From Burkholderia sp. USMB20 (GTDB lineage Bacteria; Pseudomonadota; Gammaproteobacteria; Burkholderiales; Burkholderiaceae): a stretch of 64,000 bases of DNA. Positions 1 to 64,000 of the stretch are shown piece after piece. How positions within the stretch are numbered: the first letter of the stretch is position 1; every line of letters starts with the position of its first letter. Location of the stretch: positions 248,001 through 312,000 of the forward strand of contig NZ_JTAN02000010.1 of the NCBI RefSeq assembly GCF_000949135.2, in the 5' to 3' direction. The notes beneath the pieces were generated by a model. That model ran no database searches, was not told the origin of the DNA, and worked only from the letters and a program-made list of their open reading frames with translations. A program made the position numbers and the translations under genes.

Positions 1-326
1 GTCTTGCCGGGCAGCAGGTTGTCGGCGACGAGCGTGCCGGTCGGCTTCTTGCCGATCAGCACCGAGTCGCCCACCTTCAGGTGCTGCAGGCGCGACGTCA
101 GCGGGCCGTTCTGGACCTTGATGCTGAAGAATTCGAGGTGCTCTTCGTAGTTCGGGCTGACGATCGAGTAGGCACGCGCGAGCGGCTTGCCGTCGACCTC
201 GAGGCCGACCATCGTGAATTCGCCGTTGTTGAAGCGCAGGCTCGGCTCACGGGTGCAGGTGAAGCTGAAAAGCGTGTCGGTCCAGTGATGGACGGATTGG
301 ACGGTGGCGGTGTCGTATTTGCTCAT
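1..326 (-). CDS. fpr: Ferredoxin-NADP+ reductase, N-terminal part (runs off the window)
   Basis: The minus-strand frame starts with ATG at 326 and stays open to base 1, giving about 108 residues (MSKYDTATVQSVHHW...). It resembles the FAD-binding beta-barrel of bacterial ferredoxin/flavodoxin-NADP+ reductases: the RAYSIVSPNYEEHLEF segment matches the RxYS FAD motif, and GPLTSRLQHLKVGD leads toward the GD-containing phosphate loop. The family moves electrons between NADPH and ferredoxin or flavodoxin in the cytoplasm, often linked to oxidative stress and Fe-S supply. The NADP-binding half lies outside the window, so the family call rests on the N-terminal domain only. Confidence 0.85.
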   Translation of the reverse strand, partial: MSKYDTATVQSVHHWTDTLFSFTCTREPSLRFNNGEFTMVGLEVDGKPLARAYSIVSPNYEEHLEFFSIKVQNGPLTSRLQHLKVGDSVLIGKKPTGTLVADNLLPGK

Positions 327-685
327 GGCTTTGAAAACGGACGCGCGTAGCGGACGCGTGTAACGGGCCCAAAAACGGGCAAAAAAACCGAGTGCGTCGG
401 CCCGATCGCGGATCGGCCGGCCGGCGCGTCGGACACGCGCCTTCTCGATGACAGACGTTTGAGGAACTCGTTATTTTACCCTGCTTGGGGCAGATGCGGG
501 CTTGACCCGCGCGGCTGCGCGGATTTGGCGCAACGGAATCTTGCAAACAGCTTTCGGTAATCTGCAGCGAGCTTCGCGCCGCGAACACGCGGGTCCGGAA
601 CGCGCACGCTTCCGAGCCGGTCAGGCAGGTGAACCGGCCGCCGCGATACGCGCGCAGGTCGTCGCGGGCATGCGGTGCTGCCGCG
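327..685. other. Intergenic region upstream of fpr
   Basis: 359 bases without a convincing gene between the start of fpr and the end of the endonuclease-family gene, both on the minus strand. It should hold the fpr promoter, but I cannot pick out a clear -35/-10 pair. A GC-rich inverted repeat lies near 510-526 (ccgcgcggctgcgcgg) without a T tract. The frames open here on both strands show no recognisable protein. Confidence 0.5.
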
Positions 686-1501
686 TCACTGCGAATCGAG
701 GCGCAGCCGCGCGATATACGGCAGGTGGTCCGACAGCCACGCGGTTTCGCCGGACGGCGCCTGCCATTCGAGCGGCGTCAGCCCGCGCACGAACATCTTG
801 TCGAGTGCGAGCGCCGGGGAGAACGCGGGGAACGTGCGGCCCGACTCGCCGAGCAGCGTTGCGACTTCGGACAGCCCGATCTCGCCGAACAGCGCGACCG
901 AATCGTTGCGCCAGTCGTTGAAGTCGCCGGCGAGCACGAGCGGGTCGTCGCCCGCGTTGCGCACGATCCAGTGCGCGATCCAGTGCATCTGGCGCAGCCG
1001 CGCCGCACGCGTGAGCGCGAGGTGCGCGCACAGCAGCGTGACGGGCCGCGCGCCGGCGAGCGTCGCGCGCGCGACCAGCAGCCCGCGCCGCTCGAAGCGG
1101 TGCGCGGAGATGTCCCAGCGGCCGCCGAGGTCCAGCGGGTGCGGCGACAGGATCGCGTTGCCGTGCCGCCACGACGGCTTGAACACGTTCGGTCCGAGCG
1201 CGATCTGCCAGTCGAGCGCCTGCGCGATCTCGGTGGCCTGGCAGTGCCACACGTCGTCGACCGCGTCGTCCATCGGCGCGCCGAAGCCGGGGGCGAGCAT
1301 CGGGCGCGGCATGCGGCGCGCCATCGCTTCCTGCAGGAAATACACGTCGGCGTGCGTCGACTGCATCCAGTTGCGCATCGCGTTCCATGCGGTGAAGCCG
1401 AGCGGCGAGCGGCCCTTGTGCAGGTTCCAGCTGACCGCGGTGATTTCGTCGGGCGCGGCGTGCGGTTCGGCGAACGGCAGGGACAGGGCGTCGGCGGACA
1501 T
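686..1501 (-). CDS. Endonuclease/exonuclease/phosphatase (EEP) family protein
   Basis: About 271 residues from ATG at 1501; the open frame extends further upstream but the homology begins at MSADALSLPF. The EEP (DNase I-like) fold is marked by VSWNLHKG near residue 23, FLQEA (catalytic Glu) near 55, LAGDFNDW (Asp/Asn of the active site) near 194 and the terminal SDHLPYIARL (catalytic Asp-His). All key residues for a Mg2+-dependent phosphodiesterase are present. Members include nucleases, lipid phosphatases and sphingomyelinase-like enzymes, so the substrate cannot be told. There is no signal peptide. The secreted-protein gene upstream ends only 5 bases before this start, suggesting cotranscription. 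Confidence 0.85.
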   Translation of the reverse strand: MSADALSLPFAEPHAAPDEITAVSWNLHKGRSPLGFTAWNAMRNWMQSTHADVYFLQEAMARRMPRPMLAPGFGAPMDDAVDDVWHCQATEIAQALDWQIALGPNVFKPSWRHGNAILSPHPLDLGGRWDISAHRFERRGLLVARATLAGARPVTLLCAHLALTRAARLRQMHWIAHWIVRNAGDDPLVLAGDFNDWRNDSVALFGEIGLSEVATLLGESGRTFPAFSPALALDKMFVRGLTPLEWQAPSGETAWLSDHLPYIARLRLDSQ

Positions 1502-1506
1502 GGCGC

Positions 1507-1995
1507 TCAGTCCTTCGCGACGTGCGCGCGCACGCGGTAGACGAGATGCGGGCGCTGCTCGACGAGCGTCCAGTCGGTCCATGCGTCGCCGCCGACCGAC
1601 AGCCCCGGATGGCTCGCGACGATTTGCCGCGGCGACGCGGGCACGCACGGATCGCTGCGCGTCGCGTTTTCGTCGTCGAGGGTTTCCTGCACGTCGAGCG
1701 CGAGCGACACGGTGCGGGCGGCGTCGTCGACGGTGAGCGGCGCGACCGTCACCGAGCGCGAGCGCTCGGTCGGCACGACGCGCGCGGCGTTGCCGCAGCC
1801 GACGGGCACGGCGGACGGATAGCGATGGGTGTCGGTGCGGGTCTGACCGACGGTGGTGCGTTGCTGGAACGTGTCGATCGTCTGACCGTCGCGCACCACC
1901 TGGATCTCCCATGCGACGGCTGCCGGTGCGGCGCTCTGCGCATGGGCCGCGAGCGCGGCGCTCGCGAGCAGGACGGCCAGGCCGTGTTTCAGCAT
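1507..1995 (-). CDS. Secreted or periplasmic protein of unknown function
   Basis: About 162 residues from ATG at 1995, preceded by a GGAGAAG ribosome site. Residues 1-20 (MLKHGLAVLLASAALAAHAQ) are a clear Sec signal peptide with an AHA-Q cleavage site. The mature part is rich in Thr, Val and Asp with two or three Cys, suggesting a beta-rich periplasmic domain. I do not recognise a named family. It lies 5 bases upstream of the EEP-family gene and probably forms an operon with it. The longer frame back to 2136 lacks signal-like sequence and was rejected as the start. Confidence 0.7.
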   Translation of the reverse strand: MLKHGLAVLLASAALAAHAQSAAPAAVAWEIQVVRDGQTIDTFQQRTTVGQTRTDTHRYPSAVPVGCGNAARVVPTERSRSVTVAPLTVDDAARTVSLALDVQETLDDENATRSDPCVPASPRQIVASHPGLSVGGDAWTDWTLVEQRPHLVYRVRAHVAKD

Positions 1996-2142
1996 GAAAC
2001 TTCTCCGGAAACGCGGGGGTAGCGGGGAACGGACGCACATCTTACGCCCGATCGATCCGGACGGTCGCGTGACACGATGCGTCGCCGCGGGTTCGCAGCA
2101 CGATTTGGTCCTGATCGAAAGGTAGGTGCGCGTCACGCGTTT

Positions 2143-2877
2143 TCAAGCGAAAAAGCGCGCGAACTCGGCGACGCTCGCGCGCTCGGTGACGAGGCGGTTC
2201 TCGATCGCGTGCGGGTCCGCATGGCCGAGCGACATCCCGCACACGAGTTGCTCGTTGGCCGGGATGCCGAGATGCTCGGCGACGATCCGGTGGAACGGCA
2301 CGAACGCGGCTTGCGGACAGGTGTCGAGGCCGCGTGCGCGTGCGGCCGTCATCACGCCCTGCAGGAACATCCCGCAGTCGAGCCATGCGCCGTGCGTCAT
2401 CACGCGGTCGAGCGTGAAGAACAGCGCGACCGGCGCATCGAAGAAGCGGAAGTTGCGCGCGTGCTGCGCGTGCATGCGGGCCTTTTCGTCGCGGCCGATG
2501 TTCAACAGACCATACAGGTCCCAGCCGACCTTGCGGCGCCGGTCGAGGTACGGCGACACCCATTCGCGCGGATAGTAGTCGTACTCGGCGACGTATTTCT
2601 CGTCGCGCGCCGGATCGTCGTATGCCGCGGTGAGGGCCGCGGCGAGCGCGTCGCGGGTCGCGCCGGTCGCGACGTACACGTGCCACGGCTGGATGTTGGT
2701 GCCCGACGGCGCGCGGCTCGCGGCTTCGAGGATCGCCTCGAGTGTGTCGCGCGGCACGGGCGTCGGCAGGAACGCGCGAATCGCGCGGCGCGACTTGAGC
2801 GCGGCGTCGACAGCGTCGACGGCGTGGATCGCGTCGGGATCGACGCGCGAGACAGCAGCGGGGACGGACATCGGCAA
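2143..2877 (-). CDS. Nitroreductase family protein (FMN-dependent)
   Basis: 244 residues. The opening SRRAIRAF and SRAPSGTNIQPWHVYVATG are the signature FMN-binding segments of the NfsA/NfnB-type fold, and SLGHADP near the C-terminus fits the second flavin-contact loop. Such enzymes reduce nitro compounds, quinones or other acceptors with NAD(P)H as homodimers in the cytoplasm; the physiological substrate is unknown. Met3 at 2871 is an equally possible start. The upstream neighbour is divergent (AAA ATPase from 3099), leaving about 220 bases for two promoters. Confidence 0.88.
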   Translation of the reverse strand: MPMSVPAAVSRVDPDAIHAVDAVDAALKSRRAIRAFLPTPVPRDTLEAILEAASRAPSGTNIQPWHVYVATGATRDALAAALTAAYDDPARDEKYVAEYDYYPREWVSPYLDRRRKVGWDLYGLLNIGRDEKARMHAQHARNFRFFDAPVALFFTLDRVMTHGAWLDCGMFLQGVMTAARARGLDTCPQAAFVPFHRIVAEHLGIPANEQLVCGMSLGHADPHAIENRLVTERASVAEFARFFA

Positions 2878-3098
2878 CCCTTCGAGACGAAGCGCGCGGC
2901 GCCGCGCGGGCGCCGTGGCGAGGCCGGCGCGACGGCCGGTGAACCTTCGATCATACGCCGCGCGGCGCGACGCCGCAGCGCGCGCACGGTGTTAGCAGCA
3001 GACCGCGGTGGCTGCTTGCTTGCACGCCGATGCGGGATCGCTACACTGAAATCGTAAGGGTCTGATGATCGAGTGACGGCAGCAGCGGCGAGGTTGGT

Positions 3099-4079
3099 AT
3101 GACGACGGCGATGGTGAAACAGGAACTGGCGGTGGCGTCCTTCAGCACGGTGTACGACCTCGAGCAGGTCGAGACCGCGTTGAACGAGCTGAACGAGAGC
3201 GCGAGCGACGCACTGCGCGCTACCTACGAGCGGATGCTCAAGACCGGCAATCTGCGCTTTTGCGTGAAGCCGAACCGGATGCCGTCGTTCGACGAACTCG
3301 GCGACGCGCTGCCCAATTTCACCGAGCCCCTCGACGACGTGCGCAAGCAGGTCGCGCTGTGCCTCGAGACCGACGACCGGCTCGAACTGATGCCGATCCT
3401 GCTGCTTGGGCCGCCCGGCATCGGCAAGACGCATTTCGCGAAGGCGCTCGCACAGCTGCTCGGCACCGCGTACCACTACGTGCCGATGAGTTCGCTGACG
3501 GCCGGCTGGATCCTGTCGGGCGCGTCGTCGCAATGGAAGAACGCGAAGCCCGGCAAGGTGTTCGAAGCGCTCGTCAACGGCAGCTACGCGAACCCGGTGA
3601 TCGCGGTCGACGAGATCGACAAGGCGGGCAGCGACGCGCAATACGATCCGCTCGGCGCGCTGTACGCGTTGCTCGAGCACGACACCGCGCGCGCGTTCGT
3701 CGACGAATTCGCCGAGGTGCCGATCGATGCGGGCAACGTGATCTGGGTCGCGACCGCGAACGATGCGCAGGCGATCCCGGAGCCGCTGCTGAACCGGATG
3801 AACGTGTACGAGATCGCGCCGCCGGACGCGGCCGGCGCGCGCCGGATCGCGCAGACGATCTACGACGAGATCCGCACGTCGCACGCGTGGGGGCGGCGCT
3901 TCCCCGACACGCTCGACGACGACGCGCTCGACGTGCTGGCCGCGACGCCGCCGCGCACGATGCGCCGTGCGCTGCTGCATGCGTTCGGCGCCGCGCGGCT
4001 CGACGGCCGGGACGTGATCGCACCGTCCGACATCCGCGCCGACGAGGGCGCGGCGAAGCGCCGGCCGATCGGGTTCTGA
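3099..4079 (+). CDS. AAA-family ATPase (Lon-like ATPase core without protease)
   Basis: 326 residues from ATG at 3099. The Walker A motif GPPGIGKT is near residue 104 and the Walker B-type segment VIAVDEIDKAG is near 168. A sensor-1 region (VIWVATAND) and an arginine-finger/sensor-2 area (LLNRMNVYEI, RTMRRALLHAF) follow. It resembles the ATPase domain of Lon, but no Ser-Lys protease domain follows and the N-terminal ~100 residues are family-specific. It may be a stand-alone remodelling ATPase; the partner is unknown. It appears monocistronic, followed by an FAD oxidase on the same strand 151 bases away. Confidence 0.8.
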   Translation: MTTAMVKQELAVASFSTVYDLEQVETALNELNESASDALRATYERMLKTGNLRFCVKPNRMPSFDELGDALPNFTEPLDDVRKQVALCLETDDRLELMPILLLGPPGIGKTHFAKALAQLLGTAYHYVPMSSLTAGWILSGASSQWKNAKPGKVFEALVNGSYANPVIAVDEIDKAGSDAQYDPLGALYALLEHDTARAFVDEFAEVPIDAGNVIWVATANDAQAIPEPLLNRMNVYEIAPPDAAGARRIAQTIYDEIRTSHAWGRRFPDTLDDDALDVLAATPPRTMRRALLHAFGAARLDGRDVIAPSDIRADEGAAKRRPIGF

Positions 4080-4230
4080 GCCGGCGGCGCGCGCCTCGCC
4101 GCGGCCTGCGCGCGTCGCGCCGTGCGGCGCGGCGCACGCGACATGCCGATGCACGCGCGTTCGGCAGGCGGGCGAACCGGGACGTACAATTCTCTTCTCT
4201 CCCCTCGACGCGTGAGCGACGCGAAACGCC

Positions 4231-5340
4231 ATGGAGCAGATGGATTGTGTGGTGATCGGCGCGGGTGTCGTCGGTCTTGCGATTGCGCGGGAACAGGCCG
4301 CGCGCGGACGCGAAACGATCGTGCTCGAGGCGGCCGACGCAATCGGCACGGGCACGAGTTCGCGCAACAGCGAGGTGATTCACGCGGGGCTCTACTACGC
4401 GCGCGGCTCGCTGAAGGCGATGTCGTGCGTGCGCGGGCGCGACCTGCTGTACGAGTTCTGCGAGACGCGTCACGTGCCGCACCGGCGCGTGGGCAAGCTG
4501 CTCGTCGCGACGAGCGCCGCGCAGGTGAAGCAGTTGAAGGCGATCGCCGCGCGCGCGGCGGAAAACGGCGTGCTCGACCTGATGCCGCTCACGCGCACCG
4601 AGGCGCAGACGCTCGAGCCCGCGCTCGATTGCGTGGAGGCGCTGTTTTCGCCGAGCACCGGCATCGTCGACAGCCACCAGCTGATGCTCGCGCTGCTCGG
4701 CGACGCGGAGCGCGACGGCGCGGTGTGCGCGCTGAAATCCCCGGTCGAGTCGATCGACGTGTTGCGCGGCGGCCGCTTCGTCGTGCGCACCGGCGGCGAC
4801 GCGCCGACCGAAATCGAGGCCGCGTGCGTGATCAACAGCGCGGGCCTCGGCGCGCAGGCGCTCGCGCGCCGCACGCGCGGCCTCGATCCGCGCTGGGTGC
4901 CGCCGCTCTATCTCGCGCGCGGCAACTACTTCAGCCTGTCCGGGCGCGCGCCGTTCTCGCATCTCGTCTATCCGATGCCCGACCGCGCGGGGCTCGGCGT
5001 GCATCTGACGCTCGATCTCGCCGGGCAGGCGCGCTTCGGCCCGGACGTCGAGTGGGTCGATGCGCTGCGCTACGAAGTCGATCCGGCGCGCGCGCAGGCG
5101 TTCTACACGTCGATCCGCACGTACTGGCCCGACCTGCCGGACGACGCGCTGCAGCCGGCCTACGCGGGGATCCGGCCGAAGCTCGCAGGGCCCGGCGAGC
5201 CGCCGGCCGACTTCATCGTGCAAGGCACGGCGCAGCACGGCGTGCGCGGCCTCGTGAACCTGTTCGGCATCGAGTCGCCGGGGCTGACCGCGTCGCTCGC
5301 GCTCGCGCAGCGCGTCGCCGACATGACGTCGCATGGCTGA
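4231..5340 (+). CDS. FAD-dependent oxidoreductase, L-2-hydroxyglutarate oxidase-like
   Basis: 369 residues. The N-terminal dinucleotide motif [13 protein letters not shown] (residues 6-18) is followed by [14 protein letters not shown], which is typical of the LhgO/DAO family, and the C-terminal region carries RPKL and the [15 protein letters not shown] flavin-contact loop. LhgO-type enzymes oxidise L-2-hydroxyglutarate to 2-oxoglutarate and feed electrons to the respiratory chain. At about 370 residues it is slightly shorter than E. coli LhgO, so another 2-hydroxyacid is possible. The start is the first ATG of the homologous region, [10 protein letters not shown]. Confidence 0.8.
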
Positions 5341-5512
5341 CGCACACGGCCCGCATCCGTGCGGGTCGGCCGTGCGAAACCCCGGGCGAGACCCGTGTGA
5401 AATCCCTTATCTCCGGCATTTCGGCGCGCACATTGATGCGCTTGAGCGTTATTCTGTTGAACGGCCGTCGCCAGAACGGCTTTCAAACCGATAACGTTGG
5501 AGCGAGTCCCCC

Positions 5513-5824
5513 ATGAAAACATCCCGTCGGAGTTTCCTGATCACGAGCATCGGCGCCGTGTCCGCGCTGGCGCTGTCGCGCGAAGCGCTGGCCGATGCGC
5601 CGATGCTGTCGGAAACGGATCCGACCGCCGTGGCGCTCGGCTACAAGGCCGATGCGACGAAGGTCGACAAGACGAAGTATCCGAAATACGCAGCGGGCCA
5701 GGATTGCGCGGCCTGCATGCTGTACCAGGGCAAGAAGGGCTCGGCGTCGGGCCCGTGCGGTGCATTCCCGGGCAAGCAGGTATCGGCGAAGGGCTGGTGC
5801 AGCGCATTCTCGAAGATGGGTTGA
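5513..5824 (+). CDS. High-potential iron-sulfur protein (HiPIP), Tat-exported
   Basis: 103 residues. The N-terminus KTSRRSFLITS is a twin-arginine signal followed by a hydrophobic stretch and cleavage near ALADAP. The mature protein has the four-Cys pattern of HiPIPs (CAAC, CGAF, then C in KGWCSAF) that binds one [4Fe-4S] cluster, plus aromatic Tyr/Trp residues around it. HiPIPs are folded in the cytoplasm, exported by Tat, and act as soluble periplasmic electron carriers. The gene stands alone with a strong terminator 45 bases downstream. Confidence 0.93.
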   Translation: MKTSRRSFLITSIGAVSALALSREALADAPMLSETDPTAVALGYKADATKVDKTKYPKYAAGQDCAACMLYQGKKGSASGPCGAFPGKQVSAKGWCSAFSKMG

Positions 5825-5870
5825 TGCCCGCGGCGGCATCGTGCGATGCCGCAATGTGGCGAAAACCGCA

Positions 5871-5906
5871 AAACGCCCGCCATCGGACGATGGCGGGCGT
5901 TTTTTA
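5871..5906 (+). terminator. Rho-independent terminator after the HiPIP gene
   Basis: A 13-bp perfect stem (acgcccgccatcg pairing with cgatggcgggcgt, 5873-5885 with 5888-5900) is followed by a run of T. It isolates the HiPIP gene from the MFS gene that starts at 6013. Confidence 0.92.
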
Positions 5907-6012
5907 TGCTTGAAAACGGTTCCGTCGCTTTCTACACTCGCTGCAAACCAACGCGCCGCGGGCCCTCCGCGCGCCGCGCCCGATACGGCGGATTCACGAG
6001 AACGAGGCTCGC

Positions 6013-7320
6013 ATGGCGACGATTGCGAATTCAACGAAAACGATCCGGCCCGAGCGCGCGCTGAACCGCCGCGCGGTAGTCGCCGCCGTGATCGGCAACG
6101 CGCTCGAGTGGTACGACTTCACGGTGTTCGGCTTCATGACCGTCGTGATCGCCGAACTGTTCTTCCCGACGACCAGCGAATACTCGTCGCTGCTCCTGAC
6201 CACCGCGACCTTCGGCGTCGCGTTCTTCATGCGCCCGATCGGCGGCATCGTGTTCGGGCTTCACGCCGACCGCGCGGGCCGCAAGGCCGCGCTGTCGCTC
6301 GTGATCCTGCTGATGACGGCCGGCATCTTCCTGCTCGCGATCGCGCCGCCCTATGCGGCGATCGGCATCGGCGGCCCGCTCCTGATCGTGCTCGGCCGCC
6401 TGCTGCAAGGCTTCTCGGCGGGCGGTGAATTCGGCAGCGCAACGGCGCTGCTGATCGAAGCCGCGCCGTTCTCGAAACGCGGCTTCTACGGCAGCTGGCA
6501 GATGGCGAGCCAGGCGGGCGCGCTGCTGATCGGCGCGCTCGTCGGCGCGGCGGTCACGCGCGGGCTGTCGCACGACGCGCTGCGCAGCTGGGGCTGGCGC
6601 GTGCCGTTCATCCTCGGGCTCGTGATCGGCCCGATCGGTTTCTACATCCGCCGTCATCTCGCCGATTCCGAAGCGTTCCTGCATGCGCAGCAAAGCGCAC
6701 GCCGCGCAACGCTCGGCGAAGTGTTCACGCGCCATCCGCGCGAGGTGCTGTGCGGGCTCGGCTCGGTGATCGCGCTGACGGTGACGGTCTACGTGCTGAT
6801 CAGCTATCTGCCGACCTTCGCGGTGAAGCAGCTGAAGCTGCCGTATGCGCAATCGTTCTATGCGGTGATCATCGGCAACCTGCTGCTGATGGTGCTGTCG
6901 CCGGTCGCGGGCGCATGGTCGGACCGCATCGGCCGCAAGGGTCTGTCTTTGTGGTCGCTCGGGCTGACGCTCGTGCTGATGTATCCGCTGTTCGCGTGGC
7001 TCGACGCGGCGCCGAGCATCGCGCGGCTGATCGTGGTGCAGGCCGTGCTGTCGGTGACGCTCGCCGGCTACTACGGGCCGTTCGGCGCGATGATCGCCGA
7101 GCTGTTCCCGGCCAACGTGCGCTCGACCGGGCTGTCGATCGCGTACAACGTCGCGGTGATGCTGTTCGGCGGTTTCGGGCAGTTCATCGTCACGTGGCTG
7201 ATCAAGGTGACGGGCACGCCGCTCGCGCCGACCTATTACGTGATGGCGGGAATCGCACTGTCGATCGTCGCGGTCGCGTTCGTGCCCGCGCGCAGCGCGG
7301 ATCTCGACGCGCCGGCCTGA
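6013..7320 (+). CDS. MFS transporter, metabolite:H+ symporter (MHS) family
   Basis: 435 residues with about 12 hydrophobic segments. GNALEWYDFTVFGFM near residues 28-42 is the hallmark of the MHS family (ProP, ShiA, KgtP, citrate carriers), and HADRAGRKAAL in the loop between helices 2 and 3 is the general MFS signature. SDRIGRKGLSL repeats it in the second half, and GGEFGSATALLIE fits the helix-4 region. These are inner-membrane proton symporters for osmolytes or organic acids; the substrate cannot be set from sequence. It is separated from the dpp operon by 313 bases. Confidence 0.88.
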   Translation: MATIANSTKTIRPERALNRRAVVAAVIGNALEWYDFTVFGFMTVVIAELFFPTTSEYSSLLLTTATFGVAFFMRPIGGIVFGLHADRAGRKAALSLVILLMTAGIFLLAIAPPYAAIGIGGPLLIVLGRLLQGFSAGGEFGSATALLIEAAPFSKRGFYGSWQMASQAGALLIGALVGAAVTRGLSHDALRSWGWRVPFILGLVIGPIGFYIRRHLADSEAFLHAQQSARRATLGEVFTRHPREVLCGLGSVIALTVTVYVLISYLPTFAVKQLKLPYAQSFYAVIIGNLLLMVLSPVAGAWSDRIGRKGLSLWSLGLTLVLMYPLFAWLDAAPSIARLIVVQAVLSVTLAGYYGPFGAMIAELFPANVRSTGLSIAYNVAVMLFGGFGQFIVTWLIKVTGTPLAPTYYVMAGIALSIVAVAFVPARSADLDAPA

Positions 7321-7633
7321 CATTGCATTGCATCGCATGCATCGTTTCGGAAGCCGCAACGATGTGCGGCCTGGCCCCGAGCACGGCGCGACAACCCTCT
7401 GCGTTCGCGCCCGAATTGTTTAGTTGTCGAACGAAACATGCGCGGGATGAACGAAATGGCCGCTCGCGCGCGCAGAGGCACTTTTCGCGTGTGCAAGACA
7501 TCGGCAAAAACCCGCGTGGATGCGCGTCTAGAAGAGTTTTTTCTCCAGCTTGTTGCAAAATCGCTAGCTCAAGTAATATCCGCGTACCCGGCCCCCAGGG
7601 GGACCGGTTCCGATCTGGAGACCTGGAGGAAAC
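7321..7633 (+). other. Leader/promoter region of the dpp operon
   Basis: 313 bases without a gene between the MFS gene and dppA. It is more AT-rich around 7520-7590 than its surroundings, as expected for a promoter, but I cannot assign a confident -35/-10 pair. A short GC hairpin (gcccccaggggg) lies around 7591-7602, and a strong ribosome site (tggaggaaac) sits just before the dppA ATG at 7634. Confidence 0.5.
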
Positions 7634-9262
7634 ATGGAATACAACCGTCTGTTGCACACCCTGCGTGTTACCGCCATCGCAGGCGTGGCAGCGGCATCGC
7701 TCGGCGTCGCGGGTTCTGCATTCGCACAGATCCCGAACAAAACGCTCGTCTACTGCTCAGAAGGCAGCCCGGCGGGTTTTGATTCCGCGCAATTCACGAC
7801 CGGCGTCGATTTCACCGCCGCCACGTTCACCGTCTACAACCGCCTCGTCGAATTCGAGCGCGGCGGCACCAAGGTCGAGCCCGGCCTCGCCGAGAAGTGG
7901 GACGTCTCGTCCGACGGCAAGGTGTACACGTTCCACCTGCGTCATGGCGTGAAGTTCCACACGACCGACTTCTTCAAGCCGACGCGTGAATTCAACGCGG
8001 ACGACGTCGTGTTCTCGTTCGAGCGCATGCTCGATCCGAACAATGCGTTCCGCAAGGCCTACCCGGTGTCGTTCCCGTACTTCACCGACATGGGCCTCGA
8101 CAAGCTGATCACGAAGATCGAGAAGGTCGATCCGTACACCGTGAAGTTCACGCTGTCCGAGCCGAACGCGCCGTTCATCCAGAACATGGCGATGGAATTC
8201 GCGTCGATCCTGTCGGCCGAGTACGGCGACCAGCTGATGAAGGCCGGCAAGGCCGCCGACATCAACCAGAAGCCGGTCGGCACGGGCCCGTTCATCTTCC
8301 GCAGCTATACGAAGGACGCGACGATCCGTTTCGATGGCAATCCTGATTACTGGAAGAAGGGTGCGGTGAAGCTGTCGAAGCTGATCTTCTCGATCACGCC
8401 CGACCCGGGCGTGCGCGTGCAGAAGATCAAGCGCAACGAGTGCCAGGTGATGAGCTATCCGCGTCCGGCCGACATCGCGGCGCTGAAGGCCGACTCGGGC
8501 ATCGACATGCCGTCGCAGCCGGGCTTCAACCTCGGCTACCTCGCGTACAACGTCGAGCACAAGCCGGTCGACAAGCTCGAAGTGCGTCAGGCGCTCGACA
8601 TGGCGATCAACAAGAAGGCGATTCTCGAATCCGTCTATCAGGGTGCCGGCCAGGCCGCCAGCGCGCCGATGCCGCCGACCCAATGGTCGTACGACAAGAA
8701 CCTGAAGATGGCCCCGAACGACACCGAGAAGGCGAAGGCGCTGCTCGCGAAGGCCGGCTATCCGAACGGTTTCGACATCACGCTGTGGGCGATGCCGGTG
8801 CAGCGCGCATACAACCCGAACGCCCGCCTGATGGCCGAGATGATCCAGGCCGACTGGGCGAAGATCGGCGTGAAGGCGAAGATCGTCACGTACGAGTGGG
8901 GCGAGTACATCAAGCGCGCGCACACGGGCGAGCAGGACACGATGCTGATCGGCTGGACGGGCGACAACGGCGACCCCGACAACTGGCTCGGCACGCTGCT
9001 CGGCTGCGAGGCGATCAAGGGCAACAACTTCTCGCACTGGTGCTACAAGCCGTTCGACGACCTGATCCAGAAGGGTCGCACGACGACGGGCCAGGACGCG
9101 CGCACGAAGATCTACACGCAGGCCCAGCAGATCTTCGCGCAGCAGCTGCCGTTCTCGCCGATCGCGAACTCGACGGTCTACCAGCCGGTACGCAAGAACG
9201 TGGTCGACATGCGCATCGAGCCGCTCGGCTATGCGCGTTTCGACGGTGTCAGCGTGAAGTAA
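7634..9262 (+). CDS. dppA: Peptide ABC transporter, periplasmic substrate-binding protein
   Basis: 542 residues. The Sec signal peptide covers about residues 1-32 (cleavage at AFAQ-I). The mature protein is an SBP family 5 (DppA/OppA-like) protein: VYCSEGSPAGFDSAQF at the start, YTFHLRHGVKFH, PVGTGPFIF and YNPNARLMAEM are family landmarks. It captures di- or short peptides in the periplasm and delivers them to DppBC. Two Cys (in LLGCEAIKG and HWCYKPF) could form the disulfide seen in DppA. A strong SD (gaggaaac) precedes it. It heads the operon and is separated from dppB by a large stem-loop. Confidence 0.93.
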   Translation: MEYNRLLHTLRVTAIAGVAAASLGVAGSAFAQIPNKTLVYCSEGSPAGFDSAQFTTGVDFTAATFTVYNRLVEFERGGTKVEPGLAEKWDVSSDGKVYTFHLRHGVKFHTTDFFKPTREFNADDVVFSFERMLDPNNAFRKAYPVSFPYFTDMGLDKLITKIEKVDPYTVKFTLSEPNAPFIQNMAMEFASILSAEYGDQLMKAGKAADINQKPVGTGPFIFRSYTKDATIRFDGNPDYWKKGAVKLSKLIFSITPDPGVRVQKIKRNECQVMSYPRPADIAALKADSGIDMPSQPGFNLGYLAYNVEHKPVDKLEVRQALDMAINKKAILESVYQGAGQAASAPMPPTQWSYDKNLKMAPNDTEKAKALLAKAGYPNGFDITLWAMPVQRAYNPNARLMAEMIQADWAKIGVKAKIVTYEWGEYIKRAHTGEQDTMLIGWTGDNGDPDNWLGTLLGCEAIKGNNFSHWCYKPFDDLIQKGRTTTGQDARTKIYTQAQQIFAQQLPFSPIANSTVYQPVRKNVVDMRIEPLGYARFDGVSVK

Positions 9263-9309
9263 CCGGCCTGGCGTAAGCTGTCGTCTTGAGAAGACCGGCT
9301 TGAAATCAT

Positions 9310-9344
9310 CCGGCGACGAGGGGCCAAAAGCCCCTCGTCGCCGG
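9310..9344 (+). promoter_or_regulatory. Intercistronic stem-loop between dppA and dppB
   Basis: A perfect 15-bp stem (9310-9324 with 9330-9344, 5-nt loop caaaa) with no T tract after it. The position, just after an abundant periplasmic binding protein and before the permease genes, fits a 3' mRNA-stabilising or partial attenuation hairpin that keeps DppA in excess. It does not look like a full terminator. Confidence 0.8.
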
Positions 9345-9379
9345 TCGTACATTTCCCACAAGAAAATACGAGACGCATC

Positions 9380-10390
9380 ATGTTCACATTCGTGTTGCGC
9401 CGCGTGGGCATGGTGATCCCGACCTTCATCGGCATCACCATCCTGGCGTTTGCGCTGATTCACCTGATACCGGGCGACCCCATCGAAGTGATGATGGGCG
9501 AGCGCGGCGTCGATCCCGCGATGCATGCGGAGGCCATGAAACGCCTCGGGCTCGACCAGCCGCTGCCCCTGCAGTACATCCACTACATCGGCCGGGCGCT
9601 GCATGGCGACCTCGGCACGTCGATCATCACCAACACCAGCGTCGCGGGCGAATTCTTCGCGCGCTTCCCGGCGACCGTCGAACTGTCGCTGTGCGCGCTC
9701 GTGTTCGCGCTCGCGGTCGGGCTGCCGGCCGGCGTGATCGCCGCGCTGCGGCGCGGCTCGGTCGTCGATCATGGCGTGATGGGCACCGCGCTCACCGGCT
9801 ACTCGATGCCGATCTTCTGGTGGGGGCTGATCCTCATCATGGTGTTTTCGTCGTACCTCGGCTGGACGCCCGTGTCGGGCCGCATCGCGGTCGAATACGA
9901 TTTCCCGCATCCGACCGGCTTCATGCTGATCGACGCGCTGCTCGCACCCGACGAAGGCGCGTTCAAATCGGCGGTCAGCCACCTGATCCTGCCGGCGATC
10001 GTGCTCGGCACGATCCCGCTCGCGGTGATCGCGCGGATGACGCGCTCGTCGATGCTCGAAGTGCTGCGCGAGGACTACATCCGCACGGCGCGCGCGAAGG
10101 GGCTGTCGCCCGTGCGCGTGGTCGTCGTGCATGCGCTGCGCAATGCGCTGATCCCGGTCGTCACCGTGATCGGCCTGCAGATCGGCACGCTGCTGGCCGG
10201 CGCCGTGCTGACCGAGACGCTCTTTTCGTGGCCCGGTGTCGGCAAGTGGCTGATCGATGCGATCGGCCGCCGCGACTATCCGGTCGTCCAGGGCGGCATC
10301 CTGCTGATCGCGACGCTCGTGATCGTCGTGAACCTGGTCGTCGACCTGCTGTACGGCGTGCTGAATCCGCGCATCCGCCACACGAGGTAA
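9380..10390 (+). CDS. dppB: Peptide ABC transporter permease DppB
   Basis: 336 residues, about six membrane segments. The N-terminus (FTFVLRRVGMVIPTFIGITILAF) is the conserved first helix of DppB/OppB, with HLIPGDPIEVMMGERG following. The EAA-type coupling loop is REDYIRTARAKGLSPVRVVVVHALRNALIPVVT near residues 225-260, which docks on the ATPases. It forms the heterodimeric channel with DppC, whose gene starts 4 bases after this stop. Confidence 0.95.
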   Translation: MFTFVLRRVGMVIPTFIGITILAFALIHLIPGDPIEVMMGERGVDPAMHAEAMKRLGLDQPLPLQYIHYIGRALHGDLGTSIITNTSVAGEFFARFPATVELSLCALVFALAVGLPAGVIAALRRGSVVDHGVMGTALTGYSMPIFWWGLILIMVFSSYLGWTPVSGRIAVEYDFPHPTGFMLIDALLAPDEGAFKSAVSHLILPAIVLGTIPLAVIARMTRSSMLEVLREDYIRTARAKGLSPVRVVVVHALRNALIPVVTVIGLQIGTLLAGAVLTETLFSWPGVGKWLIDAIGRRDYPVVQGGILLIATLVIVVNLVVDLLYGVLNPRIRHTR

Positions 10391-10394
10391 TCCC

Positions 10395-11312
10395 ATGAGC
10401 AATCTGCAAAACACCCTGCCGAGCGAATCCGCGCCGGCCGGCGGCCGTGCGCTCGCGCTGCGCGAGTTCTGGGCCAATTTCTCGCGCAACCGCGGCGCCG
10501 TCGGCGCCGGCATCGTCGTGCTGGTGCTGATCCTCGTCGCGCTGTTCGCGCCGCTGATCGCGCCGCACAGCCCGGTCGAGCAATACCGCGACTACGTGAA
10601 GATCCCGCCCGCATGGCTCGCGGGCGGCAACTGGCAGTTCATCCTCGGCACCGACGAAGCGGGCCGCGACATCCTTTCGCGCCTGATGTTCGGCGCGCGC
10701 ATGTCGTTCTGGATCGGCTTCGTGTCGGTCGTGCTCGCGCTGATCCCCGGCATCGTGCTCGGGCTGATCGCCGCGTTCTTCCAGAAGTGGGCCGACACGC
10801 CCGTGATGCGCATCATGGACGTGCTGCTCGCGCTGCCGTCGCTGCTGCTCGCGGTCGCGGTCGTCGCGATCATCGGCCCGGGCCTCACCAACACGATGTT
10901 CGCGATCGCGATCGTCGCGCTGCCGGCCTACGTGCGCCTCACGCGCGCATCCGCGCTCGGCGAGCTGCAGAAGGAGTACGTGACGGCGTCGCGCGTGGCC
11001 GGTGCCGGCACGCTGCGCCTGATGTTCTCGCAGGTGCTGCCGAACTGCACGGCGCCGCTGATCGTGCAGGCGACGCTCGGCTTCTCGTCGGCCATCCTCG
11101 ACGCGGCCGCGCTCGGCTTCCTCGGCCTCGGCGTGCAGCCGCCGACCGCCGAGTGGGGCGCGATGCTCGCGTCCGCGCGCGACTACATCGACAACGCATG
11201 GTGGATCGTGACGATGCCGGGCCTGTCGATCCTGATTTCGGTGCTCGCGATCAACCTGCTCGGCGACGGGCTGCGCGACGCGCTCGATCCCAAACTGAAG
11301 CGGATGGCGTGA
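10395..11312 (+). CDS. dppC: Peptide ABC transporter permease DppC
   Basis: 305 residues with an N-terminal cytoplasmic tail, a first helix ([21 protein letters not shown]) and the OppC-type sequence [21 protein letters not shown]. The EAA loop is [26 protein letters not shown]. It pairs with DppB as the inner-membrane peptide channel. Its TGA and the dppD ATG are separated by two bases, implying tight translational coupling. Confidence 0.95.
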
Positions 11313-11314
11313 CC

Positions 11315-12309
11315 ATGAGCCAAGATCTACTGACTATCCGCAATCTCGCGGTGAACTTCAACGGCCTGCCCGCGGTCGACCGGATCAACCTGTCGATCGC
11401 GCCGGGCGAGGTGGTGGGCGTCGTCGGCGAATCGGGCTCGGGCAAGAGCGTGACGATGATGGCGCTGATGGGCCTGATCGATGCGCCGGGCAAGGTGACG
11501 GCCGACGAGGTCACGTTCAACGGCGTGGACCTGCTGAAGGCGTCGCCGAAGGCGCGCCGCAAGATCGTCGGCAAGGACATCGCGATGGTGTTCCAGGACG
11601 CGCTGACGAGCCTGAACCCGAGCTACACGGTCGGCTACCAGATCAAGGAGGTGCTGAAGCTGCACGAAGGCCTGCGCGGCGACGCGCTGCACCGGCGCGC
11701 GCTCGAGCTGCTCGACCAGGTCGGCATTCCGGATGCGAAGAACCGCATCACGGCGTTCCCGCACCAGATGTCGGGCGGCATGAACCAGCGCGTGATGATC
11801 GCGATGGCGGTCGCGTGCAACCCGAAGCTGCTGATCGCCGACGAGCCGACCACCGCGCTCGACGTGACGATCCAGGCGCAGATCATGGACCTGCTCGTGA
11901 AGCTGCAGAAGGAGCGCGGGATGGCGCTCGTGCTGATCTCGCACGACCTGGCCGTCGTGTCGGAGGTCGCGCAGCGCGTCGCGGTGATGTATGCGGGCGA
12001 GGTCATCGAGACCAATCGCGTGCCGGACATCTTCCGTGCGCCGCATCATCCGTATACCGAAGCGCTGCTCGCGGCGATTCCCGAGCACAATCAGGGGGCG
12101 CGTCGCCTTGCCGCATTGCCGGGCATGGTGCCGGGCCGCGATGATCGCCCGTCCGGGTGCCTGTTCGCGCCGCGCTGCAAGTACGTCGTCGACGATTGCC
12201 GCAAGGCGCGTCCGGCGCTCGATACGCTGGTGCCGGCCAACGATGCGATGCGCGCGCGCTGCATCAAGCCGCTCAATGTTTCCAACCTCGACCTGACGGG
12301 AGGCGCACG

Positions 12310-12313
<4 letters not shown>
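11315..12313 (+). CDS. dppD: Peptide ABC transporter ATPase DppD
   Basis: 332 residues from ATG at 11315 ([15 protein letters not shown]). It has Walker A GESGSGKS near residue 41, the ABC signature SGGMNQRV, Walker B LLIADEPT and the H-loop ISHDLAVV. The C-terminal oligopeptide-transporter domain has the Cys-rich pattern ([16 protein letters not shown]... CI), which binds an Fe-S cluster in some family members. One of two ATPase subunits. It overlaps dppF by four bases (ATGA). Confidence 0.95.
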
Positions 12314-13326
<1,013 letters not shown>

Positions 13327-13384
13327 TGGTTTGGCGGCGCGCGCGCCTGGCGTGCGCCGTTCGGGGGGCGGCCGCGCGCGCGTG

Positions 13385-14464
13385 ATGCGCGCGTGTCGCA
13401 ATGCACGGCGCTGGAGCGTGCGCACGGTCACGGGCGCGGCGCTGGCCGGCGCGTGCGTGGCGGCCAGCGTGCTGGTCCCGGTCGACGCCGCGCGTGCCGA
13501 AGGGCGCGCGCCGGCGAGTTCGCCGATCCATCCGTCGCAGGTTCCGCCGCCCGGCATGAACCTGCCGGGCTTCCACGTGCCGTCCGTGTCGAACGGCACG
13601 GTCGCGCGCGGCACGGTGCGCGTGCAGCCGGCGCGCATGCCGTTCTATGTCGCCACCCGGGGCAGGGTCACGCTGTACGTGCTCGGCACGCTGCACACGG
13701 GCGACCCGTCCGACTATCCGCCCGCGCAGCCGTTCCGGCCGCGCATCCTCGCGGCGCTCGCCGCGTCGCCGACGCTCGCGCTCGAGCTGTCGCCGGACGA
13801 TCTCCTCGAATCGCAGGACGACGTGTCGAAGTACGGCGTGTGCCGCTACCCGTGCCTGCAGCGCCTGCTGCCCGAGCCGCAGTGGCAGCGCCTAGCGGCG
13901 CGCCTGCGCGGCAACCCGGCCGCGCTCGCGGAGATCCGCCGGATGCGGCCGTGGCTCGCGGCGCTGGTCGTCGAAACCTACGACTCGCTGGCGGCCGGCC
14001 TGCAGACCGAGTACGGCACCGAGGCGCAGCTGCAGAACGTGTTCCTGAAGAAGAAGGGCGGCCGCGTGATCGGGCTCGAGACGCTCGCCGAGCAGATGCG
14101 CGCGTTCACCGGGCTGACGCTCGCCGAGCAGCGCGAGATGCTCGCGCAGGACATGGTGCAGACCCCGGCGCAGAACGCCGACGACATCAAGGCGCTGCAC
14201 CGGCTGTGGCGAATTGGCGACGCCGACGCGATCTCGGCGTGGGCGGTCGCGAAGAGCGAGCGGCTGGCCCGTTCGAAGGCGCTGTCGGCGTCGATCGACA
14301 ACAAGATCCTGTACGAGCGCAACCGGCGCTTCGTTGCACGGATGACGGCAATCGCCGCGCCGAACCGGCCGGTATTCGTGGCCATCGGCGCGCTGCATCT
14401 GGGCGGCCCGCGCGGCGTGCTCGAATTGTTGCGCCAGCAAGGGTATCAGGTCGACGCGAACTGA
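13385..14464 (+). CDS. TraB/GumN family protein, exported
   Basis: 359 residues from ATG at 13385. The frame also offers ATG 13319 (overlapping dppF), but MRACRNARRW followed by a hydrophobic stretch (TVTGAALAGACVAASVLV) makes a better signal peptide. The TraB/GumN fold is shown by YVLGTLHTGD near residue 103, GLETLAEQM in the middle and AIGALHLGGPRGVLELLRQQG at the C-terminus; these carry the two conserved GxxH motifs and the Glu of the Tiki-type metalloprotease clan. A peptidase role is an inference from that clan. As the last gene of the dpp operon it could process peptides before uptake. Confidence 0.82.
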   Translation: MRACRNARRWSVRTVTGAALAGACVAASVLVPVDAARAEGRAPASSPIHPSQVPPPGMNLPGFHVPSVSNGTVARGTVRVQPARMPFYVATRGRVTLYVLGTLHTGDPSDYPPAQPFRPRILAALAASPTLALELSPDDLLESQDDVSKYGVCRYPCLQRLLPEPQWQRLAARLRGNPAALAEIRRMRPWLAALVVETYDSLAAGLQTEYGTEAQLQNVFLKKKGGRVIGLETLAEQMRAFTGLTLAEQREMLAQDMVQTPAQNADDIKALHRLWRIGDADAISAWAVAKSERLARSKALSASIDNKILYERNRRFVARMTAIAAPNRPVFVAIGALHLGGPRGVLELLRQQGYQVDAN

Positions 14465-14594
14465 TTGCGCCGCGCACCGCGCGCCGATCCTCCCCTGTTT
14501 GATCGACGAGATGCACGCGCTGCGAGGCGCCCGCGCGGCCACGCGGCTCGATAAGGAAAACCCTCGAATCTTCAGGAAATAGCGTTTAAAACGA

Positions 14595-14624
14595 TTGACA
14601 TCCGGTTCTGCCAATCTCTATTCT
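14595..14624 (+). promoter_or_regulatory. Candidate sigma-70 promoter of an orphan transcript
   Basis: TTGACA (14595-14600) matches the -35 consensus exactly; TATTCT (14619-14624) is a 4/6 match to the -10 after an 18-base spacer. It lies in an AT-rich pocket and points away from the dpp operon into a region with no gene. Confidence 0.5.
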
Positions 14625-14949
14625 TCATCCCACAAGTTGAAAAAATGAAAAGAATAGATAAGTTCTACGGGGTAGCAGAAAACAAAGCGCGGGGTTAGCG
14701 TAGCCGGCACGTATGTAACGTGCCGGCCGCGGAGTGTCTGCATGCACGGCGGGGCCAAACATCGTCGGCACAACAAATGCATGCGACAGACTTGCGGCAT
14801 AAGCAACGTTCCGTCGTCCGACCGGGGGAAGCAGCAAGCGGGCGGCGGCGGACGTTTTTTGATCCGGAGCATGTTTCCGGTCACCGTCGACAGACGGTTT
14901 CGGGGGGCGAATCGACAGACGGCGAAGTCCGCGGCGATTGCGCCAACAG

Positions 14950-14979
14950 AAAAGCGCCACGAGGGCGCTTTTTTCTTTT
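14950..14979. terminator. Bidirectional terminator downstream of pxpA
   Basis: The stem AAAAGCGCC/GGCGCTTTT (14950-14958 with 14964-14972) has T tracts on both strands. It lies 55 bases after the pxpA stop and can end the minus-strand pxp operon. On the plus strand it could also end the orphan transcript from 14595. Confidence 0.85.
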
Positions 14980-15034
14980 GTGGCGGCGGTTTTCGACCTG
15001 CGACGGCTGAGCGCTTCGACGACGCGTCACGCCG

Positions 15035-15799
15035 TCATGCGTCTTCCCCGGCCTGCAGCGCGCCGGGCGCGACGACGTCGACCCCCGCCGCTTCGAGCGC
15101 CGCGCGGATCCGTTTCGCGAACGCGAGCGCATGCGGGCCGTCGCCGTGCAGGCAGACCGTCTGCGCGTTGAGCGGCACCCACTCGCCGCTCACTGCCCGC
15201 ACCTGCCGCTCGCGCACCATGTCGAGCGTGCGCGCGAGCACCGCATCTTCATCGTCGATCAGCGCGCCGGGCTGGCTGCGCGGCACGAGCGAGCCGTCCG
15301 CGCGGTAGCCGCGATCGGCGAACACTTCCTCCACCGCGGCGAGCCCCGCGTGGCGCGCGGCCGCGACGAACACGCTGTTCGCGAGCCCGAACACGGCCAG
15401 CGACGGATCGAAGTCGTGGATCGCGGACACCACCGCGTCGGCGATCAGCGGGTCGCGCGCGGCCTGGTTGTACAGCGCGCCGTGCGGCTTCACGTGCGCG
15501 ATGCGGCCGCCCTCGGCCTGCGCGATCGCCGACAGCGCGCCGAGCTGGTACAGCACGCCCGCATAGATGTCGCCGGCCGGCAGCTGCATTTCCTTGCGGC
15601 CGAAATTCTCCGGGTCGTGAAAGCTCGGGTGCGCGCCGATCGACACGCCTTTCTGCACGGCCCAGCGCACGCAGTCGCGCATCGCGTTGGCGCCGCCCGC
15701 ATGCCAGCCGCACGCGATGTTCGCCGACGTGACGAGGTCGAGCAGCGCCTCGTCCGATCCGCATCCTTCACCGAGATCGGCATTCAGATCGATTTCCAT
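15035..15799 (-). CDS. pxpA: 5-oxoprolinase subunit PxpA (LamB/YcsF family)
   Basis: 254 residues from [14 protein letters not shown]. The family start DLNADLGEG and [32 protein letters not shown] and the C-terminal [17 protein letters not shown] are intact, carrying the polar residues of the PxpA active site. With PxpB and PxpC it forms the ATP-dependent prokaryotic 5-oxoprolinase that hydrolyses pyroglutamate, a damage product of glutamine and glutamate metabolism, to glutamate. It is the last gene of the pxpB-pxpC-pxpA operon. Confidence 0.95.
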
Positions 15800-15853
15800 G
15801 ATGTTCCTCGTCCACGGGTGCGTGGCGCGTCCTTCGTCCTGCTTCCGTCATTG

Positions 15854-16917
15854 TCACGCCGCGCGCGATTGCGCGCGGCGGCGCGTTTCCTCGCGCATCT
15901 CGATCGCGACGTCGATCTGGCGCAGATAGGCACGTTCTGCGACCAGGGCGGCGCGCGCGGCGTCGGGTGTCGTGCGCACGAAGCGGATCGGCAGGTTGAG
16001 CCGCGCCTGTGCGAGTTTCCAGAGATCCGCGCGGATCACCGTGCCGATCTTCGGATAGCCGCCGGTGGTCTGCGCGTCGTGCATCAGCACGATCGGCTGG
16101 CCGTTCGGCGGCACCTGGATCGTGCCGGGCAGCACCGCGTGCGACAGCAGCTCGACCGGCCGCTCGCGCACCAGTTCGGCGCCGGCGAGACGATAGCCCA
16201 TCCGGTTGCTGTTCGCGGTGACGAGCCATTCCTCGTCCCAGAACGCCTGCTGCGAATCGGCCGCGAACGACGCGTAGTCGGGGCCCGGCAGCACGCGCAC
16301 GGGCATCGCCCACGGCGCATGCGCGGGCCGGTGGCGGCGCGGCGGTTCGTCGACGGCACGAACGCGCACCACGCGGGCGCCTTCACGCGAATTCGGGCGC
16401 GTCGCCGCGAGGCAGCCGGCGCCGGCCGGCGGCACGCCGACCGGAGCCGGTCGCCGTCGCGCAGCGCGCGCCGCCGCAAGGCCGCCGAAGCGCGACGCGA
16501 GATCGGTGCTGCGCGAGCCGAGCATCGGCAGCACGTCGATGCCGCCCGCGATGCACAGGTAGCCGCGCATGCCGCGTTTCGCGGCCGGCAGCACAGCGTC
16601 TGGCCGGCGTCGACCGGCAGGCTCCACCAGGAATACACGGGCCGGCCGTCGAGCGTCGCGCCGAATTCGGTGCCGGTGATCGCGATGCGCGTCGCGCGCG
16701 TGAAGCGGAACGCGGCCGGGCCGATCGTGATTTCGACGGCCGCCGCGTCGGGGCGGTTGCCGACGAGCCGGTTGCCGACCTCGAGCGCGAGGCCGTCGAG
16801 CGCGCCGCCCTGCGCGACGCCGAGATGGCGCGTGCCGCGGCGGCCGAGATCCTGCACGGTCGACAGCGGGCCGGCGCGGACGACCTCGATCGTGCCCGGT
16901 GCGGTGTTCTGGCTCAT
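15854..16917 (-). pseudogene. pxpC: 5-oxoprolinase subunit PxpC, frameshifted
   Basis: The biotin-dependent carboxyltransferase-like subunit starts at ATG 16917 (MSQNTAPGTIEVVRAG), overlapping the pxpB stop by four bases. The N-terminal third is in one frame up to ...SLPVDAGQTL. The expected VLPAAKRGMRGYLCIAGG continues only in the next frame, so one base is missing near 16594. Further on, a short stretch around 16478-16443 encodes RALRDGDRL in yet another frame, consistent with a compensating +1/-1 pair. The C-terminal part (VRVLPGPDY..., PNGQPIVLMHDAQTTGGYPKIG) is good PxpC sequence. As given the gene cannot make full-length PxpC; sequencing error is an alternative. Confidence 0.8.
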
Positions 16918-17570
16918 GTCGCGTCGACTCCGGCAATGGTGAAGCGTACGCGGTCGCCGGGCAGCAGCAGCGTGGGCTGCGGCCGCGCCGGGTCGAACAG
17001 CACGTGCGACGTGCGGCCGATCAGCTGCCAGCCGCCGGGCGATGTGGCCGGATAGATGCCCGTCTGCGCACCGCCGATGCCGACCGAGCCGGCCGGCACC
17101 TCGAGGCGCGGGGCCGCGCGGCGCGGCGTGTGCAGCGACGCATCGAGGCCGCCGAGATACGCGAAGCCCGGCTGGAAGCCGACGAAGAACACGACGTAGG
17201 CGCCGGCCGCGTGGCGCGCGACGACTTCGTCGGCCGACAGCCCGGTGTGCGCGGCGACGGCGGCGAGGTCGGGACCGGCGGCACCGCCGTATTCGACCGG
17301 GATGTCGATTTCCCGGCCGTCCGCGTGCTCGACGTCGGCGGTTTCCCACGCGTCGCGCAGCGCCGGCGTGAGCGAGTCGGCCGTCGTGGCGAGCGCGTCG
17401 AACACGATCGTCAGGTTGTTCATGCCCGGCACGACGTCGATCACGTCGGGCCACGCGCGCGCGACCTCGGCGACGGCCCAGACGCGGCGCTGGCAATCGA
17501 GCGTGGCGGGCGGCGGTACCTCGCAGACGAGGGCGGCATCGCCGAGCGGATAAATGCGGGGTTGCGTCAT
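16914..17570 (-). CDS. pxpB: 5-oxoprolinase subunit PxpB (KipI-like)
   Basis: 218 residues. PLGDAALVCEV at the start, VPGMNNLTIVFD, the FFVGFQPGFAYLGGL segment and PAGSVGIGGAQTGIYP.SPGGWQLIGRT (cyclophilin-like AHS1 domain) identify the family. It forms a complex with PxpC. It is the first gene of the operon and faces a MarR-like regulator across about 150 bases that contain a palindrome, the likely control point. Confidence 0.94.
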   Translation of the reverse strand: MTQPRIYPLGDAALVCEVPPPATLDCQRRVWAVAEVARAWPDVIDVVPGMNNLTIVFDALATTADSLTPALRDAWETADVEHADGREIDIPVEYGGAAGPDLAAVAAHTGLSADEVVARHAAGAYVVFFVGFQPGFAYLGGLDASLHTPRRAAPRLEVPAGSVGIGGAQTGIYPATSPGGWQLIGRTSHVLFDPARPQPTLLLPGDRVRFTIAGVDAT

Positions 17571-17607
17571 CGGACTGGCACGGTTCGGACGGCAATGTTA
17601 GCGCACA

Positions 17608-17628
17608 TTGTCAATAAAATATCGACAA
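17608..17628. promoter_or_regulatory. Imperfect palindrome between pxpB and the MarR-like gene
   Basis: TTGTCAATA (17608-17616), three A, then TATCGACAA (17620-17628): 8 of 9 positions pair. It is AT-rich in a GC-rich genome and lies 38 bases upstream of the pxpB start (minus) and about 90 upstream of the regulator start. Size and symmetry fit a MarR-type dimer site; that the neighbour binds it is inferred. Confidence 0.5.
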
Positions 17629-17718
17629 CTTCCCAATAAGCGTTTTCGCCTAGCCCGTATGTCCGGGCTTCTGGCGTACACTCGGCACACCCTGTCATCC
17701 GGCTTGCTCCGCCTTTCC

Positions 17719-18231
17719 ATGAAGCGTCCTGCGACCAAGATCGTGTCATCCGAACACCTCGTTTCCGATTCGAGCGCGGAGCTGTCGGAACTCGAATACG
17801 GGCTCATCATGGCCGGCAACGCATTCAACCGCTGGATGGTGCGCTGCATGTCGGCCGCGGGCGCGAAGGACATGACGGCGGTCGAGGTGTCGCTGCTGCA
17901 TCACGTGAGCCACCGCGAACGCAAGAAGAAGCTCGCCGACATCTGCTTCGTGCTCAATATCGAGGATACGCACGTCGCGACCTATGCGCTGAAAAAACTG
18001 ATCGCGCGCGGCTATGTGAAGAGCGAGAAGAGCGGCAAGGAGGTGTTCTTCTTCGCGACCGACGCGGGCCGCGAGCTGTGCCTGAAGTATCGGGAGGTGC
18101 GCGAGCACTGCCTGATCGAGACGCTCAAGGACAGCGGCCTCACCAACGAGCAGATCGGCGACGCGGCGCAGTTGCTGCGCCACGCATCGGGCCTCTACGA
18201 CACGGCCGCGCGCGCGGCGGCGTCGCTGTAA
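17719..18231 (+). CDS. Winged-helix transcriptional regulator, MarR-like
   Basis: 170 residues from ATG at 17719 (MKRPATKIVSSEH). The frame is open to 17608, but the upstream part overlaps the palindromic intergenic region. The central LEYGLIMAGNAFNRWMVRCMSAAG helix and the segment DMTAVEVSLLHHV, KKLADICFVLNIEDTHVATYALKKLIARGYV followed by a Lys/Phe-rich wing (SEKSGKEVFFFAT) form a winged helix-turn-helix. The recognition helix contains NIEDTHVATYALKKL. It is divergent from the pxp operon and a natural candidate for its regulator, though this is position-based. Confidence 0.82.
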   Translation: MKRPATKIVSSEHLVSDSSAELSELEYGLIMAGNAFNRWMVRCMSAAGAKDMTAVEVSLLHHVSHRERKKKLADICFVLNIEDTHVATYALKKLIARGYVKSEKSGKEVFFFATDAGRELCLKYREVREHCLIETLKDSGLTNEQIGDAAQLLRHASGLYDTAARAAASL

Positions 18232-18311
18232 ACGATTGCGGACGGGAGGGTGAACGCGGTGAGCGCGGTGACGCGCGGCATGCCGCTCACGCAGCAGCGC
18301 GCGCCGCGTCA

Positions 18312-18917
18312 TCAGGCGGCGGGGTAAAGCGCGCCGTCGGTCACGATCCAGCGCATCGCGAGATCGTGCGCCTCGGCCGGCAGCGCATCGACGCGGCACG
18401 CTTCATACGCGATGCCGACCGTCACCGGCAGCGTGTCGCCGGGCCACACCGCGAGCGTGCGGTCGTAGTAGCCGCCGCCGTAGCCGAGCCGGTAGCGCTG
18501 CAGATCGAATCCCACGCACGGAATCAGCAGCAGGTCGGGCACGACGACGACGCCCGACGCCGGTTCCGGAATCCGGTGATGGCCTTCGCGCATCGGCGTA
18601 TCCGCATCCCACGCATGGAACGCGAGCGGCGTGTGACGCTCGCCGATCACCGGCAGCGCGGCGCGGCGGCCCGTGCCGGCCGCGGCCCACGCGAGCACCG
18701 CGTCGCGCGCGTCGAATTCGCCCGGCAGCGGCCAGTAGAAGCCGACCGTCGCGGGCGCGAGGCGCTCGAGCAACAGGCGCAGCCGCGCGTCGAGCGCGGC
18801 GTTCGCAGCGGGCTGCGACGCGGCGTCGCGACGCGCGCCGGACAGCGTTTTGCGCAGTGCAACCTTCGGGTTCGGCACAGGGTTGCATGCTATGCTTTCG
18901 CTCACTTCGTGCTCCAT
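18312..18917 (-). CDS. 5-formyltetrahydrofolate cyclo-ligase
   Basis: 201 residues. The catalytic signature RLGYGGGYYDRTL near residues 146-158, preceded by VPDLLLIPCVGFD, is diagnostic; KVALRKTLSGARR near the N-terminus supplies the ATP-binding Lys/Arg. The enzyme converts 5-formyl-THF to 5,10-methenyl-THF with ATP, recycling a folate side product (YgfA/Fau/MTHFS). The start codon lies only 8 bases from the divergent lytic transglycosylase start, so the two promoters must sit inside each other's coding region. Confidence 0.93.
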   Translation of the reverse strand: MEHEVSESIACNPVPNPKVALRKTLSGARRDAASQPAANAALDARLRLLLERLAPATVGFYWPLPGEFDARDAVLAWAAAGTGRRAALPVIGERHTPLAFHAWDADTPMREGHHRIPEPASGVVVVPDLLLIPCVGFDLQRYRLGYGGGYYDRTLAVWPGDTLPVTVGIAYEACRVDALPAEAHDLAMRWIVTDGALYPAA

Positions 18918-18925
18918 TCATAACG

Positions 18926-20878
18926 ATGTCGAACAGCCTTTTCCGAGTATATCGCGCGGTCGCGCTCACGCTTTCGGCCGCCGCGCTCGTCGCGGGCACG
19001 GCCGCGTGCGCCGCACCGGGCGACGACACGCTCGCCGGGGACGACCAGATCTTCGTGCAGCTGCGCGAGGCCGCGCGCCGCAACGACGCCGCGAAGGCCG
19101 CGCAGCTCGCGTCGATGATCCCGAACTATCCGGTCCCGTCCTACGTCGAGTATTTCCAGATCAAGCCGCAGCTGTTCGATTCGACCGGCCGCGCACGCGT
19201 CGACGCACCGGACGCGCCGGTGCAGTCGTTCCTGCAGCGCTACGACGGCCAGGCGATCGCCGACCGCCTGCGCAACGACTACCTGCTCGTGCTCGGCGCG
19301 CGTCACGACTGGCGCAACTTCGACGACCAGTACAAGCGCTTCGTGCTCGACGACGACACGCAGGTCAAGTGCTACGCGCTCGAATCGCGCGCGGCGCGCG
19401 GCGAGAACGTCGCCGAGGCGGCGCGTGCGCTGCTCGTCGAGCCGAAATACTACGGCGACGCCTGTGTCGACCTGATTACGGCGCTCACCGTCAACCAGCA
19501 GTTCACGAGCGACGACGTGTGGCAGCAGGCGCGCCTCGCGTACGAGCAGAACTACACGACGCTCGGCGGCAAGATCGTCGACGCGCTCGGCGCGCGCCCG
19601 GTCGGTTTCGACCAGGCGACCAGCGCGCCGCCGCTGTACCTCGCGCGCGGCGTCGGCCCCGACGCGGCATCGCACCAGCTCGCGCTGATCGCGCTCGGCC
19701 GCATGGCGCGCAACGATCCGGACGCGGCGGCCGGGATGCTGACCTCGATCGCCGGCTCGCTGACGAAGCAGGAGCAGGCGATCGCGTGGGGCGCGATCGG
19801 CTACCAGGGCGCGATCAAGCGCTCGGCGCTCGCGTCGGTCTGGTATGCGAAATCCGCGAACGCGCCGCTGTCGAACCCGGGCTACGAATGGCGCACGCGC
19901 GCCGCGCTGCTCGCCGGCAACTGGCCGATGGTGCGCTGGTCGATCGAACAGATGCCGCCGTCACTGCGCGACGATCCGGCATGGATCTACTGGCATGCGC
20001 GCGCGCTCAAGCAGAGCGGCGACACGCTGCAGGCGAACCAGGAATTCGAGCAGGTCGCGGGCCAGTACAACTTCTACGGGCAGCTCGCCGGCGAAGAGCT
20101 CGGCCAGCGCACGTCGATCCCGCCGCGCACGAAGGTGAGCGATGGCGACGTCGACGCGATGAGCAAGATCCCGGGCTTCGCGCTCGCGCAACGCTTCTAC
20201 GGGCTGAACCTGCGTCTCGAAGGCAACCGCGAATGGAACTGGCCGCTGCGCGGGATGACCGATCGCCAGCTGCTCGCGGCCGCCGAATACGGCAAGCGCA
20301 TCGACCTGCTCGACCGCACCGTCAACACGGCCGACCGCACGAAGGCCGAGCACGACTTCACGCTGCGCTACCCGTCGCCGTACCGTGACATCGTCGAGCG
20401 CTACGCGCAGTCGTCGGGCCTCGACATCGAATGGGCATACGGGCTGATCCGCCAGGAGTCGCGCTTCATCACGAACGCGCGTTCGTCGGTCGGCGCGGGC
20501 GGCCTGATGCAGCTGATGCCGGCTACCGCGCAGCTCGTCGCGAAGAAGCTCGGGATGGGCACGATCACGCGTGCGCAGATGCACGACATCAATACCAACA
20601 TCCAGCTCGGCACCTGGTATCTGGCGGACATCTACAACAACTTCGACAGCTCGCCGGTGCTGGCAACCGCCGGCTACAACGCGGGCCCGGGCCGGCCGCG
20701 CCAGTGGCGCCAGGTGTTGACGCAGCCGGTCGAAGGCGCGATCTTCGCGGAGACGATTCCGTTCAACGAGACGCGCGACTACGTGAAGAACGTGCTGTCG
20801 AATACCGTCTACTACGCGGCGCTCTTCGAGGGCAAACCGCAGTCGTTGAAGAAACGCCTAGGCATGATCTCGCCCTGA
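18926..20878 (+). CDS. Soluble lytic murein transglycosylase (Slt-type)
   Basis: 650 residues from ATG at 18926 (MSNSLFRVYRAVAL). There is a Sec signal to about residue 35, with ACAAP as a probable cleavage zone. A long alpha-helical superhelical (U-shaped) region covers residues about 40-470 and ends in the catalytic goose-lysozyme-like domain: GLIRQESRF (catalytic Glu), SSVGAGGLMQLMPATAQ, NIQLGTWYL and TAGYNAGPGRPRQW. It cleaves peptidoglycan to 1,6-anhydro muropeptides in the periplasm. A -10-like TATGCT at 18891 lies inside the first codons of the divergent cyclo-ligase gene. Confidence 0.94.
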   Translation: MSNSLFRVYRAVALTLSAAALVAGTAACAAPGDDTLAGDDQIFVQLREAARRNDAAKAAQLASMIPNYPVPSYVEYFQIKPQLFDSTGRARVDAPDAPVQSFLQRYDGQAIADRLRNDYLLVLGARHDWRNFDDQYKRFVLDDDTQVKCYALESRAARGENVAEAARALLVEPKYYGDACVDLITALTVNQQFTSDDVWQQARLAYEQNYTTLGGKIVDALGARPVGFDQATSAPPLYLARGVGPDAASHQLALIALGRMARNDPDAAAGMLTSIAGSLTKQEQAIAWGAIGYQGAIKRSALASVWYAKSANAPLSNPGYEWRTRAALLAGNWPMVRWSIEQMPPSLRDDPAWIYWHARALKQSGDTLQANQEFEQVAGQYNFYGQLAGEELGQRTSIPPRTKVSDGDVDAMSKIPGFALAQRFYGLNLRLEGNREWNWPLRGMTDRQLLAAAEYGKRIDLLDRTVNTADRTKAEHDFTLRYPSPYRDIVERYAQSSGLDIEWAYGLIRQESRFITNARSSVGAGGLMQLMPATAQLVAKKLGMGTITRAQMHDINTNIQLGTWYLADIYNNFDSSPVLATAGYNAGPGRPRQWRQVLTQPVEGAIFAETIPFNETRDYVKNVLSNTVYYAALFEGKPQSLKKRLGMISP

Positions 20879-20935
20879 TCCGCAATCTTCACACTGCCGC
20901 GCGAGACGCGGCAGTGTTCTTTTGAGGACCCGAAC

Positions 20936-21898
20936 ATGGATCGCCAGACCGTCGCGCTGCTGGGCGGCACCGGCTTCATCGGCAGCCGGCTCGTCAACGC
21001 GCTGATCGACGCCGGCAAGCAGGTGCGGATCGGCACGCGGCGGCGCGAGCACGCACGCCACCTGCAGATGCTGCCGGTCGAGATCGTCGAGCTCGACGCG
21101 CTCGATACGCGCACGCTCGCCCGGTTCGTCGCCGGCGCGCATGCGGCCGTCAATCTCGTCGGCGTGCTGCACGGCGGCCGCGGCACGCCGTACGGGCCCG
21201 GGTTCGAGCGCGCGCACGTCGCGCTGCCGGCCGCGCTGGCCGCCGCGTGCGTCGAAGTCGGCGTGCGGCGCGTGCTGCACATGAGCGCGCTCGGCGCCGA
21301 TTCGCACGGCCCGAGCATGTACCAGCGCTCGAAGGGCGACGGCGAGGCCGCGCTGCATGCGGTCGCGGCGACCGATTCGCTCGCGCTGACGATCTTCCGC
21401 CCGTCGGTCGTGTTCGGCCCCGGCGACGCATTCCTGAACACGTTCGCGAACCTGCAGCGCACGCTGCCGGTGCTGCCGCTCGCGATGCCCGACGCGCGCT
21501 TCCAGCCGGTGTTCGTCGGCGATGTCGTGCGCGCGTTCGTCAACACGCTGGATCTCGCGGCCGCGCACGGCAAGACCTACGAACTCGGCGGCCCGACCGT
21601 CTACACGCTCGAGCAGCTGGTGCGTTATTGCGGCACGCTGGTCGGCCGGCAGGCACGCATCGTGCGGCTGCCCGACGCGCTCGCGCGGCTGCAGGCGAGC
21701 GTGTTCGAATGCCTGCCCGGCGAGCCGGTGATCACGCGCGACAATCTCGCGTCGATGTCGGTGCCGAACGTGCTGTCCGGGCCGCTCGCACCGGAACTCG
21801 GGATCTCGCCCGCGAGTCTCGAGAGTATCGCGCCCGCGTATCTCGGCCATGCCGCGCGGCGCTCCCGCTTCGACTGGTTCCGCTCGCGCCGCCGCTAG
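20936..21898 (+). CDS. Complex I NDUFA9-like NAD(P)-binding protein (atypical SDR)
   Basis: 320 residues. The N-terminal Rossmann motif LLGGTGFIGSRLVNALIDAG (GxxGxxG) and the following TRRREHARHL suggest NADP preference. HMSALGADSHGPSMYQRSKGDGE resembles the active-site Tyr/Lys region but in the atypical NDUFA9/YbjT form, where catalysis is uncertain. Homologues stabilise membrane complexes or bind quinone-related substrates; no specific role can be set here. It lies 57 bases after the transglycosylase and 54 before the GST gene, probably one transcript. Confidence 0.82.
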   Translation: MDRQTVALLGGTGFIGSRLVNALIDAGKQVRIGTRRREHARHLQMLPVEIVELDALDTRTLARFVAGAHAAVNLVGVLHGGRGTPYGPGFERAHVALPAALAAACVEVGVRRVLHMSALGADSHGPSMYQRSKGDGEAALHAVAATDSLALTIFRPSVVFGPGDAFLNTFANLQRTLPVLPLAMPDARFQPVFVGDVVRAFVNTLDLAAAHGKTYELGGPTVYTLEQLVRYCGTLVGRQARIVRLPDALARLQASVFECLPGEPVITRDNLASMSVPNVLSGPLAPELGISPASLESIAPAYLGHAARRSRFDWFRSRRR

Positions 21899-21952
21899 GC
21901 GCCGCGGACCGTCGCTTCCTTCATTCACTTTCGCGCTTTCCGGAACACCGCC

Positions 21953-22600
21953 ATGAAACTCGTCATTGGAGACAAGAACTACTCGTCGTGGTCGATGCGG
22001 CCGTGGCTGCTGCTCGCGCATTTCGGCATCCCGTTCGACGAGATCGCGATCGAGCTGCGTCGCGACGACACGGCCGCGCGCATCCGCGAGTATTCGCCGA
22101 CCGGCAAGGTGCCGTGCCTGATCGACGACCACGGCGTCGCGATCTGGGATTCGCTCGCGATTGCCGAGACGCTCGCCGAGCGCTATCCGCAGTTCCCGAT
22201 GTGGCCGGCCGATCCGCTCGATCGCGCGCATGCGCGCTGCATCTCGGCCGAGATGCATTCGGGCTTCGCCGCGCTGCGCACGCAGATGGGAATGAGCGTG
22301 CGTGCGTCGATGCCGGGGCGCGGCGCGACGCCCGAGGCGCTCGCCGACGTCGCGCGCATCGACGCGCTGTGGAGCGCGTGCATCGAGGCCTCGGGCGGCC
22401 CGTTCCTGTTCGGCGAATTCGGCATCGCCGATGCGATGTATGCGCCCGTCGTGATGCGCTTCAACACGTATGCGCCGGCGCTGTCGCCGGAAGCGGCCGG
22501 GTATGCGGCGCGCGTGACGGCACTGCCGGCGGTGCAGCGCTGGATCGATGGCGCGCGCCGCGAAACCAACGTGATCGCCGAATACGAACCGACGCCATGA
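21953..22600 (+). CDS. Glutathione S-transferase family protein
   Basis: 215 residues. The thioredoxin-like N-domain has KNYSSWSMRPWLLLAHFGIPFDE with the likely catalytic Ser, then TGKVPCLIDDHGVAIWDSLAIAETLAERYP, which includes the cis-Pro and the glutathione-binding D-S pair. The helical C-domain ends in a conserved GEFGIADAMYAP N-capping box. The substrate is unknown. Its TGA overlaps the cca ATG by four bases. Confidence 0.92.
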   Translation: MKLVIGDKNYSSWSMRPWLLLAHFGIPFDEIAIELRRDDTAARIREYSPTGKVPCLIDDHGVAIWDSLAIAETLAERYPQFPMWPADPLDRAHARCISAEMHSGFAALRTQMGMSVRASMPGRGATPEALADVARIDALWSACIEASGGPFLFGEFGIADAMYAPVVMRFNTYAPALSPEAAGYAARVTALPAVQRWIDGARRETNVIAEYEPTP

Positions 22601-23838
22601 ACATCTACGCAGTAGGCGGAGCGATCCGCGACGAATTGCTCGGCGTGCCGGTGCAGGACCGCGACTACGTGGTGGTGGGCGCGACGCCCGAGCAGATGGC
22701 CGCGCAGGGCTTCCGGCCGGTCGGCAAGGATTTCCCCGTGTTCCTGCATCCGGGCACGCAGGAGGAATACGCGCTCGCGCGCACCGAGCGCAAGACGGCG
22801 GCCGGCTATCACGGCTTCCAGTTCTACTATGCGCCGGACGTGACGCTCGAAGAGGACCTCGCGCGGCGTGACCTGACGATCAACGCGATGGCGCGCGAAG
22901 TGAGCCCGGAGGGCGCGCTGGTCGGCCCGGTGATCGATCCGTTCGACGGGCAGGCCGACCTGCGCGCACGCGTGTTCCGGCATGTCGGCGACGCGTTCGT
23001 CGAGGATCCGGTGCGGATCCTGCGGATCGCGCGCTTTGCCGCGCGCTTCGCCGATTTCACGGTCGCGGACGACACGCTCGCGCTGATGCGGCGCATGGTC
23101 GACGCGGGCGAAGCGGATGCGCTGGTGCCCGAGCGCGTGTGGCAGGAGATCGCGCGCGGGCTGATGGAGGCGAAACCGTCGCGGATGTTCGCGGTGCTGC
23201 GCGACTGCGGCGCGCTCGCGCGCATCCTGCCCGAGGTCGACGCGCTGTGGGGCGTGCCGCAGCGCGCCGACTACCACCCGGAAGTCGATACGGGCGTGCA
23301 CGTGATGATGGTCGTCGACTATGCGGCGAAGCAGGGCTACTCGCTGCCGGTGCGCTTCGCGGCGCTCACGCACGATCTCGGCAAGGCGACGACGCCCGCC
23401 GACGTGCTGCCGCGCCATGTCGGCCACGAAGGCCGCAGCGTCGACCTCATCAAGCCGCTGTGTGAGCGGCTGCGCGTGCCGAACGATTGCCGCGATCTCG
23501 CGCTGGTGGTCGCGCGCGAGCACGGCAACCTGCATCGCGTGATGGAAATGGGCGCGGCCGCGCTGGTGCGCTTCTTCGAGCGCAGCGACGCGCTGCGCAA
23601 GCCGGCGCGCTTCGCCGAGATGCTGCAGGCATGCGAAGCGGATGCGCGCGGCCGGCTCGGGCTCGACACGCAGCCGTATCCGCAGGCCGAGCGGCTGCGC
23701 GTGGCGCTGGTGGCGGCGCGCAGCGTCGACGCGGGCGCGATCGCGCGCGGTGTCGGCAACGATGCGATGCAGATCAAGGACGCCGTGCATCGCGCGCGGG
23801 TCGAGGCCGTCAAGCAGGCGCTGGCGATCGCGGAATAG
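22597..23838 (+). CDS. cca: Multifunctional CCA tRNA nucleotidyltransferase with HD domain
   Basis: 413 residues from ATG at 22597 (MNIYAVGGAIRDELLG). The class II nucleotidyltransferase active site GGAIRDELLG...DRDYVVVG (two Asp), the RRDLTINAMA motif and VEDPVRILRIARFAAR identify the enzyme, which adds or repairs the 3' CCA of tRNAs without a template. The C-terminal HD phosphohydrolase domain (ALTHDLGKATTP near residues 255-266) marks the gamma/beta-proteobacterial type with 2',3'-cyclic phosphodiesterase and phosphatase activity. It is convergent with the XRE regulator gene. Confidence 0.96.
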   Translation: MNIYAVGGAIRDELLGVPVQDRDYVVVGATPEQMAAQGFRPVGKDFPVFLHPGTQEEYALARTERKTAAGYHGFQFYYAPDVTLEEDLARRDLTINAMAREVSPEGALVGPVIDPFDGQADLRARVFRHVGDAFVEDPVRILRIARFAARFADFTVADDTLALMRRMVDAGEADALVPERVWQEIARGLMEAKPSRMFAVLRDCGALARILPEVDALWGVPQRADYHPEVDTGVHVMMVVDYAAKQGYSLPVRFAALTHDLGKATTPADVLPRHVGHEGRSVDLIKPLCERLRVPNDCRDLALVVAREHGNLHRVMEMGAAALVRFFERSDALRKPARFAEMLQACEADARGRLGLDTQPYPQAERLRVALVAARSVDAGAIARGVGNDAMQIKDAVHRARVEAVKQALAIAE

Positions 23839-23876
23839 GCGGGGGAGTTGGGGGAATCGGGGCGCGGACCGGGGCT

Positions 23877-24033
23877 GGGAACCGGGCTGTGAACTGGGTT
23901 GCAAACCGGGCCGGGAATCGGACTGGGAACCGGGGCTGGGAACCGGCTTGCGAACCGGGCCGCGAATCCGGCTGCGAATCAGGCCGTGAATCAGGCCGTG
24001 AATCAGGCCGTGAATCAGGCCGTGAATCGATTC
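23877..24033. repeat. Minisatellite of 12-bp units between cca and the XRE gene
   Basis: About 13 head-to-tail units of a degenerate 12-mer (type gtgaatcaggcc / gggaaccgggct), one of them 13 bases long. The units at 23986, 23998 and 24010 are identical; divergence grows toward the cca side. It occupies most of the 245-base space between two convergent genes. No protein or terminator is evident in it. Confidence 0.88.
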
Positions 24034-24083
24034 CGCAAATCGTGCGGACCGCGCCGAGCGGTGCGCCGCCCGGCCGGCAGCCG

Positions 24084-24896
24084 TCATTTCTTCATGCGCT
24101 CGGCGGTGCGGCGCGCCGGCGTGGCGGCAGCCGGACGTTTGCCGGTGGCCGAACGGGACTTCCCGGCAGCCGTCTTGGCCGCGGCGCGGGCCGGCTTGTC
24201 GGCGGGCTGCGCGGCGTCCGCGTCGCGCTCCCGCTTCGGTGCCGGTTCGCGGCGGCTCACGCGCGGCTCGCCCGGCGTCGCGCCGGCATCGCGCGCGAGC
24301 AGCCTGATTTTCATCGCGGCGGACCCCAACTCGGCGCAGTTGTCGTCGAAGAGGGGCAGCGTGCCGACCGCGATCAGCTCCGCGGGCCCGTCGCCGACGT
24401 TCGCGACGCGATGGCGCTTCCTCGCGTCGAAGTGCAGCGAATCACCGGGCGACAGCGGGTAATCCTTCTTGCCGATCGTGTAGCAGAGCCGGCCGGTCAG
24501 CACGTACACGAACTCGTCGCCGCCGTGCGCGACCCATTCCGACCGGTAGCCCTCCATCATCCGGACCTTGAGCGCGTTGATCTGGCTGCCGTCGAAGGTA
24601 GTGGACAGCCGCTCGTACCACTGCGACGCGGCGTCGACCGCGTACGGTTCGCGGCGGCCCGCGTGCGAGTCGGGCTGCGCCTGGCGCGGCTGGTCGATCA
24701 GCGTGCTGAGCGGTACGTCGAGCGCTTTCGCGACGTTGACGAGCGATGACAGCGAGATGCCGGTCAGATGGCGCTCGACCTGCGACAGGAACCCGACCGA
24801 CAGGTTCGCTTCGGTCGCGACTTCCAGCAGCGTTTTCTTCGCTTCCCGGCGCAGGCGGCGAATGCGCTGGCCGATACGCATGATGTCTGAATCCAT
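24084..24896 (-). CDS. XRE-family regulator with cupin domain and Lys/Ala-rich tail
   Basis: 270 residues from ATG at 24896 (MDSDIMRIGQRIRRLRREA). The HTH is at residues 7-62 (TLLEVATEANLSVGFLSQVERHLTGISLSSLVNVAKAL) and a cupin_2 ligand-sensing barrel at about 100-175 (EGYRSEWVAHGGDEFVYVLTGRL, LSPGDSLHFDARKRHRVANVG). The family (PuuR/SinR-like) controls amino-acid or polyamine pathways. The last 65 residues are rich in Ala, Lys, Arg and Pro (KPARAAAKTAAGKSRSATGKR), like histone H1 tails. It is divergent from the M24 peptidase gene and is its likely regulator. Confidence 0.9.
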   Translation of the reverse strand: MDSDIMRIGQRIRRLRREAKKTLLEVATEANLSVGFLSQVERHLTGISLSSLVNVAKALDVPLSTLIDQPRQAQPDSHAGRREPYAVDAASQWYERLSTTFDGSQINALKVRMMEGYRSEWVAHGGDEFVYVLTGRLCYTIGKKDYPLSPGDSLHFDARKRHRVANVGDGPAELIAVGTLPLFDDNCAELGSAAMKIRLLARDAGATPGEPRVSRREPAPKRERDADAAQPADKPARAAAKTAAGKSRSATGKRPAAATPARRTAERMKK

Positions 24897-25088
24897 GGAT
24901 CTCTTTCGTGGCAACGAGTCGGGAGGCGAGCGAGGGGGGCGGTGCAGTCGCCGGACGTTGCCGTTCCGCGAATCGCACGAAGCACGGCCGTCGGGACGAC
25001 GATGCGGGCGCATTGTACCGCGCAGTCGCGCCGGTCCGCCGCCACGCCGCGCACGGCGGTGCCGCCGTCGCGCACCGCACGCACCGGT

Positions 25089-25114
25089 AATTTTAGCCCT
25101 ACGAAAATTTTAGC
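25089..25114 (+). promoter_or_regulatory. Direct repeat upstream of the M24 peptidase promoter
   Basis: AATTTTAGC occurs exactly twice, at 25089-25097 and 25106-25114, 17 bases apart and abutting the -35 box at 25115. This is a candidate binding site for the divergent XRE-cupin regulator. Confidence 0.5.
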
Positions 25115-25143
25115 TTGACCTCAATTTCACCGTGCTCTAGATT
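25115..25143 (+). promoter_or_regulatory. Sigma-70-type promoter for the M24 peptidase gene
   Basis: TTGACC (25115-25120, 5/6 match), a 17-base spacer and TAGATT (25138-25143, 4/6 match), in an AT-rich stretch. It predicts a 5' leader of roughly 180 bases before the ATG at 25332. Confidence 0.6.
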
Positions 25144-25331
25144 CTGTCGCACGCATCAAACAAAGTTAAGTGAGACAAAAATTTTCCCGAGAGCCTGCTG
25201 CGGGAACGGCACCACGGCCCGGCTGCCCGCCGGGCCGCGAGTCGTCCGCGCGCGGGCAGCGTGCCGGGTGAGGCGGGCGCCATGCCGCGTGACGCCGCCG
25301 GCCGCCGACAACAATCCATAACGGGTATCCG

Positions 25332-27182
25332 ATGATCGATCGACTGAAATACAGCTTCTCCGGCCTTCCCCCGTACGACGCGTCCGTCGCCGACACGCAG
25401 GCCGGCCTGTCGCGCCTGCTCGACGCCGCCCGGCTCGACGCGGTCGTGGTCACGTCGCAGGACGAGTACATCACCGAATACCTGCCGCGCCGCAACAATC
25501 CGCGCTACGCGCTGTCGGGCTTCGACGGCTCGGCCGGCTGCGGCATCTTCCTGAGCGCGGCGACCGCCGAGGCGCTCGGTGTGCCGCCGTTCGTGCTGTT
25601 CGTCGACGGCCGCTATCACCTGCAGGCCGAACAGCAGTGCGACCCGGCGCGCGTGCGCATCGAGAAGCTCGGGATGAGCGTGACGATCTGGCAGGCGCTG
25701 GCCGACTGGCTGCTCGCGCACGCGAGCCGGCTCGCACGGGTCGGCTACGACGCGCTGCGGATCAGCGTCGCGCAGCGCGACCGGCTGGTCGAGCAGACGC
25801 AGGCGGCGTCGCTCGACTGGACGGGCCTCGTCGAGCGCGAGATCGACCGCGCGATCGCGCTGCCGGGCTGGGTGGTCGAGCGGCCGATCTTCGAGCTGCC
25901 GGACGCGATGACCGGCGCGAGCGTCGCGCAGAACCTCGACGCGCTGAACCGGCGGCTCGCCGTGCACACCGGCGCTGCGCCCGGCACGACCGCGTTCTTC
26001 ACGTGCGCGTCGGACGACCTCGCGTACCTGCTGAACAGCCGCGGCTATCACATCCCGAATGCGTCGTCGCACCTCGGCTTCCTGTTCGCTATCGGCGAGC
26101 AGGTCGCGCTGTTCCTGCCGGAGGGCTGCGACCGCTGCCCGGTCGAACTGGCGTCGTATCCGGCGCTGCACGTGATCCGGCGCGACTTCGCCGAACTGGA
26201 GCGCTTCCTCGCGCGGTTCGCGGTCGAGCACGTGTGTTACGGCTTCGAGTCGGTCAACTGCGCGCTCGTCGAGTCGGTGCGCCGCGTGTGGCCGCACGCG
26301 CGGCACGCCGACTTCAACCCGGTCGAGGCGCTGCGCGCCGGCAAGACGCCGGCGGTGCTCGACCGGTTCCGCGACGCGTTCGCGCGCAGTTCGGCGGCGA
26401 TCGCCGAAACGATGCGCTGGGCGAAGGCCGGCGAGCCGGGGCAGCGCCATACCGAGTACGACCTGGCCCGCACGATCAACGACGCGTACGGCGCCCGCTC
26501 GGCGGTCGCGCTGACGTTCCCGTCCATCGCGGCGAACGGCGCGAACAGCGCGTTCGCGCACTACACGGCGGCGAGCGCCGACGTCGAGCTGACCGAAGGC
26601 GAACTCGTGCTGCTCGACAGCGGCGCGTATTACGACGCCGGTTTCGCGACGGACTGCACGCGCGTCGTGCTGCGCCGCACGCGGCCGGAGACGGTCGCGC
26701 AGCCGTGGCAACGCGAGATCTACACGGTCGCGCTGAAGGCCTGCATCAAGGGGCTCGTCACGCGCTTCCCGAAGACGGCGACGGGCGGCGACGTCGACGC
26801 GGCGGTGCGTCAGGTATGCCGCGACCACGGCTACGATTTCGGTCACGGCACCGGGCACGGTGTCGGGATCCACGTGCACGAGGGCGGCGTGCGGTTCGCG
26901 CCGGGCGCGCAGTACGGGCTGGTGCCGAACGCGGTGATTTCGGTCGAGCCGGGCATCTACGTGGCGGGCAAGGGCGGCGTGCGGATCGAGAACATCGTGA
27001 TCGTGCGCGCGGACGACGACGCATCGGACACCGTCGCGTTCGAGAACATCGTCACGGTCGGCTACGACTGGGACCTGATCGACGTCGAACTGCTGAACGA
27101 CGACGAGCGCGCGTACCTGCGCGACTACGAACGGCTTTGCGTGGAACGCGGCACGCAGGTCACTGCGTGTCCGCTGCTGTAA
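25332..27182 (+). CDS. M24 family metallopeptidase, Xaa-Pro aminopeptidase-like
   Basis: 616 residues in the three-domain form: two creatinase-like N-terminal domains (about 20-160 and 175-330) and a pita-bread catalytic domain (about 345-565). Metal ligands are present: D..D in LLDSGAYYDAGFATDCTR, His in GHGTGHGVGIHVHEGG, Glu in VEPGIYVAG and Glu in RIENIV. The family removes N-terminal residues before proline using two Mn2+ or Co2+ ions. It is cytoplasmic, with no signal peptide. The long form resembles eukaryotic aminopeptidase P1 and its bacterial homologues. It is followed by a 16-bp minisatellite. Confidence 0.93.
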   Translation: MIDRLKYSFSGLPPYDASVADTQAGLSRLLDAARLDAVVVTSQDEYITEYLPRRNNPRYALSGFDGSAGCGIFLSAATAEALGVPPFVLFVDGRYHLQAEQQCDPARVRIEKLGMSVTIWQALADWLLAHASRLARVGYDALRISVAQRDRLVEQTQAASLDWTGLVEREIDRAIALPGWVVERPIFELPDAMTGASVAQNLDALNRRLAVHTGAAPGTTAFFTCASDDLAYLLNSRGYHIPNASSHLGFLFAIGEQVALFLPEGCDRCPVELASYPALHVIRRDFAELERFLARFAVEHVCYGFESVNCALVESVRRVWPHARHADFNPVEALRAGKTPAVLDRFRDAFARSSAAIAETMRWAKAGEPGQRHTEYDLARTINDAYGARSAVALTFPSIAANGANSAFAHYTAASADVELTEGELVLLDSGAYYDAGFATDCTRVVLRRTRPETVAQPWQREIYTVALKACIKGLVTRFPKTATGGDVDAAVRQVCRDHGYDFGHGTGHGVGIHVHEGGVRFAPGAQYGLVPNAVISVEPGIYVAGKGGVRIENIVIVRADDDASDTVAFENIVTVGYDWDLIDVELLNDDERAYLRDYERLCVERGTQVTACPLL

Positions 27183-27265
27183 GGCGGGGAAGGGGCGCGC
27201 GGCCGCAGGCGGGCCGCGCGATGCACGCGCGGCGCGTCGATGCGCCGGCGTGATCGGTCCGTCGG

Positions 27266-27393
27266 GAATCCGTACGTCAGAGAATCGGTATGTCCGTGAA
27301 ACGGTACGTCAGTGAAACGGTACGTCAGAGAATCGGTGCGTCAGGGAATCCGTACGTCAGGGAATCAGTACGTCGGAGAATCAGCGCATCAGC
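27266..27393. repeat. Minisatellite of eight 16-bp units at the 3' end of flgN
   Basis: Eight tandem 16-mers (type gaatccgtacgtcagr), variable at a few positions, run from 27266 to 27393. The last unit and a half cover the flgN stop codon (27381-27383), so the final codons of FlgN lie in the repeat. It sits between the convergent M24 and flgN genes. Confidence 0.9.
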
Positions 27394-27821
27394 GCCGATA
27401 CCCGCCCGTCGGGCCCGTAGACGCCGGCCGGCGCGGGCGCCGAGCGCAGCACCGCGAGCGCGCGCTCGTTGTAGTCCATCCGGATCCGGATCAGCATCCC
27501 GTTGGTCGCATTGGCCTGGCGCGCGCGTTCGGCGGCCTGCAGCAGCAACTGCCAGCGGCCGGCGAGGCGTGCGTCGCGCTCGGCGGCCTGGTCCATCCCT
27601 TTCTTGCCGGCCGGAAAGCCGAGCGCGGACAGCTGCGTGTCGCGCGTGCGTTCGAGCTGCGCGAGCCGGTCGATCAGCGCGCTCTTCTTCTCGACGATGC
27701 CGGGCAGCATTTCAAGCGGCTCCGGCGTCGTCAGCGCCTTTTCCTCGTAGGCGAGCAGGGACGCGAACGCTTCGACCGTCGCGTGTTCGTCGTTGACCGT
27801 GGCCAGCAGCTCTTCTCTCAT
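27381..27821 (-). CDS. flgN: Flagellar export chaperone FlgN
   Basis: 146 residues from ATG at 27821 (MREELLATVNDEHA). The protein is almost wholly alpha-helical with heptad patterning, as in FlgN. FlgN binds the C-terminal ends of FlgK and FlgL, both encoded downstream in this window, and delivers them to the type III export gate. It follows flgM by 85 bases and should be cotranscribed from the FliA promoter at 28269-28295. The C-terminus (VSALMR) is encoded in the 16-bp minisatellite, so length variants are possible. Confidence 0.88.
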   Translation of the reverse strand: MREELLATVNDEHATVEAFASLLAYEEKALTTPEPLEMLPGIVEKKSALIDRLAQLERTRDTQLSALGFPAGKKGMDQAAERDARLAGRWQLLLQAAERARQANATNGMLIRIRMDYNERALAVLRSAPAPAGVYGPDGRVSALMR

Positions 27822-27906
27822 CGCGTCATGCTCGTCGCGCCGGCACGCGGGGCCGCATGCCGGCAAACCAGGGGACCGGTCAGGGCGTGACGGGCCCCGG
27901 GCCGGC

Positions 27907-28239
27907 TCAGTTGCCCTGCGAGCGCTGCTGTTGCAGCAGGTCGCGGGCGGTATTCAATACGCCGTCGGCGATCTTGTTCACGTCGATCGTCAACGTGCCG
28001 TTGTTCAGCGCGTCCTTGATCGACTGGACGAGGGCCGTGTCGATGTCGGCGCTGCCGGAGGCCGACAGCGAACGCAGCTGGCCGGACAGACCCGACAGGT
28101 TCACGCTCGTGTCGCCGCCGGTCGATCCTGCGTCGGCCGCCTGCGCGGACGACGACGAAGCCGCGCCGGATTGCGCGCGGGCCGCGCCGTTGCCGGTCGA
28201 CGCGAGTGGGCTCGGGTTCGGAGTGGAATCGATCTTCAC
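27907..28239 (-). CDS. flgM: Anti-sigma-28 factor FlgM
   Basis: 110 residues starting at GTG 28239 (VKIDSTPNP), with an AGGAAAC ribosome site upstream; the ATG at 28299 would place the FliA promoter inside the gene and was rejected. The N-terminal half is Ser/Ala/Gly-rich and disordered. The C-terminal half (DIDTALVQSIKDALNNGTLTIDVNKIADGVL) is the FliA-binding domain. FlgM holds FliA inactive until the hook is complete and is then exported. Confidence 0.93.
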   Translation of the reverse strand: MKIDSTPNPSPLASTGNGAARAQSGAASSSSAQAADAGSTGGDTSVNLSGLSGQLRSLSASGSADIDTALVQSIKDALNNGTLTIDVNKIADGVLNTARDLLQQQRSQGN

Positions 28240-28268
28240 GATGGGGTTTCCTGGACGGTATGACCCAG

Positions 28269-28295
28269 ATAACGGCCGGGTCGGCCCGAACTTTA
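28269..28295 (-). promoter_or_regulatory. FliA (sigma-28) promoter of flgM-flgN
   Basis: Read on the minus strand: TAAAGTTC (28295-28288), 11 bases, GCCGTTAT (28276-28269). The consensus is TAAAGTTT-N11-GCCGATAA. It lies 30 bases upstream of the flgM GTG and gives the classical feedback loop in which FliA makes its own inhibitor. Confidence 0.85.
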
Positions 28296-29045
28296 GCATC
28301 GTGAGCCCGAAATTCTCCGAATAAACAATTCTTTACAATCTTGCGGTGCGATCCGGCCCTACAGCGGAATTTCCACGGTCCCGGCATCCTTGACGATCGC
28401 CGTGACGATTTGCCCCGCGGCCATCCGGACCCGCACCGACTGTCCCGGCGCCGCATTCGCGAGCGCGCTGCCCTCGGCCGAGATCGTGAAGCCGGGCCCG
28501 GCCGCGACGACCCGTACCGTCTGGCCGGCCGACACCGACGCGGCGCTCTTCAGCATGTCCTGGCGCAGTGGCAGCCCGGCCGAGATCCGCGCCAGCGCGG
28601 TCGCGCCGACCGCCTGCGCGGGATCGGTGATCACCGCGAGCGGCAGCACCGTCAGGTCGCCTTCGCGCGCGACGAGGTCGGCCGCGGTGAGCGGCTCGCC
28701 GGGCGCGATCTGGCGCGCGGCGACGTAATAGGTGGCCTGCACGGCGACCTTCGCCTGCAGGTAGACGGTCCACGGCCGCTCGCCCGCGCAGCGCACGCCG
28801 ACCGTCGTGCGGCCCCACAGGCGCGCGCCGGTCGGCAGGAACGGCTCGAGCGTCGTGCACGCGGCGAGCCCGCGCGGAAACGCGGCCGCGACGGTCGCGG
28901 TCGTCTTGCCCGGCAGGCCCGCGACCTGCTGCTGCAGGAATGCGAGCGCCGTGCGCCGGATCGTGTCGGGGTCCTGCTGGCCGGGCGGTGTCGCCGCTGG
29001 CGCGGCGGCGGCTCGAGCCGCGTGGGAGCGCGCCGAGGTGCGCGC

Positions 29046-29052
29046 GGGGGGG
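29046..29052 (-). repeat. C7 homopolymer tract inside flgA
   Basis: Seven C on the coding strand. C8 would restore a single reading frame from the FlgA signal peptide to its C-terminal SAF domain. Confidence 0.7.
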
Positions 29053-29334
29053 CGCGGCTGAGCGGAGCGGGCGCGCAGGCGCGCGGCGATGGCGTCGCGT
29101 GGAATTCGATGGCGTCGCTGCCCGGCGACGACGGGTCGCGACGCGCCGGTCGGGCGCGCTGGGACCAAACTGCGTCGCGGCGTTCGCGTGTTCGCGGCGT
29201 CGTGGCGTTCGTGCGCGGGCGGCGTAGCGCGCCGCGTCGCGCGCACGCAGCCGGCGGCGGGACGTTCATCACGACCATCGAGCCAGCCGGCTGCGCCGCG
29301 TAGCCGGCCGCGGCCGCGCCGGTCACGCCGGCAG

Positions 29335-29405
29335 CACCACCCGCGCCACCTGCGCCACCCGCGCCACCTGCGCCACCCGCACCGACTGCACCGACTGCAC
29401 CGACC
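29335..29405 (-). repeat. 9-bp in-frame tandem repeat in flgA
   Basis: Roughly four ygcgccacc units followed by three ygcaccgac units (plus strand), encoding a Gly-Ala-Gly / Val-Gly-Ala linker after the FlgA signal peptide. Copy number changes would stay in frame. Confidence 0.8.
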
Positions 29406-29852
29406 GTCGTGGCCACACCTGTACCCGTACCCGAAGCCGTCCCCGCATTCCCGCCGAACTGACCGCCACTGGCCGCGTTCGCCTGCGCGAGCGCGGTCTC
29501 GGCCGTTTCGCCGCGGCCGGGAATCACGATCATCCCGTCGTCCGCGTGCGCGGCCGGCACCGCGAGCCACAGCGCCGCGGCGAGCGCGAACGCACGCGAC
29601 CTGCGCGTGCCGCGTCCGTGGTTGCCGCGAAGTGCGCTGCCTGTCATCGCCGTGTCCTCGAAGCCGTTGATCCGATTCGCATTCTAGGGAGCCGGGCCGT
29701 CGCGCAAACGATGAATAGAGGGGGCCTTTGCCGCGTTATTCGTCCGATTGCCGGTTGCGCCCGCCGCCTACCATCGCTGTCATGGAAAAAAGCCCCTTGG
29801 GTCGCCATCCGGCGCAACGGGCGTGCAGCGCTTCATACGGAGAGACGCACAC

Positions 29853-30341
29853 ATGCTGGACAAACTCGATGCCGAATTCGCGTTCGGCCGACAGGCGCTC
29901 GACGTGCGCGCCTATCGGCAGGAACTGCTGTCGTCGAACATCGCGAACGCCGACACGCCCGGCTACCAGGCTCGCGACGCCGATTTCGCGTCGACCCTCG
30001 CGCGCTCGCTGAAGCAGGCCGGCGGCGGCCTCGCGCCGAGCAACGCCGCGCAGCTGCCGATGGCGCAGCCGGCCGGCGTGGCGAGCGGGATGACGATGGC
30101 GTCGACGGCACCCGGCCACATGGCCGGCACCGCGAAGCTGATGCCGACCGGCGGCCCGGCCGATGACTACGGCCGCGCGCAGTACCGGATGCCGCTGCAG
30201 CCGTCGCTCGACGGCAACACGGTCGATCTCGACGTCGAGCGCGTGCAGTTCGCGAACAACGCGCTGCACTACGAAACCGGGATGACCGTGATGACCCAGC
30301 AGATCAAGGCGATGATCGCCGCGATCTCGACGAACTCGTAA
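29853..30341 (+). CDS. flgB: Flagellar proximal rod protein FlgB
   Basis: 162 residues from ATG at 29853 ([16 protein letters not shown]), chosen because of the AGAG ribosome site and family alignment. The N-terminal rod/hook motif [18 protein letters not shown] and the C-terminal helix [22 protein letters not shown] are intact. First gene of the flgBCDEFGHIJ operon; assembles in the rod with FlgC, FlgF and FliE. It is divergent from flgA. Confidence 0.96.
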
Positions 30342-30378
30342 GCGCAACCGAACCCGAGCACAAGCACCAGGAGCCTCC

Positions 30379-30804
30379 ATGCCCTCGTTGATGAACATCT
30401 TCGGCGTCGCCGGTTCGGCGCTGTCCGCGCAATCGCAGCGCCTGAACGTCACCGCGTCGAACCTCGCAAACGCCGACAGCGCGACCGGCCCCGACGGCAA
30501 GCCGTACAAGGCCAAGCAGGTCGTATTCGCGACCGACCCGATGGGCGGCGCGCGCACCGCGTCCGGCCAGGGCGTGGGCGGCGTGCGCGTGACGAAGGTC
30601 GTCGACGATCCGTCGCCGATGAAGTCGACCTACGACCCGGCGAACCCGGCCGCCGACGCGAACGGCTACGTGCAGATGCCGAACGTCGATCCGGTGCAGG
30701 AGATGGTGAACATGATCTCGGCGTCGCGCTCGTACCAGGCCAACGTCGAGACGCTGAACACCGCGAAGACGCTGATGCTCAAGACGCTGACGATCGGCAC
30801 GTAA
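30379..30804 (+). CDS. flgC: Flagellar proximal rod protein FlgC
   Basis: 141 residues, the standard length. The N-terminal [24 protein letters not shown] and the C-terminal [35 protein letters not shown] are the coiled-coil ends shared by axial proteins. It starts 37 bases after flgB with the ribosome site GGAG. Confidence 0.97.
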
Positions 30805-30871
30805 GCCGCGCGCCGAGCGACCTTCCACACCCGGGCCCAGACCCGACCGTTTCGACACAAGGCTACCCAGG

Positions 30872-31618
30872 ATGACTTCCTCCAGCACGACGATCGGCAG
30901 CAGCGGCACCAACGTGTCGACCCTGCCGACCGACACGATGAACACCAACAACGTGTCGACGACCGGCACCTCGGCGAGCGACCTGCAGGCGACGTTCCTG
31001 AAGCTGCTCGTCACGCAGTTGCAGAACCAGGATCCGACGAGCCCGGTCGACAGCTCGCAGATGACGTCGCAGCTCGCGCAGATCAACACGGTGAGCGGCA
31101 TCGCGCAGCTGAATACGTCGCTCACGTCGCTGTCGACGCAACTCGCGGCCGGCCAGCAGACGCAGGCCGCGCTGCTGATCGGCACGAACGTGCTCGCGCC
31201 GGGCAACAGCGTCGCGGTGAAGAGCGGCGCGGCATCGCCGTTCGGCGTGTCGCTCACGAGCGACGTGTCGAACCTGACGATCACCGTGAAGAACAGCGCG
31301 GGCGTCGTCGTGAACACGATCAACGCGGGCCAGCAGTCGGCCGGCACGGTGCCGTTCAACTGGACGCCGACGGATACGGCCGGCAACGCGCTGCCGGACG
31401 GCAAGTACACCGTGAGCGCGCAGTACACGGGCAGCGACGGCAAGACGTACGCGCCGACCGTGCTCGCGGCCGCACAGGTACAGAGCGTGATCAAGCAGGC
31501 CGACGGCACGGCGGGGCTCGTGCTGTCGAACGGCACGACGGTGGGCTTGACCCAGGTCGCGTCGATTTTCCCGAACACCGCGTCGTCGTCGTCCGGCGGC
31601 ACGACCACCAGCAACTGA
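30872..31618 (+). CDS. flgD: Flagellar hook-cap (scaffold) protein FlgD
   Basis: 248 residues. The N-terminal export and assembly domain contains LQATFLKLLVTQLQNQDPTSPVDSSQMTSQLAQINTVSGI, the FlgD signature. The C-terminal half carries the Ig/Tudor-like domain (PFNWTPTDTAGNALPDGKYTVSAQYTG). FlgD caps the growing hook so that FlgE can polymerise and is later replaced by FlgK. Confidence 0.96.
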   Translation: MTSSSTTIGSSGTNVSTLPTDTMNTNNVSTTGTSASDLQATFLKLLVTQLQNQDPTSPVDSSQMTSQLAQINTVSGIAQLNTSLTSLSTQLAAGQQTQAALLIGTNVLAPGNSVAVKSGAASPFGVSLTSDVSNLTITVKNSAGVVVNTINAGQQSAGTVPFNWTPTDTAGNALPDGKYTVSAQYTGSDGKTYAPTVLAAAQVQSVIKQADGTAGLVLSNGTTVGLTQVASIFPNTASSSSGGTTTSN

Positions 31619-31646
31619 TCCAGCTTTCTCGAAAACGGAGACCGAA

Positions 31647-32888
31647 ATGGGTTATCAACAGGGTCTGAGCGGCCTCGCCGGCGCATCGAACGCGCTCGAC
31701 GTGATCGGCAACAACATCGCGAACGCGAACACGGTCGGCTTCAAGTCGAGCACCGCGCAGTTCTCCGACATGTACGCGAACTCGCTCGCGACGTCGGTCA
31801 ACACGCAGATCGGGATCGGCACGACGCTCGCGTCGGTGCAGCAGCAGTTCGGCCAGGGCACGATCAACACGACGAACTCGTCGCTCGACGTCGCGATCAA
31901 CGGCAACGGCTTCTTCCAGATGTCGAACAACGGCGTGACGACGTACTCGCGCGACGGCACGTTCCAGCGCGACAAGAACGGCTTCATCGTCAACTCGGCG
32001 GGCGCGAACCTGATGGGCTACGCGGCCGGCAAGAACGGCGTGCTGAACACCGCGCAGACCGTGGCGCTGCAGGCGCCGACGACCAACATCGCGCCGACCC
32101 CGACGACCAAGATCACCGGCCAGTTCAACCTGAACTCGCAGGACACGGTGCCGGCCAAGACGCCGTTCGACCCGACCGACACCACGACGTACAACTATTC
32201 GACGTCGATCCAGGTGTACGACTCGCTCGGCGGCTCGCAGGCGGTCAACATGTATTTCGTGAAGTCGGCGGCCGGCTCGTGGGAAGCCTACGCGGGCGTG
32301 CAGGGCGGCACCGCGACCGACCTCGGCACGGTCACGTTCGACACGTCGGGCGCGATCCAGAGCACGACGCTGCCGGGTTCCGCGACGCCGACCGCGTCGC
32401 TCGGCCAGTTCCAGTTCACCGTGCCGACCACCGACGGCTCGGCGACGCCGCAGAACCTCACGCTCGACCTGACCGGCACCACGCAGTACGGCGGCAAGGA
32501 CGGCGTGAACAACCTCGCGCAGGACGGCTACGCGAGCGGCACGCTGACGACCTTCTCGATCGGCTCGGACGGCAAGCTGACCGGCAACTACTCGAACGGC
32601 CAGACGGCGGTGCTCGGCCAGATCGCGATCGCGAACTTCAACAACCCGAACGGGCTGACCAGCCTCGGCGGCAACCAGTACGCCGAGACGGCCGCGTCGG
32701 GCGTGCCGCAGATCTCCGCGCCGGGCAGCACGAACCACGGCACGCTGCAGGGCAGCGCGTTGGAGAACTCGAACGTCGACCTGACGTCGCAGCTCGTCAA
32801 CCTGATCACCGCGCAGCGCAACTACCAGGCGAACGCGCAGACGATCAAGACGCAGCAGACCGTCGACCAGACGCTCATCAACCTGTAA
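31647..32888 (+). CDS. flgE: Flagellar hook protein FlgE
   Basis: 413 residues, usual FlgE length. N-terminal GYQQGLSGLAGASNALDVIGNNIANANTVGFKSS and C-terminal NSNVDLTSQLVNLITAQRNYQANAQTIKTQQ form the D0 coiled coil; the Thr/Ser/Gly-rich middle is the surface-exposed D1/D2. It polymerises into the universal joint. 28 bases separate it from flgD. Confidence 0.97.
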   Translation: MGYQQGLSGLAGASNALDVIGNNIANANTVGFKSSTAQFSDMYANSLATSVNTQIGIGTTLASVQQQFGQGTINTTNSSLDVAINGNGFFQMSNNGVTTYSRDGTFQRDKNGFIVNSAGANLMGYAAGKNGVLNTAQTVALQAPTTNIAPTPTTKITGQFNLNSQDTVPAKTPFDPTDTTTYNYSTSIQVYDSLGGSQAVNMYFVKSAAGSWEAYAGVQGGTATDLGTVTFDTSGAIQSTTLPGSATPTASLGQFQFTVPTTDGSATPQNLTLDLTGTTQYGGKDGVNNLAQDGYASGTLTTFSIGSDGKLTGNYSNGQTAVLGQIAIANFNNPNGLTSLGGNQYAETAASGVPQISAPGSTNHGTLQGSALENSNVDLTSQLVNLITAQRNYQANAQTIKTQQTVDQTLINL

Positions 32889-32908
32889 CGCGCGGATAAC
32901 CGGCAGCC

Positions 32909-33667
32909 ATGGACCGACTGATCTACACGGCGATGACGGGCGCGTCGCAGTCGCTCGACCAGCAGGCGATCGTCGCGAACAACCTCGCGAACGCGTCGAC
33001 GACGGGTTTTCGCGCGCAGCTCGCGACCTACCGCGCGGTGCCGATGAATTTCGGCGACGGCAGCAACATCGACCCGACGACGACGCGCACCTACGTGCTC
33101 GCGTCGACGCCCGGCGCGGATTACGCGCCGGGTCCGATCACGCGCACCGGCAACCCGCTCGACGTCGCCGTGCAGGGCGCCGGCTGGCTGTCGGTGCAGA
33201 CCGCCGACGGCAGCGAGGCCTACACGCGCGCCGGCAACCTGCACGTCGATGAAAACGGCCAGCTCGTCAACGCGAGCAACCTGCCGGTGCTCGGCAACGG
33301 CGGCCCGATCTCGGTGCCGCCGAACGCGGAAGTGACGATCGGCAAGGACGGCACGGTGTCCGCGCTGATGCCGGGCGACCCGCCGACGGCGGTCGCGATC
33401 GTCGACCAGATGAAGCTCGTGAACCCCGACCCGGCCACGCTCGCGCGCGGCAACGACGGGCTGTTCCGCACCGCCGACGGCAATCCGGCCGACGCCGACC
33501 CGACCGTGGTCGTCACACCGAATTCGCTCGAAGGCAGCAACGTGAACCCGGTGACCGCGATGGTCGCGATGATCGACAACGCACGGGCGTTCCAGCTGCA
33601 GTCGAAGCTGATCCAGACGGCCGACCAGAACGAGCAGTCGGCGAACCAGTTGCTCAACTTCAGCTGA
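32909..33667 (+). CDS. flgF: Flagellar proximal rod protein FlgF
   Basis: 252 residues. [37 protein letters not shown] and the C-terminal [29 protein letters not shown] are the axial-protein ends. It is shorter than FlgE because it lacks the hook-specific insertion. Rod component between FlgC and FlgG. Confidence 0.96.
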
Positions 33668-33702
33668 GCGGCCCGGCCCTCGCACCCAGGAGAAGATTCA
33701 AC

Positions 33703-34491
33703 ATGAACCGTTCGCTCTACATTGCCGCCACCGGCATGAATGCGCAGCAGGCGCAGATGGACGTGATCTCGAACAACCTCGCGAACACCAGCACGAACGG
33801 CTTCAAGGCGTCGCGCGCGGTGTTCGAGGATCTGCTGTACCAGACCATCCGCCAGCCGGGCGCGAACTCGACGCAGCAGACCGAGCTGCCGTCGGGCCTG
33901 CAGCTCGGCACCGGCGTGCAGCAGGTCGCGACCGAGCGTCTGTACACGCAGGGTGGCCTCACGCAGACCGGCAACTCGAAGGACGTCGCGATCAACGGCG
34001 CGGGCTTCTTCCAGGTGCTGATGCCGGACGGCACGAACGCGTACACGCGCGACGGATCGTTCCAGACCAACGCACAGGGCCAGCTCGTCACGTCGAGCGG
34101 CTACCAGATCCTGCCGGCGATCACGGTGCCGCAGAACGCGCAGTCGCTGACGATCGGCAAGGACGGCGTCGTGTCGGTCACGCAGCCGGGCTCGAGCAAC
34201 GCGGTGCAGATCGGCTCGCTGCAGATCGCGACCTTCATCAACCCGGCCGGCCTCGAGGCGAAGGGCGAGAACCTGTTCGCCGAGACCACGTCGTCGGGCG
34301 CGCCGAACGTGTCGCAGCCGGGCCTGAACGGCGCGGGCGTGCTCAACCAGGGCTATGTCGAGGCGTCGAACGTGAACGTCGTGCAGGAGCTCGTCAACAT
34401 GATCCAGACGCAGCGTGCCTACGAGATCAACAGCAAGGCCGTGACGACGTCCGACCAGATGCTGCAGACCGTCACGCAGATGAAGAGCTAA
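33703..34491 (+). CDS. flgG: Flagellar distal rod protein FlgG
   Basis: 262 residues, typical length. [53 protein letters not shown] is the highly conserved FlgG start, including the FlgG-specific stretch after the D0 helix. The C-terminus [32 protein letters not shown] is intact. It forms the distal rod on which the P and L rings assemble. AGGAGAAG precedes the ATG. Confidence 0.97.
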
Positions 34492-34512
34492 CCGGAACGT
34501 CCCGTCGTCGCC

Positions 34513-35202
34513 ATGAAGCAGGTTCGCCTCCTCCCGTCAGCCCCCGTCCGCGCCGCGTGCGCGGTCGCGGTGGCTGCGCTCGCCGGTTGCGCGCAGATTC
34601 CGCGCGACCCGATCATCCAGCAGCCGATGACGGCGCAGCCGCCGATGCCGATGTCGATGCAGGCGCCCGGCTCGATCTACAACCCCGGTTATGCGGGGCG
34701 GCCGCTGTTCGAGGATCAGCGGCCGCGCAACGTCGGCGACATCCTGACGATCATGATCGCGGAGAACATCAACGCGACCAAGTCGTCGGGCGCGAACACG
34801 AACCGCCAGGGCAACACCGACTTCAACGTGCCGACGGCCGGCTTCCTCGGCGGGCTGTTCGCGAAGGCGAACCTGTCGGCGGCCGGCACCAACAAGTTCG
34901 CGGCCACCGGCGGCGCGAGCGCGGCGAACACGTTCAACGGCACGATCACGGTGACCGTCACCAACGTGCTGCCGAACGGCAACCTCGTGGTCAGCGGCGA
35001 GAAGCAGATGCTGATCAACCAGGGCAACGAATTCGTGCGCTTCTCGGGGGTCGTCAACCCGAACACGATCTCGGGCGCGAACTCCGTCTATTCGACGCAG
35101 GTCGCCGACGCGAAGATCGAATACTCGTCGAAGGGCTACATCAACGAAGCCGAGACGATGGGCTGGCTGCAGCGCTTCTTCCTCAACATCGCACCGTGGT
35201 GA
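34513..35202 (+). CDS. flgH: Flagellar L-ring lipoprotein FlgH
   Basis: 229 residues. A lipoprotein signal peptide ends in VAALAGCAQ, with acylated Cys near residue 26. [39 protein letters not shown] and [24 protein letters not shown] are the FlgH landmarks. It forms the outer-membrane ring. Confidence 0.97.
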
Positions 35203-36386
35203 TGACGATGCAGCAGCCTCTTCTCCACCGCCTGTCGTCCCGTGCGCGTGCCGTCGCGCGGATCGCCGCCGCGTTCGTGCTGGCGGCGTGCGCGCTCGGC
35301 GCGGCACCCGCGCACGCGGAGCGCCTGAAGGACCTCGCGCAGATCCAGGGCGTGCGCGACAACCCGCTGATCGGCTATGGCCTCGTCGTCGGCCTCGACG
35401 GCACGGGCGACCAGACGATGCAGACGCCGTTCACGACGCAGACGCTCGCGAACATGCTCGCGAACCTCGGCATCTCGATCAACAACGGCTCGGCCAACGG
35501 CGGGCCGTCGTCGCTGAACAACATGCAGCTGAAGAACGTCGCGGCCGTGATGGTGACCGCGACGCTGCCGCCGTTCGCGCGGCCGGGCGAGGCGCTCGAC
35601 GTGACCGTGTCGTCGCTCGGCAACGCGAAGAGCCTGCGCGGCGGCACGCTGCTGCTCACGCCGCTGAAGGGCGCGGACGGGCAGGTGTACGCGCTCGCGC
35701 AGGGCAACATGGCGGTCGGCGGCGCGGGCGCCAGCGCGAACGGCAGCCGCGTGCAGGTGAACCAGCTCGCGGCCGGCCGGATCGTCGGCGGCGCGATCGT
35801 CGAGCGGGCGGTGCCGAACGCGATCGCGCAGATGAACGGCGTGCTGCAGCTGCAGCTGAACGACATGGACTACGGCACCGCGCAGCGGATCGTGTCCGCG
35901 GTCAATTCGAGCTTCGGCCCGGGCACCGCGACGGCGCTCGACGGCCGCACGATCCAGCTCGCCGCGCCGGCGGATTCCGCGCAGCAGGTCGCGTTCATGG
36001 CGCGCCTGCAGAACCTCGACGTGAGCCCGGACAAGGCCGCCGCGAAGGTGATCCTGAACGCGCGCACCGGCTCGATCGTGATGAACCAGATGGTCACGCT
36101 GCAGAGCTGCGCGGTCGCGCACGGCAACCTGTCGGTGGTCGTCAACACGCAGCCGGTGGTGTCGCAGCCGGGGCCGTTCTCGAACGGGCAGACGGTGGTC
36201 GCGCAGCAGTCGCAGATCCAGCTGAAGCAGGACAACGGCGCGCTCAAGATGGTGACGGCCGGCGCGAACCTGGCCGACGTCGTGAAGGCGCTGAACACGC
36301 TCGGCGCGACGCCGGCGGACCTGATGTCGATCCTGCAGGCGATGAAGGCGGCCGGCGCGCTGCGCGCAGACCTGGAGGTGATCTGA
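35202..36386 (+). CDS. flgI: Flagellar P-ring protein FlgI
   Basis: 394 residues if translation starts at ATG 35202, which overlaps the last base of flgH (TGATG); ATG 35208, two codons later, is equally possible. The signal peptide is cleaved near [51 protein letters not shown] and the C-terminal [24 protein letters not shown] are conserved. It forms the periplasmic P-ring around the rod and depends on FlgA, whose gene here is out of frame. Confidence 0.96.
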
Positions 36387-37385
36387 ATGGCGGCGAATCT
36401 TCCGAACGCGAACGACCTGACGCAGCGCTTCGCCCTCGACGTGCAGGGCTTCGACGCGCTGCGCGCGCAGGCGAAGCAGTCGCCGCAGGCCGGTGCGAAG
36501 GCGGTCGCGGGCCAGTTCGACGCGATGTTCACGCAGATGATGCTCAAGAGCATGCGCGACGCGTCGCCCGACGGCGGGCTGCTCGATTCGCACACGTCGA
36601 AGATGTACACGTCGATGCTCGACCAGCAGCTCGCGCAGCAGATGTCGAAGCGCGGGATCGGCGTGGCCGACGCGCTGATGAAGCAGCTGCTGCGCAACGC
36701 GGGGCAGGGCACGGGCAGCGACACGGCGGCCGACGCGGGCGCGGCCGGGCTCGCTGCGGCGGGCCTGGGTGCGGCCGGCTCGGGCACGTCGGGCAACGAA
36801 GGCAGCCTCGCCGCGATGAACGCGATGGCGCGGGCCTACGCGAACGCGGCGAACAACGGCGGGCTCGCCGGCTCGCGCGGCTACACGGCCGGCAGCGCAC
36901 TGACGCCGCCGCTGAAGGGCGCGAGCGGCGTGCAGGACGCCGACGCGTTCGTCGACCGGCTCGCCGGCCCGGCGCAGGCGGCGAGCGCGACCACCGGCAT
37001 CCCGGCGCGCTTCATCGTCGGCCAGGCCGCGCTCGAATCGGGCTGGGGCAAGCGCGAGATCCGCGCGAGCGACGGCTCGACGAGCTACAACGTGTTCGGC
37101 ATCAAGGCGAACAAGGGCTGGACGGGCCGCACGGTGTCGGCGCTGACGACCGAATACGTGAACGGCACGCCGCGCCGCGTCGTCGCGAAATTCCGCGCGT
37201 ACGACTCGTACGAGCACGCGATGACCGACTACGCGAACCTGCTGAAGAACAACCCGCGCTATGCGGGCGTGCTCAGCGCGAGCCGCAGCGTCGAGGGTTT
37301 CGCGCACGGAATGCAGAAGGCCGGTTACGCGACCGACCCGAATTACGCGAAGAAGCTGATCTCGATCATGCAGCAGATCGGCTGA
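36387..37385 (+). CDS. flgJ: Flagellar rod-capping peptidoglycan hydrolase FlgJ
   Basis: 332 residues in two domains. The N-terminal rod-cap domain (about 1-110) includes VAGQFDAMFTQMMLKSMRDASPDGGL. An Ala/Gly-rich linker leads to a C-terminal glucosaminidase domain (about 185-332) with GQAALESGWGKREIRASDGS (catalytic Glu) and YNVFGIKANKGWTG. It punches the rod through peptidoglycan. The ATG directly follows the flgI TGA, showing coupling. Last gene of the flgB operon. Confidence 0.96.
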   Translation: MAANLPNANDLTQRFALDVQGFDALRAQAKQSPQAGAKAVAGQFDAMFTQMMLKSMRDASPDGGLLDSHTSKMYTSMLDQQLAQQMSKRGIGVADALMKQLLRNAGQGTGSDTAADAGAAGLAAAGLGAAGSGTSGNEGSLAAMNAMARAYANAANNGGLAGSRGYTAGSALTPPLKGASGVQDADAFVDRLAGPAQAASATTGIPARFIVGQAALESGWGKREIRASDGSTSYNVFGIKANKGWTGRTVSALTTEYVNGTPRRVVAKFRAYDSYEHAMTDYANLLKNNPRYAGVLSASRSVEGFAHGMQKAGYATDPNYAKKLISIMQQIG

Positions 37386-37502
37386 CGGGGCAGGGCCGCA
37401 ACGGCCCCGCCTGCCGCCGTTTTTACAATCTTACGAACCGTGCCCGGCATCCCGCCGCGCGCGGTTTTCAACGTTTGCGCGAAAAATACCGGCGTTTCGA
37501 TC

Positions 37503-37529
37503 TAAACTTTCGGTGAGCACTGCCGCTAA
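37503..37529 (+). promoter_or_regulatory. FliA (sigma-28) promoter of ycgR
   Basis: TAAACTTT (37503-37510), 11 bases, GCCGCTAA (37522-37529); each box matches the sigma-28 consensus at 7 of 8 positions. It predicts a transcript starting near 37536 with a leader of about 80 bases before ycgR. Confidence 0.88.
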
Positions 37530-37544
37530 GTGTGAGAGACCTGT

Positions 37545-37571
37545 AACCGGGCCATGTTCTGGCCCGGTTTT
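37545..37571 (+). terminator. Terminator-like hairpin inside the ycgR leader
   Basis: AACCGGGCC / GGCCCGGTT (37545-37553 with 37561-37569) with a 7-base loop and a short T run. It can end flgB-operon transcripts coming from upstream, but it also lies about 10-36 bases into the transcript expected from the FliA promoter at 37503, where it would be a 5' leader hairpin. Confidence 0.75.
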
Positions 37572-37618
37572 ACTGCGCACCGGTCGCCCGGGCGCCCTGA
37601 AAAGAAAACCGGCTAGCC

Positions 37619-38374
37619 ATGAATATCGAAACGTCGACCGATCCGAGCCTGGATGCGGGCCATTCCGGGCCCGACTACGCCCGCCGCAATCCGCTGGAGA
37701 TCGGCGTGCAACTGCGCAACCTCGTGAACCGGGGCGACTTCCTGACCGTCCAGTACCCGGGCGGCCAGCTCGTCACGCGCCTGCTCGAGGTCGACGTCGG
37801 CGCGCGCACGTTCACGTTCGACTGGGGCGCGCTGTCCGAGCAGAACGCCGGCATCCTCGGCGCGTCGCATTGCACCTTCGCGGCCGCGCCGGAAGGCGTG
37901 CGCGTCGAATTCACCACGAATACGCCGCGCGAGACGCGCTACGAGGGGCTGCCCGCGTTCGTCGCCGATTTCCCCGACGTGCTGATGTGCATCCAGCGCC
38001 GCGAGTATTTCCGCGTCGATGCACCGATCGTCGATCCGTTCCTGTGCCGCGGCCGGTTGCCGGACGGCGAGGGCTTCATGTTCGAGGTGCATAACCTGTC
38101 GCTCGGCGGCGTCGGCCTGCGGACCGCCGACGAGCGCGTCGAGGCGCTCGATGTCGGCACGCTGCTGCCGGGCGTCGAGCTCGAGCTGAACGGCCACGGC
38201 AAGCTGTCGCTCGACCTGCAGCTCGTGTCGCAGCGTTCGACCCAGATGCCGAACGGCTCGCGCCGCTACCAGCTCGGCTTTCGCTTCATGTCGCTGCCGG
38301 GCAGCGCGGAGAACACGCTGCAGCGCCTGATCACGCAGCTCGAGATGAAGCGCCGCTCGCTCGCGCGGGCCTGA
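37619..38374 (+). CDS. ycgR: Flagellar brake protein YcgR (PilZ, c-di-GMP receptor)
   Basis: 251 residues. The N-terminal YcgR domain (about 20-120) is followed by a PilZ domain (about 128-245). The c-di-GMP site is seen as QRREYFRVD (RxxxR) near residue 124 and HNLSLGGVGLR near 160. Bound to c-di-GMP, YcgR contacts the motor/rotor to slow swimming. The FliA promoter places it in the late flagellar class, as in enterics. The start is the first ATG, MNIETSTDPS. Confidence 0.95.
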   Translation: MNIETSTDPSLDAGHSGPDYARRNPLEIGVQLRNLVNRGDFLTVQYPGGQLVTRLLEVDVGARTFTFDWGALSEQNAGILGASHCTFAAAPEGVRVEFTTNTPRETRYEGLPAFVADFPDVLMCIQRREYFRVDAPIVDPFLCRGRLPDGEGFMFEVHNLSLGGVGLRTADERVEALDVGTLLPGVELELNGHGKLSLDLQLVSQRSTQMPNGSRRYQLGFRFMSLPGSAENTLQRLITQLEMKRRSLARA

Positions 38375-38484
38375 CGCATCCGCTCGCGGCCCGGTTCTGG
38401 GCCGCTTTCGCACCGGCGCCGGCAGCGTGCGCCGGGCCGCTCGCCGGACGACGCGCATTCGCGCGTCGCGCACGCATTTTTCCC

Positions 38485-38511
38485 TCAATTTTTCCGATCC
38501 GCGGCCGTTAT
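38485..38511 (+). promoter_or_regulatory. FliA (sigma-28) promoter of flgK-flgL
   Basis: TCAATTTT (38485-38492, 6/8), 11 bases, GCCGTTAT (38504-38511). The -10 box is identical to the one at flgM. It lies 55 bases upstream of flgK. Confidence 0.82.
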
Positions 38512-38566
38512 ACCGGGAGTCACGCAACCCGGCGGCCGCAGCGCGGCCGGCTCATCAGGATCGCGC

Positions 38567-40549
38567 ATGTCCAACTCACTCATGAACCTCGGTGTCAGCG
38601 GCCTCAATGCCGCGCTCTGGGGCCTCACGACGACCGGCCAGAACATCAGCAACGCCGCGACGCCCGGCTATTCGGTCGAGCGCCCGGTCTATGCCGAGGC
38701 GAGCGGTCAGTACACGGCGAGCGGCTACATGCCGCAGGGCGTGAATACCGTCACCGTGCAGCGGCAGTACAGCCAGTACCTGAGCGACCAGCTGAACAGC
38801 GCGCAGTCGCAGGGCGGCTCGCTGTCGACGTGGTATTCGCTCGTCGCGCAGCTGAACAATTACGTCGGCAGCCCGACGGCCGGCATCTCGACCGGGATCA
38901 CGGGCTATTTCACCGGGCTGCAGAACGTCGCGAACAACGCGTCCGATCCGTCGGTACGGCAGACCGCGGTCAGCAACGCGCAAATCCTCGCGAACCAGCT
39001 CAACGCGGCCGGCCAGCAGTACGACGCGCTGCGCCAGAGCGTGAATACGCAGCTCACCGACACCGTGTCGCAGATCAACACGTACACCAAGCAGATCGCG
39101 CAGCTGAACCAGCAGATCTCGGCAGCGAGCAGCCAGGGGCAGCCGCCGAACCAGCTGATGGACCAGCGCGACCTCGCGGTGTCGAACCTGTCGAGCCTCG
39201 CCGGCGTGCAGGTGGTGCGCAACGACAGCGGCTACAGCGTGTTCCTCGCGGGCGGCCAGCCGCTCGTTCTTGCCGACAAGAGCTACCAGCTCGCGACCGT
39301 CACGTCGTCGTCCGATCCGAGCGAGCTGACCGTCGTGTCGCAGGGCATCGCCGGCGCGAACCCGCCGGGGCCGAACCAGGCGCTGCCCGATGCGTCGCTG
39401 TCGGGCGGCACGCTTGGCGGCCTGCTCGCGTTCCGCAGCCAGACGCTCGATCCCGCGCAGGCGCAGCTCGGCGCGCTCGCGACCAGCTTCGCCGCGCAGG
39501 TCAACGGGCAGAACGCGCTCGGCGTCGACCTGGCGGGCAATCCGGGCGGCAACCTGTTCACGGTGGCGAACCCGACCGTCTATTCGAACCAGGGCAATAC
39601 CGGCAACGCGGCGCTGTCCGTCTCGTTCGCCAACGCGTCGCAGCCGACGACGAGCGACTACACGCTGTCGTATGACGGCACGAACTACACGCTGACCGAC
39701 CGCGCGAGCGGGTCGGTGGTCGACCAGAAGGCGGGGCCGATGCCGGTCTCGCTCGGCGGGCTGAACTTCTCGTTCTCGTCCGGCGCGATGAATGCCGGCG
39801 ACCAGTTCACCGTGCTGCCGACGCGCGGCGCGCTGACGGGCTTCGGCCTCGCGACGACGAGCGGCTCGGCGATCGCGGCCGCGTCGCCGGTCGTCACGTC
39901 GGCGTCGAGCACCAACATCGGCACCGGCAAGATCGCGCTGAGCGGGGTGAGCTCCGGCTATCAGGTGCCGTCGACCAAGCTGACCTACGACGCGGCGACG
40001 CAGTCGCTGTCGGGCTTCCCGGTCGGTACCACGGTGACGATCCCGGGCACGCCGCCGACGTCGGTGACGATCAGCAATCCGACCGACCCCGTGCCGTACG
40101 ACCCGTCGACCGGCGCGGCGATGACGATGTCGGGCACGGCCGCCGGTGCGCTGAACGGCGTGACCGTCACGCTGTCTGGCACGCCGTCGGACGGCGATTC
40201 GTTCACGATCGGGCCGTACGCGGGCGGCACGAGCGACGGCAGCAACGCGCTCGCGCTGTCGCGGCTCGTCAACGCGAAGACCCTCGGCGGCGGCACGACG
40301 ACGCTCACGGGTGCCTATGCGAACTACGTGAACAACATCGGCAACGCGGCGAGCCAGCTCAAGTCGTCGAGTACCGCCCAGACGGCGCTGGTCGGCCAGA
40401 TCACGTCCGCGCAGCAGTCGGTGTCGGGCGTGAACCAGAACGAGGAAGCCGCGAACCTGATGCAGTACCAGCAGCTCTACCAGGCGAACGCGAAGGTGAT
40501 CCAGACGGCGGCTTCGCTGTTTCAGACCGTGCTGGGCCTGTTCAGCTGA
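38567..40549 (+). CDS. flgK: Flagellar hook-filament junction protein FlgK (HAP1)
   Basis: 660 residues. The N-terminal LMNLGVSGLNAALWGLTTTGQNISNAATPGYSVERPVY and the C-terminal GVNQNEEAANLMQYQQLYQANAKVIQTAASLFQTVLGLFS are the conserved D0/D1 ends. The middle is Ser/Thr/Gly-rich and longer than in E. coli (547 residues), a variable exposed domain. First junction layer after the hook; client of FlgN. Confidence 0.96.
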   Translation: MSNSLMNLGVSGLNAALWGLTTTGQNISNAATPGYSVERPVYAEASGQYTASGYMPQGVNTVTVQRQYSQYLSDQLNSAQSQGGSLSTWYSLVAQLNNYVGSPTAGISTGITGYFTGLQNVANNASDPSVRQTAVSNAQILANQLNAAGQQYDALRQSVNTQLTDTVSQINTYTKQIAQLNQQISAASSQGQPPNQLMDQRDLAVSNLSSLAGVQVVRNDSGYSVFLAGGQPLVLADKSYQLATVTSSSDPSELTVVSQGIAGANPPGPNQALPDASLSGGTLGGLLAFRSQTLDPAQAQLGALATSFAAQVNGQNALGVDLAGNPGGNLFTVANPTVYSNQGNTGNAALSVSFANASQPTTSDYTLSYDGTNYTLTDRASGSVVDQKAGPMPVSLGGLNFSFSSGAMNAGDQFTVLPTRGALTGFGLATTSGSAIAAASPVVTSASSTNIGTGKIALSGVSSGYQVPSTKLTYDAATQSLSGFPVGTTVTIPGTPPTSVTISNPTDPVPYDPSTGAAMTMSGTAAGALNGVTVTLSGTPSDGDSFTIGPYAGGTSDGSNALALSRLVNAKTLGGGTTTLTGAYANYVNNIGNAASQLKSSSTAQTALVGQITSAQQSVSGVNQNEEAANLMQYQQLYQANAKVIQTAASLFQTVLGLFS

Positions 40550-40572
40550 GCGGATTCGAGAGGATAGAAACG

Positions 40573-41811
40573 ATGCGGATTTCCACGACCCAGTTCTACC
40601 AGCTGAACGTCGGCCAGATGAACGATCAGCAGGCCCAGCTCGCGCAGCTCTACCAGCAGATCTCGAGCGGCGTGAGCCTGTCGACGCCGGCCGACAACCC
40701 GTTGGGCGCGGCGCAGGCCGTGCAGCTGTCGATGACGTCGGCCACGCTGTCGCAGTACGCGGCGAACCAGAGCACGGCGCTCGCGTCGCTGCAGGCCGAG
40801 GACCAGGCGCTGCAGAGCGTCGGCAACGTACTCGGCAGCGTCCAGTCGACGATCGTGCGCGCCGGCGACGGTTCGCTCGCCGACAATAACCGCGCAGCGC
40901 TCGCGGCGCAGCTCGAGGGCTACCGCGACCAGCTGGTGTCGCTCGCGAACTCGACCGACGGCGCGGGCAACTACCTGTTCGCCGGCTACCAGAATTCTAC
41001 GGCGCCGTTCACGAAGGACGCCGCCGGCAGCATCAGCTATGTCGGCGATACGGGCACGCGCACCGTGCAGATCGACGATTCGCGCAGCGTGCCGCAGGGC
41101 GACTCGGGCCTCTCGGTGTTCATGTCGGTGCAGGCGCTGGGCAACTCGCCCGTCCAGGCGGCCGGCGCGGCCAACACCGGCACGGCCACCATCGGCAACG
41201 TCACGGTGACGGATCCGTCGGCCGCGACCAACGGCCATCAGTTCACGATCACCTTCGGCGGCACCGCGGCCGCGCCGACCTACACGGTGACCGACAACTC
41301 GATTTCGCCCCCGACGCCCGGGCCCGCGCAGGCCTATACGTCGGGCGCCGCGATCGCGCTCGGCAACGGGATGAAGGTCGCCGTGTCGGGCACGCCGTCG
41401 CCCACCGACACCTTTTCGGTCACGCCCGCACCGCAGGCGAGCGGGGTCGACGTGTTCTCGACGCTCGATTCGATGATCACGGCGTTGAAGACGCCCGTCG
41501 CCGGCAATCCGACGGCGACCGCCGCGCTGTCGAACACGCTGAGCACGGCCGCGACGAAGATCGGCAACTCGATGCGCAACGTCACGACCGTGCTGGCGTC
41601 GGTCGGCGGCCGCGAGCAGGAGGTCAAGGCGATGCAGACCGTCAACCAGACCGCGGCGCTGCAGACGACCAGCAACCTGTCGGACCTGACGAGCGCCAAC
41701 ATGGTCACGACCATCAGCCAGTACCTGCAGGTGCAGAACGCGCTGAGCGGCGCGCAGAAGGCCTACGCGCAGCTGCAGAACATGTCGCTGTTCCAGTACA
41801 TCAATCCGTGA
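40573..41811 (+). CDS. flgL: Flagellar hook-filament junction protein FlgL (HAP3)
   Basis: 412 residues. MRISTTQFYQLNVGQMNDQQAQLAQLYQQISSGVSLSTPADNPLGAAQAVQL is the flagellin-like N-terminal start of FlgL, and DLTSANMVTTISQYLQVQNALSGAQKAYAQLQNMSLFQYI the matching C-terminal helix. It joins FlgK to flagellin. It is 23 bases after flgK, cotranscribed, and a FlgN client. Confidence 0.96.
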   Translation: MRISTTQFYQLNVGQMNDQQAQLAQLYQQISSGVSLSTPADNPLGAAQAVQLSMTSATLSQYAANQSTALASLQAEDQALQSVGNVLGSVQSTIVRAGDGSLADNNRAALAAQLEGYRDQLVSLANSTDGAGNYLFAGYQNSTAPFTKDAAGSISYVGDTGTRTVQIDDSRSVPQGDSGLSVFMSVQALGNSPVQAAGAANTGTATIGNVTVTDPSAATNGHQFTITFGGTAAAPTYTVTDNSISPPTPGPAQAYTSGAAIALGNGMKVAVSGTPSPTDTFSVTPAPQASGVDVFSTLDSMITALKTPVAGNPTATAALSNTLSTAATKIGNSMRNVTTVLASVGGREQEVKAMQTVNQTAALQTTSNLSDLTSANMVTTISQYLQVQNALSGAQKAYAQLQNMSLFQYINP

Positions 41812-41830
41812 TCCGCGTGGCGTCCGCTGC

Positions 41831-41852
41831 GATGTGAGCGCCCGCTCACATC
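41831..41852. promoter_or_regulatory. Perfect palindrome between flgL and the nucleobase permease
   Basis: GATGTGAGCG (41831-41840), two C, CGCTCACATC (41843-41852). It lies 20 bases after flgL and has no T tract. It could be a hairpin ending flgKL mRNA or an operator for the following permease; half-sites resemble lac-type operators (tgtgagcg). Confidence 0.55.
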
Positions 41853-42044
41853 GGGCGGTGCGCCGGCCGGCCGCCGCCGATGCGGTCGCGCAGCGCCGAT
41901 TCCCGCGCCGATGCCCGCCCGGCAGGCACGCCCGCCGCCCCGGCGGTTCGCGCTTGCCAGCCCCATTTCCGCTCCGTAAACTCGCGCCAGATTCCAGACC
42001 GGCGCACCGTCCCGCAGCCGGCGTACGACAGGAGCCCTTTCCCC

Positions 42045-43352
42045 ATGTCCGATTCCTACTTCCCGCGCTGGCGGGTGCAACCGACCGGCGCGGTCTCGCG
42101 CGTGGTCGGCCCCGACGAACGCCTCGCGTGGCCGCAGATGGTCGCGATGGGCGTGCAGCACGTCGTCGCGATGTTCGGCTCGACCGTGCTCGCACCGCTG
42201 CTGATGGGCTTCGACCCGAACCTGTGCATCTTCATGTCGGGTATCGGCACGCTGCTGTTCTTCGTGCTGGTCGGCGGCCGCGTGCCGAGCTACCTCGGCT
42301 CGAGCTTCGCGTTCATCGGCCTCGTGATCGCGGTGACGGGCTACGGCGGCAGCGGCCCGAACCCGAACATCCCGGTCGCGCTCGGCGGGATCGTCGCGTG
42401 CGGCGTCGTGTACGTCGCGCTCGGCGCGCTGGTGCAGGCCATCGGCACGCGCTGGATCGAGACGCTGATGCCGCCCGTCGTCACCGGCGCGGTGGTCGCG
42501 GTGATCGGGCTGAACCTCGCGCCGATCGCGGTCAAGGGCGTGTCGGCATCGACCTTCGACTCGGTGATGGCGCTCGTCACGGTGCTGTGCGTCGGCGGCG
42601 TCGCGGTGTTCGCGCGCGGGATGATGCAGCGCCTGCTGATCCTCGTCGGGCTGGTGATCGCCTACGTGATCTATGCGATCGCGACCAACGGGATGGGCCT
42701 CGGCAAGCCGGTCGATTTCGCGATCGTCGCGCATGCCGCGTGGTTCGGCGTGCCGAGCTTCCGCGCGCCGGTGTTCGATCCGCACGCGATGCTGATGCTC
42801 GCGCCGGTCGCGGTGATCCTGGTCGCGGAGAACCTCGGCCACATCAAGGCCGTCAGCGCGATGACGGGCACCAACCTCGATCGCTACGTCGGTCGTGCGT
42901 TCATCGGCGACGGGCTCGCGACGATCGTGTCGGGCAGCGTCGGCGGCACCGGCGTGACCACCTATGCGGAGAACATCGGCGTGATGGCCGTCACGCGGAT
43001 CTATTCGACGCTCGTGTTCGCGGTCGCCGCGCTGATCGCGATCGGGCTGGGCTTCTCGCCGAAGTTCGGCGCGGTGATCCAGACGATTCCGGGCCCGGTG
43101 CTCGGCGGCGTGTCGATCGTCGTGTTCGGGCTGATCGCGGTGACGGGCGCGCGGATCTGGGTCGTCAACAAGGTCGACTTCTCCGACAACCGCAACCTGA
43201 TCGTCGCGGCCGTCACGCTGGTGCTCGGCGCCGGCGACTTCTCGCTGAAGATCGGCGGCTTCGGGCTCGGCGGGATCGGCACCGCGACTTTCGGCGCGAT
43301 CATCCTGTACGCGATCCTGCGCAAGGAAAAGGAGCCGGGGCCGGTGGTGTGA
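42045..43352 (+). CDS. Uracil/xanthine permease (NCS2 family)
   Basis: 435 residues from ATG at 42045 (MSDSYFPRWRVQPTG), with an AGGAG ribosome site. It has about 14 hydrophobic segments. QMVAMGVQHVVAMFGSTVLAPLL, SSFAFIGLVIA, LVAENLGHIKAVSAMTGTNLDRYVGRAFIGDGLATIVSGSVGGTGVTTYAENIG (the NCS2 signature with the conserved Glu) and the C-terminal IGGFGLGGIGTATFGAII match UraA. Proton-coupled nucleobase uptake, most likely uracil. Confidence 0.93.
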   Translation: MSDSYFPRWRVQPTGAVSRVVGPDERLAWPQMVAMGVQHVVAMFGSTVLAPLLMGFDPNLCIFMSGIGTLLFFVLVGGRVPSYLGSSFAFIGLVIAVTGYGGSGPNPNIPVALGGIVACGVVYVALGALVQAIGTRWIETLMPPVVTGAVVAVIGLNLAPIAVKGVSASTFDSVMALVTVLCVGGVAVFARGMMQRLLILVGLVIAYVIYAIATNGMGLGKPVDFAIVAHAAWFGVPSFRAPVFDPHAMLMLAPVAVILVAENLGHIKAVSAMTGTNLDRYVGRAFIGDGLATIVSGSVGGTGVTTYAENIGVMAVTRIYSTLVFAVAALIAIGLGFSPKFGAVIQTIPGPVLGGVSIVVFGLIAVTGARIWVVNKVDFSDNRNLIVAAVTLVLGAGDFSLKIGGFGLGGIGTATFGAIILYAILRKEKEPGPVV

Positions 43353-43987
43353 GCCGCGGCGCCGGCGGCAATGCCCGCGCGAACGGCGCGGATGATCGTC
43401 GTAGCGCGCGCGCGCCGGGGCTGCGGATTTCGCTTACCGGATCGCGGTGTCGTGACGTCGTGTGCTGTTGCGGACCGTGTCGGCGCAGCGGATCTCGACG
43501 GTGCGAAGTCGCGCCGTCGGCATCAGCGGGTGCGCAACAGCGGCAGTGATGCAGGACAGCAGCCGTGTGACGGCCGATATGAGTTTCGACATGATTTCCC
43601 CCGACCCGCTGGATGAATGTTTGTCACCTGCATCGGGTCGTTCGCCCGTGCAGGGTTCGTCGTCTGCACGGCTGCATCAGCAAGCAACGGGCCAGCACGC
43701 GGACTTTCGCGCAGACAGGGGCTCGGCGGGGGCCGCGTGACGCCGGTGCAAGGTGGCGCACGCGAAAATGTTTCAGCGCTGAAACGTGCGGCGGTGGGCC
43801 GGTCGGCCGCATGCCAGGCCTTACGTGCGGTGGCGCGCACGACGGGGAAACGCAGGGGCGCGCGACATCGATTCCGCAGGGGAATCGCGGGCGTTGCGCG
43901 CGGATCGGTTTCATTCCTGCAACGCGGACGGGGACGTGAGGTGGCACGCCGCGTCGTTTCGATCGGGTAGCGGCGACGCGGCGCGCG
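43353..43987. other. Intergenic region without recognisable gene
   Basis: 635 bases between the permease and the end of the LysR gene (convergent). Several frames are open on both strands, as expected at this GC content, but none has a recognisable family, ribosome site or compositional support. The one distinct object is a perfect 16-bp palindrome at 43770-43785. Confidence 0.55.
43770..43785. promoter_or_regulatory. Orphan 16-bp perfect palindrome
   Basis: GTTTCAGCGCTGAAAC, symmetric without spacer, in an otherwise featureless region. It looks like a dimer-binding operator, but no promoter or gene start lies next to it. Confidence 0.45.
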
Positions 43988-44872
43988 TCATCCGTTCGCA
44001 TTCCCCAGCGCTTCCAGCCACGCGCAGAACTGCGCGACCAGCGGATCGTCGGCCGGCGTGCCCGGCGCGATCCACCAGTAGCTGCGTGTCGCGATGCGCG
44101 GCCCGTCGAGCGGCATCACGAGACGCCCGCTCGCGAGCTCGTCGTCGATCAGCGGCAGCGGGCCGAGCGCGACGCCCAGCCCGTCGACGGCCGCCTGCAG
44201 CGCCAGGTAGAAGTGGTCGAACGACTGCCGCTTGCGCCCCTTCATCGTCACGCCGGCCGCCGCGAACCAGTCGCGCCAGCCTTCCGGCCGCGTGTCCGAA
44301 TGCAGCAGCACGTGCCGCGCGAGATCGTCCGCGCGGGCGATCGGCGCGCGCTTGAGCAGCGCGGGGCTGCAGACCGGAATCACGCTTTCGTCGAGGAAGT
44401 GGCCGCTCGTGCAGTTCGGCCAGTGGCCGGGGCCGCGGCGGATCGCGACGTCGAAACCGTCGAGCGCATCGAGCGGCGCGTTCGACGTGGACAGCTTCAG
44501 CTCGACGTTCGGCACGTCGCGCTGGAACCGCGACAGGCGCGGCAGCAGCCATTTCATCGCGAAGGTCGGCAGCGCATTGATGCGCAGCACGCGCGCGGCC
44601 CCGGTGTTGCGCAACTGCTCGGTGGCGAGCGCGATGCTGTCGAACGCGGCGCGGACGGTATCCAGATAGCGGCGGCCTTCGTCGGTGAGCTTCACGCGCT
44701 TGCCGTAGCGGTGGAACACCGGCTTGCCGAGCCACGCCTCGAACCCGGCGATCTGCCGGCTGATGGCACCATGAGTCACATGCAGCTCGTCGCCGGCGGC
44801 GCTGAAGCTTTCATGTCGTGCCGCTGCTTCAAAGGCCCGAAGCGCGGAAAAGGGCGGGAGATCGCGTGCCAT
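43988..44872 (-). CDS. LysR-family transcriptional regulator (GcvA-like)
   Basis: 294 residues. The HTH is at residues 8-65: ALRAFEAAARHESFSAAGDELHVTHGAISRQIAGFEAWLGKPVFHR, the LysR signature. The effector domain starts LRINALPTFAMKWLLPRLSRFQ, as in the GcvA subgroup. It is divergent from the chromate-transporter pair, with an 84-base gap that holds a symmetric 21-bp site starting 2 bases from this start codon, suggesting autoregulation and control of the pair. Confidence 0.93.
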   Translation of the reverse strand: MARDLPPFSALRAFEAAARHESFSAAGDELHVTHGAISRQIAGFEAWLGKPVFHRYGKRVKLTDEGRRYLDTVRAAFDSIALATEQLRNTGAARVLRINALPTFAMKWLLPRLSRFQRDVPNVELKLSTSNAPLDALDGFDVAIRRGPGHWPNCTSGHFLDESVIPVCSPALLKRAPIARADDLARHVLLHSDTRPEGWRDWFAAAGVTMKGRKRQSFDHFYLALQAAVDGLGVALGPLPLIDDELASGRLVMPLDGPRIATRSYWWIAPGTPADDPLVAQFCAWLEALGNANG

Positions 44873-44873
44873 G

Positions 44874-44894
44874 CTTGTGATTCTAGATCACAAG
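44874..44894. promoter_or_regulatory. LysR-type operator between lysR gene and chrA pair
   Basis: CTTGTGAT (44874-44881), five bases, ATCACAAG (44887-44894): a perfect 8-bp dyad in the divergent promoter region. It contains T-N11-A pairs typical of LysR boxes. It also resembles a CRP site but has a 7-base spacer between TGTGA and TCACA instead of 6. Confidence 0.65.
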
Positions 44895-44956
44895 GACGCG
44901 CCGATAAAATCGTTTTGCCGGCGTGCCGCACGGCGGTAACCTCGGGGCATCGTTTG

Positions 44957-45583
44957 ATGAAGAGCCCCATGCAATCCGTTTCTCCGCCGCCTGCCGCGTC
45001 CCCACCTCGTGTCGGCCTCGCCGAGCTGTTCACCGGCTTCCTGTCGCTCGGCCTGATGTCGTTCGGCGGCGCGCTGCCGTTCGCGCGGCGCACGATCGTC
45101 GACGACCGCAAATGGCTCACCGCCGACGAATTCACCGATCTGCTCGGGCTGTGCCAGTTCCTGCCGGGCGGCAACGTGATCAACCTGTCGGTCGCCGTCG
45201 GCATGCGCTTTCGCGGCGTCGCGGGCGCGTTCGCCGGCATTCTCGGGCTGATCGCGGGCCCGACGCTCGTGGTCGTCGGGCTCGGTGTGCTGTATGCGAA
45301 GACGCAGGGCGATCCGCGCGTGCAGCACCTGTTCGGCGGGCTCGCCGCCGCGGCAGCGGGCCTGCTCGTCGCGATGGCCGTGAAGGTCGCGAAGCCGCTG
45401 CTGCACGCGCCGCGCACCGCGGCCGGCATCGCGGCCCTCGCATTCGCCGCGATCGCGGTGCTGCGCATCCCGCTCCTGAGCGCGATGCTGGTGCTGACGC
45501 CCGTGAGCATCTGGCTCGCGTCGCGGCGCCGCGAGACGCCGGCACCGCAGCGCGCGACCGTGCGCGACGGAGGCCGGTCATGA
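44957..45583 (+). CDS. Chromate transporter, ChrA-like subunit 1 (short form)
   Basis: 208 residues from ATG at 44957 (alternative ATG 44969). One ChrA domain: LAELFTGFLSLGLMSFGGALPFARRTIVDDRKWLTADEFTDLLGLCQFLPGGNVINLSVAVG holds the FGG and PGP/PGG motifs of the family. With the next gene it forms a short-chain (two-protein) chromate transporter in which the two halves have opposite topology. Substrates other than chromate are possible. Four-base overlap with the next gene. Confidence 0.9.
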   Translation: MKSPMQSVSPPPAASPPRVGLAELFTGFLSLGLMSFGGALPFARRTIVDDRKWLTADEFTDLLGLCQFLPGGNVINLSVAVGMRFRGVAGAFAGILGLIAGPTLVVVGLGVLYAKTQGDPRVQHLFGGLAAAAAGLLVAMAVKVAKPLLHAPRTAAGIAALAFAAIAVLRIPLLSAMLVLTPVSIWLASRRRETPAPQRATVRDGGRS

Positions 45584-46107
45584 ACGACACGCTGATCGCG
45601 ATCGCGACGATCTTCAGCCAGCTGTCGCTGCTCGCATTCGGCGGCGGCAACACGATCCTGCCGGAGATGCAGCGGCAGGTCGTCGACGTGCACCACTGGA
45701 TGAGCGCGCACGCGTTCACAGCGCTGTTCGCGCTCGCGCAGGCCGCGCCGGGGCCGAACATGATGATCGTGCCGCTGGTCGGCTGGCATGTGGCCGGCTG
45801 GGCCGGGCTGCTGGTCGCATCGATCGCGAAGTTCGGGCCGTCGTCGATCGTCACGGTGCTCGCGCTGCACGCGTGGGAACGCTTTCGCGACCGGCCGTGG
45901 CGCCGCTACGTGCAACAGGGGCTGATGCCGGTCACGGCCGGACTCGTCGCGGCCAGCGCGGTGCTGATCTCGGAAGCGTCGAACCGCACCGCGATCCAGT
46001 GGGGCATCACCGCCGCATGCGCGGTGCTCGCGTGGCGCACGCGTATCCATCCGCTGTGGCTGCTCGCGGCCGGCGCGCTGATCGGGCTCACCGGCATCGG
46101 CCAGTGA
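45580..46107 (+). CDS. Chromate transporter, ChrA-like subunit 2 (short form)
   Basis: 175 residues from ATG at 45580. IFSQLSLLAFGGGNTILPEMQRQVVDVHHWMSAHAFTALFALAQAAPGPNMMIVPLVGWH carries the FGGG and QAAPGPN motifs of the second half of ChrA. It has about five to six membrane segments. It is translationally coupled to subunit 1 and probably acts as a heterodimer under the divergent LysR regulator. Confidence 0.9.
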   Translation: MNDTLIAIATIFSQLSLLAFGGGNTILPEMQRQVVDVHHWMSAHAFTALFALAQAAPGPNMMIVPLVGWHVAGWAGLLVASIAKFGPSSIVTVLALHAWERFRDRPWRRYVQQGLMPVTAGLVAASAVLISEASNRTAIQWGITAACAVLAWRTRIHPLWLLAAGALIGLTGIGQ

Positions 46108-46165
46108 GCGGCGCACAACCGGCGTCCCGTGCGCGATACTGGCGCGACTCTTCACGGGAGGCTTG

Positions 46166-46957
46166 ATGGATCTCGACGGCGCCAGCCGCAATCTCACCGT
46201 CGCCGCGCTGCTCACGCTGTCCGGCGGCTATCTCGACGCGTACACGTACGTCGGTCACGGCCACGTGTTCGCGAACACGATGACCGGCAACGTCGCGCTG
46301 CTCGGCATCAACGTGTCGGCCGGCGAATGGGCGGCCGCGCTGCATCACGTGCCGCCGCTCGGCGGTTTCGTGGTCGCGGTGTTCGTCGCGCACCTGCTCG
46401 GTCTCGCCGCGCAGCGCGGCTGGATGCGGCACACCGCGTTCGCGAGCCTGATCGTCGAGATCGCGTTTCTCGGCGTCGCCGCGAGCGGGCTCGTCGGCGC
46501 GTCGAGCGCGTGGCTGATTCCGGGGATCTCGTTCGTCGCGACGCTGCAGACGCTGTCGTTTACTCATCTCGAGGAACTGTCGTACACGTCGGTGATGACG
46601 ACCGGCAACCTGCGGCGCGCCGCGCAGAAGCTGTTCGTCGGGCTGATTCCCCGCTACGACGCGGGCGCGCTGCACGATTCGGCGCTGCTTGCGACGATCA
46701 GCTTCTGCTTCCTGGCCGGCGCGGTGGTCGGCGGCCTCGTGACGCGGCTCGTGCCGGACGTCGCGCTGTGGGGCGCCGTGTTGTTGCTCGCCGGTGCGTT
46801 CGCGGAGATCGTGCGGCGGGCGCGGCGGCGCGCGGGCGGTGGGCGCGACAGTGGCGATGGGGCGGCCGGCAACGGGGGCGCCGAAGTTCGCGGCAGCAAC
46901 GGCAGTAACGGCAGTAACGGCAGCAACCCCGACGGCGGGACGCCGCGGCCGGCCTGA
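46166..46957 (+). CDS. DUF1275 family membrane protein (YoaK-like)
   Basis: 263 residues from ATG at 46166 with the ribosome site GGGAGG; the TTG one codon earlier is less likely. Six predicted membrane helices. LLTLSGGYLDAYTYVGHGHVFANTMTGNVALLGI is the DUF1275 signature, repeated in part as SYTSVMTTGNLRRAAQ. Function unknown; inner membrane. The C-terminal tail has an Asn-Gly-Ser repeat encoded by 9-bp tandem units, unlike the rest of the protein. Confidence 0.87.
   Translation: MDLDGASRNLTVAALLTLSGGYLDAYTYVGHGHVFANTMTGNVALLGINVSAGEWAAALHHVPPLGGFVVAVFVAHLLGLAAQRGWMRHTAFASLIVEIAFLGVAASGLVGASSAWLIPGISFVATLQTLSFTHLEELSYTSVMTTGNLRRAAQKLFVGLIPRYDAGALHDSALLATISFCFLAGAVVGGLVTRLVPDVALWGAVLLLAGAFAEIVRRARRRAGGGRDSGDGAAGNGGAEVRGSNGSNGSNGSNPDGGTPRPA
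46892..46927 (+). repeat. Four 9-bp tandem units at the 3' end of the DUF1275 gene
   Basis: ggcagyaac x4, encoding (Gly-Ser-Asn)4 in the cytoplasmic or periplasmic tail. Units 2 and 3 are identical, as are 1 and 4. Confidence 0.85.
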
Positions 46958-47317
46958 CGCGCGCAGGGGCCGCCGCCATGCGGCCGGCCGGTCCGCCGCG
47001 CGACCGAATCACCGGCTCATTGCGGCACCATCCGCCACGCTGCCCCAGCGCAACCCGTTGCTCCGGCCGCGCCTTACAGCGCCAGCCTTCGTCCCGCCAT
47101 CGCCGCGACCCGCATCCGTCGCGCGACAGGCAAGCCCGGCGCGGGAAACGTTGTTCCAGGGCGACAATCGCGCGCGACCGCGCGTTTCAATTTCTTTCAG
47201 CGTGCGCACTGGTCTTATGATTCAGCCCACATCGCGCGCGCCATGAGCGTCCGCGATCGCCACCCGGCTGCGCACGCGGCCGGCCATGAATGGAGACACC
47301 TACAAAAAGGAAAGCTC
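46958..47317 (+). other. Upstream region of the porin gene
   Basis: 360 bases without a recognisable gene between the DUF1275 gene and the porin start. It presumably contains the porin promoter in the less GC-rich stretch 47170-47230, but I cannot name a convincing -35/-10 pair. AAAAAGGAAAG before ATG 47318 is the ribosome site. Confidence 0.5.
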
Positions 47318-48439
47318 ATGAAGCAGACCACCCGGCTCGCAGCCATCGCAGGGGGCGCAGTGCTGGCCTTCGCCAGCCAGTACGCAGCAGCACAAAGCTC
47401 GGTCACGCTGTGGGGCGTCGCCGACGTCAGCGTTCGCTACCTGACCAACGCGAACGCCAAGAACGACGGCCTGCTGTCGATGTCCAACGGCGCGATCACC
47501 AACAGCCGCTTCGGCATCTACGGCACGGAAGACCTCGGCAGCGGCCTGAAGGCCGTGTTCAAGCTCGAAAGCGGCGTGAACCTGCAGAACGGCGCATTCG
47601 CCGACAGCGGCCGCCTGTTCAACCGTGCGGCATACGTCGGCCTGGACAGCCCGTACGGCACGGTGACCCTCGGCCGCCAGAAGACGCCGCTGTTCGACCT
47701 GCTGTCGGACACCTACGATCCGCTGACGGTCGGCAACTACCTCGAAAATGCCTGGCTGCCGGTCGCACTCGGCGGCGGCCTGTATGCGGACAACCAGATC
47801 AAGTACACGGGCACGTTCGCGGGCCTGACCGCGAAGGCGATGTACTCGACGGGCACCAACTACGAATCGACCGGCGCGGGCGGCTTCTCGGGCCAGATCC
47901 CGGGCTCGCTCGGCAAGGGCAATGCATGGGGCGTGTCGCTGTCGTACGTGACGGGCCCGCTCAGCATCGCGGCCGGCGCGCAGCAGAACAGCGACAACTC
48001 CGCACGCAAGCAGACGATCTACCACGCGAACGTCGTGTATGCGTTCAGCAAGGCGAAGATCTATGCGGGCTACCTGCGCTCGAAGGACGACACCGGTTTC
48101 GTCGACAGCCTGCTCGCGCAGCAGTCGATCCCGGTCGCGAAGGGCACGGGCCGGATCGACGACGGTCCGTTCGCGGGCGTGAGCTGGCAGGTCAGCACGC
48201 CGCTGACGCTGACGGGCGCGTTCTACTACGACCACATGCGCAACGCGATGACCGCGAACGGCACGCTCGCGAGCGGCAACCGCTACGCGATCGTCGGCAT
48301 CGCCGAATACGCGCTCAGCAAGCGCACGGAAGTCTACGGCACGGTCGACTTCAACAAGACGAACGGCGCGGCGAACGTCGAGCTGCCGGGTCGCAGCAAC
48401 CAGACCGGCATCGCGATCGGCCTGCGCAATATCTTCTGA
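47318..48439 (+). CDS. Gram-negative trimeric porin (Neisseria/Burkholderia type)
   Basis: 373 residues from ATG at 47318. The signal peptide MKQTTRLAAIAGGAVLAFASQYAAAQ is cleaved before SSVTLWGVADVSVRY, the hallmark start of the porin_4 family. SRFGIYGTEDLGSGLKAVFKLESGVNLQNG, GRLFNRAAYVGLDSPYGTVTLGRQKTPLFDLL and the terminal GLRNIF with C-terminal Phe show a 16-strand outer-membrane barrel. General diffusion of small solutes. Strong terminator downstream; monocistronic. Confidence 0.95.
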   Translation: MKQTTRLAAIAGGAVLAFASQYAAAQSSVTLWGVADVSVRYLTNANAKNDGLLSMSNGAITNSRFGIYGTEDLGSGLKAVFKLESGVNLQNGAFADSGRLFNRAAYVGLDSPYGTVTLGRQKTPLFDLLSDTYDPLTVGNYLENAWLPVALGGGLYADNQIKYTGTFAGLTAKAMYSTGTNYESTGAGGFSGQIPGSLGKGNAWGVSLSYVTGPLSIAAGAQQNSDNSARKQTIYHANVVYAFSKAKIYAGYLRSKDDTGFVDSLLAQQSIPVAKGTGRIDDGPFAGVSWQVSTPLTLTGAFYYDHMRNAMTANGTLASGNRYAIVGIAEYALSKRTEVYGTVDFNKTNGAANVELPGRSNQTGIAIGLRNIF

Positions 48440-48484
48440 CGAAAATCGTCAACGCGTGCGCCGGCCCCGGTTCGGCGCGCATCG

Positions 48485-48515
48485 AAGAGGCTCCAGGAAG
48501 GAGCCTCTTTTTTTT
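48485..48515 (+). terminator. Rho-independent terminator of the porin gene
   Basis: GAGGCTCC / GGAGCCTC stem (48487-48494 with 48500-48507), 5-base loop, followed by eight or more T. Confidence 0.95.
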
Positions 48516-48814
48516 CGCCACGCGCCTTCCTGCGCGCAGACGACCATTCAGCGATTGCTCCATCGGGAACACGCCGCCCGTAAGGGTTCCGTCGGCATTC
48601 CAGAACATACTTTGACAGTGCGCGCGAAGCGATTCCGCTACGCTGCGTGCAGGGTCCGCCGCGTGCCGAAACGCACGCGCGGGCGTCGTTCCGGCGCGCG
48701 TTTCGCGTGCGGCCGGCCTGGTGCGTAACTTGTGTATCCGGTGATGACAAACACGGTCCGCCGGTTTTTTTTCGTGGGACGATGCGCTCACGATTTTCTT
48801 GAAAGGGGATGACG

Positions 48815-49039
48815 ATGGGTATCCTGAACACCGTGGGTGAAATCGCTGGCGCAGTGGCAGCCGTCGAGGCAGCCGAGAAGGTCGATCCGGATGCGGGCCT
48901 GCTGACCAAGGCGGCGGCGGCCGTCGCCGGCTTCAAGGGCGCCGAGGCGATCGAAGGCATGCTCGAGAAGAAGGAAGAGCAGCCGCAGCAGGCAGACGAC
49001 ACGCAGGCGACGGACGGCAGCGACACGTCGCAGGCCTGA
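48815..49039 (+). CDS. Small Ala/Glu-rich protein of unknown function
   Basis: 74 residues from ATG at 48815, favoured over ATG 48809 because the AAAGGGG ribosome site (48802-48808) needs spacing. The first 45 residues form an amphipathic Ala-rich segment (ILNTVGEIAGAVAAVEAAEKVDPDAGLLTKAAAAVAGFKGAEAIEGML) reminiscent of a membrane-associating helical hairpin; the rest is an acidic Gln/Asp/Ser tail (EEQPQQADDTQATDGSD). I do not recognise a family. It has its own terminator at 49164, so it is probably a real monocistronic gene. Confidence 0.72.
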   Translation: MGILNTVGEIAGAVAAVEAAEKVDPDAGLLTKAAAAVAGFKGAEAIEGMLEKKEEQPQQADDTQATDGSDTSQA

Positions 49040-49163
49040 GCAAGGCGGCTGGTCCCGCCGCGGGTGCGCCGTTCGCGCATCCGGGCGGACCGGTGCCGCG
49101 CGGCCGGCAGGCCGGGCATGTGGTCGATCGGTGACGCATGGCACACCCGGCAGCCGGTTTGAC

Positions 49164-49194
49164 CGGCGAGAGGCGACGTCTCTCGCCGTTTTTT
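49164..49194 (+). terminator. Terminator after the small Ala/Glu-rich gene
   Basis: Perfect 9-bp stem CGGCGAGAG / CTCTCGCCG (49164-49172 with 49180-49188), 7-base loop, then six T. Confidence 0.93.
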
Positions 49195-49283
49195 ATGGCG
49201 CGCGCGTCCTGCGCCGCCACGTTCCGCACGAATTCCCGAATCTTGCTATCGTGCCGTCATCCGAACTGCGATGAGGGCTTGCG

Positions 49284-50639
49284 ATGGATTTCGACTACGA
49301 CCTGTTCGTCATCGGGGCCGGCTCCGGCGGCGTGAGGCTCGCCCGGATGGCGGCGTCATACGGCGCGCGCGTCGGCATAGCGGAACAGGAGCAGATCGGC
49401 GGCACCTGCGTGCTGCGCGGCTGCATCCCGAAGAAGCTGCTCGTCTACGCATCGCACTATCCGCACGAACTCGAGGATGCGAAGGGCTTCGGCTGGACCT
49501 TCGGCGCCGGCACGCTCGACTGGTCCGCGCTGATCGCCGCGAAGGATCGCGAGATCAACCGGCTCAGCGACATCTACATCGACCTGCTGCGGCAATCCGG
49601 CGTCGCGATGCACGCAGGACGCGCGACCCTCGTCGACGCGCATACGGTCGCGATCGGCGAGCGCACGATCCGCGCGCGCCACATCGCGATCGCGACCGGC
49701 TCGCGGCCGGCGCTGCCGCACCGTCCCGGCATCGAGCATGCGATCACGTCGCGCGAGGCCCTGTCGCTCCCGGCGTGCCCCAAGCGCATCGCGGTGGTCG
49801 GCGGCGGCTATATCGCGGTCGAGTTCGCCGGCATCTTCAACGGCTTCGGCAGCCAGGTCGACCTGTTCTATCGCGGCGAGAAGATCCTGCGCGGCTTCGA
49901 CGACGACGTGCGCCAGTTCCTCACCGACGAAATGACGAAGCAGGGCGTCGCGATCCACGCGCGCGCAGTGGTCGAGTCGATCGCGCGCGCGGACGACGGC
50001 ACGCTCTCCGTGCACGTCGGCGACGCGCAGCACGGGCCGTACGACGCGGTGCTCTATGCGACCGGCCGCGTGCCGAACGTCGAAGGGCTCGGCCTCGAGC
50101 GCGCCGGTGTGATGCTCGACGCGCGCGGCGCGATCGCGGTCGATGCGTATTCGGCGACGTCGGTGCCTTCGATCCATGCGCTCGGCGACGTCACGTCGCG
50201 GCCGCAGCTCACGCCGGTGGCGACGCGCGACGGCGCGCTGCTCGCGCGCACGCTGTTCGGCGGCGCGCGCGTCGCGGCCGATCACGATTACGTCCCGTCG
50301 GCCGTGTTCAGCCAGCCGGAGGTCGCGACGGTCGGCCTGACCGAGGCCGATGCGCGTCGCGTGCACGGCGAAGTCGACATCTACCGCACGTCCTTCAAGG
50401 CGCTGCGCCACACGCTGTCGGGCCGCAACGAGCGCACGCTGATGAAGCTGGTGGTCGCGCGCGACAGCCAGCGCGTGATCGGCGCGCACATGGTCGGCCG
50501 CGACGCGGGCGAGATCATCCAGGGCATCGCGATCGCGATTCGCGCGGGCGCGACGAAGGCGCAATTCGACGACACGATCGGCATTCACCCGACCGCGGCC
50601 GAGGAGTTCGTGACGATGCGGCAGACGGCGGCCGACTGA
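49284..50639 (+). CDS. gorA: Glutathione-disulfide reductase
   Basis: 451 residues. FAD motif VIGAGSGGVRLARMAA, redox-active GGTCVLRGCIPKKLL (the CxxxxC pair with the R-G-C variant common in bacterial/plant-type reductases), NADPH motif VVGGGYIAVEFAGIF, FAD-contact ALGDVTSRPQLTPVA and the C-terminal GIHPTAAEEFVTM with the catalytic His-Glu pair contributed to the partner subunit. It keeps glutathione reduced in the cytoplasm. Length fits the family. Confidence 0.95.
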   Translation: MDFDYDLFVIGAGSGGVRLARMAASYGARVGIAEQEQIGGTCVLRGCIPKKLLVYASHYPHELEDAKGFGWTFGAGTLDWSALIAAKDREINRLSDIYIDLLRQSGVAMHAGRATLVDAHTVAIGERTIRARHIAIATGSRPALPHRPGIEHAITSREALSLPACPKRIAVVGGGYIAVEFAGIFNGFGSQVDLFYRGEKILRGFDDDVRQFLTDEMTKQGVAIHARAVVESIARADDGTLSVHVGDAQHGPYDAVLYATGRVPNVEGLGLERAGVMLDARGAIAVDAYSATSVPSIHALGDVTSRPQLTPVATRDGALLARTLFGGARVAADHDYVPSAVFSQPEVATVGLTEADARRVHGEVDIYRTSFKALRHTLSGRNERTLMKLVVARDSQRVIGAHMVGRDAGEIIQGIAIAIRAGATKAQFDDTIGIHPTAAEEFVTMRQTAAD

Positions 50640-51084
50640 CCGCCAGCGGCGCGCCGGCTCGCGGGCCGGCGCGGGCGTCCCGCGCACGCTCCGCTGGCGT
50701 GTGACGCACCATGGATCCGCGGCGATTTGTAAAGATCGTCAATTCTTCTAAAGAAATCCCGTCTCGATAATCAGACTTGGTATGATCGGCCAAAATCATA
50801 TACGGGGCCGATCATGCGCGATCAACAGCGCAGTAACCAGAATCACGCGGTAGCCGGCGCAAGCGGGGTCGTCGATCCATGCGCCGCGCGTTCGCGTCTC
50901 GCCGCAACACGTCCGTTGCGCGCACTTTCCCTTCGCATGCCGCCATCTCCATCGCCGTCCGGGCGATGAAGTCGCGCGCGCGCCGATGCGCGCCCCGGCC
51001 GCTTCGATCATCGCATCGACCGCCGGTTTGTCGGCAAGCCGGCGAGCCCGTTCCGGGCAATCTTTTCACGTAAGGAGACCCGCA
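50640..51084 (+). other. Upstream region of the three-lipoprotein operon
   Basis: 445 bases without a gene. Bases 50725-50820 are AT-rich and contain a perfect 10-bp dyad (50782-50791 with 50806-50815) that brackets a possible -10 region (tatacg). TAAGGAG before GTG 51085 is the ribosome site. No small reading frame is convincing. Confidence 0.55.
50782..50815. promoter_or_regulatory. Inverted repeat in the putative lipoprotein-operon promoter
   Basis: ATGATCGGCC and GGCCGATCAT, 14 bases apart (24 between centres), with an AT-rich interval. The layout fits an operator where a regulator dimer or two dimers cover the -10. There is no T tract, so it is not a terminator. Confidence 0.6.
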
Positions 51085-51762
51085 GTGAACATTCAGACAC
51101 GACGCACCGTTCTCGTGGCAGCGGCGCTCGTCGCGGCGCTGTCCGGCTGCGCGACCGAATCGTCGCGCACGCTCGACGTGCCGGCCGTGAGCAGCGCGCA
51201 GAAGCCGTACGCGGGCAAGCCCGTCGCGATCGCGGTCGGCAAGTTCGACAACCGCTCGAGCTACATGCGCGGCATCTTCTCGGACGGCATCGACCGCCTC
51301 GGCGGACAGGCGAAGACGATCCTCGTTACGCGCCTGCAGCAGAGCCGCCGCTTCAACGTGCTCGATCGCGAGAACCTCGACGAGATCAAGCAGGAAGCGG
51401 GCTTCATGAAGAAGGCGCAGGCGGTGAAGGGCGCGAACTACGTCGTGACCGGCGACGTGACCGAGTTCGGCCGCAAGGACGTCGGCGATCACCAGCTGTT
51501 CGGCATTCTCGGCCGCGGCAAGACGCAAGTCGCGTACGCGAAGGTCAACCTGAACATCGTCGACACGACGACGTCGGAAGTCGTCGCGTCGAGCCAGGGC
51601 GCGGGCGAGTTCAGCCTGTCGAACCGCGAAGTGATCGGCTTCGGCGGCACGGCCGGTTACGACTCGACGCTCAACGGCAAGGTGCTGGACCTCGCGATCC
51701 AGGAGGCCGTGAATCATCTCGTCGACCAGGTCGACGCGGGCACGCTGAAGGTGCCGCAATAG
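51085..51762 (+). CDS. CsgG/HfaB-family lipoprotein
   Basis: 225 residues starting at GTG 51085 with TAAGGAG upstream. The lipobox VAALSGCAT gives an acylated Cys near residue 21. VAIAVGKFDNRSSYMRGIFSDGIDRLGGQAKTILVTRLQQSRRFNVLDRENLDEIKQEA is the CsgG fold core; YVVTGDVTEFGRKD and the Gly-rich later strands are also present. CsgG forms the outer-membrane curli secretion pore, but there are no csgA/B genes here and the family is broad, so a pore role is an inference. It leads a three-gene operon. Confidence 0.87.
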   Translation: MNIQTRRTVLVAAALVAALSGCATESSRTLDVPAVSSAQKPYAGKPVAIAVGKFDNRSSYMRGIFSDGIDRLGGQAKTILVTRLQQSRRFNVLDRENLDEIKQEAGFMKKAQAVKGANYVVTGDVTEFGRKDVGDHQLFGILGRGKTQVAYAKVNLNIVDTTTSEVVASSQGAGEFSLSNREVIGFGGTAGYDSTLNGKVLDLAIQEAVNHLVDQVDAGTLKVPQ

Positions 51763-51817
51763 GCGCCGTGCGCAGTTCGGCGCGACGAATCATTCATCAA
51801 CCAGAAGAGACAAGACC

Positions 51818-52258
51818 ATGAAACGGGGAATCTGGCTGCCGGCGACGGCGGCCGTCATGCTGCTCGCGGGCTGCGCGGCGCCGACCACGCCGCCGCTCTA
51901 TCAATGGAACGGCTATCAGCCGCAGGTGTACGAATACTTCAAGGGGCAGAAGTCCCCGCAGGAGCAGATCGACGCGCTCGAAAAAGCGCTGCAGGAGATC
52001 CGCGCGAAGGGCAAGACGCCGCCGCCGGGCTTCCATGCGCATCTCGGGATGCTCTACGCGAGCGTCGGCAGCGAACAGCAGGCCGGGCAGGAATTCCAGG
52101 CCGAGAAGGCGCTCTTTCCGGAATCCGCGTCGTTCATGGATTTCCTGATGAAGAAGAAAGCCGGCGATGCGAAGGCCGCGAAGGCCGCGAATCCGTCGGC
52201 TGCCGGCCAGACGATCGCCGGCCAGAAGAATGCCGATCCGACTCCCGCCAAACAGTGA
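51818..52258 (+). CDS. DUF4810-type lipoprotein
   Basis: 146 residues. The signal peptide ends in the lipobox VMLLAGCAAP. The mature part begins YQWNGYQPQVYEYFKG, a DUF4810-like motif, followed by helical segments with TPR-like features (GFHAHLGMLYASVGSEQQAGQEFQAEKALFPES) and an Ala/Lys tail. It is the second member of the CsgG-DUF4810-GNA1162 trio. Function unknown; probably a periplasm-facing envelope adaptor. Confidence 0.82.
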   Translation: MKRGIWLPATAAVMLLAGCAAPTTPPLYQWNGYQPQVYEYFKGQKSPQEQIDALEKALQEIRAKGKTPPPGFHAHLGMLYASVGSEQQAGQEFQAEKALFPESASFMDFLMKKKAGDAKAAKAANPSAAGQTIAGQKNADPTPAKQ

Positions 52259-52268
52259 CGTGCCTGCC

Positions 52269-52943
52269 ATGATCAAGACACTTTCATTCAAGCTGCTGTC
52301 CGTGCTGTCGATCGTCGCGCTGTTGAGCGCGTGCGCGCAGCCCGTCAAACGCCCCGACTACACGGCCTTCAAGAAGAGCCAGCCGCGCTCGATCCTCGTG
52401 CTGCCGCCGCTCAACGAGACGACCGATGTCGGCGCGACCTACGGCGTGCTGTCGCAGATGACGCAGCCGCTGGCCGAGTCGGGCTACTACGTGGTGCCGG
52501 TCGCGGTGATGGACGAGACGTTCAAGCAGAACGGCCTCACGAACGCCGCGGAAATCCAGGGCACGTCGCCGGCGAAGCTGCGCGAAATCTTCGGCGCGGA
52601 CGCCGCGCTGTACGCGAAGATCACGCAATACGGCTCCGTCTACCAGGTGGTGGACAGCACGACGGTGGTCGCGGCGTCGGCGAAGCTCGTCGACCTGAAG
52701 ACCGGCGACGTGCTGTGGCAGGGCGAGGGCCGTGCGACCGGCAAGGAAGTCGGCAACAACATGAGCGTCAACGCGTTCGGGGTCGTCGGCATGCTGGTGC
52801 AGGCGGCCGTCAAGCAGGTCGCGCATTCGCTGACCGACGAAGCGCACGATGTGGCCGGTTTGACGAGCAGCAGGCTGCTGTCCGCGGGGCCGCCGAACGG
52901 GCTGCTGTACGGGCCGCGTTCGCCGAAGTACGGGACCGACTGA
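52269..52943 (+). CDS. GNA1162/DUF799-family lipoprotein
   Basis: 224 residues from ATG at 52269. The lipobox IVALLSACAQ gives an acylated Cys. SILVLPPLNETTDVGATYGVLSQMTQPLAESGYYVVPVAVMDETFKQNG is the family core; the meningococcal homologue GNA1162 is a surface-associated vaccine-candidate lipoprotein whose fold resembles TolB/CsgG-type anticodon-like domains. It lies 10 bases after the DUF4810 gene, clearly the same operon, followed by a bidirectional terminator at 53023. Confidence 0.86.
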   Translation: MIKTLSFKLLSVLSIVALLSACAQPVKRPDYTAFKKSQPRSILVLPPLNETTDVGATYGVLSQMTQPLAESGYYVVPVAVMDETFKQNGLTNAAEIQGTSPAKLREIFGADAALYAKITQYGSVYQVVDSTTVVAASAKLVDLKTGDVLWQGEGRATGKEVGNNMSVNAFGVVGMLVQAAVKQVAHSLTDEAHDVAGLTSSRLLSAGPPNGLLYGPRSPKYGTD

Positions 52944-53022
52944 CCGGCGCGCGGACCACGGCTTCGGCGCGTCGGGCAGGCAAGGTCGCCTGCATGCCGT
53001 GCCGAAGCCGCGAGATTCGATG

Positions 53023-53049
53023 AAACGGCCGCGCTTGCGCGGCCGTTTT
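53023..53049. terminator. Bidirectional terminator between the lipoprotein operon and the oxidase genes
   Basis: AAACGGCCGCGC / GCGCGGCCGTTT (53023-53034 with 53037-53048), two-base loop, T runs on both strands. It serves the convergent genes ending at 52943 (plus) and 53091 (minus). Confidence 0.9.
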
Positions 53050-53090
53050 GCGTGGCCGGTACGTCGCGTGCGTCGTGCCGGCGCCGCCGC

Positions 53091-54392
53091 TCAATGCATG
53101 CCGAACGCGTCGAGCAGCCGGTACCAGCTCATCGCGAGCACCAGCGCCGGCGTGCGCAGCGTCGCGCCGCCGGGGAAGTCGCGATGCCGGATCTTGCCGA
53201 ACAGGTCGAAGCGGCTCGCCTGGCCGTCGATCGCCTCGGCGATCAGCTTGCCCGCGAGCGCGGTCGTGTTCACGCCGTGCCCCGAGAAACCCTGCGCGAA
53301 ATACAGCGTCGGCGCGACGCGCCCGAAGTGCGGCGCGCGGTTCATCGTGATGTCGACGAAGCCGCCCCATGCGTAGTCGACCTTCACGTCCGCGAGCTGC
53401 GGGAACGTCTTCAGCATGTCCGCGCGCATCGCGTCGGCGAGATTGCGCGGCGGCCGCGTCGAATAGCTGACCTTGCCGCCCCACACGAGCCGCGTGTCGG
53501 GCGCCGGCCGGAAATAGTCGAGCACGAAGCGGCTGTCGCAGACCGCCGCGCGCGCGGGCATCAGCGCGGCGGCGCGCGCCGCGCCGAGCGGCTCGGTCGC
53601 GATCACGTAGGTGCCGACCGGCATGATCTTCTTCGACAGCGCGGGCGCGAGCGTGCCGACGTACGTGTTGCACGCGAGCACCACGAAGCGCGCGCGCACC
53701 TCTCCCTGGCCGGTCTCGACGACGTGGCCGCCCGACACGTCGCGCACGCGCGTCACGCAGCTGTCCTCGTGGATCCGCACGCCCGCGTCGGCGGCCGCGC
53801 GCGCGAGCCCGAGCGTGTAGTTCAGCGGATGCAGGTGGCCGCTGTCGGGGTCGTACAGGCCGCCGCGATAGCGCGCCGATTGCACGTAGTCGCCGAGTTC
53901 GTCCGCTTCGACGAAATGCAAGCGGTCGTAACCGAAGCGCTTCGCGGCCTCGTCGCGCCAGCGTTTCAGCGCATCCGCGTCGCGCTCGGTGTTCGCGGCG
54001 GTCAGGTAGCCGGGCACGAGCGCGCAGTCGATGTCGTGCTTCGCGATGCGCGACTTCACGAGCGACAGCGTTTCGAGCCCCATGTCCCAGATCCGCTTCA
54101 CGTCGCCTTCCGGCATGAAGTTGCCGAACGTGTCGATGTCGCATGCAAAGCCGCCGATCAGCTGGCCGCCGTTGCGCCCGCTCGCCGCCCATCCGACCCG
54201 CGACGCCTCGAGCACGGTCACCGAATGGCCGCGCTCGGCGAGGTTGAGCGCGGCGGACAAGCCGGTGAGGCCCGCGCCGATCACGCACACGTCGGCGTCG
54301 GTCGCGCCGGCGAGCGGCGCATGGCGGGTCGTATCGTTGGCGGTCGCCGCGTAGTACGACGCGACGTGCGGCTGGTTGGCGAATGTCTGCAT
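53091..54392 (-). CDS. FAD-dependent amine oxidase, gamma-glutamylputrescine oxidase-like (A)
   Basis: 433 residues. The FAD motif VIGAGLTGLSAALNLAERGHSVTVLEASRVGWAASGRNGGQ is the DAO/PuuB/OrdL type; the C-terminal FAQGFSGHGVNTTALAGKLIAEAI completes the flavin site. PuuB oxidises gamma-glutamylputrescine in putrescine breakdown, which fits the PotGHI-like transporter genes upstream in the same direction. The paralogue at 63402 on the plus strand starts with the same SYYA.TAND pattern, so A is the mirror copy of that gene. Confidence 0.88.
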   Translation of the reverse strand: MQTFANQPHVASYYAATANDTTRHAPLAGATDADVCVIGAGLTGLSAALNLAERGHSVTVLEASRVGWAASGRNGGQLIGGFACDIDTFGNFMPEGDVKRIWDMGLETLSLVKSRIAKHDIDCALVPGYLTAANTERDADALKRWRDEAAKRFGYDRLHFVEADELGDYVQSARYRGGLYDPDSGHLHPLNYTLGLARAAADAGVRIHEDSCVTRVRDVSGGHVVETGQGEVRARFVVLACNTYVGTLAPALSKKIMPVGTYVIATEPLGAARAAALMPARAAVCDSRFVLDYFRPAPDTRLVWGGKVSYSTRPPRNLADAMRADMLKTFPQLADVKVDYAWGGFVDITMNRAPHFGRVAPTLYFAQGFSGHGVNTTALAGKLIAEAIDGQASRFDLFGKIRHRDFPGGATLRTPALVLAMSWYRLLDAFGMH

Positions 54393-54417
54393 GATCAGGA
54401 AAACGAATGAAGGGGGC

Positions 54418-55722
54418 TCAGAACAGCTCGCGTACGCGGTGGTACAGCATCCCGAGTTCGAGCGCGGGCTGCCGCCATGCGTCGCCGCCGGGAAAGCGCC
54501 GGTGGCGCAGCTGCGCGAACAGGTCGAACGCGCGCGTGTCGCCCGCGATCGCGCCGGCGATCGCGCGTCCGGCGATGCCGGTCAGCGCGACGCCGTGCCC
54601 GCTGAAGCCATGGACGTAGAAGAAGTTCGGATCGAGCGCGCCGAAGTCCGGCGCGCGGTTGCGCGTGACGTCGACGAAGCCGCCCCACGCGTGGTCGACG
54701 CGCACGTCGGCGAGCTGCGGGAACACGCCGACCATGCGCTGCCGGATCGTGTCGGCGAGCGTGTCGGGCGACGCGCCCGCGGAGTTCGCGCGGCCGCCGA
54801 ACAGCATCCGGTGGTCGGCCGACAGCCGGAAGTAGTCGAGGAAGAAGTTGTTGTCGCACACGGCTTCGCGCTGCGCGATCAGCGCGTCGGCGCGCGCGCG
54901 GCCGAGCGGTTCGGTCGCGATGATGTACGACGCGATCGGCGCGATGCGCGCGGCGGTCGCGGCCGGCAGGATGCCGCCGGGGCCCGCGTTGCAGCACGAC
55001 ACGACGAAGCGGCAGCGCACCTCGCCCGACGGCGTGCGCACGACCGGCCGGGCGCCGCGCACGACGTCGAGCGCGGGCGTGTGCGCGTGGAGCGCGACAC
55101 CTTCGCGGCGCGCGGCCTCGGCGAGGCCGAGGCAATACTTGAGCGGATGCAGGTGGCCCGACAGCGGATCGTAGACGCCCGCCAGATAGCGCGGCGACGC
55201 GATGCGCGCGCGGATTTCGCCGGTGTCGAGCCACGACAGCGACGGATGGCCCCAGCGCGAGCGCGCGGCATCCATCCAGGCGCGAAGGTCGTCGATGCGG
55301 CGCGGCTTGGTCGCGACCGTCAGGTAGCCGCGCGTGAAGTCGCAGTCGATGCCGTGGCGCGCGATCCGCTCGGCGATCAGCGCGACGCCGTCGAGCGACA
55401 GCGACCACGCGGCGCGTGCGCCGGCCGCGCCGAGCTGCTGCTCGATCACCTCGTCTTTCGCGAAACCCGTGATCGCCTGTCCGCCGTTGCGGCCCGATGC
55501 GCCCCAGCCGGGCCGATGCGCATCGATCACGGCGACCGACAGCCCGCGCGCACGGCAATCGAGCGCCGTCGACAGGCCCGCGAAGCCCGCGCCGATCACG
55601 CACACGTCGACGTCGATCGCTTCCTCGAGCACGGGGTCGTCGGCCACGGGGCGCGTGGCGGTTGCTTCGTAGTACGAGTCGCGCGCGAGCGCGTCGGCGC
55701 GGCGGGTGAAAGACTGCGTCAT
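54418..55722 (-). CDS. FAD-dependent amine oxidase, gamma-glutamylputrescine oxidase-like (B)
   Basis: 434 residues from ATG at 55722 (MTQSFTRRADALARDSYYEATAT); the frame is open to 55803 but homology and the GGAG site favour 55722. The DAO motif is VIGAGFAGLSTALDCRARGLSVAVIDAHRPGWGASGRNGGQ, and the C-terminal FYVHGFSGHGVALTGIAGRAI is also present. It is clearly paralogous to gene A, 25 bases downstream. Two such oxidases in tandem suggest different amine substrates. Confidence 0.88.
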   Translation of the reverse strand: MTQSFTRRADALARDSYYEATATRPVADDPVLEEAIDVDVCVIGAGFAGLSTALDCRARGLSVAVIDAHRPGWGASGRNGGQAITGFAKDEVIEQQLGAAGARAAWSLSLDGVALIAERIARHGIDCDFTRGYLTVATKPRRIDDLRAWMDAARSRWGHPSLSWLDTGEIRARIASPRYLAGVYDPLSGHLHPLKYCLGLAEAARREGVALHAHTPALDVVRGARPVVRTPSGEVRCRFVVSCCNAGPGGILPAATAARIAPIASYIIATEPLGRARADALIAQREAVCDNNFFLDYFRLSADHRMLFGGRANSAGASPDTLADTIRQRMVGVFPQLADVRVDHAWGGFVDVTRNRAPDFGALDPNFFYVHGFSGHGVALTGIAGRAIAGAIAGDTRAFDLFAQLRHRRFPGGDAWRQPALELGMLYHRVRELF

Positions 55723-55834
55723 CAAACCGACTCCGTCGAAGACGGCCGGCGCCGGTGCGCGACGCACCGCGATCCGGCCGGGTGAAACGATGCGGGACGC
55801 CATGCGCGCGGCACGGCGTCCCGCGCGGCCCGCA

Positions 55835-57409
55835 TCAGAACGAATAGATGAACTGCGTCGCGAGCAGGTCGTTGGACTTGCCGTACGAACCGTCGTTGCG
55901 CAGGAACACCTTGTTGTTCGCCCAGTCGTGCCGGTATTCGACCTTCACGGTGATCTGCTGGGTCGGATAGAACAGCAGGTCGAGCGCGACGTCCTGGCGC
56001 ACCGCGCCCTTGCACTCGAAGCCCAGGCCGCCGCCGGCCTTCGACTGCGCGAGGCAGTCCGCGTCGACGCCGAAGCCGTTGCTCGGATCCATCCCGTTGC
56101 CGTTCAGCGCGATGCCGCCGCCGCCGCCGCCGTTCTTCGAGTTGGCGAGCAGGTCGTAGCGCAGCGTCACGCCCATGCGGCCGACCACCGGCGCGTTGAA
56201 CTTGCGGTGCGCGAGCAGCGACAGGCCGTACCACTGCGCGAGCCCGCCGTTGAACGCCGCATGCTGCTGCCGGCCGTAGTCGACTTCGGCGTTGTACTGA
56301 ATGTCGGCGAGCGTGTAGGTCGCGTCGAGTTCGCCGAAGAAGAACGAACCGTACGCGCTCGGTGCCGCGCCGCCCGGGCCGTAGTGGACGTTGCCCTGGT
56401 CGTCGATCGCGCTCGCCAGCGTCTGCCGCCCGATGTTGAACGAACCGCCGATGTCGAGCGCGCTCGACCACGTGTAGTCCGCGCGCGCGGTGAAGGTCGG
56501 CACCTTGTTGCTGGTGGAGATCGGATCGCCGAGTGCGTTGGTGCCCGTCTGCGTGACCGAACCGTACGTGCGGTACTGCTCGTTGCCGAGGAAGAACTTC
56601 CACGCCCAGGCGCCCTTCGTGTAGTTCGCGCCGATACCGACGTAGCTGCCCGGATCCGAGAAATCGTACAGCAGGTTGTGCGTGAGCGTGAGCATCTGGT
56701 TCGACTGCTGCACCTCGTAGCCGCCGAAGCTCGGGATCAGGCCGGCGACGAGTGTCGTCTCGGCGGTGATCGGTACGTTGACGACCGCGGTGTTCAGCAG
56801 GTTGTCGGTGATCGAGCCGCGCGAGTTCTGCAGCAGCGTGATGCCGTTGCCGCGGTTCGGCATCAGCGTGATCTCTGCCGACGGCGCCATCGGGCCGACG
56901 CCGAAGGTCTTCTTGATGTCGAGGTAGAGATCGCCGAACGTGCTGTTGAAGTAGTTGTACGCGTTCTCGTGGTTCGCGAACAGGAACGACGACGTGCCGG
57001 CCGCGCGGTTGTAGATGTAGGTCGGGTCGATGTAGCCGGTGACCGACAGGCCCGCGAGCGGCCCGGTGTTGGCCGCGTCCGTCAGCGAGTCGACCTTCAG
57101 CTGCTGGTTCGCGATCTGCTGCTTCATTTCACTGACTTCGTCGTTGGTCAGCGTGGCTTGAGCCTTGCCGTAGTCCGGCGACGACGGGTCGGCGGCCACG
57201 ATCACCGGCTTAGCCGCGGTCGTCGCGCCGGCCTGCGCGACCGGGGTGCCGCCCGGCTTCGCGGCGAGCTGCGCCTGCATGGCCTTCATCTGCTTCTGCA
57301 GCGCGGCGACCTGCGCCTGCAAGGCCTTGATTTCGGCGGAGGTCGAGTCGGCCAGCGCGATGCCGGGCAACGCGCCGGCCACCAGCAGGCAGATCAGTTT
57401 CTTCTTCAT
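55835..57409 (-). CDS. DUF3138-type outer-membrane protein (copy 1)
   Basis: 524 residues. The signal peptide MKKKLICLLVAGALPGIALA is followed by a short coiled coil (AEIKALQAQVAALQKQMKAMQAQLAAK), then a linker and a long beta-rich domain with Tyr/Gly-rich alternation ending in QFIYSF (C-terminal Phe), as in outer-membrane barrels. I assign it to DUF3138 from memory. The N-terminal coiled coil plus barrel recalls OprO/P-like trimeric channels. Sitting between potI and amine oxidase genes, it may be the outer-membrane entry route for polyamines. Confidence 0.8.
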   Translation of the reverse strand: MKKKLICLLVAGALPGIALADSTSAEIKALQAQVAALQKQMKAMQAQLAAKPGGTPVAQAGATTAAKPVIVAADPSSPDYGKAQATLTNDEVSEMKQQIANQQLKVDSLTDAANTGPLAGLSVTGYIDPTYIYNRAAGTSSFLFANHENAYNYFNSTFGDLYLDIKKTFGVGPMAPSAEITLMPNRGNGITLLQNSRGSITDNLLNTAVVNVPITAETTLVAGLIPSFGGYEVQQSNQMLTLTHNLLYDFSDPGSYVGIGANYTKGAWAWKFFLGNEQYRTYGSVTQTGTNALGDPISTSNKVPTFTARADYTWSSALDIGGSFNIGRQTLASAIDDQGNVHYGPGGAAPSAYGSFFFGELDATYTLADIQYNAEVDYGRQQHAAFNGGLAQWYGLSLLAHRKFNAPVVGRMGVTLRYDLLANSKNGGGGGGIALNGNGMDPSNGFGVDADCLAQSKAGGGLGFECKGAVRQDVALDLLFYPTQQITVKVEYRHDWANNKVFLRNDGSYGKSNDLLATQFIYSF

Positions 57410-57511
57410 TGCGGATTCTCCTTGTCGTGCGCTTGGTCAATCTGTGATCGGCCTGCGCGCCGCGTCTCGCGGCGCGCGGGTCTTGTTATCGATGAAAAGG
57501 GAAGCGGGGCG

Positions 57512-58351
57512 TCAGGCCGCCGCGAACGCCGCCTTCATGTCGGCCACCCGGCGCCGTTCGCGCGCGATCATCATCTGGTTCACGACGATCACGCCGATCG
57601 TCACCGCGGTGATGAACAGCGTTGCCAGTGCGTTCATTTCCGGGTTCAGCCCGAGCCGCACGCGCGAGAACACCACCAGCGGCAGCGTGGTCGAGCCCGG
57701 CCCCGACAGGAACGCCGACAGCACCAGGTCGTCGATCGACAGCGTGAACGACAGCAGCCAGCCCGACAGCAGCGCCTGCGAGATCAGCGGCAGCGTCACC
57801 ACGAAGAACACCTTCAGCGGCGTCGCACCCAGGTCGAGCGCGGCTTCCTCCAGCGACTTGTTCATCTCCTTCACGCGCGACTGCACGATGATCGCCACGT
57901 ACGACACGCACAGCATCACGTGGCCGATCCAGATCGTCACCATCCCGCGGCCCTTCGGCCAGCCGAACATCTGCTCCAGCGCAACGAACAGCAGCAGCAG
58001 CGAGATCCCCTGGATCACCTCCGGAATCACCAGCGGCGCGTTGATCATCCCCGTGTACAGCGTGAAGCCCTTGAAGCGGCCGAAGCGCGCGAGCACGAAG
58101 CCCGCCCACGTGCCGATCACGACCGACGCGGTGGCGGTCAGGAGGCCGATCTTCAGCGACAGCCACGCGGCGGTGAGCAGCTCGTCGTCCTGCCACAGCG
58201 CCGCGTACCACTTCAGCGAGAAGCCCGACCACACCGTCACCAGCTTCGACTCGTTGAACGAGTACACGACCAGGCTGATGATCGGGATGTACAGGAACAG
58301 GAAGCCGAAGGCGAGGACGCCCGTCGACAGCGGTTTGCTCGGCTTGATCAT
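57512..58351 (-). CDS. potI: Polyamine ABC transporter permease PotI-like (copy 1)
   Basis: 279 residues, about six helices. GVLAFGFLFLYIPIISLVVYSFNESKLVTVWSGFSLKWYAAL is the PotC/PotI start. The coupling loop is SLEEAALDLGATPLKVFFVVTLP. SIDDLVLSAFLSGPGSTTLPLVVFSRVRLGLNPEMNALATL is characteristic of the putrescine-type permease. It overlaps potH by four bases. The protein is about 85-90% identical by eye to the plus-strand copy at 60856. Confidence 0.92.
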   Translation of the reverse strand: MIKPSKPLSTGVLAFGFLFLYIPIISLVVYSFNESKLVTVWSGFSLKWYAALWQDDELLTAAWLSLKIGLLTATASVVIGTWAGFVLARFGRFKGFTLYTGMINAPLVIPEVIQGISLLLLFVALEQMFGWPKGRGMVTIWIGHVMLCVSYVAIIVQSRVKEMNKSLEEAALDLGATPLKVFFVVTLPLISQALLSGWLLSFTLSIDDLVLSAFLSGPGSTTLPLVVFSRVRLGLNPEMNALATLFITAVTIGVIVVNQMMIARERRRVADMKAAFAAA

Positions 58352-59337
58352 TTCGCTTCCTCCAGTTCCTTGACCTGGTAGTACTGGAACAGCGCCATCG
58401 GCACCAGCAACAGCAGCACCATCGCGACCGTCACCGCGGACGCCATCGGCCAGTCCATGTTGTTGAAGAATTCATCCCACATCACGCGGCCGATCATCAG
58501 CGTGTCGGCGCCGCCGAGCAGTTCCGGAATCACGTACTCGCCGACTGCCGGGATGAACACCAGCAGGCTGCCGGCGATGATCCCGTTCTTCGACAGCGGC
58601 AGCGTGATGCGCGTGAACGCGACCCACGGCTTCGCGCCGAGGTCGTAGGCGGCCTCGAGCAGCGTGAGGTCCATCTTCACGAGGTGCGCGTAGAGCGGCA
58701 TCACCATGAACGGCAGGTACGAATAGACCATCCCGATGTAGACGCCCGCGTCGCTGTGATAGAGGCGCAGCGGCGTGTGGATGATGCCGAGTGCGATCAG
58801 CGTGTGGTTCAGGAGGCCGTCATCCTTCAGGATTCCGATCCATGCGTACACGCGGATCAGGAACGACGTCCAGAACGGCAGCATCACGGCCATCATCAGC
58901 ACGTTGCGCCGGCCCGGCTCCGAGCGTGCGATGTAGTACGCCATCGGGAAGCCGATCAGCAGGCACAGCAGCGTCGACACGGCGGCCATCTTCAGCGAGC
59001 TGAGATAGGTCGCGATGTACAGGTCGTCCTGCAGCAGGAACGCGTAGTGCGACAGCTGCAGCGCGAAGTGCACGACGCCGTCCTTGATCTCGACGAGCGA
59101 CGTGTACGGCGGGATCCCCATCACCTGGTCGGCGAAGCTGATCTTGAACACCAGCACGAACGGCAGCGCGAAGAAGATCACGAGCCACAGGAACGGCACG
59201 CCGATCGCGACGCCGCGGCCCGACGGCAGGAAGCGCGACAGCGCGGCGAAGCGGCTGCGGCGCTTCGAAGCCTGTGTCGTTGCGGCGGCACCGGTCGAAA
59301 CCGGCGCGGACGGCGTGGAGGCGGAAGTTCTCATCAT
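58348..59337 (-). CDS. potH: Polyamine ABC transporter permease PotH-like (copy 1)
   Basis: 329 residues. The N-terminal cytoplasmic tail (Ala/Ser/Thr-rich, about 45 residues) leads to LPSGRGVAIGVPFLWLVIFFALPFVLVFKISFADQ, the first helix. The coupling loop is LLEAAYDLGAKPWVAFTRITLPLS. It is the complete version of the permease that is truncated at 59981. It lies 7 bases after the potG fragment in reading direction. Confidence 0.93.
   Translation of the reverse strand: MMRTSASTPSAPVSTGAAATTQASKRRSRFAALSRFLPSGRGVAIGVPFLWLVIFFALPFVLVFKISFADQVMGIPPYTSLVEIKDGVVHFALQLSHYAFLLQDDLYIATYLSSLKMAAVSTLLCLLIGFPMAYYIARSEPGRRNVLMMAVMLPFWTSFLIRVYAWIGILKDDGLLNHTLIALGIIHTPLRLYHSDAGVYIGMVYSYLPFMVMPLYAHLVKMDLTLLEAAYDLGAKPWVAFTRITLPLSKNGIIAGSLLVFIPAVGEYVIPELLGGADTLMIGRVMWDEFFNNMDWPMASAVTVAMVLLLLVPMALFQYYQVKELEEAK
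59149..59229 (-). repeat. 81-bp inverted repeat, arm 1 (inside potH copy 1)
   Basis: The reverse complement of 59149-59229 is identical over 81 bases to 59981-60061, starting ctgccgtcgggccg and ending gtgctggtg. On both sides of this block the two potH copies show scattered differences. Confidence 0.95.
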
Positions 59338-59344
59338 GTCGTCC

Positions 59345-59980
59345 TCACTGCGTCAGCACGACGCCGCTGGCCGGCGACCACGACACGAACACGTCGTCGT
59401 TCCACGCCGGCGCGCTGTCGTGCATCAGGTGCGAGCTCGACAGGTTCGACACGACCGTCTTGCCGCTCGGCAAACGCACGTGATACAGCGAGTAGGCGCC
59501 CATGTACGCGATGTCGGTCACCACGCCGCGCGCCCAGTTGTGATGCGAGCCCGGCTTCTCGCGCGATACGTGCACGCGCTCCGGCCGCACCGAGATGCCC
59601 ACCGGCATCCCGAGCGGGCCGGTCACGCCGTGGCTCACGTACATGCGTGCCTCGAGGTCGTCGCTTTCGACGAAGATGTGATCGGGTTCGTCCTCGACCA
59701 CGCGGCCTTCGAACAGGTTCGTCGAGCCGATGAACTCGGCCGAGAAGCGGCTGTTCGGGTATTCGTACACTTCGCCCGGCGTGCCGATCTGCACGATCTT
59801 GCCTTCGCTCATCACCGCGAGGCGGCTCGCCATCGTCATCGCCTCTTCCTGGTCGTGCGTGACCATCACGCAGGTCACGTCGACCTTCTCGATGATGTTC
59901 ACCAGTTCGAGCTGGGTCTTCTGGCGGATCTTCTTGTCGAGCGCGGACATCGGCTCGTCGAGCAGCAGCAGCTTCGGGCG
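59345..59980 (-). pseudogene. potG: Polyamine ABC transporter ATPase PotG, C-terminal fragment
   Basis: About 211 codons remain of a protein that is normally near 380. The fragment begins RPKLLLLDEPMSALDKKIR (Walker B), continues through the H-loop CVMVTHDQEEAMTMASRLAVM and holds the whole C-terminal TOBE-like region (SVRPERVHVSRE). The Walker A motif and ABC signature are missing because the sequence switches at 59980/59981 to a potH gene on the other strand. ATG 59950 is only an internal Met. No intact ATPase for either permease pair is in the window. Confidence 0.9.
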
Positions 59981-60061
59981 CTGCCGTCGGGCCGCGGCGT
60001 CGCGATCGGCGTGCCGTTCCTGTGGCTCGTGATCTTCTTCGCGCTGCCGTTCGTGCTGGTG
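59981..60061 (+). repeat. 81-bp inverted repeat, arm 2 (start of potH copy 2)
   Basis: Identical to the reverse complement of 59149-59229. Its left edge coincides exactly with the point where potG sequence stops. Confidence 0.95.
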
Positions 60062-60859
60062 CTGAAGATCAGCTTCGCGGACCAGATGCTCGGCATCCCG
60101 CCATACACCGCGCTCGCACGCCTCGAAGCCGGCACGTTACGGGTCGTGCTGTCGCTGAAGCATTACGCGTTGCTGCTGCAGGACGACCTGTATCTGAACA
60201 CCTACGTCAGTTCGCTGAAGATGGCCGCCGCGTCGACGCTGATGTGCGTGCTCGCCGGCTATCCGATCGCGTACTGCATCGCTCGCGCGGCGCCGGCACG
60301 CCGAAACCTGCTGATGATGGCCGTGCTGCTGCCGTTCTGGACGTCGTTCCTGATTCGCGTCTACGCGTGGGTCGGGATCATGAAGGACGACGGCCTGCTG
60401 AATCACGCGCTGGCGGCGCTCGGCATCATCCACACGCCGCTGCGCCTCTATCACACCGATGCGGGCGTCTACATCGGGATGGTCTATTCGTACCTGCCGT
60501 TCATGGTGATGCCGCTCTATGCGCATCTCGTGAAGATGGACCTCACGCTGCTCGAGGCCGCGCACGATCTCGGCGCGACACCGTGGTCGGCGTTCTGGCG
60601 CATCACGCTGCCGCTGTCGAGAAACGGGATCGTCGCGGGCAGCCTGCTCGTGTTCATTCCGGCCGTCGGCGAATACGTGATTCCGGAACTGCTCGGCGGC
60701 GCGAACACGCTGATGCTCGGCCGCGTGATGTGGGACGAGTTCTTCAACAACATGGACTGGCCGATGGCGTCCGCGGTGACGGTGACGATGGTGGCGCTGC
60801 TGCTCGTGCCGATGGCGCTGCTCCACTACAGCCAGGCCGAAGCGGAGGGGCGCTCATGA
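59981..60859 (+). pseudogene. potH: Polyamine ABC transporter permease PotH-like, 5'-truncated (copy 2)
   Basis: The coding region begins in mid-gene at LPSGRGVAIGVPFLW; the N-terminal tail and start codon seen in copy 1 (about 38 residues) are absent, and the upstream bases are antisense potG. From there to the stop all six helices and the coupling loop (LLEAAHDLGATPWSAFWRITLPLS) are intact. Translation would need a GTG or ATG inside the first helix region. It overlaps potI copy 2 by four bases, as in copy 1. Confidence 0.88.
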
Positions 60860-61788
60860 CCCGCGCGAATCGCATGTGGTCCGCCGGCGTGCTGGGTGCG
60901 GGCTTCCTGTTCCTGTACATCCCGATCATCAGCCTGGTCGTGTACTCGTTCAACGCGTCGAAGCTGGTGACGGTGTGGTCCGGTTTCTCGTGGCGCTGGT
61001 ACGGCGCGCTGCTGCACGACGGCGAACTGCTGACGGCCGCATGGCTGTCGCTGAAGATCGCGCTGCTGACGGCGACCGCGTCGGTCGCGATCGGCACGTG
61101 GGCGGGCTTCGTGCTGGCCCGCATGGGGCGCTTTCGCGGTTTCACGCTCTATGCGGCGATGATCAACGCGCCGCTGGTGATTCCCGAAGTGATCCAGGGC
61201 ATCTCGCTCCTGCTGCTGTTCGTCGCGATGCAGCAAACCTTCGGCTGGCCCGCGGGGCGCGGTTGGCTGACGATCTGGATCGGCCACGTGATGCTGTGCC
61301 TTTCGTTCGTCGCGGTGATCGTGCAGTCGCGCGTGAAGGAGCTCGACCGCTCGATCGAGGAAGCCGCGCTCGATCTCGGCGCGCGGCCGTTGAAGGTGTT
61401 CTTCGTGATCACGCTGCCGCTGATCGCGCAGGCGCTGGTGTCGGGCTGGCTGCTCGCATTCACCGTGTCGATCGACGACGTCGTTCTTTCCGCCTTCCTG
61501 TCGGGCCCCGGTTCGACGACGCTGCCGCTCGTCGTGTTCTCGCGCGTTCGGCTCGGACTCAACCCGAGGATGAACGCGCTCGCGACGGTGTTCATCGCGG
61601 TCGTGACGATCGGCGTCGTCGTCGTGAACCGCTCGATGCTGGCTCGCGAAGGGCGGCAGGCTCGCGAGGCGCGTGCATGGCACGCGGCCGCCGCGCCGGA
61701 CACGCCGGCTGCGCCGTCCGCGTCGCCGCCCGCTCGTCCGTCGGCCGCGCACGCGCGGCACGACCCCGCACCGCATCCCGTGAAGTGA
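60856..61788 (+). CDS. potI: Polyamine ABC transporter permease PotI-like (copy 2)
   Basis: 310 residues from ATG at 60856. The sequence runs parallel to copy 1 (GVLGAGFLFLYIPIISLVVYSFNASKLVTVWSGFSWRWYGALL; SIEEAALDLGARPLKVFFVITLP; SIDDVVLSAFLSGPGSTTLPLVVFSRVRLGLNPRMNALATV). It has an extra C-terminal tail rich in Ala, Pro, Ser and His (about 40 residues) not found in copy 1. It is coupled to the truncated potH upstream. Confidence 0.91.
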   Translation: MTRANRMWSAGVLGAGFLFLYIPIISLVVYSFNASKLVTVWSGFSWRWYGALLHDGELLTAAWLSLKIALLTATASVAIGTWAGFVLARMGRFRGFTLYAAMINAPLVIPEVIQGISLLLLFVAMQQTFGWPAGRGWLTIWIGHVMLCLSFVAVIVQSRVKELDRSIEEAALDLGARPLKVFFVITLPLIAQALVSGWLLAFTVSIDDVVLSAFLSGPGSTTLPLVVFSRVRLGLNPRMNALATVFIAVVTIGVVVVNRSMLAREGRQAREARAWHAAAAPDTPAAPSASPPARPSAAHARHDPAPHPVK

Positions 61789-61809
61789 ACAACGACAAGG
61801 AGACGCTGG

Positions 61810-63375
61810 ATGAAAAAGAAGATGCTTTGCGCGCTGGTCGCCGGCGCGTTGCCGGGGTTGGCGGCCGCGAGTTCGAGCGCCGACCAGATCAGGACGCTGC
61901 AGCAGCAGATCGCCGTGCTGCAGCGGCAGATGAGCGCGCTGCAATCACAACTGGCCGCGAAACCGGCGGCTGCTCCGGTGTCGTCCACCGTGGCGGCGGG
62001 TGCGTCCGCGGCCGACCCGTCGGCGTCCGGCTACGGGCAGGCGCCGGCCGTGCTGACCAACGACGACGTGACCGAGATCCGCCAGCAGGTCGCGAACCAG
62101 CAACTGAAGGTCGACTCGCTGACCGACGCCGCGCGTACCGGGCCGATCGCGGGCCTGTCGGTGACCGGCTATCTCGATCCGACCTATGTATACAACCGCG
62201 GCGCCGGCACGTCGTCGTTCCAGTTCGCGAACCACGAGAATGCCTACACGTACTACAACAGCACGTTCGGCGACGTATTCCTCGACATCAAGAAGACGTT
62301 CGGTGTCGGGCCGAGCGCACCGTCCGCTGAAATCACGCTGATGCCGAACCGCGGCGCCGGCCTGTCGATGATGACGGGCAGCGGCGCGAGCGGGCTCGAC
62401 ATCGTGAATACGGCGGTCGTTACGGTGCCCCTGTCGGGCACGACCGCGTTCGTCGGCGGGCTGGTGCTCGGCTTCGGCGGCTACGAGTACCAGCAGTCGA
62501 ACCAGATGCTCACGCTCACGCACAACCTGCTGTACGACTTCTCGGATCCGGGTTCGTCGATCGGCGCGGGCATCAACTACCTGAGCCCGAGCGGCCAGTG
62601 GGCGTGGAAGTTCTTCGTCGGCAACGAACAGTTCCGCAGCGCCGGCGCGGTCACGCAGACCGGCGTGAACGCGCTCGGCGACCCGATCACGACGAGCAAC
62701 AAGGTGCCGACCTTCACCGCGCGCGTCGACTACCTGCGCGGCAGCGCGCTCGACATCGGCGGGTCGATCAACATCGGCCGCCAGACGCTGCCGAGCGCGA
62801 TCGACCCGGCCACCGGCAACGTGCACTACGGCGTGGGCGGCAATGCGCCGAGTGCCTATGGCGCGTTCTTCTTTGCGGAAGCCGATGCGACCTACACGCT
62901 CGCCGACGCGCAGTACAACGCCGAGCTCGATTACGGCCAGCAACAGCACGGCGCGTTCAACGGCGGGTTGGCGCAGTGGTTCGGGTTGTCGCTGCTCGCA
63001 CATCGCAAGTTCAACGTGCCGGTGGTCGGTCGCATGGGCGCGACGTTGCGCTACGACCTGCTCGTCAATCGCAGGAACGGCGGCGGCGGATCGTCGATCG
63101 GCCTGAACGGCAACGGAATGGACCCGTACAACGGCTTCGGCATCGATGCGGACTGCCTCGCGATGTCGAAGGCGAACGGCGGCGTCGGCTTCGAGTGCAA
63201 GGGCGCGACGCGGCAGGCGGCCGCATTCGACCTGCTGTTCTATCCGACCCAGCAGGTGACGGTCAAGGTCGAGTACCGGCACGACTGGGCGAGCAACAAG
63301 GTATTCCTGCGTCACGACGGGTCGTACGCGAAGTCGAACGACCTGCTCGCGACCCAACTCATCTACGCGTTCTGA
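61810..63375 (+). CDS. DUF3138-type outer-membrane protein (copy 2)
   Basis: 521 residues, colinear with copy 1: signal peptide MKKKMLCALVAGALPGLAAA, coiled coil (QIRTLQQQIAVLQRQMSALQSQLAAK), GLSVTGYLDPTYVYNRGAGTSSF, IKKTFGVGPSAPSAEITLMPNRG and the terminal TQLIYAF. The barrel is strongly conserved while the linker after the coiled coil differs. It starts 21 bases after potI with AAGGAG as ribosome site. Confidence 0.82.
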   Translation: MKKKMLCALVAGALPGLAAASSSADQIRTLQQQIAVLQRQMSALQSQLAAKPAAAPVSSTVAAGASAADPSASGYGQAPAVLTNDDVTEIRQQVANQQLKVDSLTDAARTGPIAGLSVTGYLDPTYVYNRGAGTSSFQFANHENAYTYYNSTFGDVFLDIKKTFGVGPSAPSAEITLMPNRGAGLSMMTGSGASGLDIVNTAVVTVPLSGTTAFVGGLVLGFGGYEYQQSNQMLTLTHNLLYDFSDPGSSIGAGINYLSPSGQWAWKFFVGNEQFRSAGAVTQTGVNALGDPITTSNKVPTFTARVDYLRGSALDIGGSINIGRQTLPSAIDPATGNVHYGVGGNAPSAYGAFFFAEADATYTLADAQYNAELDYGQQQHGAFNGGLAQWFGLSLLAHRKFNVPVVGRMGATLRYDLLVNRRNGGGGSSIGLNGNGMDPYNGFGIDADCLAMSKANGGVGFECKGATRQAAAFDLLFYPTQQVTVKVEYRHDWASNKVFLRHDGSYAKSNDLLATQLIYAF

Positions 63376-63401
63376 CGCGACGCCGCACGCGAATGTCACT
63401 C

Positions 63402-64000
63402 ATGCTCAAGTTTGAATACCAGCAACATGCTCAGTCCTACTACGCAGATACCGCCAACGACCGGACCCGCCATCCGTCGCTCGACGGTGCCGTTTCCGCC
63501 GACGTGTGCGTGATCGGCGGCGGGCTCACCGGCCTGTCCGCGGCGCTCGATCTCGCCGAGCGCGGCCATTCGGTCGTGCTCGTCGAGGCGTCGCGAATCG
63601 GCTGGGGCGCCAGCGGCCGAAACGGCGGCCAGTTGATCGCCGGGTACTCATGCGACATCGATACGTTCTCGGCCCATCTGCCGGAACACGACGTGCGGCA
63701 GATATGGGCGATGGGGCTCGAATCGGTCGATATCGTCCGGCAGCGGGTCGAGCGGTATGGCATCGACTGCGACCTGACCCTCGGCTATCTCACGGCCGCG
63801 AACAAGACGCGCCACATCGACGCGCTCCGCAAATGGCGCGACACCGCGGCGAGCCGCTTCGGCTATCGCGGCTACGACATCGTCGAGCGCGCGGACATGC
63901 CGCGCTTCGTCGCATCCGATCGTTATGTCGGCGGCCTGCGTCACGAAGGCAGCGGCCACCTGCATCCGCTGAACTACACGCTCGGCCTCGCGCGCGCGGC
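63402..64000 (+). CDS. FAD-dependent amine oxidase, partial at window end
   Basis: About 199 codons from ATG 63402 (MLKFEYQQHAQSYYADTAND) to the window edge; ATG 63393 is possible, but alignment to the minus-strand paralogue (same 15 residues to SYYA) favours 63402. The DAO/PuuB motif VIGGGLTGLSAALDLAERGHSVVLVEASRIGWGASGRNGGQ is present, and HLHPLNYTLGLARA is shared with gene A. It completes the mirror order potH-potI-DUF3138-oxidase. Confidence 0.88.
   Translation, partial: MLKFEYQQHAQSYYADTANDRTRHPSLDGAVSADVCVIGGGLTGLSAALDLAERGHSVVLVEASRIGWGASGRNGGQLIAGYSCDIDTFSAHLPEHDVRQIWAMGLESVDIVRQRVERYGIDCDLTLGYLTAANKTRHIDALRKWRDTAASRFGYRGYDIVERADMPRFVASDRYVGGLRHEGSGHLHPLNYTLGLARA

Follow-up and report, generated by a model that had tools for sequence, protein, structure and literature searches.

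The head-to-head junction at 59980/59981 of the window (the whole 64,000-nucleotide stretch of Burkholderia sp. USMB20 DNA that was analysed) is very likely an artefact of assembly in which two putative polyamine-uptake operons were misjoined; the assembler would have put them together because their ATPase gene, potG, is near-identical on several replicons through repeated gene conversion. Trees and third codon positions showed concerted evolution of potG between replicons in every multi-copy Burkholderia genome that was compared. No biological meaning should be attached to the junction, and gene models across 59980/59981 are unreliable.

The genes between 53091 and 64000 are arranged in two arms that point away from the junction (Table 1), the left one belonging to operon A and the right one to operon B. 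The TOBE-domain ATPase and two BPD permeases found in one operon correspond to the make-up of PotFGHI-type importers, in which a binding protein, a TOBE ATPase and two permeases are encoded together; what differs here is the presence of a DUF3138 protein and FAD oxidases downstream of the transporter genes. The substrate is a putative polyamine, a designation known from annotation. A preliminary description of this DNA had proposed a mirror-image order of potG fragment, potH, potI, DUF3138 protein and FAD oxidase on both strands. The order from potH to the oxidase indeed holds outward on both strands, but the potG piece is present in arm A only and this arm has two oxidases in tandem. In the operon B of B. 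pyrrocinia there is a single oxidase, closer to the distal oxidase of operon A (66% amino-acid identity) than to the proximal one (50%). Hereafter, operon positions are counted from 1 at window position 59980 down the minus strand, so that the 81-base block described below occupies positions 752–832.

Table 1. Features of the two operon arms and of the junction between them (window coordinates).
Feature	Position	Strand	Basis
potG 3' part, operon A ATPase, cut at 59980	59345..59980	-	ORF; PF08402 TOBE_2; continuous with the longer potG of relatives
potH, operon A permease	58348..59337	-	ORF; PF00528
potI, operon A permease	57512..58351	-	ORF; PF00528
DUF3138 protein, operon A, with a further match to the BBP2 putative beta-barrel porin model	55835..57409	-	PF11336, PF07642
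FAD-dependent oxidase, operon A, proximal copy	54418..55803	-	ORF; PF01266
FAD-dependent oxidase, operon A, distal copy	53091..54392	-	ORF; PF01266
potH, operon B, 5'-truncated	59981..60859	+	ORF; 95% amino-acid identity to B. pyrrocinia operon B
potI, operon B permease	60856..61788	+	ORF; PF00528
DUF3138 protein, operon B	61810..63375	+	ORF; domain match
FAD-dependent oxidase, operon B, continuing beyond the window end	63402..64000 (first ATG 63393 or 63402)	+	ORF; gene order of relatives' operon B
Junction of operon A potG (towards its 5' end) with operon B potH (starting near codon 37)	59980..59981	.	Sequence comparison
81-base block, arm B copy	59981..60061	+	Same 81 bases as in arm A; interpreted as the tail end of the homogenized potG-potH tract
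81-base block, arm A copy	59149..59229	-	Identical to the arm B copy

At the junction, the potG frame stops at 59980 on the minus strand and the 5'-truncated potH frame opens at 59981 on the plus strand, as had been described. Exactly 81 bases, counted from 59981 (+) and from 59229 (−), are identical between the two potH copies, with different bases at the outer edges and scattered mismatches farther on, in full agreement with the earlier count. The corresponding gene blocks of the two arms are 77–93% alike. The window is free of Ns, so the junction is not a plain scaffold gap, and the sequence shared at the join amounts to about 2–3 bases (the matches of a 401-base junction query overlap at query positions 201–203). 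The two cut ends lie at operon positions 1 and 752, both inside a tract that is homogenized between operons in relatives.

The nearest genome compared has 34% of the sampled 31-letter words in common with the DNA of the window, and the nearest named relatives are Burkholderia. Four operon types were distinguished among the loci fetched (A, A', B and C); type A is the full operon with a DUF3138 protein and two oxidases, as in the left arm of the window, and type A' consists of potGHI alone. In genomes assembled into few contigs, the contig carrying the operon measures 3.3–3.9 Mb for A, 3.0–3.6 Mb for A' and 0.98–1.53 Mb for B. In closed relatives A is on the largest contig and B on a small one (about 0.9–1.5 Mb); the names chromosome 1, chromosome 2 and third replicon are assigned by these sizes. 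Arm A (40000–59980) was recovered as in-order pieces with gaps on one contig in each of 7 genomes. The right arm is 88.5–93.3% identical to ten B-type loci over all its 4020 bases (in one of them, all but the first base). In B. pyrrocinia a complete operon B, comprising binding protein, ATPase, two permeases, DUF3138 protein and FAD oxidase, is found on an 880-kb plasmid. B. arboris MEC_B345 has operon B on the 1.26-Mb record NZ_CP101526, and its 3.5-Mb record NZ_CP101525 is hit by the left half of the junction query; the copy there is A' (potGHI) and not the full operon A. Arm A corresponds to a pot operon of the large Burkholderia chromosome, and arm B to a different operon that closed relatives carry on a small separate replicon. 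The suggested check for intact operons in relatives thus turned out positive, with complete A and B types found, each with its own potG. The loss of the 5' ends in both arms is a property of this sequence and does not extend to the relatives, and the idea of two permease pairs left without an ATPase finds no support.

No trace of the junction itself appeared in the relatives searched. The 401-base junction query gave matches in 36 of 41 genomes and, among the matches listed, none extends more than 7 bases past the junction. A 46-base junction word had no exact match in the genome contig collection, and words of 20 bases reaching 6 or more bases to either side of the junction were found in none of 142 loci. 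Spanning 31-mer words did match 42 of the 142 loci, but these reach only one base beyond the junction and represent ordinary potG. The junction was therefore not found in the relatives searched (a crossing of more than 7 bases being judged among the matches listed), and both of its sides are intact elsewhere.

Comparison of the A and B copies within genomes (means of 7 genomes) yielded identities of 78.8% for potF, 96.4% for potG (range 93.7–98.2%), 84.8% for potH and 79.9% for potI. The similarity rises abruptly near operon position −450 and drops between about 600 and 856 depending on the genome; in this profile the A rows of G003, a short and shifted locus, were not used and the A row of G014 includes a 127-base duplication. 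The tract of about 1.1–1.3 kb corresponds to potG, extended in several genomes into the very beginning of potH, and is near-identical on two or three replicons per genome; the genes flanking it differ by 15–20% between operons. The A and A' copies of a genome are 97.8–100% identical in potG (n = 5), with potH and potI also alike, and the similarity ends there. Type C potG is 77–78% identical to A within genomes. In draft genomes the homogenization could partly reflect assembly collapse (A and A' of G014 are identical). The same pattern is also present in G012, G016 and G024, assembled into 3–4 contigs, and in B. arboris MEC_B345.

The 81-base block is most likely the tail of this homogenized potG-potH tract, as the comparison of 8 genomes having an A or A' copy plus a B copy suggests. 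In three of them the exact A-B run contains the whole block (G024, 710–853; G023, 714–856; B. arboris, A' versus B, 723–854), against the notion that the block was peculiar to the breakpoint. Near the block, G012 has an exact run at 732–819, and G014 (A' versus B) two runs at 749–792 and 800–856. In the remaining three (G016, G005 and G003) the A-B near-identity stops before the block and exact runs of at least 40 bases are absent there. In the 8 B copies, the ten bases that immediately precede the block are the same as in the A copy of the window in 6 cases and differ by one base in 2. The left edge of the block thus looks set by the junction and not by the start of homology. Arm B of the window starts exactly 81 bases ahead of the A/B divergence, and the 127-base cases described below have the same anatomy with another length. 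By analogy with those cases, 81 would be the length of a contig overlap.

The tract also interrupts other assemblies. Among 80 loci there are 12 Burkholderia loci of checked B type, and in 5 of these the contig ends inside the tract, at operon positions 176, 331, 626, 664 and 778; 6 of the 12 run uninterrupted through it. By chance, a contig end would be expected within any particular 1.3 kb in about 6% of cases (about 200 contigs in 8–9 Mb, as in G010 and G013). The remaining locus, L074 from B. catarinensis, has an A-type upstream part (93.6–94.0% to A, 80% to B) followed by B-type sequence (91–93% to B, 81% to A), a same-direction A-to-B hybrid that is either real or misassembled. In G013 the A, A' and B contigs all terminate in the tract, at 496, 91 and 176, and no exact overlap was found among the contig ends compared. 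Position 664 is where both the A contig and the B contig of G010 open, with their first 127 bases exactly identical and diverging thereafter, and the operon A potG of G014 contains an exact 127-base tandem duplication. Both cases are what contigs overlapping by a fixed 127-base word would give; short-read assemblers commonly have 127 as their largest word size. In repeat-induced misassembly of short reads, contigs start a fixed overlap before the point of divergence, unmerged overlaps remain as exact tandem duplications, and copies are swapped or falsely joined. Burkholderia potG is a hidden inter-replicon repeat that breaks or corrupts drafts, with a broken contig, a possible operon swap and a 127-base duplication as examples. 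With respect to the usual misjoins of this kind, what is repeated is an ATPase gene of 1.1–1.3 kb in place of an rRNA operon or insertion sequence, and the two sides meet head to head with no intervening Ns.

In this scenario, with the potG-potH tract near-identical on several replicons through recurrent gene conversion, the B contig would have begun within the tract at a depth of one overlap, 81 bases, and the A contig would have ended in potG; the two ends would then have been joined in the wrong orientation. A false join of two related operons, one of the options raised in the preliminary description, is strongly supported by the separate replicons, the junction not being found in the relatives searched and the broken drafts, and both cut ends fall in the very repeat that breaks other assemblies. 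The orientation, with the 5' side of potG facing potH, differs from a simple walk through the repeat. Counted against the misjoin are also the lack of Ns, the unbroken half of the B loci, the G013 ends without overlap and the three genomes in which near-identity falls short of the block.

The alternative with most to commend it, still improbable, is a real rearrangement in this strain, in which an operon-B segment of another replicon was joined into the chromosomal potG through end joining, either non-homologous or microhomology-mediated, with truncation of both operons. The sequence is continuous, the homogenized tract could bring the two loci together, about 2–3 bases are shared at the join, and the B. 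catarinensis contig also passes from A to B in the tract, though in the same direction. However, homologous exchange in the tract would leave potF of A, potG and potH of B all pointing the same way, so few bases are shared that chance could account for them, the junction was not recovered from the relatives searched, and both ends lie where other assemblies break. A homologous crossover in potG was discarded, as it would produce a same-direction hybrid and not a head-to-head join.

The concerted evolution of potG is apparent from the phylogenies. In the tree of the potG core (32 rows), the copies of each genome form one clade in all 10 multi-copy genomes, 9 of these clades being starred for support; a tree uniting the B copies in one clade was rejected (p-AU 0.00012). 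The core was defined as operon positions −400 to 600, a trimming chosen after the result of the full-length tree was known, and the 10 genomes include the added G009 and G002, which have A and A' only. A quick tree of full-length potG gave single-genome clades in 5 of the 8 genomes with a B copy; those of G016, G014 and G023 are absent from this tree yet not rejected (p 0.125–0.244). In the potH tree the B copies form one clade with a support of 100, and genome clades were rejected in 8 of 8 cases (p 0.0086 or less). Type C copies were excluded from the potG and potH trees. The flanking genes thus keep locus orthology, potH by these tests, potI by tree topology and potF by identities. At third codon positions, after rows with stops or frame breaks were dropped (34 of 40 potI left; 41 potG, 41 potH and 35 potF kept), the A-B identity of potG is 92.5% within genomes (n = 7) versus 85.2% between genomes (n = 146), and the A-A identity between genomes is 86.6% (n = 136).

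The recombination step behind this pattern would be recurrent inter-replicon gene conversion over most of potG (about 1.1–1.3 kb). The preliminary description had considered a recent gene conversion at the block; conversion would have taken place repeatedly and over most of potG, and is not confined to 81 bases. That the potG copies are alike because the protein is under strong selection, or because of a single replacement long ago, with no repeated conversion, is very unlikely. PotG is, it is true, the best-conserved protein between operon types, but third codon positions give the same pattern and the potG core groups by genome in 10 of 10 cases, while an old replacement would have kept B as the single clade that was rejected. 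Purifying selection alone is rejected by the third positions and a single ancient replacement of potG by the trees.

A fold-back or template switch during replication, suggested by the head-to-head geometry and by an identical block ending at the breakpoint, has practically no chance of having produced the mirror arrangement and the 81-base block and is an unnecessary assumption, since the arms are different operons (77–93% alike by block) and not a recent, near-identical inverted copy, the right arm matches B operons at 88.5–93.3% with B-type potH elsewhere forming a clade separate from A-type, and the A-B near-identity at the block occurs in several relatives without the junction.

Homogenization of potG is most likely a further case of a known process, concerted evolution by gene conversion. 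It departs from the known cases in that the potG copies are on two or three replicons and in that the A-B pair homogenizes the ATPase alone, while the partner genes diverge. This makes it a clean natural case of inter-replicon concerted evolution of one operon subunit gene with diverging neighbors, in which one may ask what sets the boundaries of conversion and whether a shared transporter ATPase is maintained. It is conceivable, albeit doubtful, that one ATPase sequence is kept for two or three importers on different replicons by recurrent conversion stopping near potG, and that selection favors this, the ATPase being exchangeable while permeases and binding proteins diverge. Alternatively, conversion may simply persist where identity is highest.

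The potG product is a subunit of a complex. The main text of PMC6053082 describes 26 concertedly evolving prokaryotic genes, among them the ETF subunit genes of Burkholderiales, and 22 of the 26 encode proteins of stable complexes. Word counts in this main text returned no potG, polyamine, spermidine, putrescine, ABC, permease, transporter or ATP-binding, and the titles and abstract openings of the literature searched contain no mention of potG conversion in Burkholderia. Concertedly evolving genes such as tufA/tufB and those of PMC6053082 behave like potG, the copies within a genome being closer to each other than to the orthologues of other species, third positions included.

The putative beta-barrel porin model BBP2 also matches both DUF3138 proteins of the window, and the position of their genes next to polyamine importers suggests that these proteins may act as channels through which the importers' substrates cross the outer membrane. 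In the A' copies (potGHI only; L014, L020, L025, L028, L031 and L002), potG, potH and potI are nearly identical to those of operon A, and no potF or DUF3138 match was found within the fetched stretch. In five genomes a DUF3138-like match (68–69%) lies about 21–39 kb from A' on the same contig.

The potG of operon A in G014 (L032) carries an exact tandem duplication whose length is not divisible by three, and the gene is split there into two overlapping matches. This duplication is probably a contig overlap left unmerged. In Burkholderia catarinensis scaffold_7 (L074), the potG tract of a single contig is preceded by A-type and followed by B-type sequence; either the assembler swapped operons here or a genuine crossover between replicons took place. 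In the drafts G001 (L043) and G003 (L040), reading upstream from the potG reference point, both operon A contigs stop after about 2.1–2.3 kb, just past potF, which hints at a second repeat near these ends.

Coordinates of the features discussed
Feature	Location	Position	Strand
DUF3138 gene, operon A	window	55835-57409	-
DUF3138 gene, operon B	window	61810-63375	+
127-base tandem duplication	L032	from 8499	
A-type 5' flank	L074	1-2000	
B-type 3' flank	L074	3500-6500
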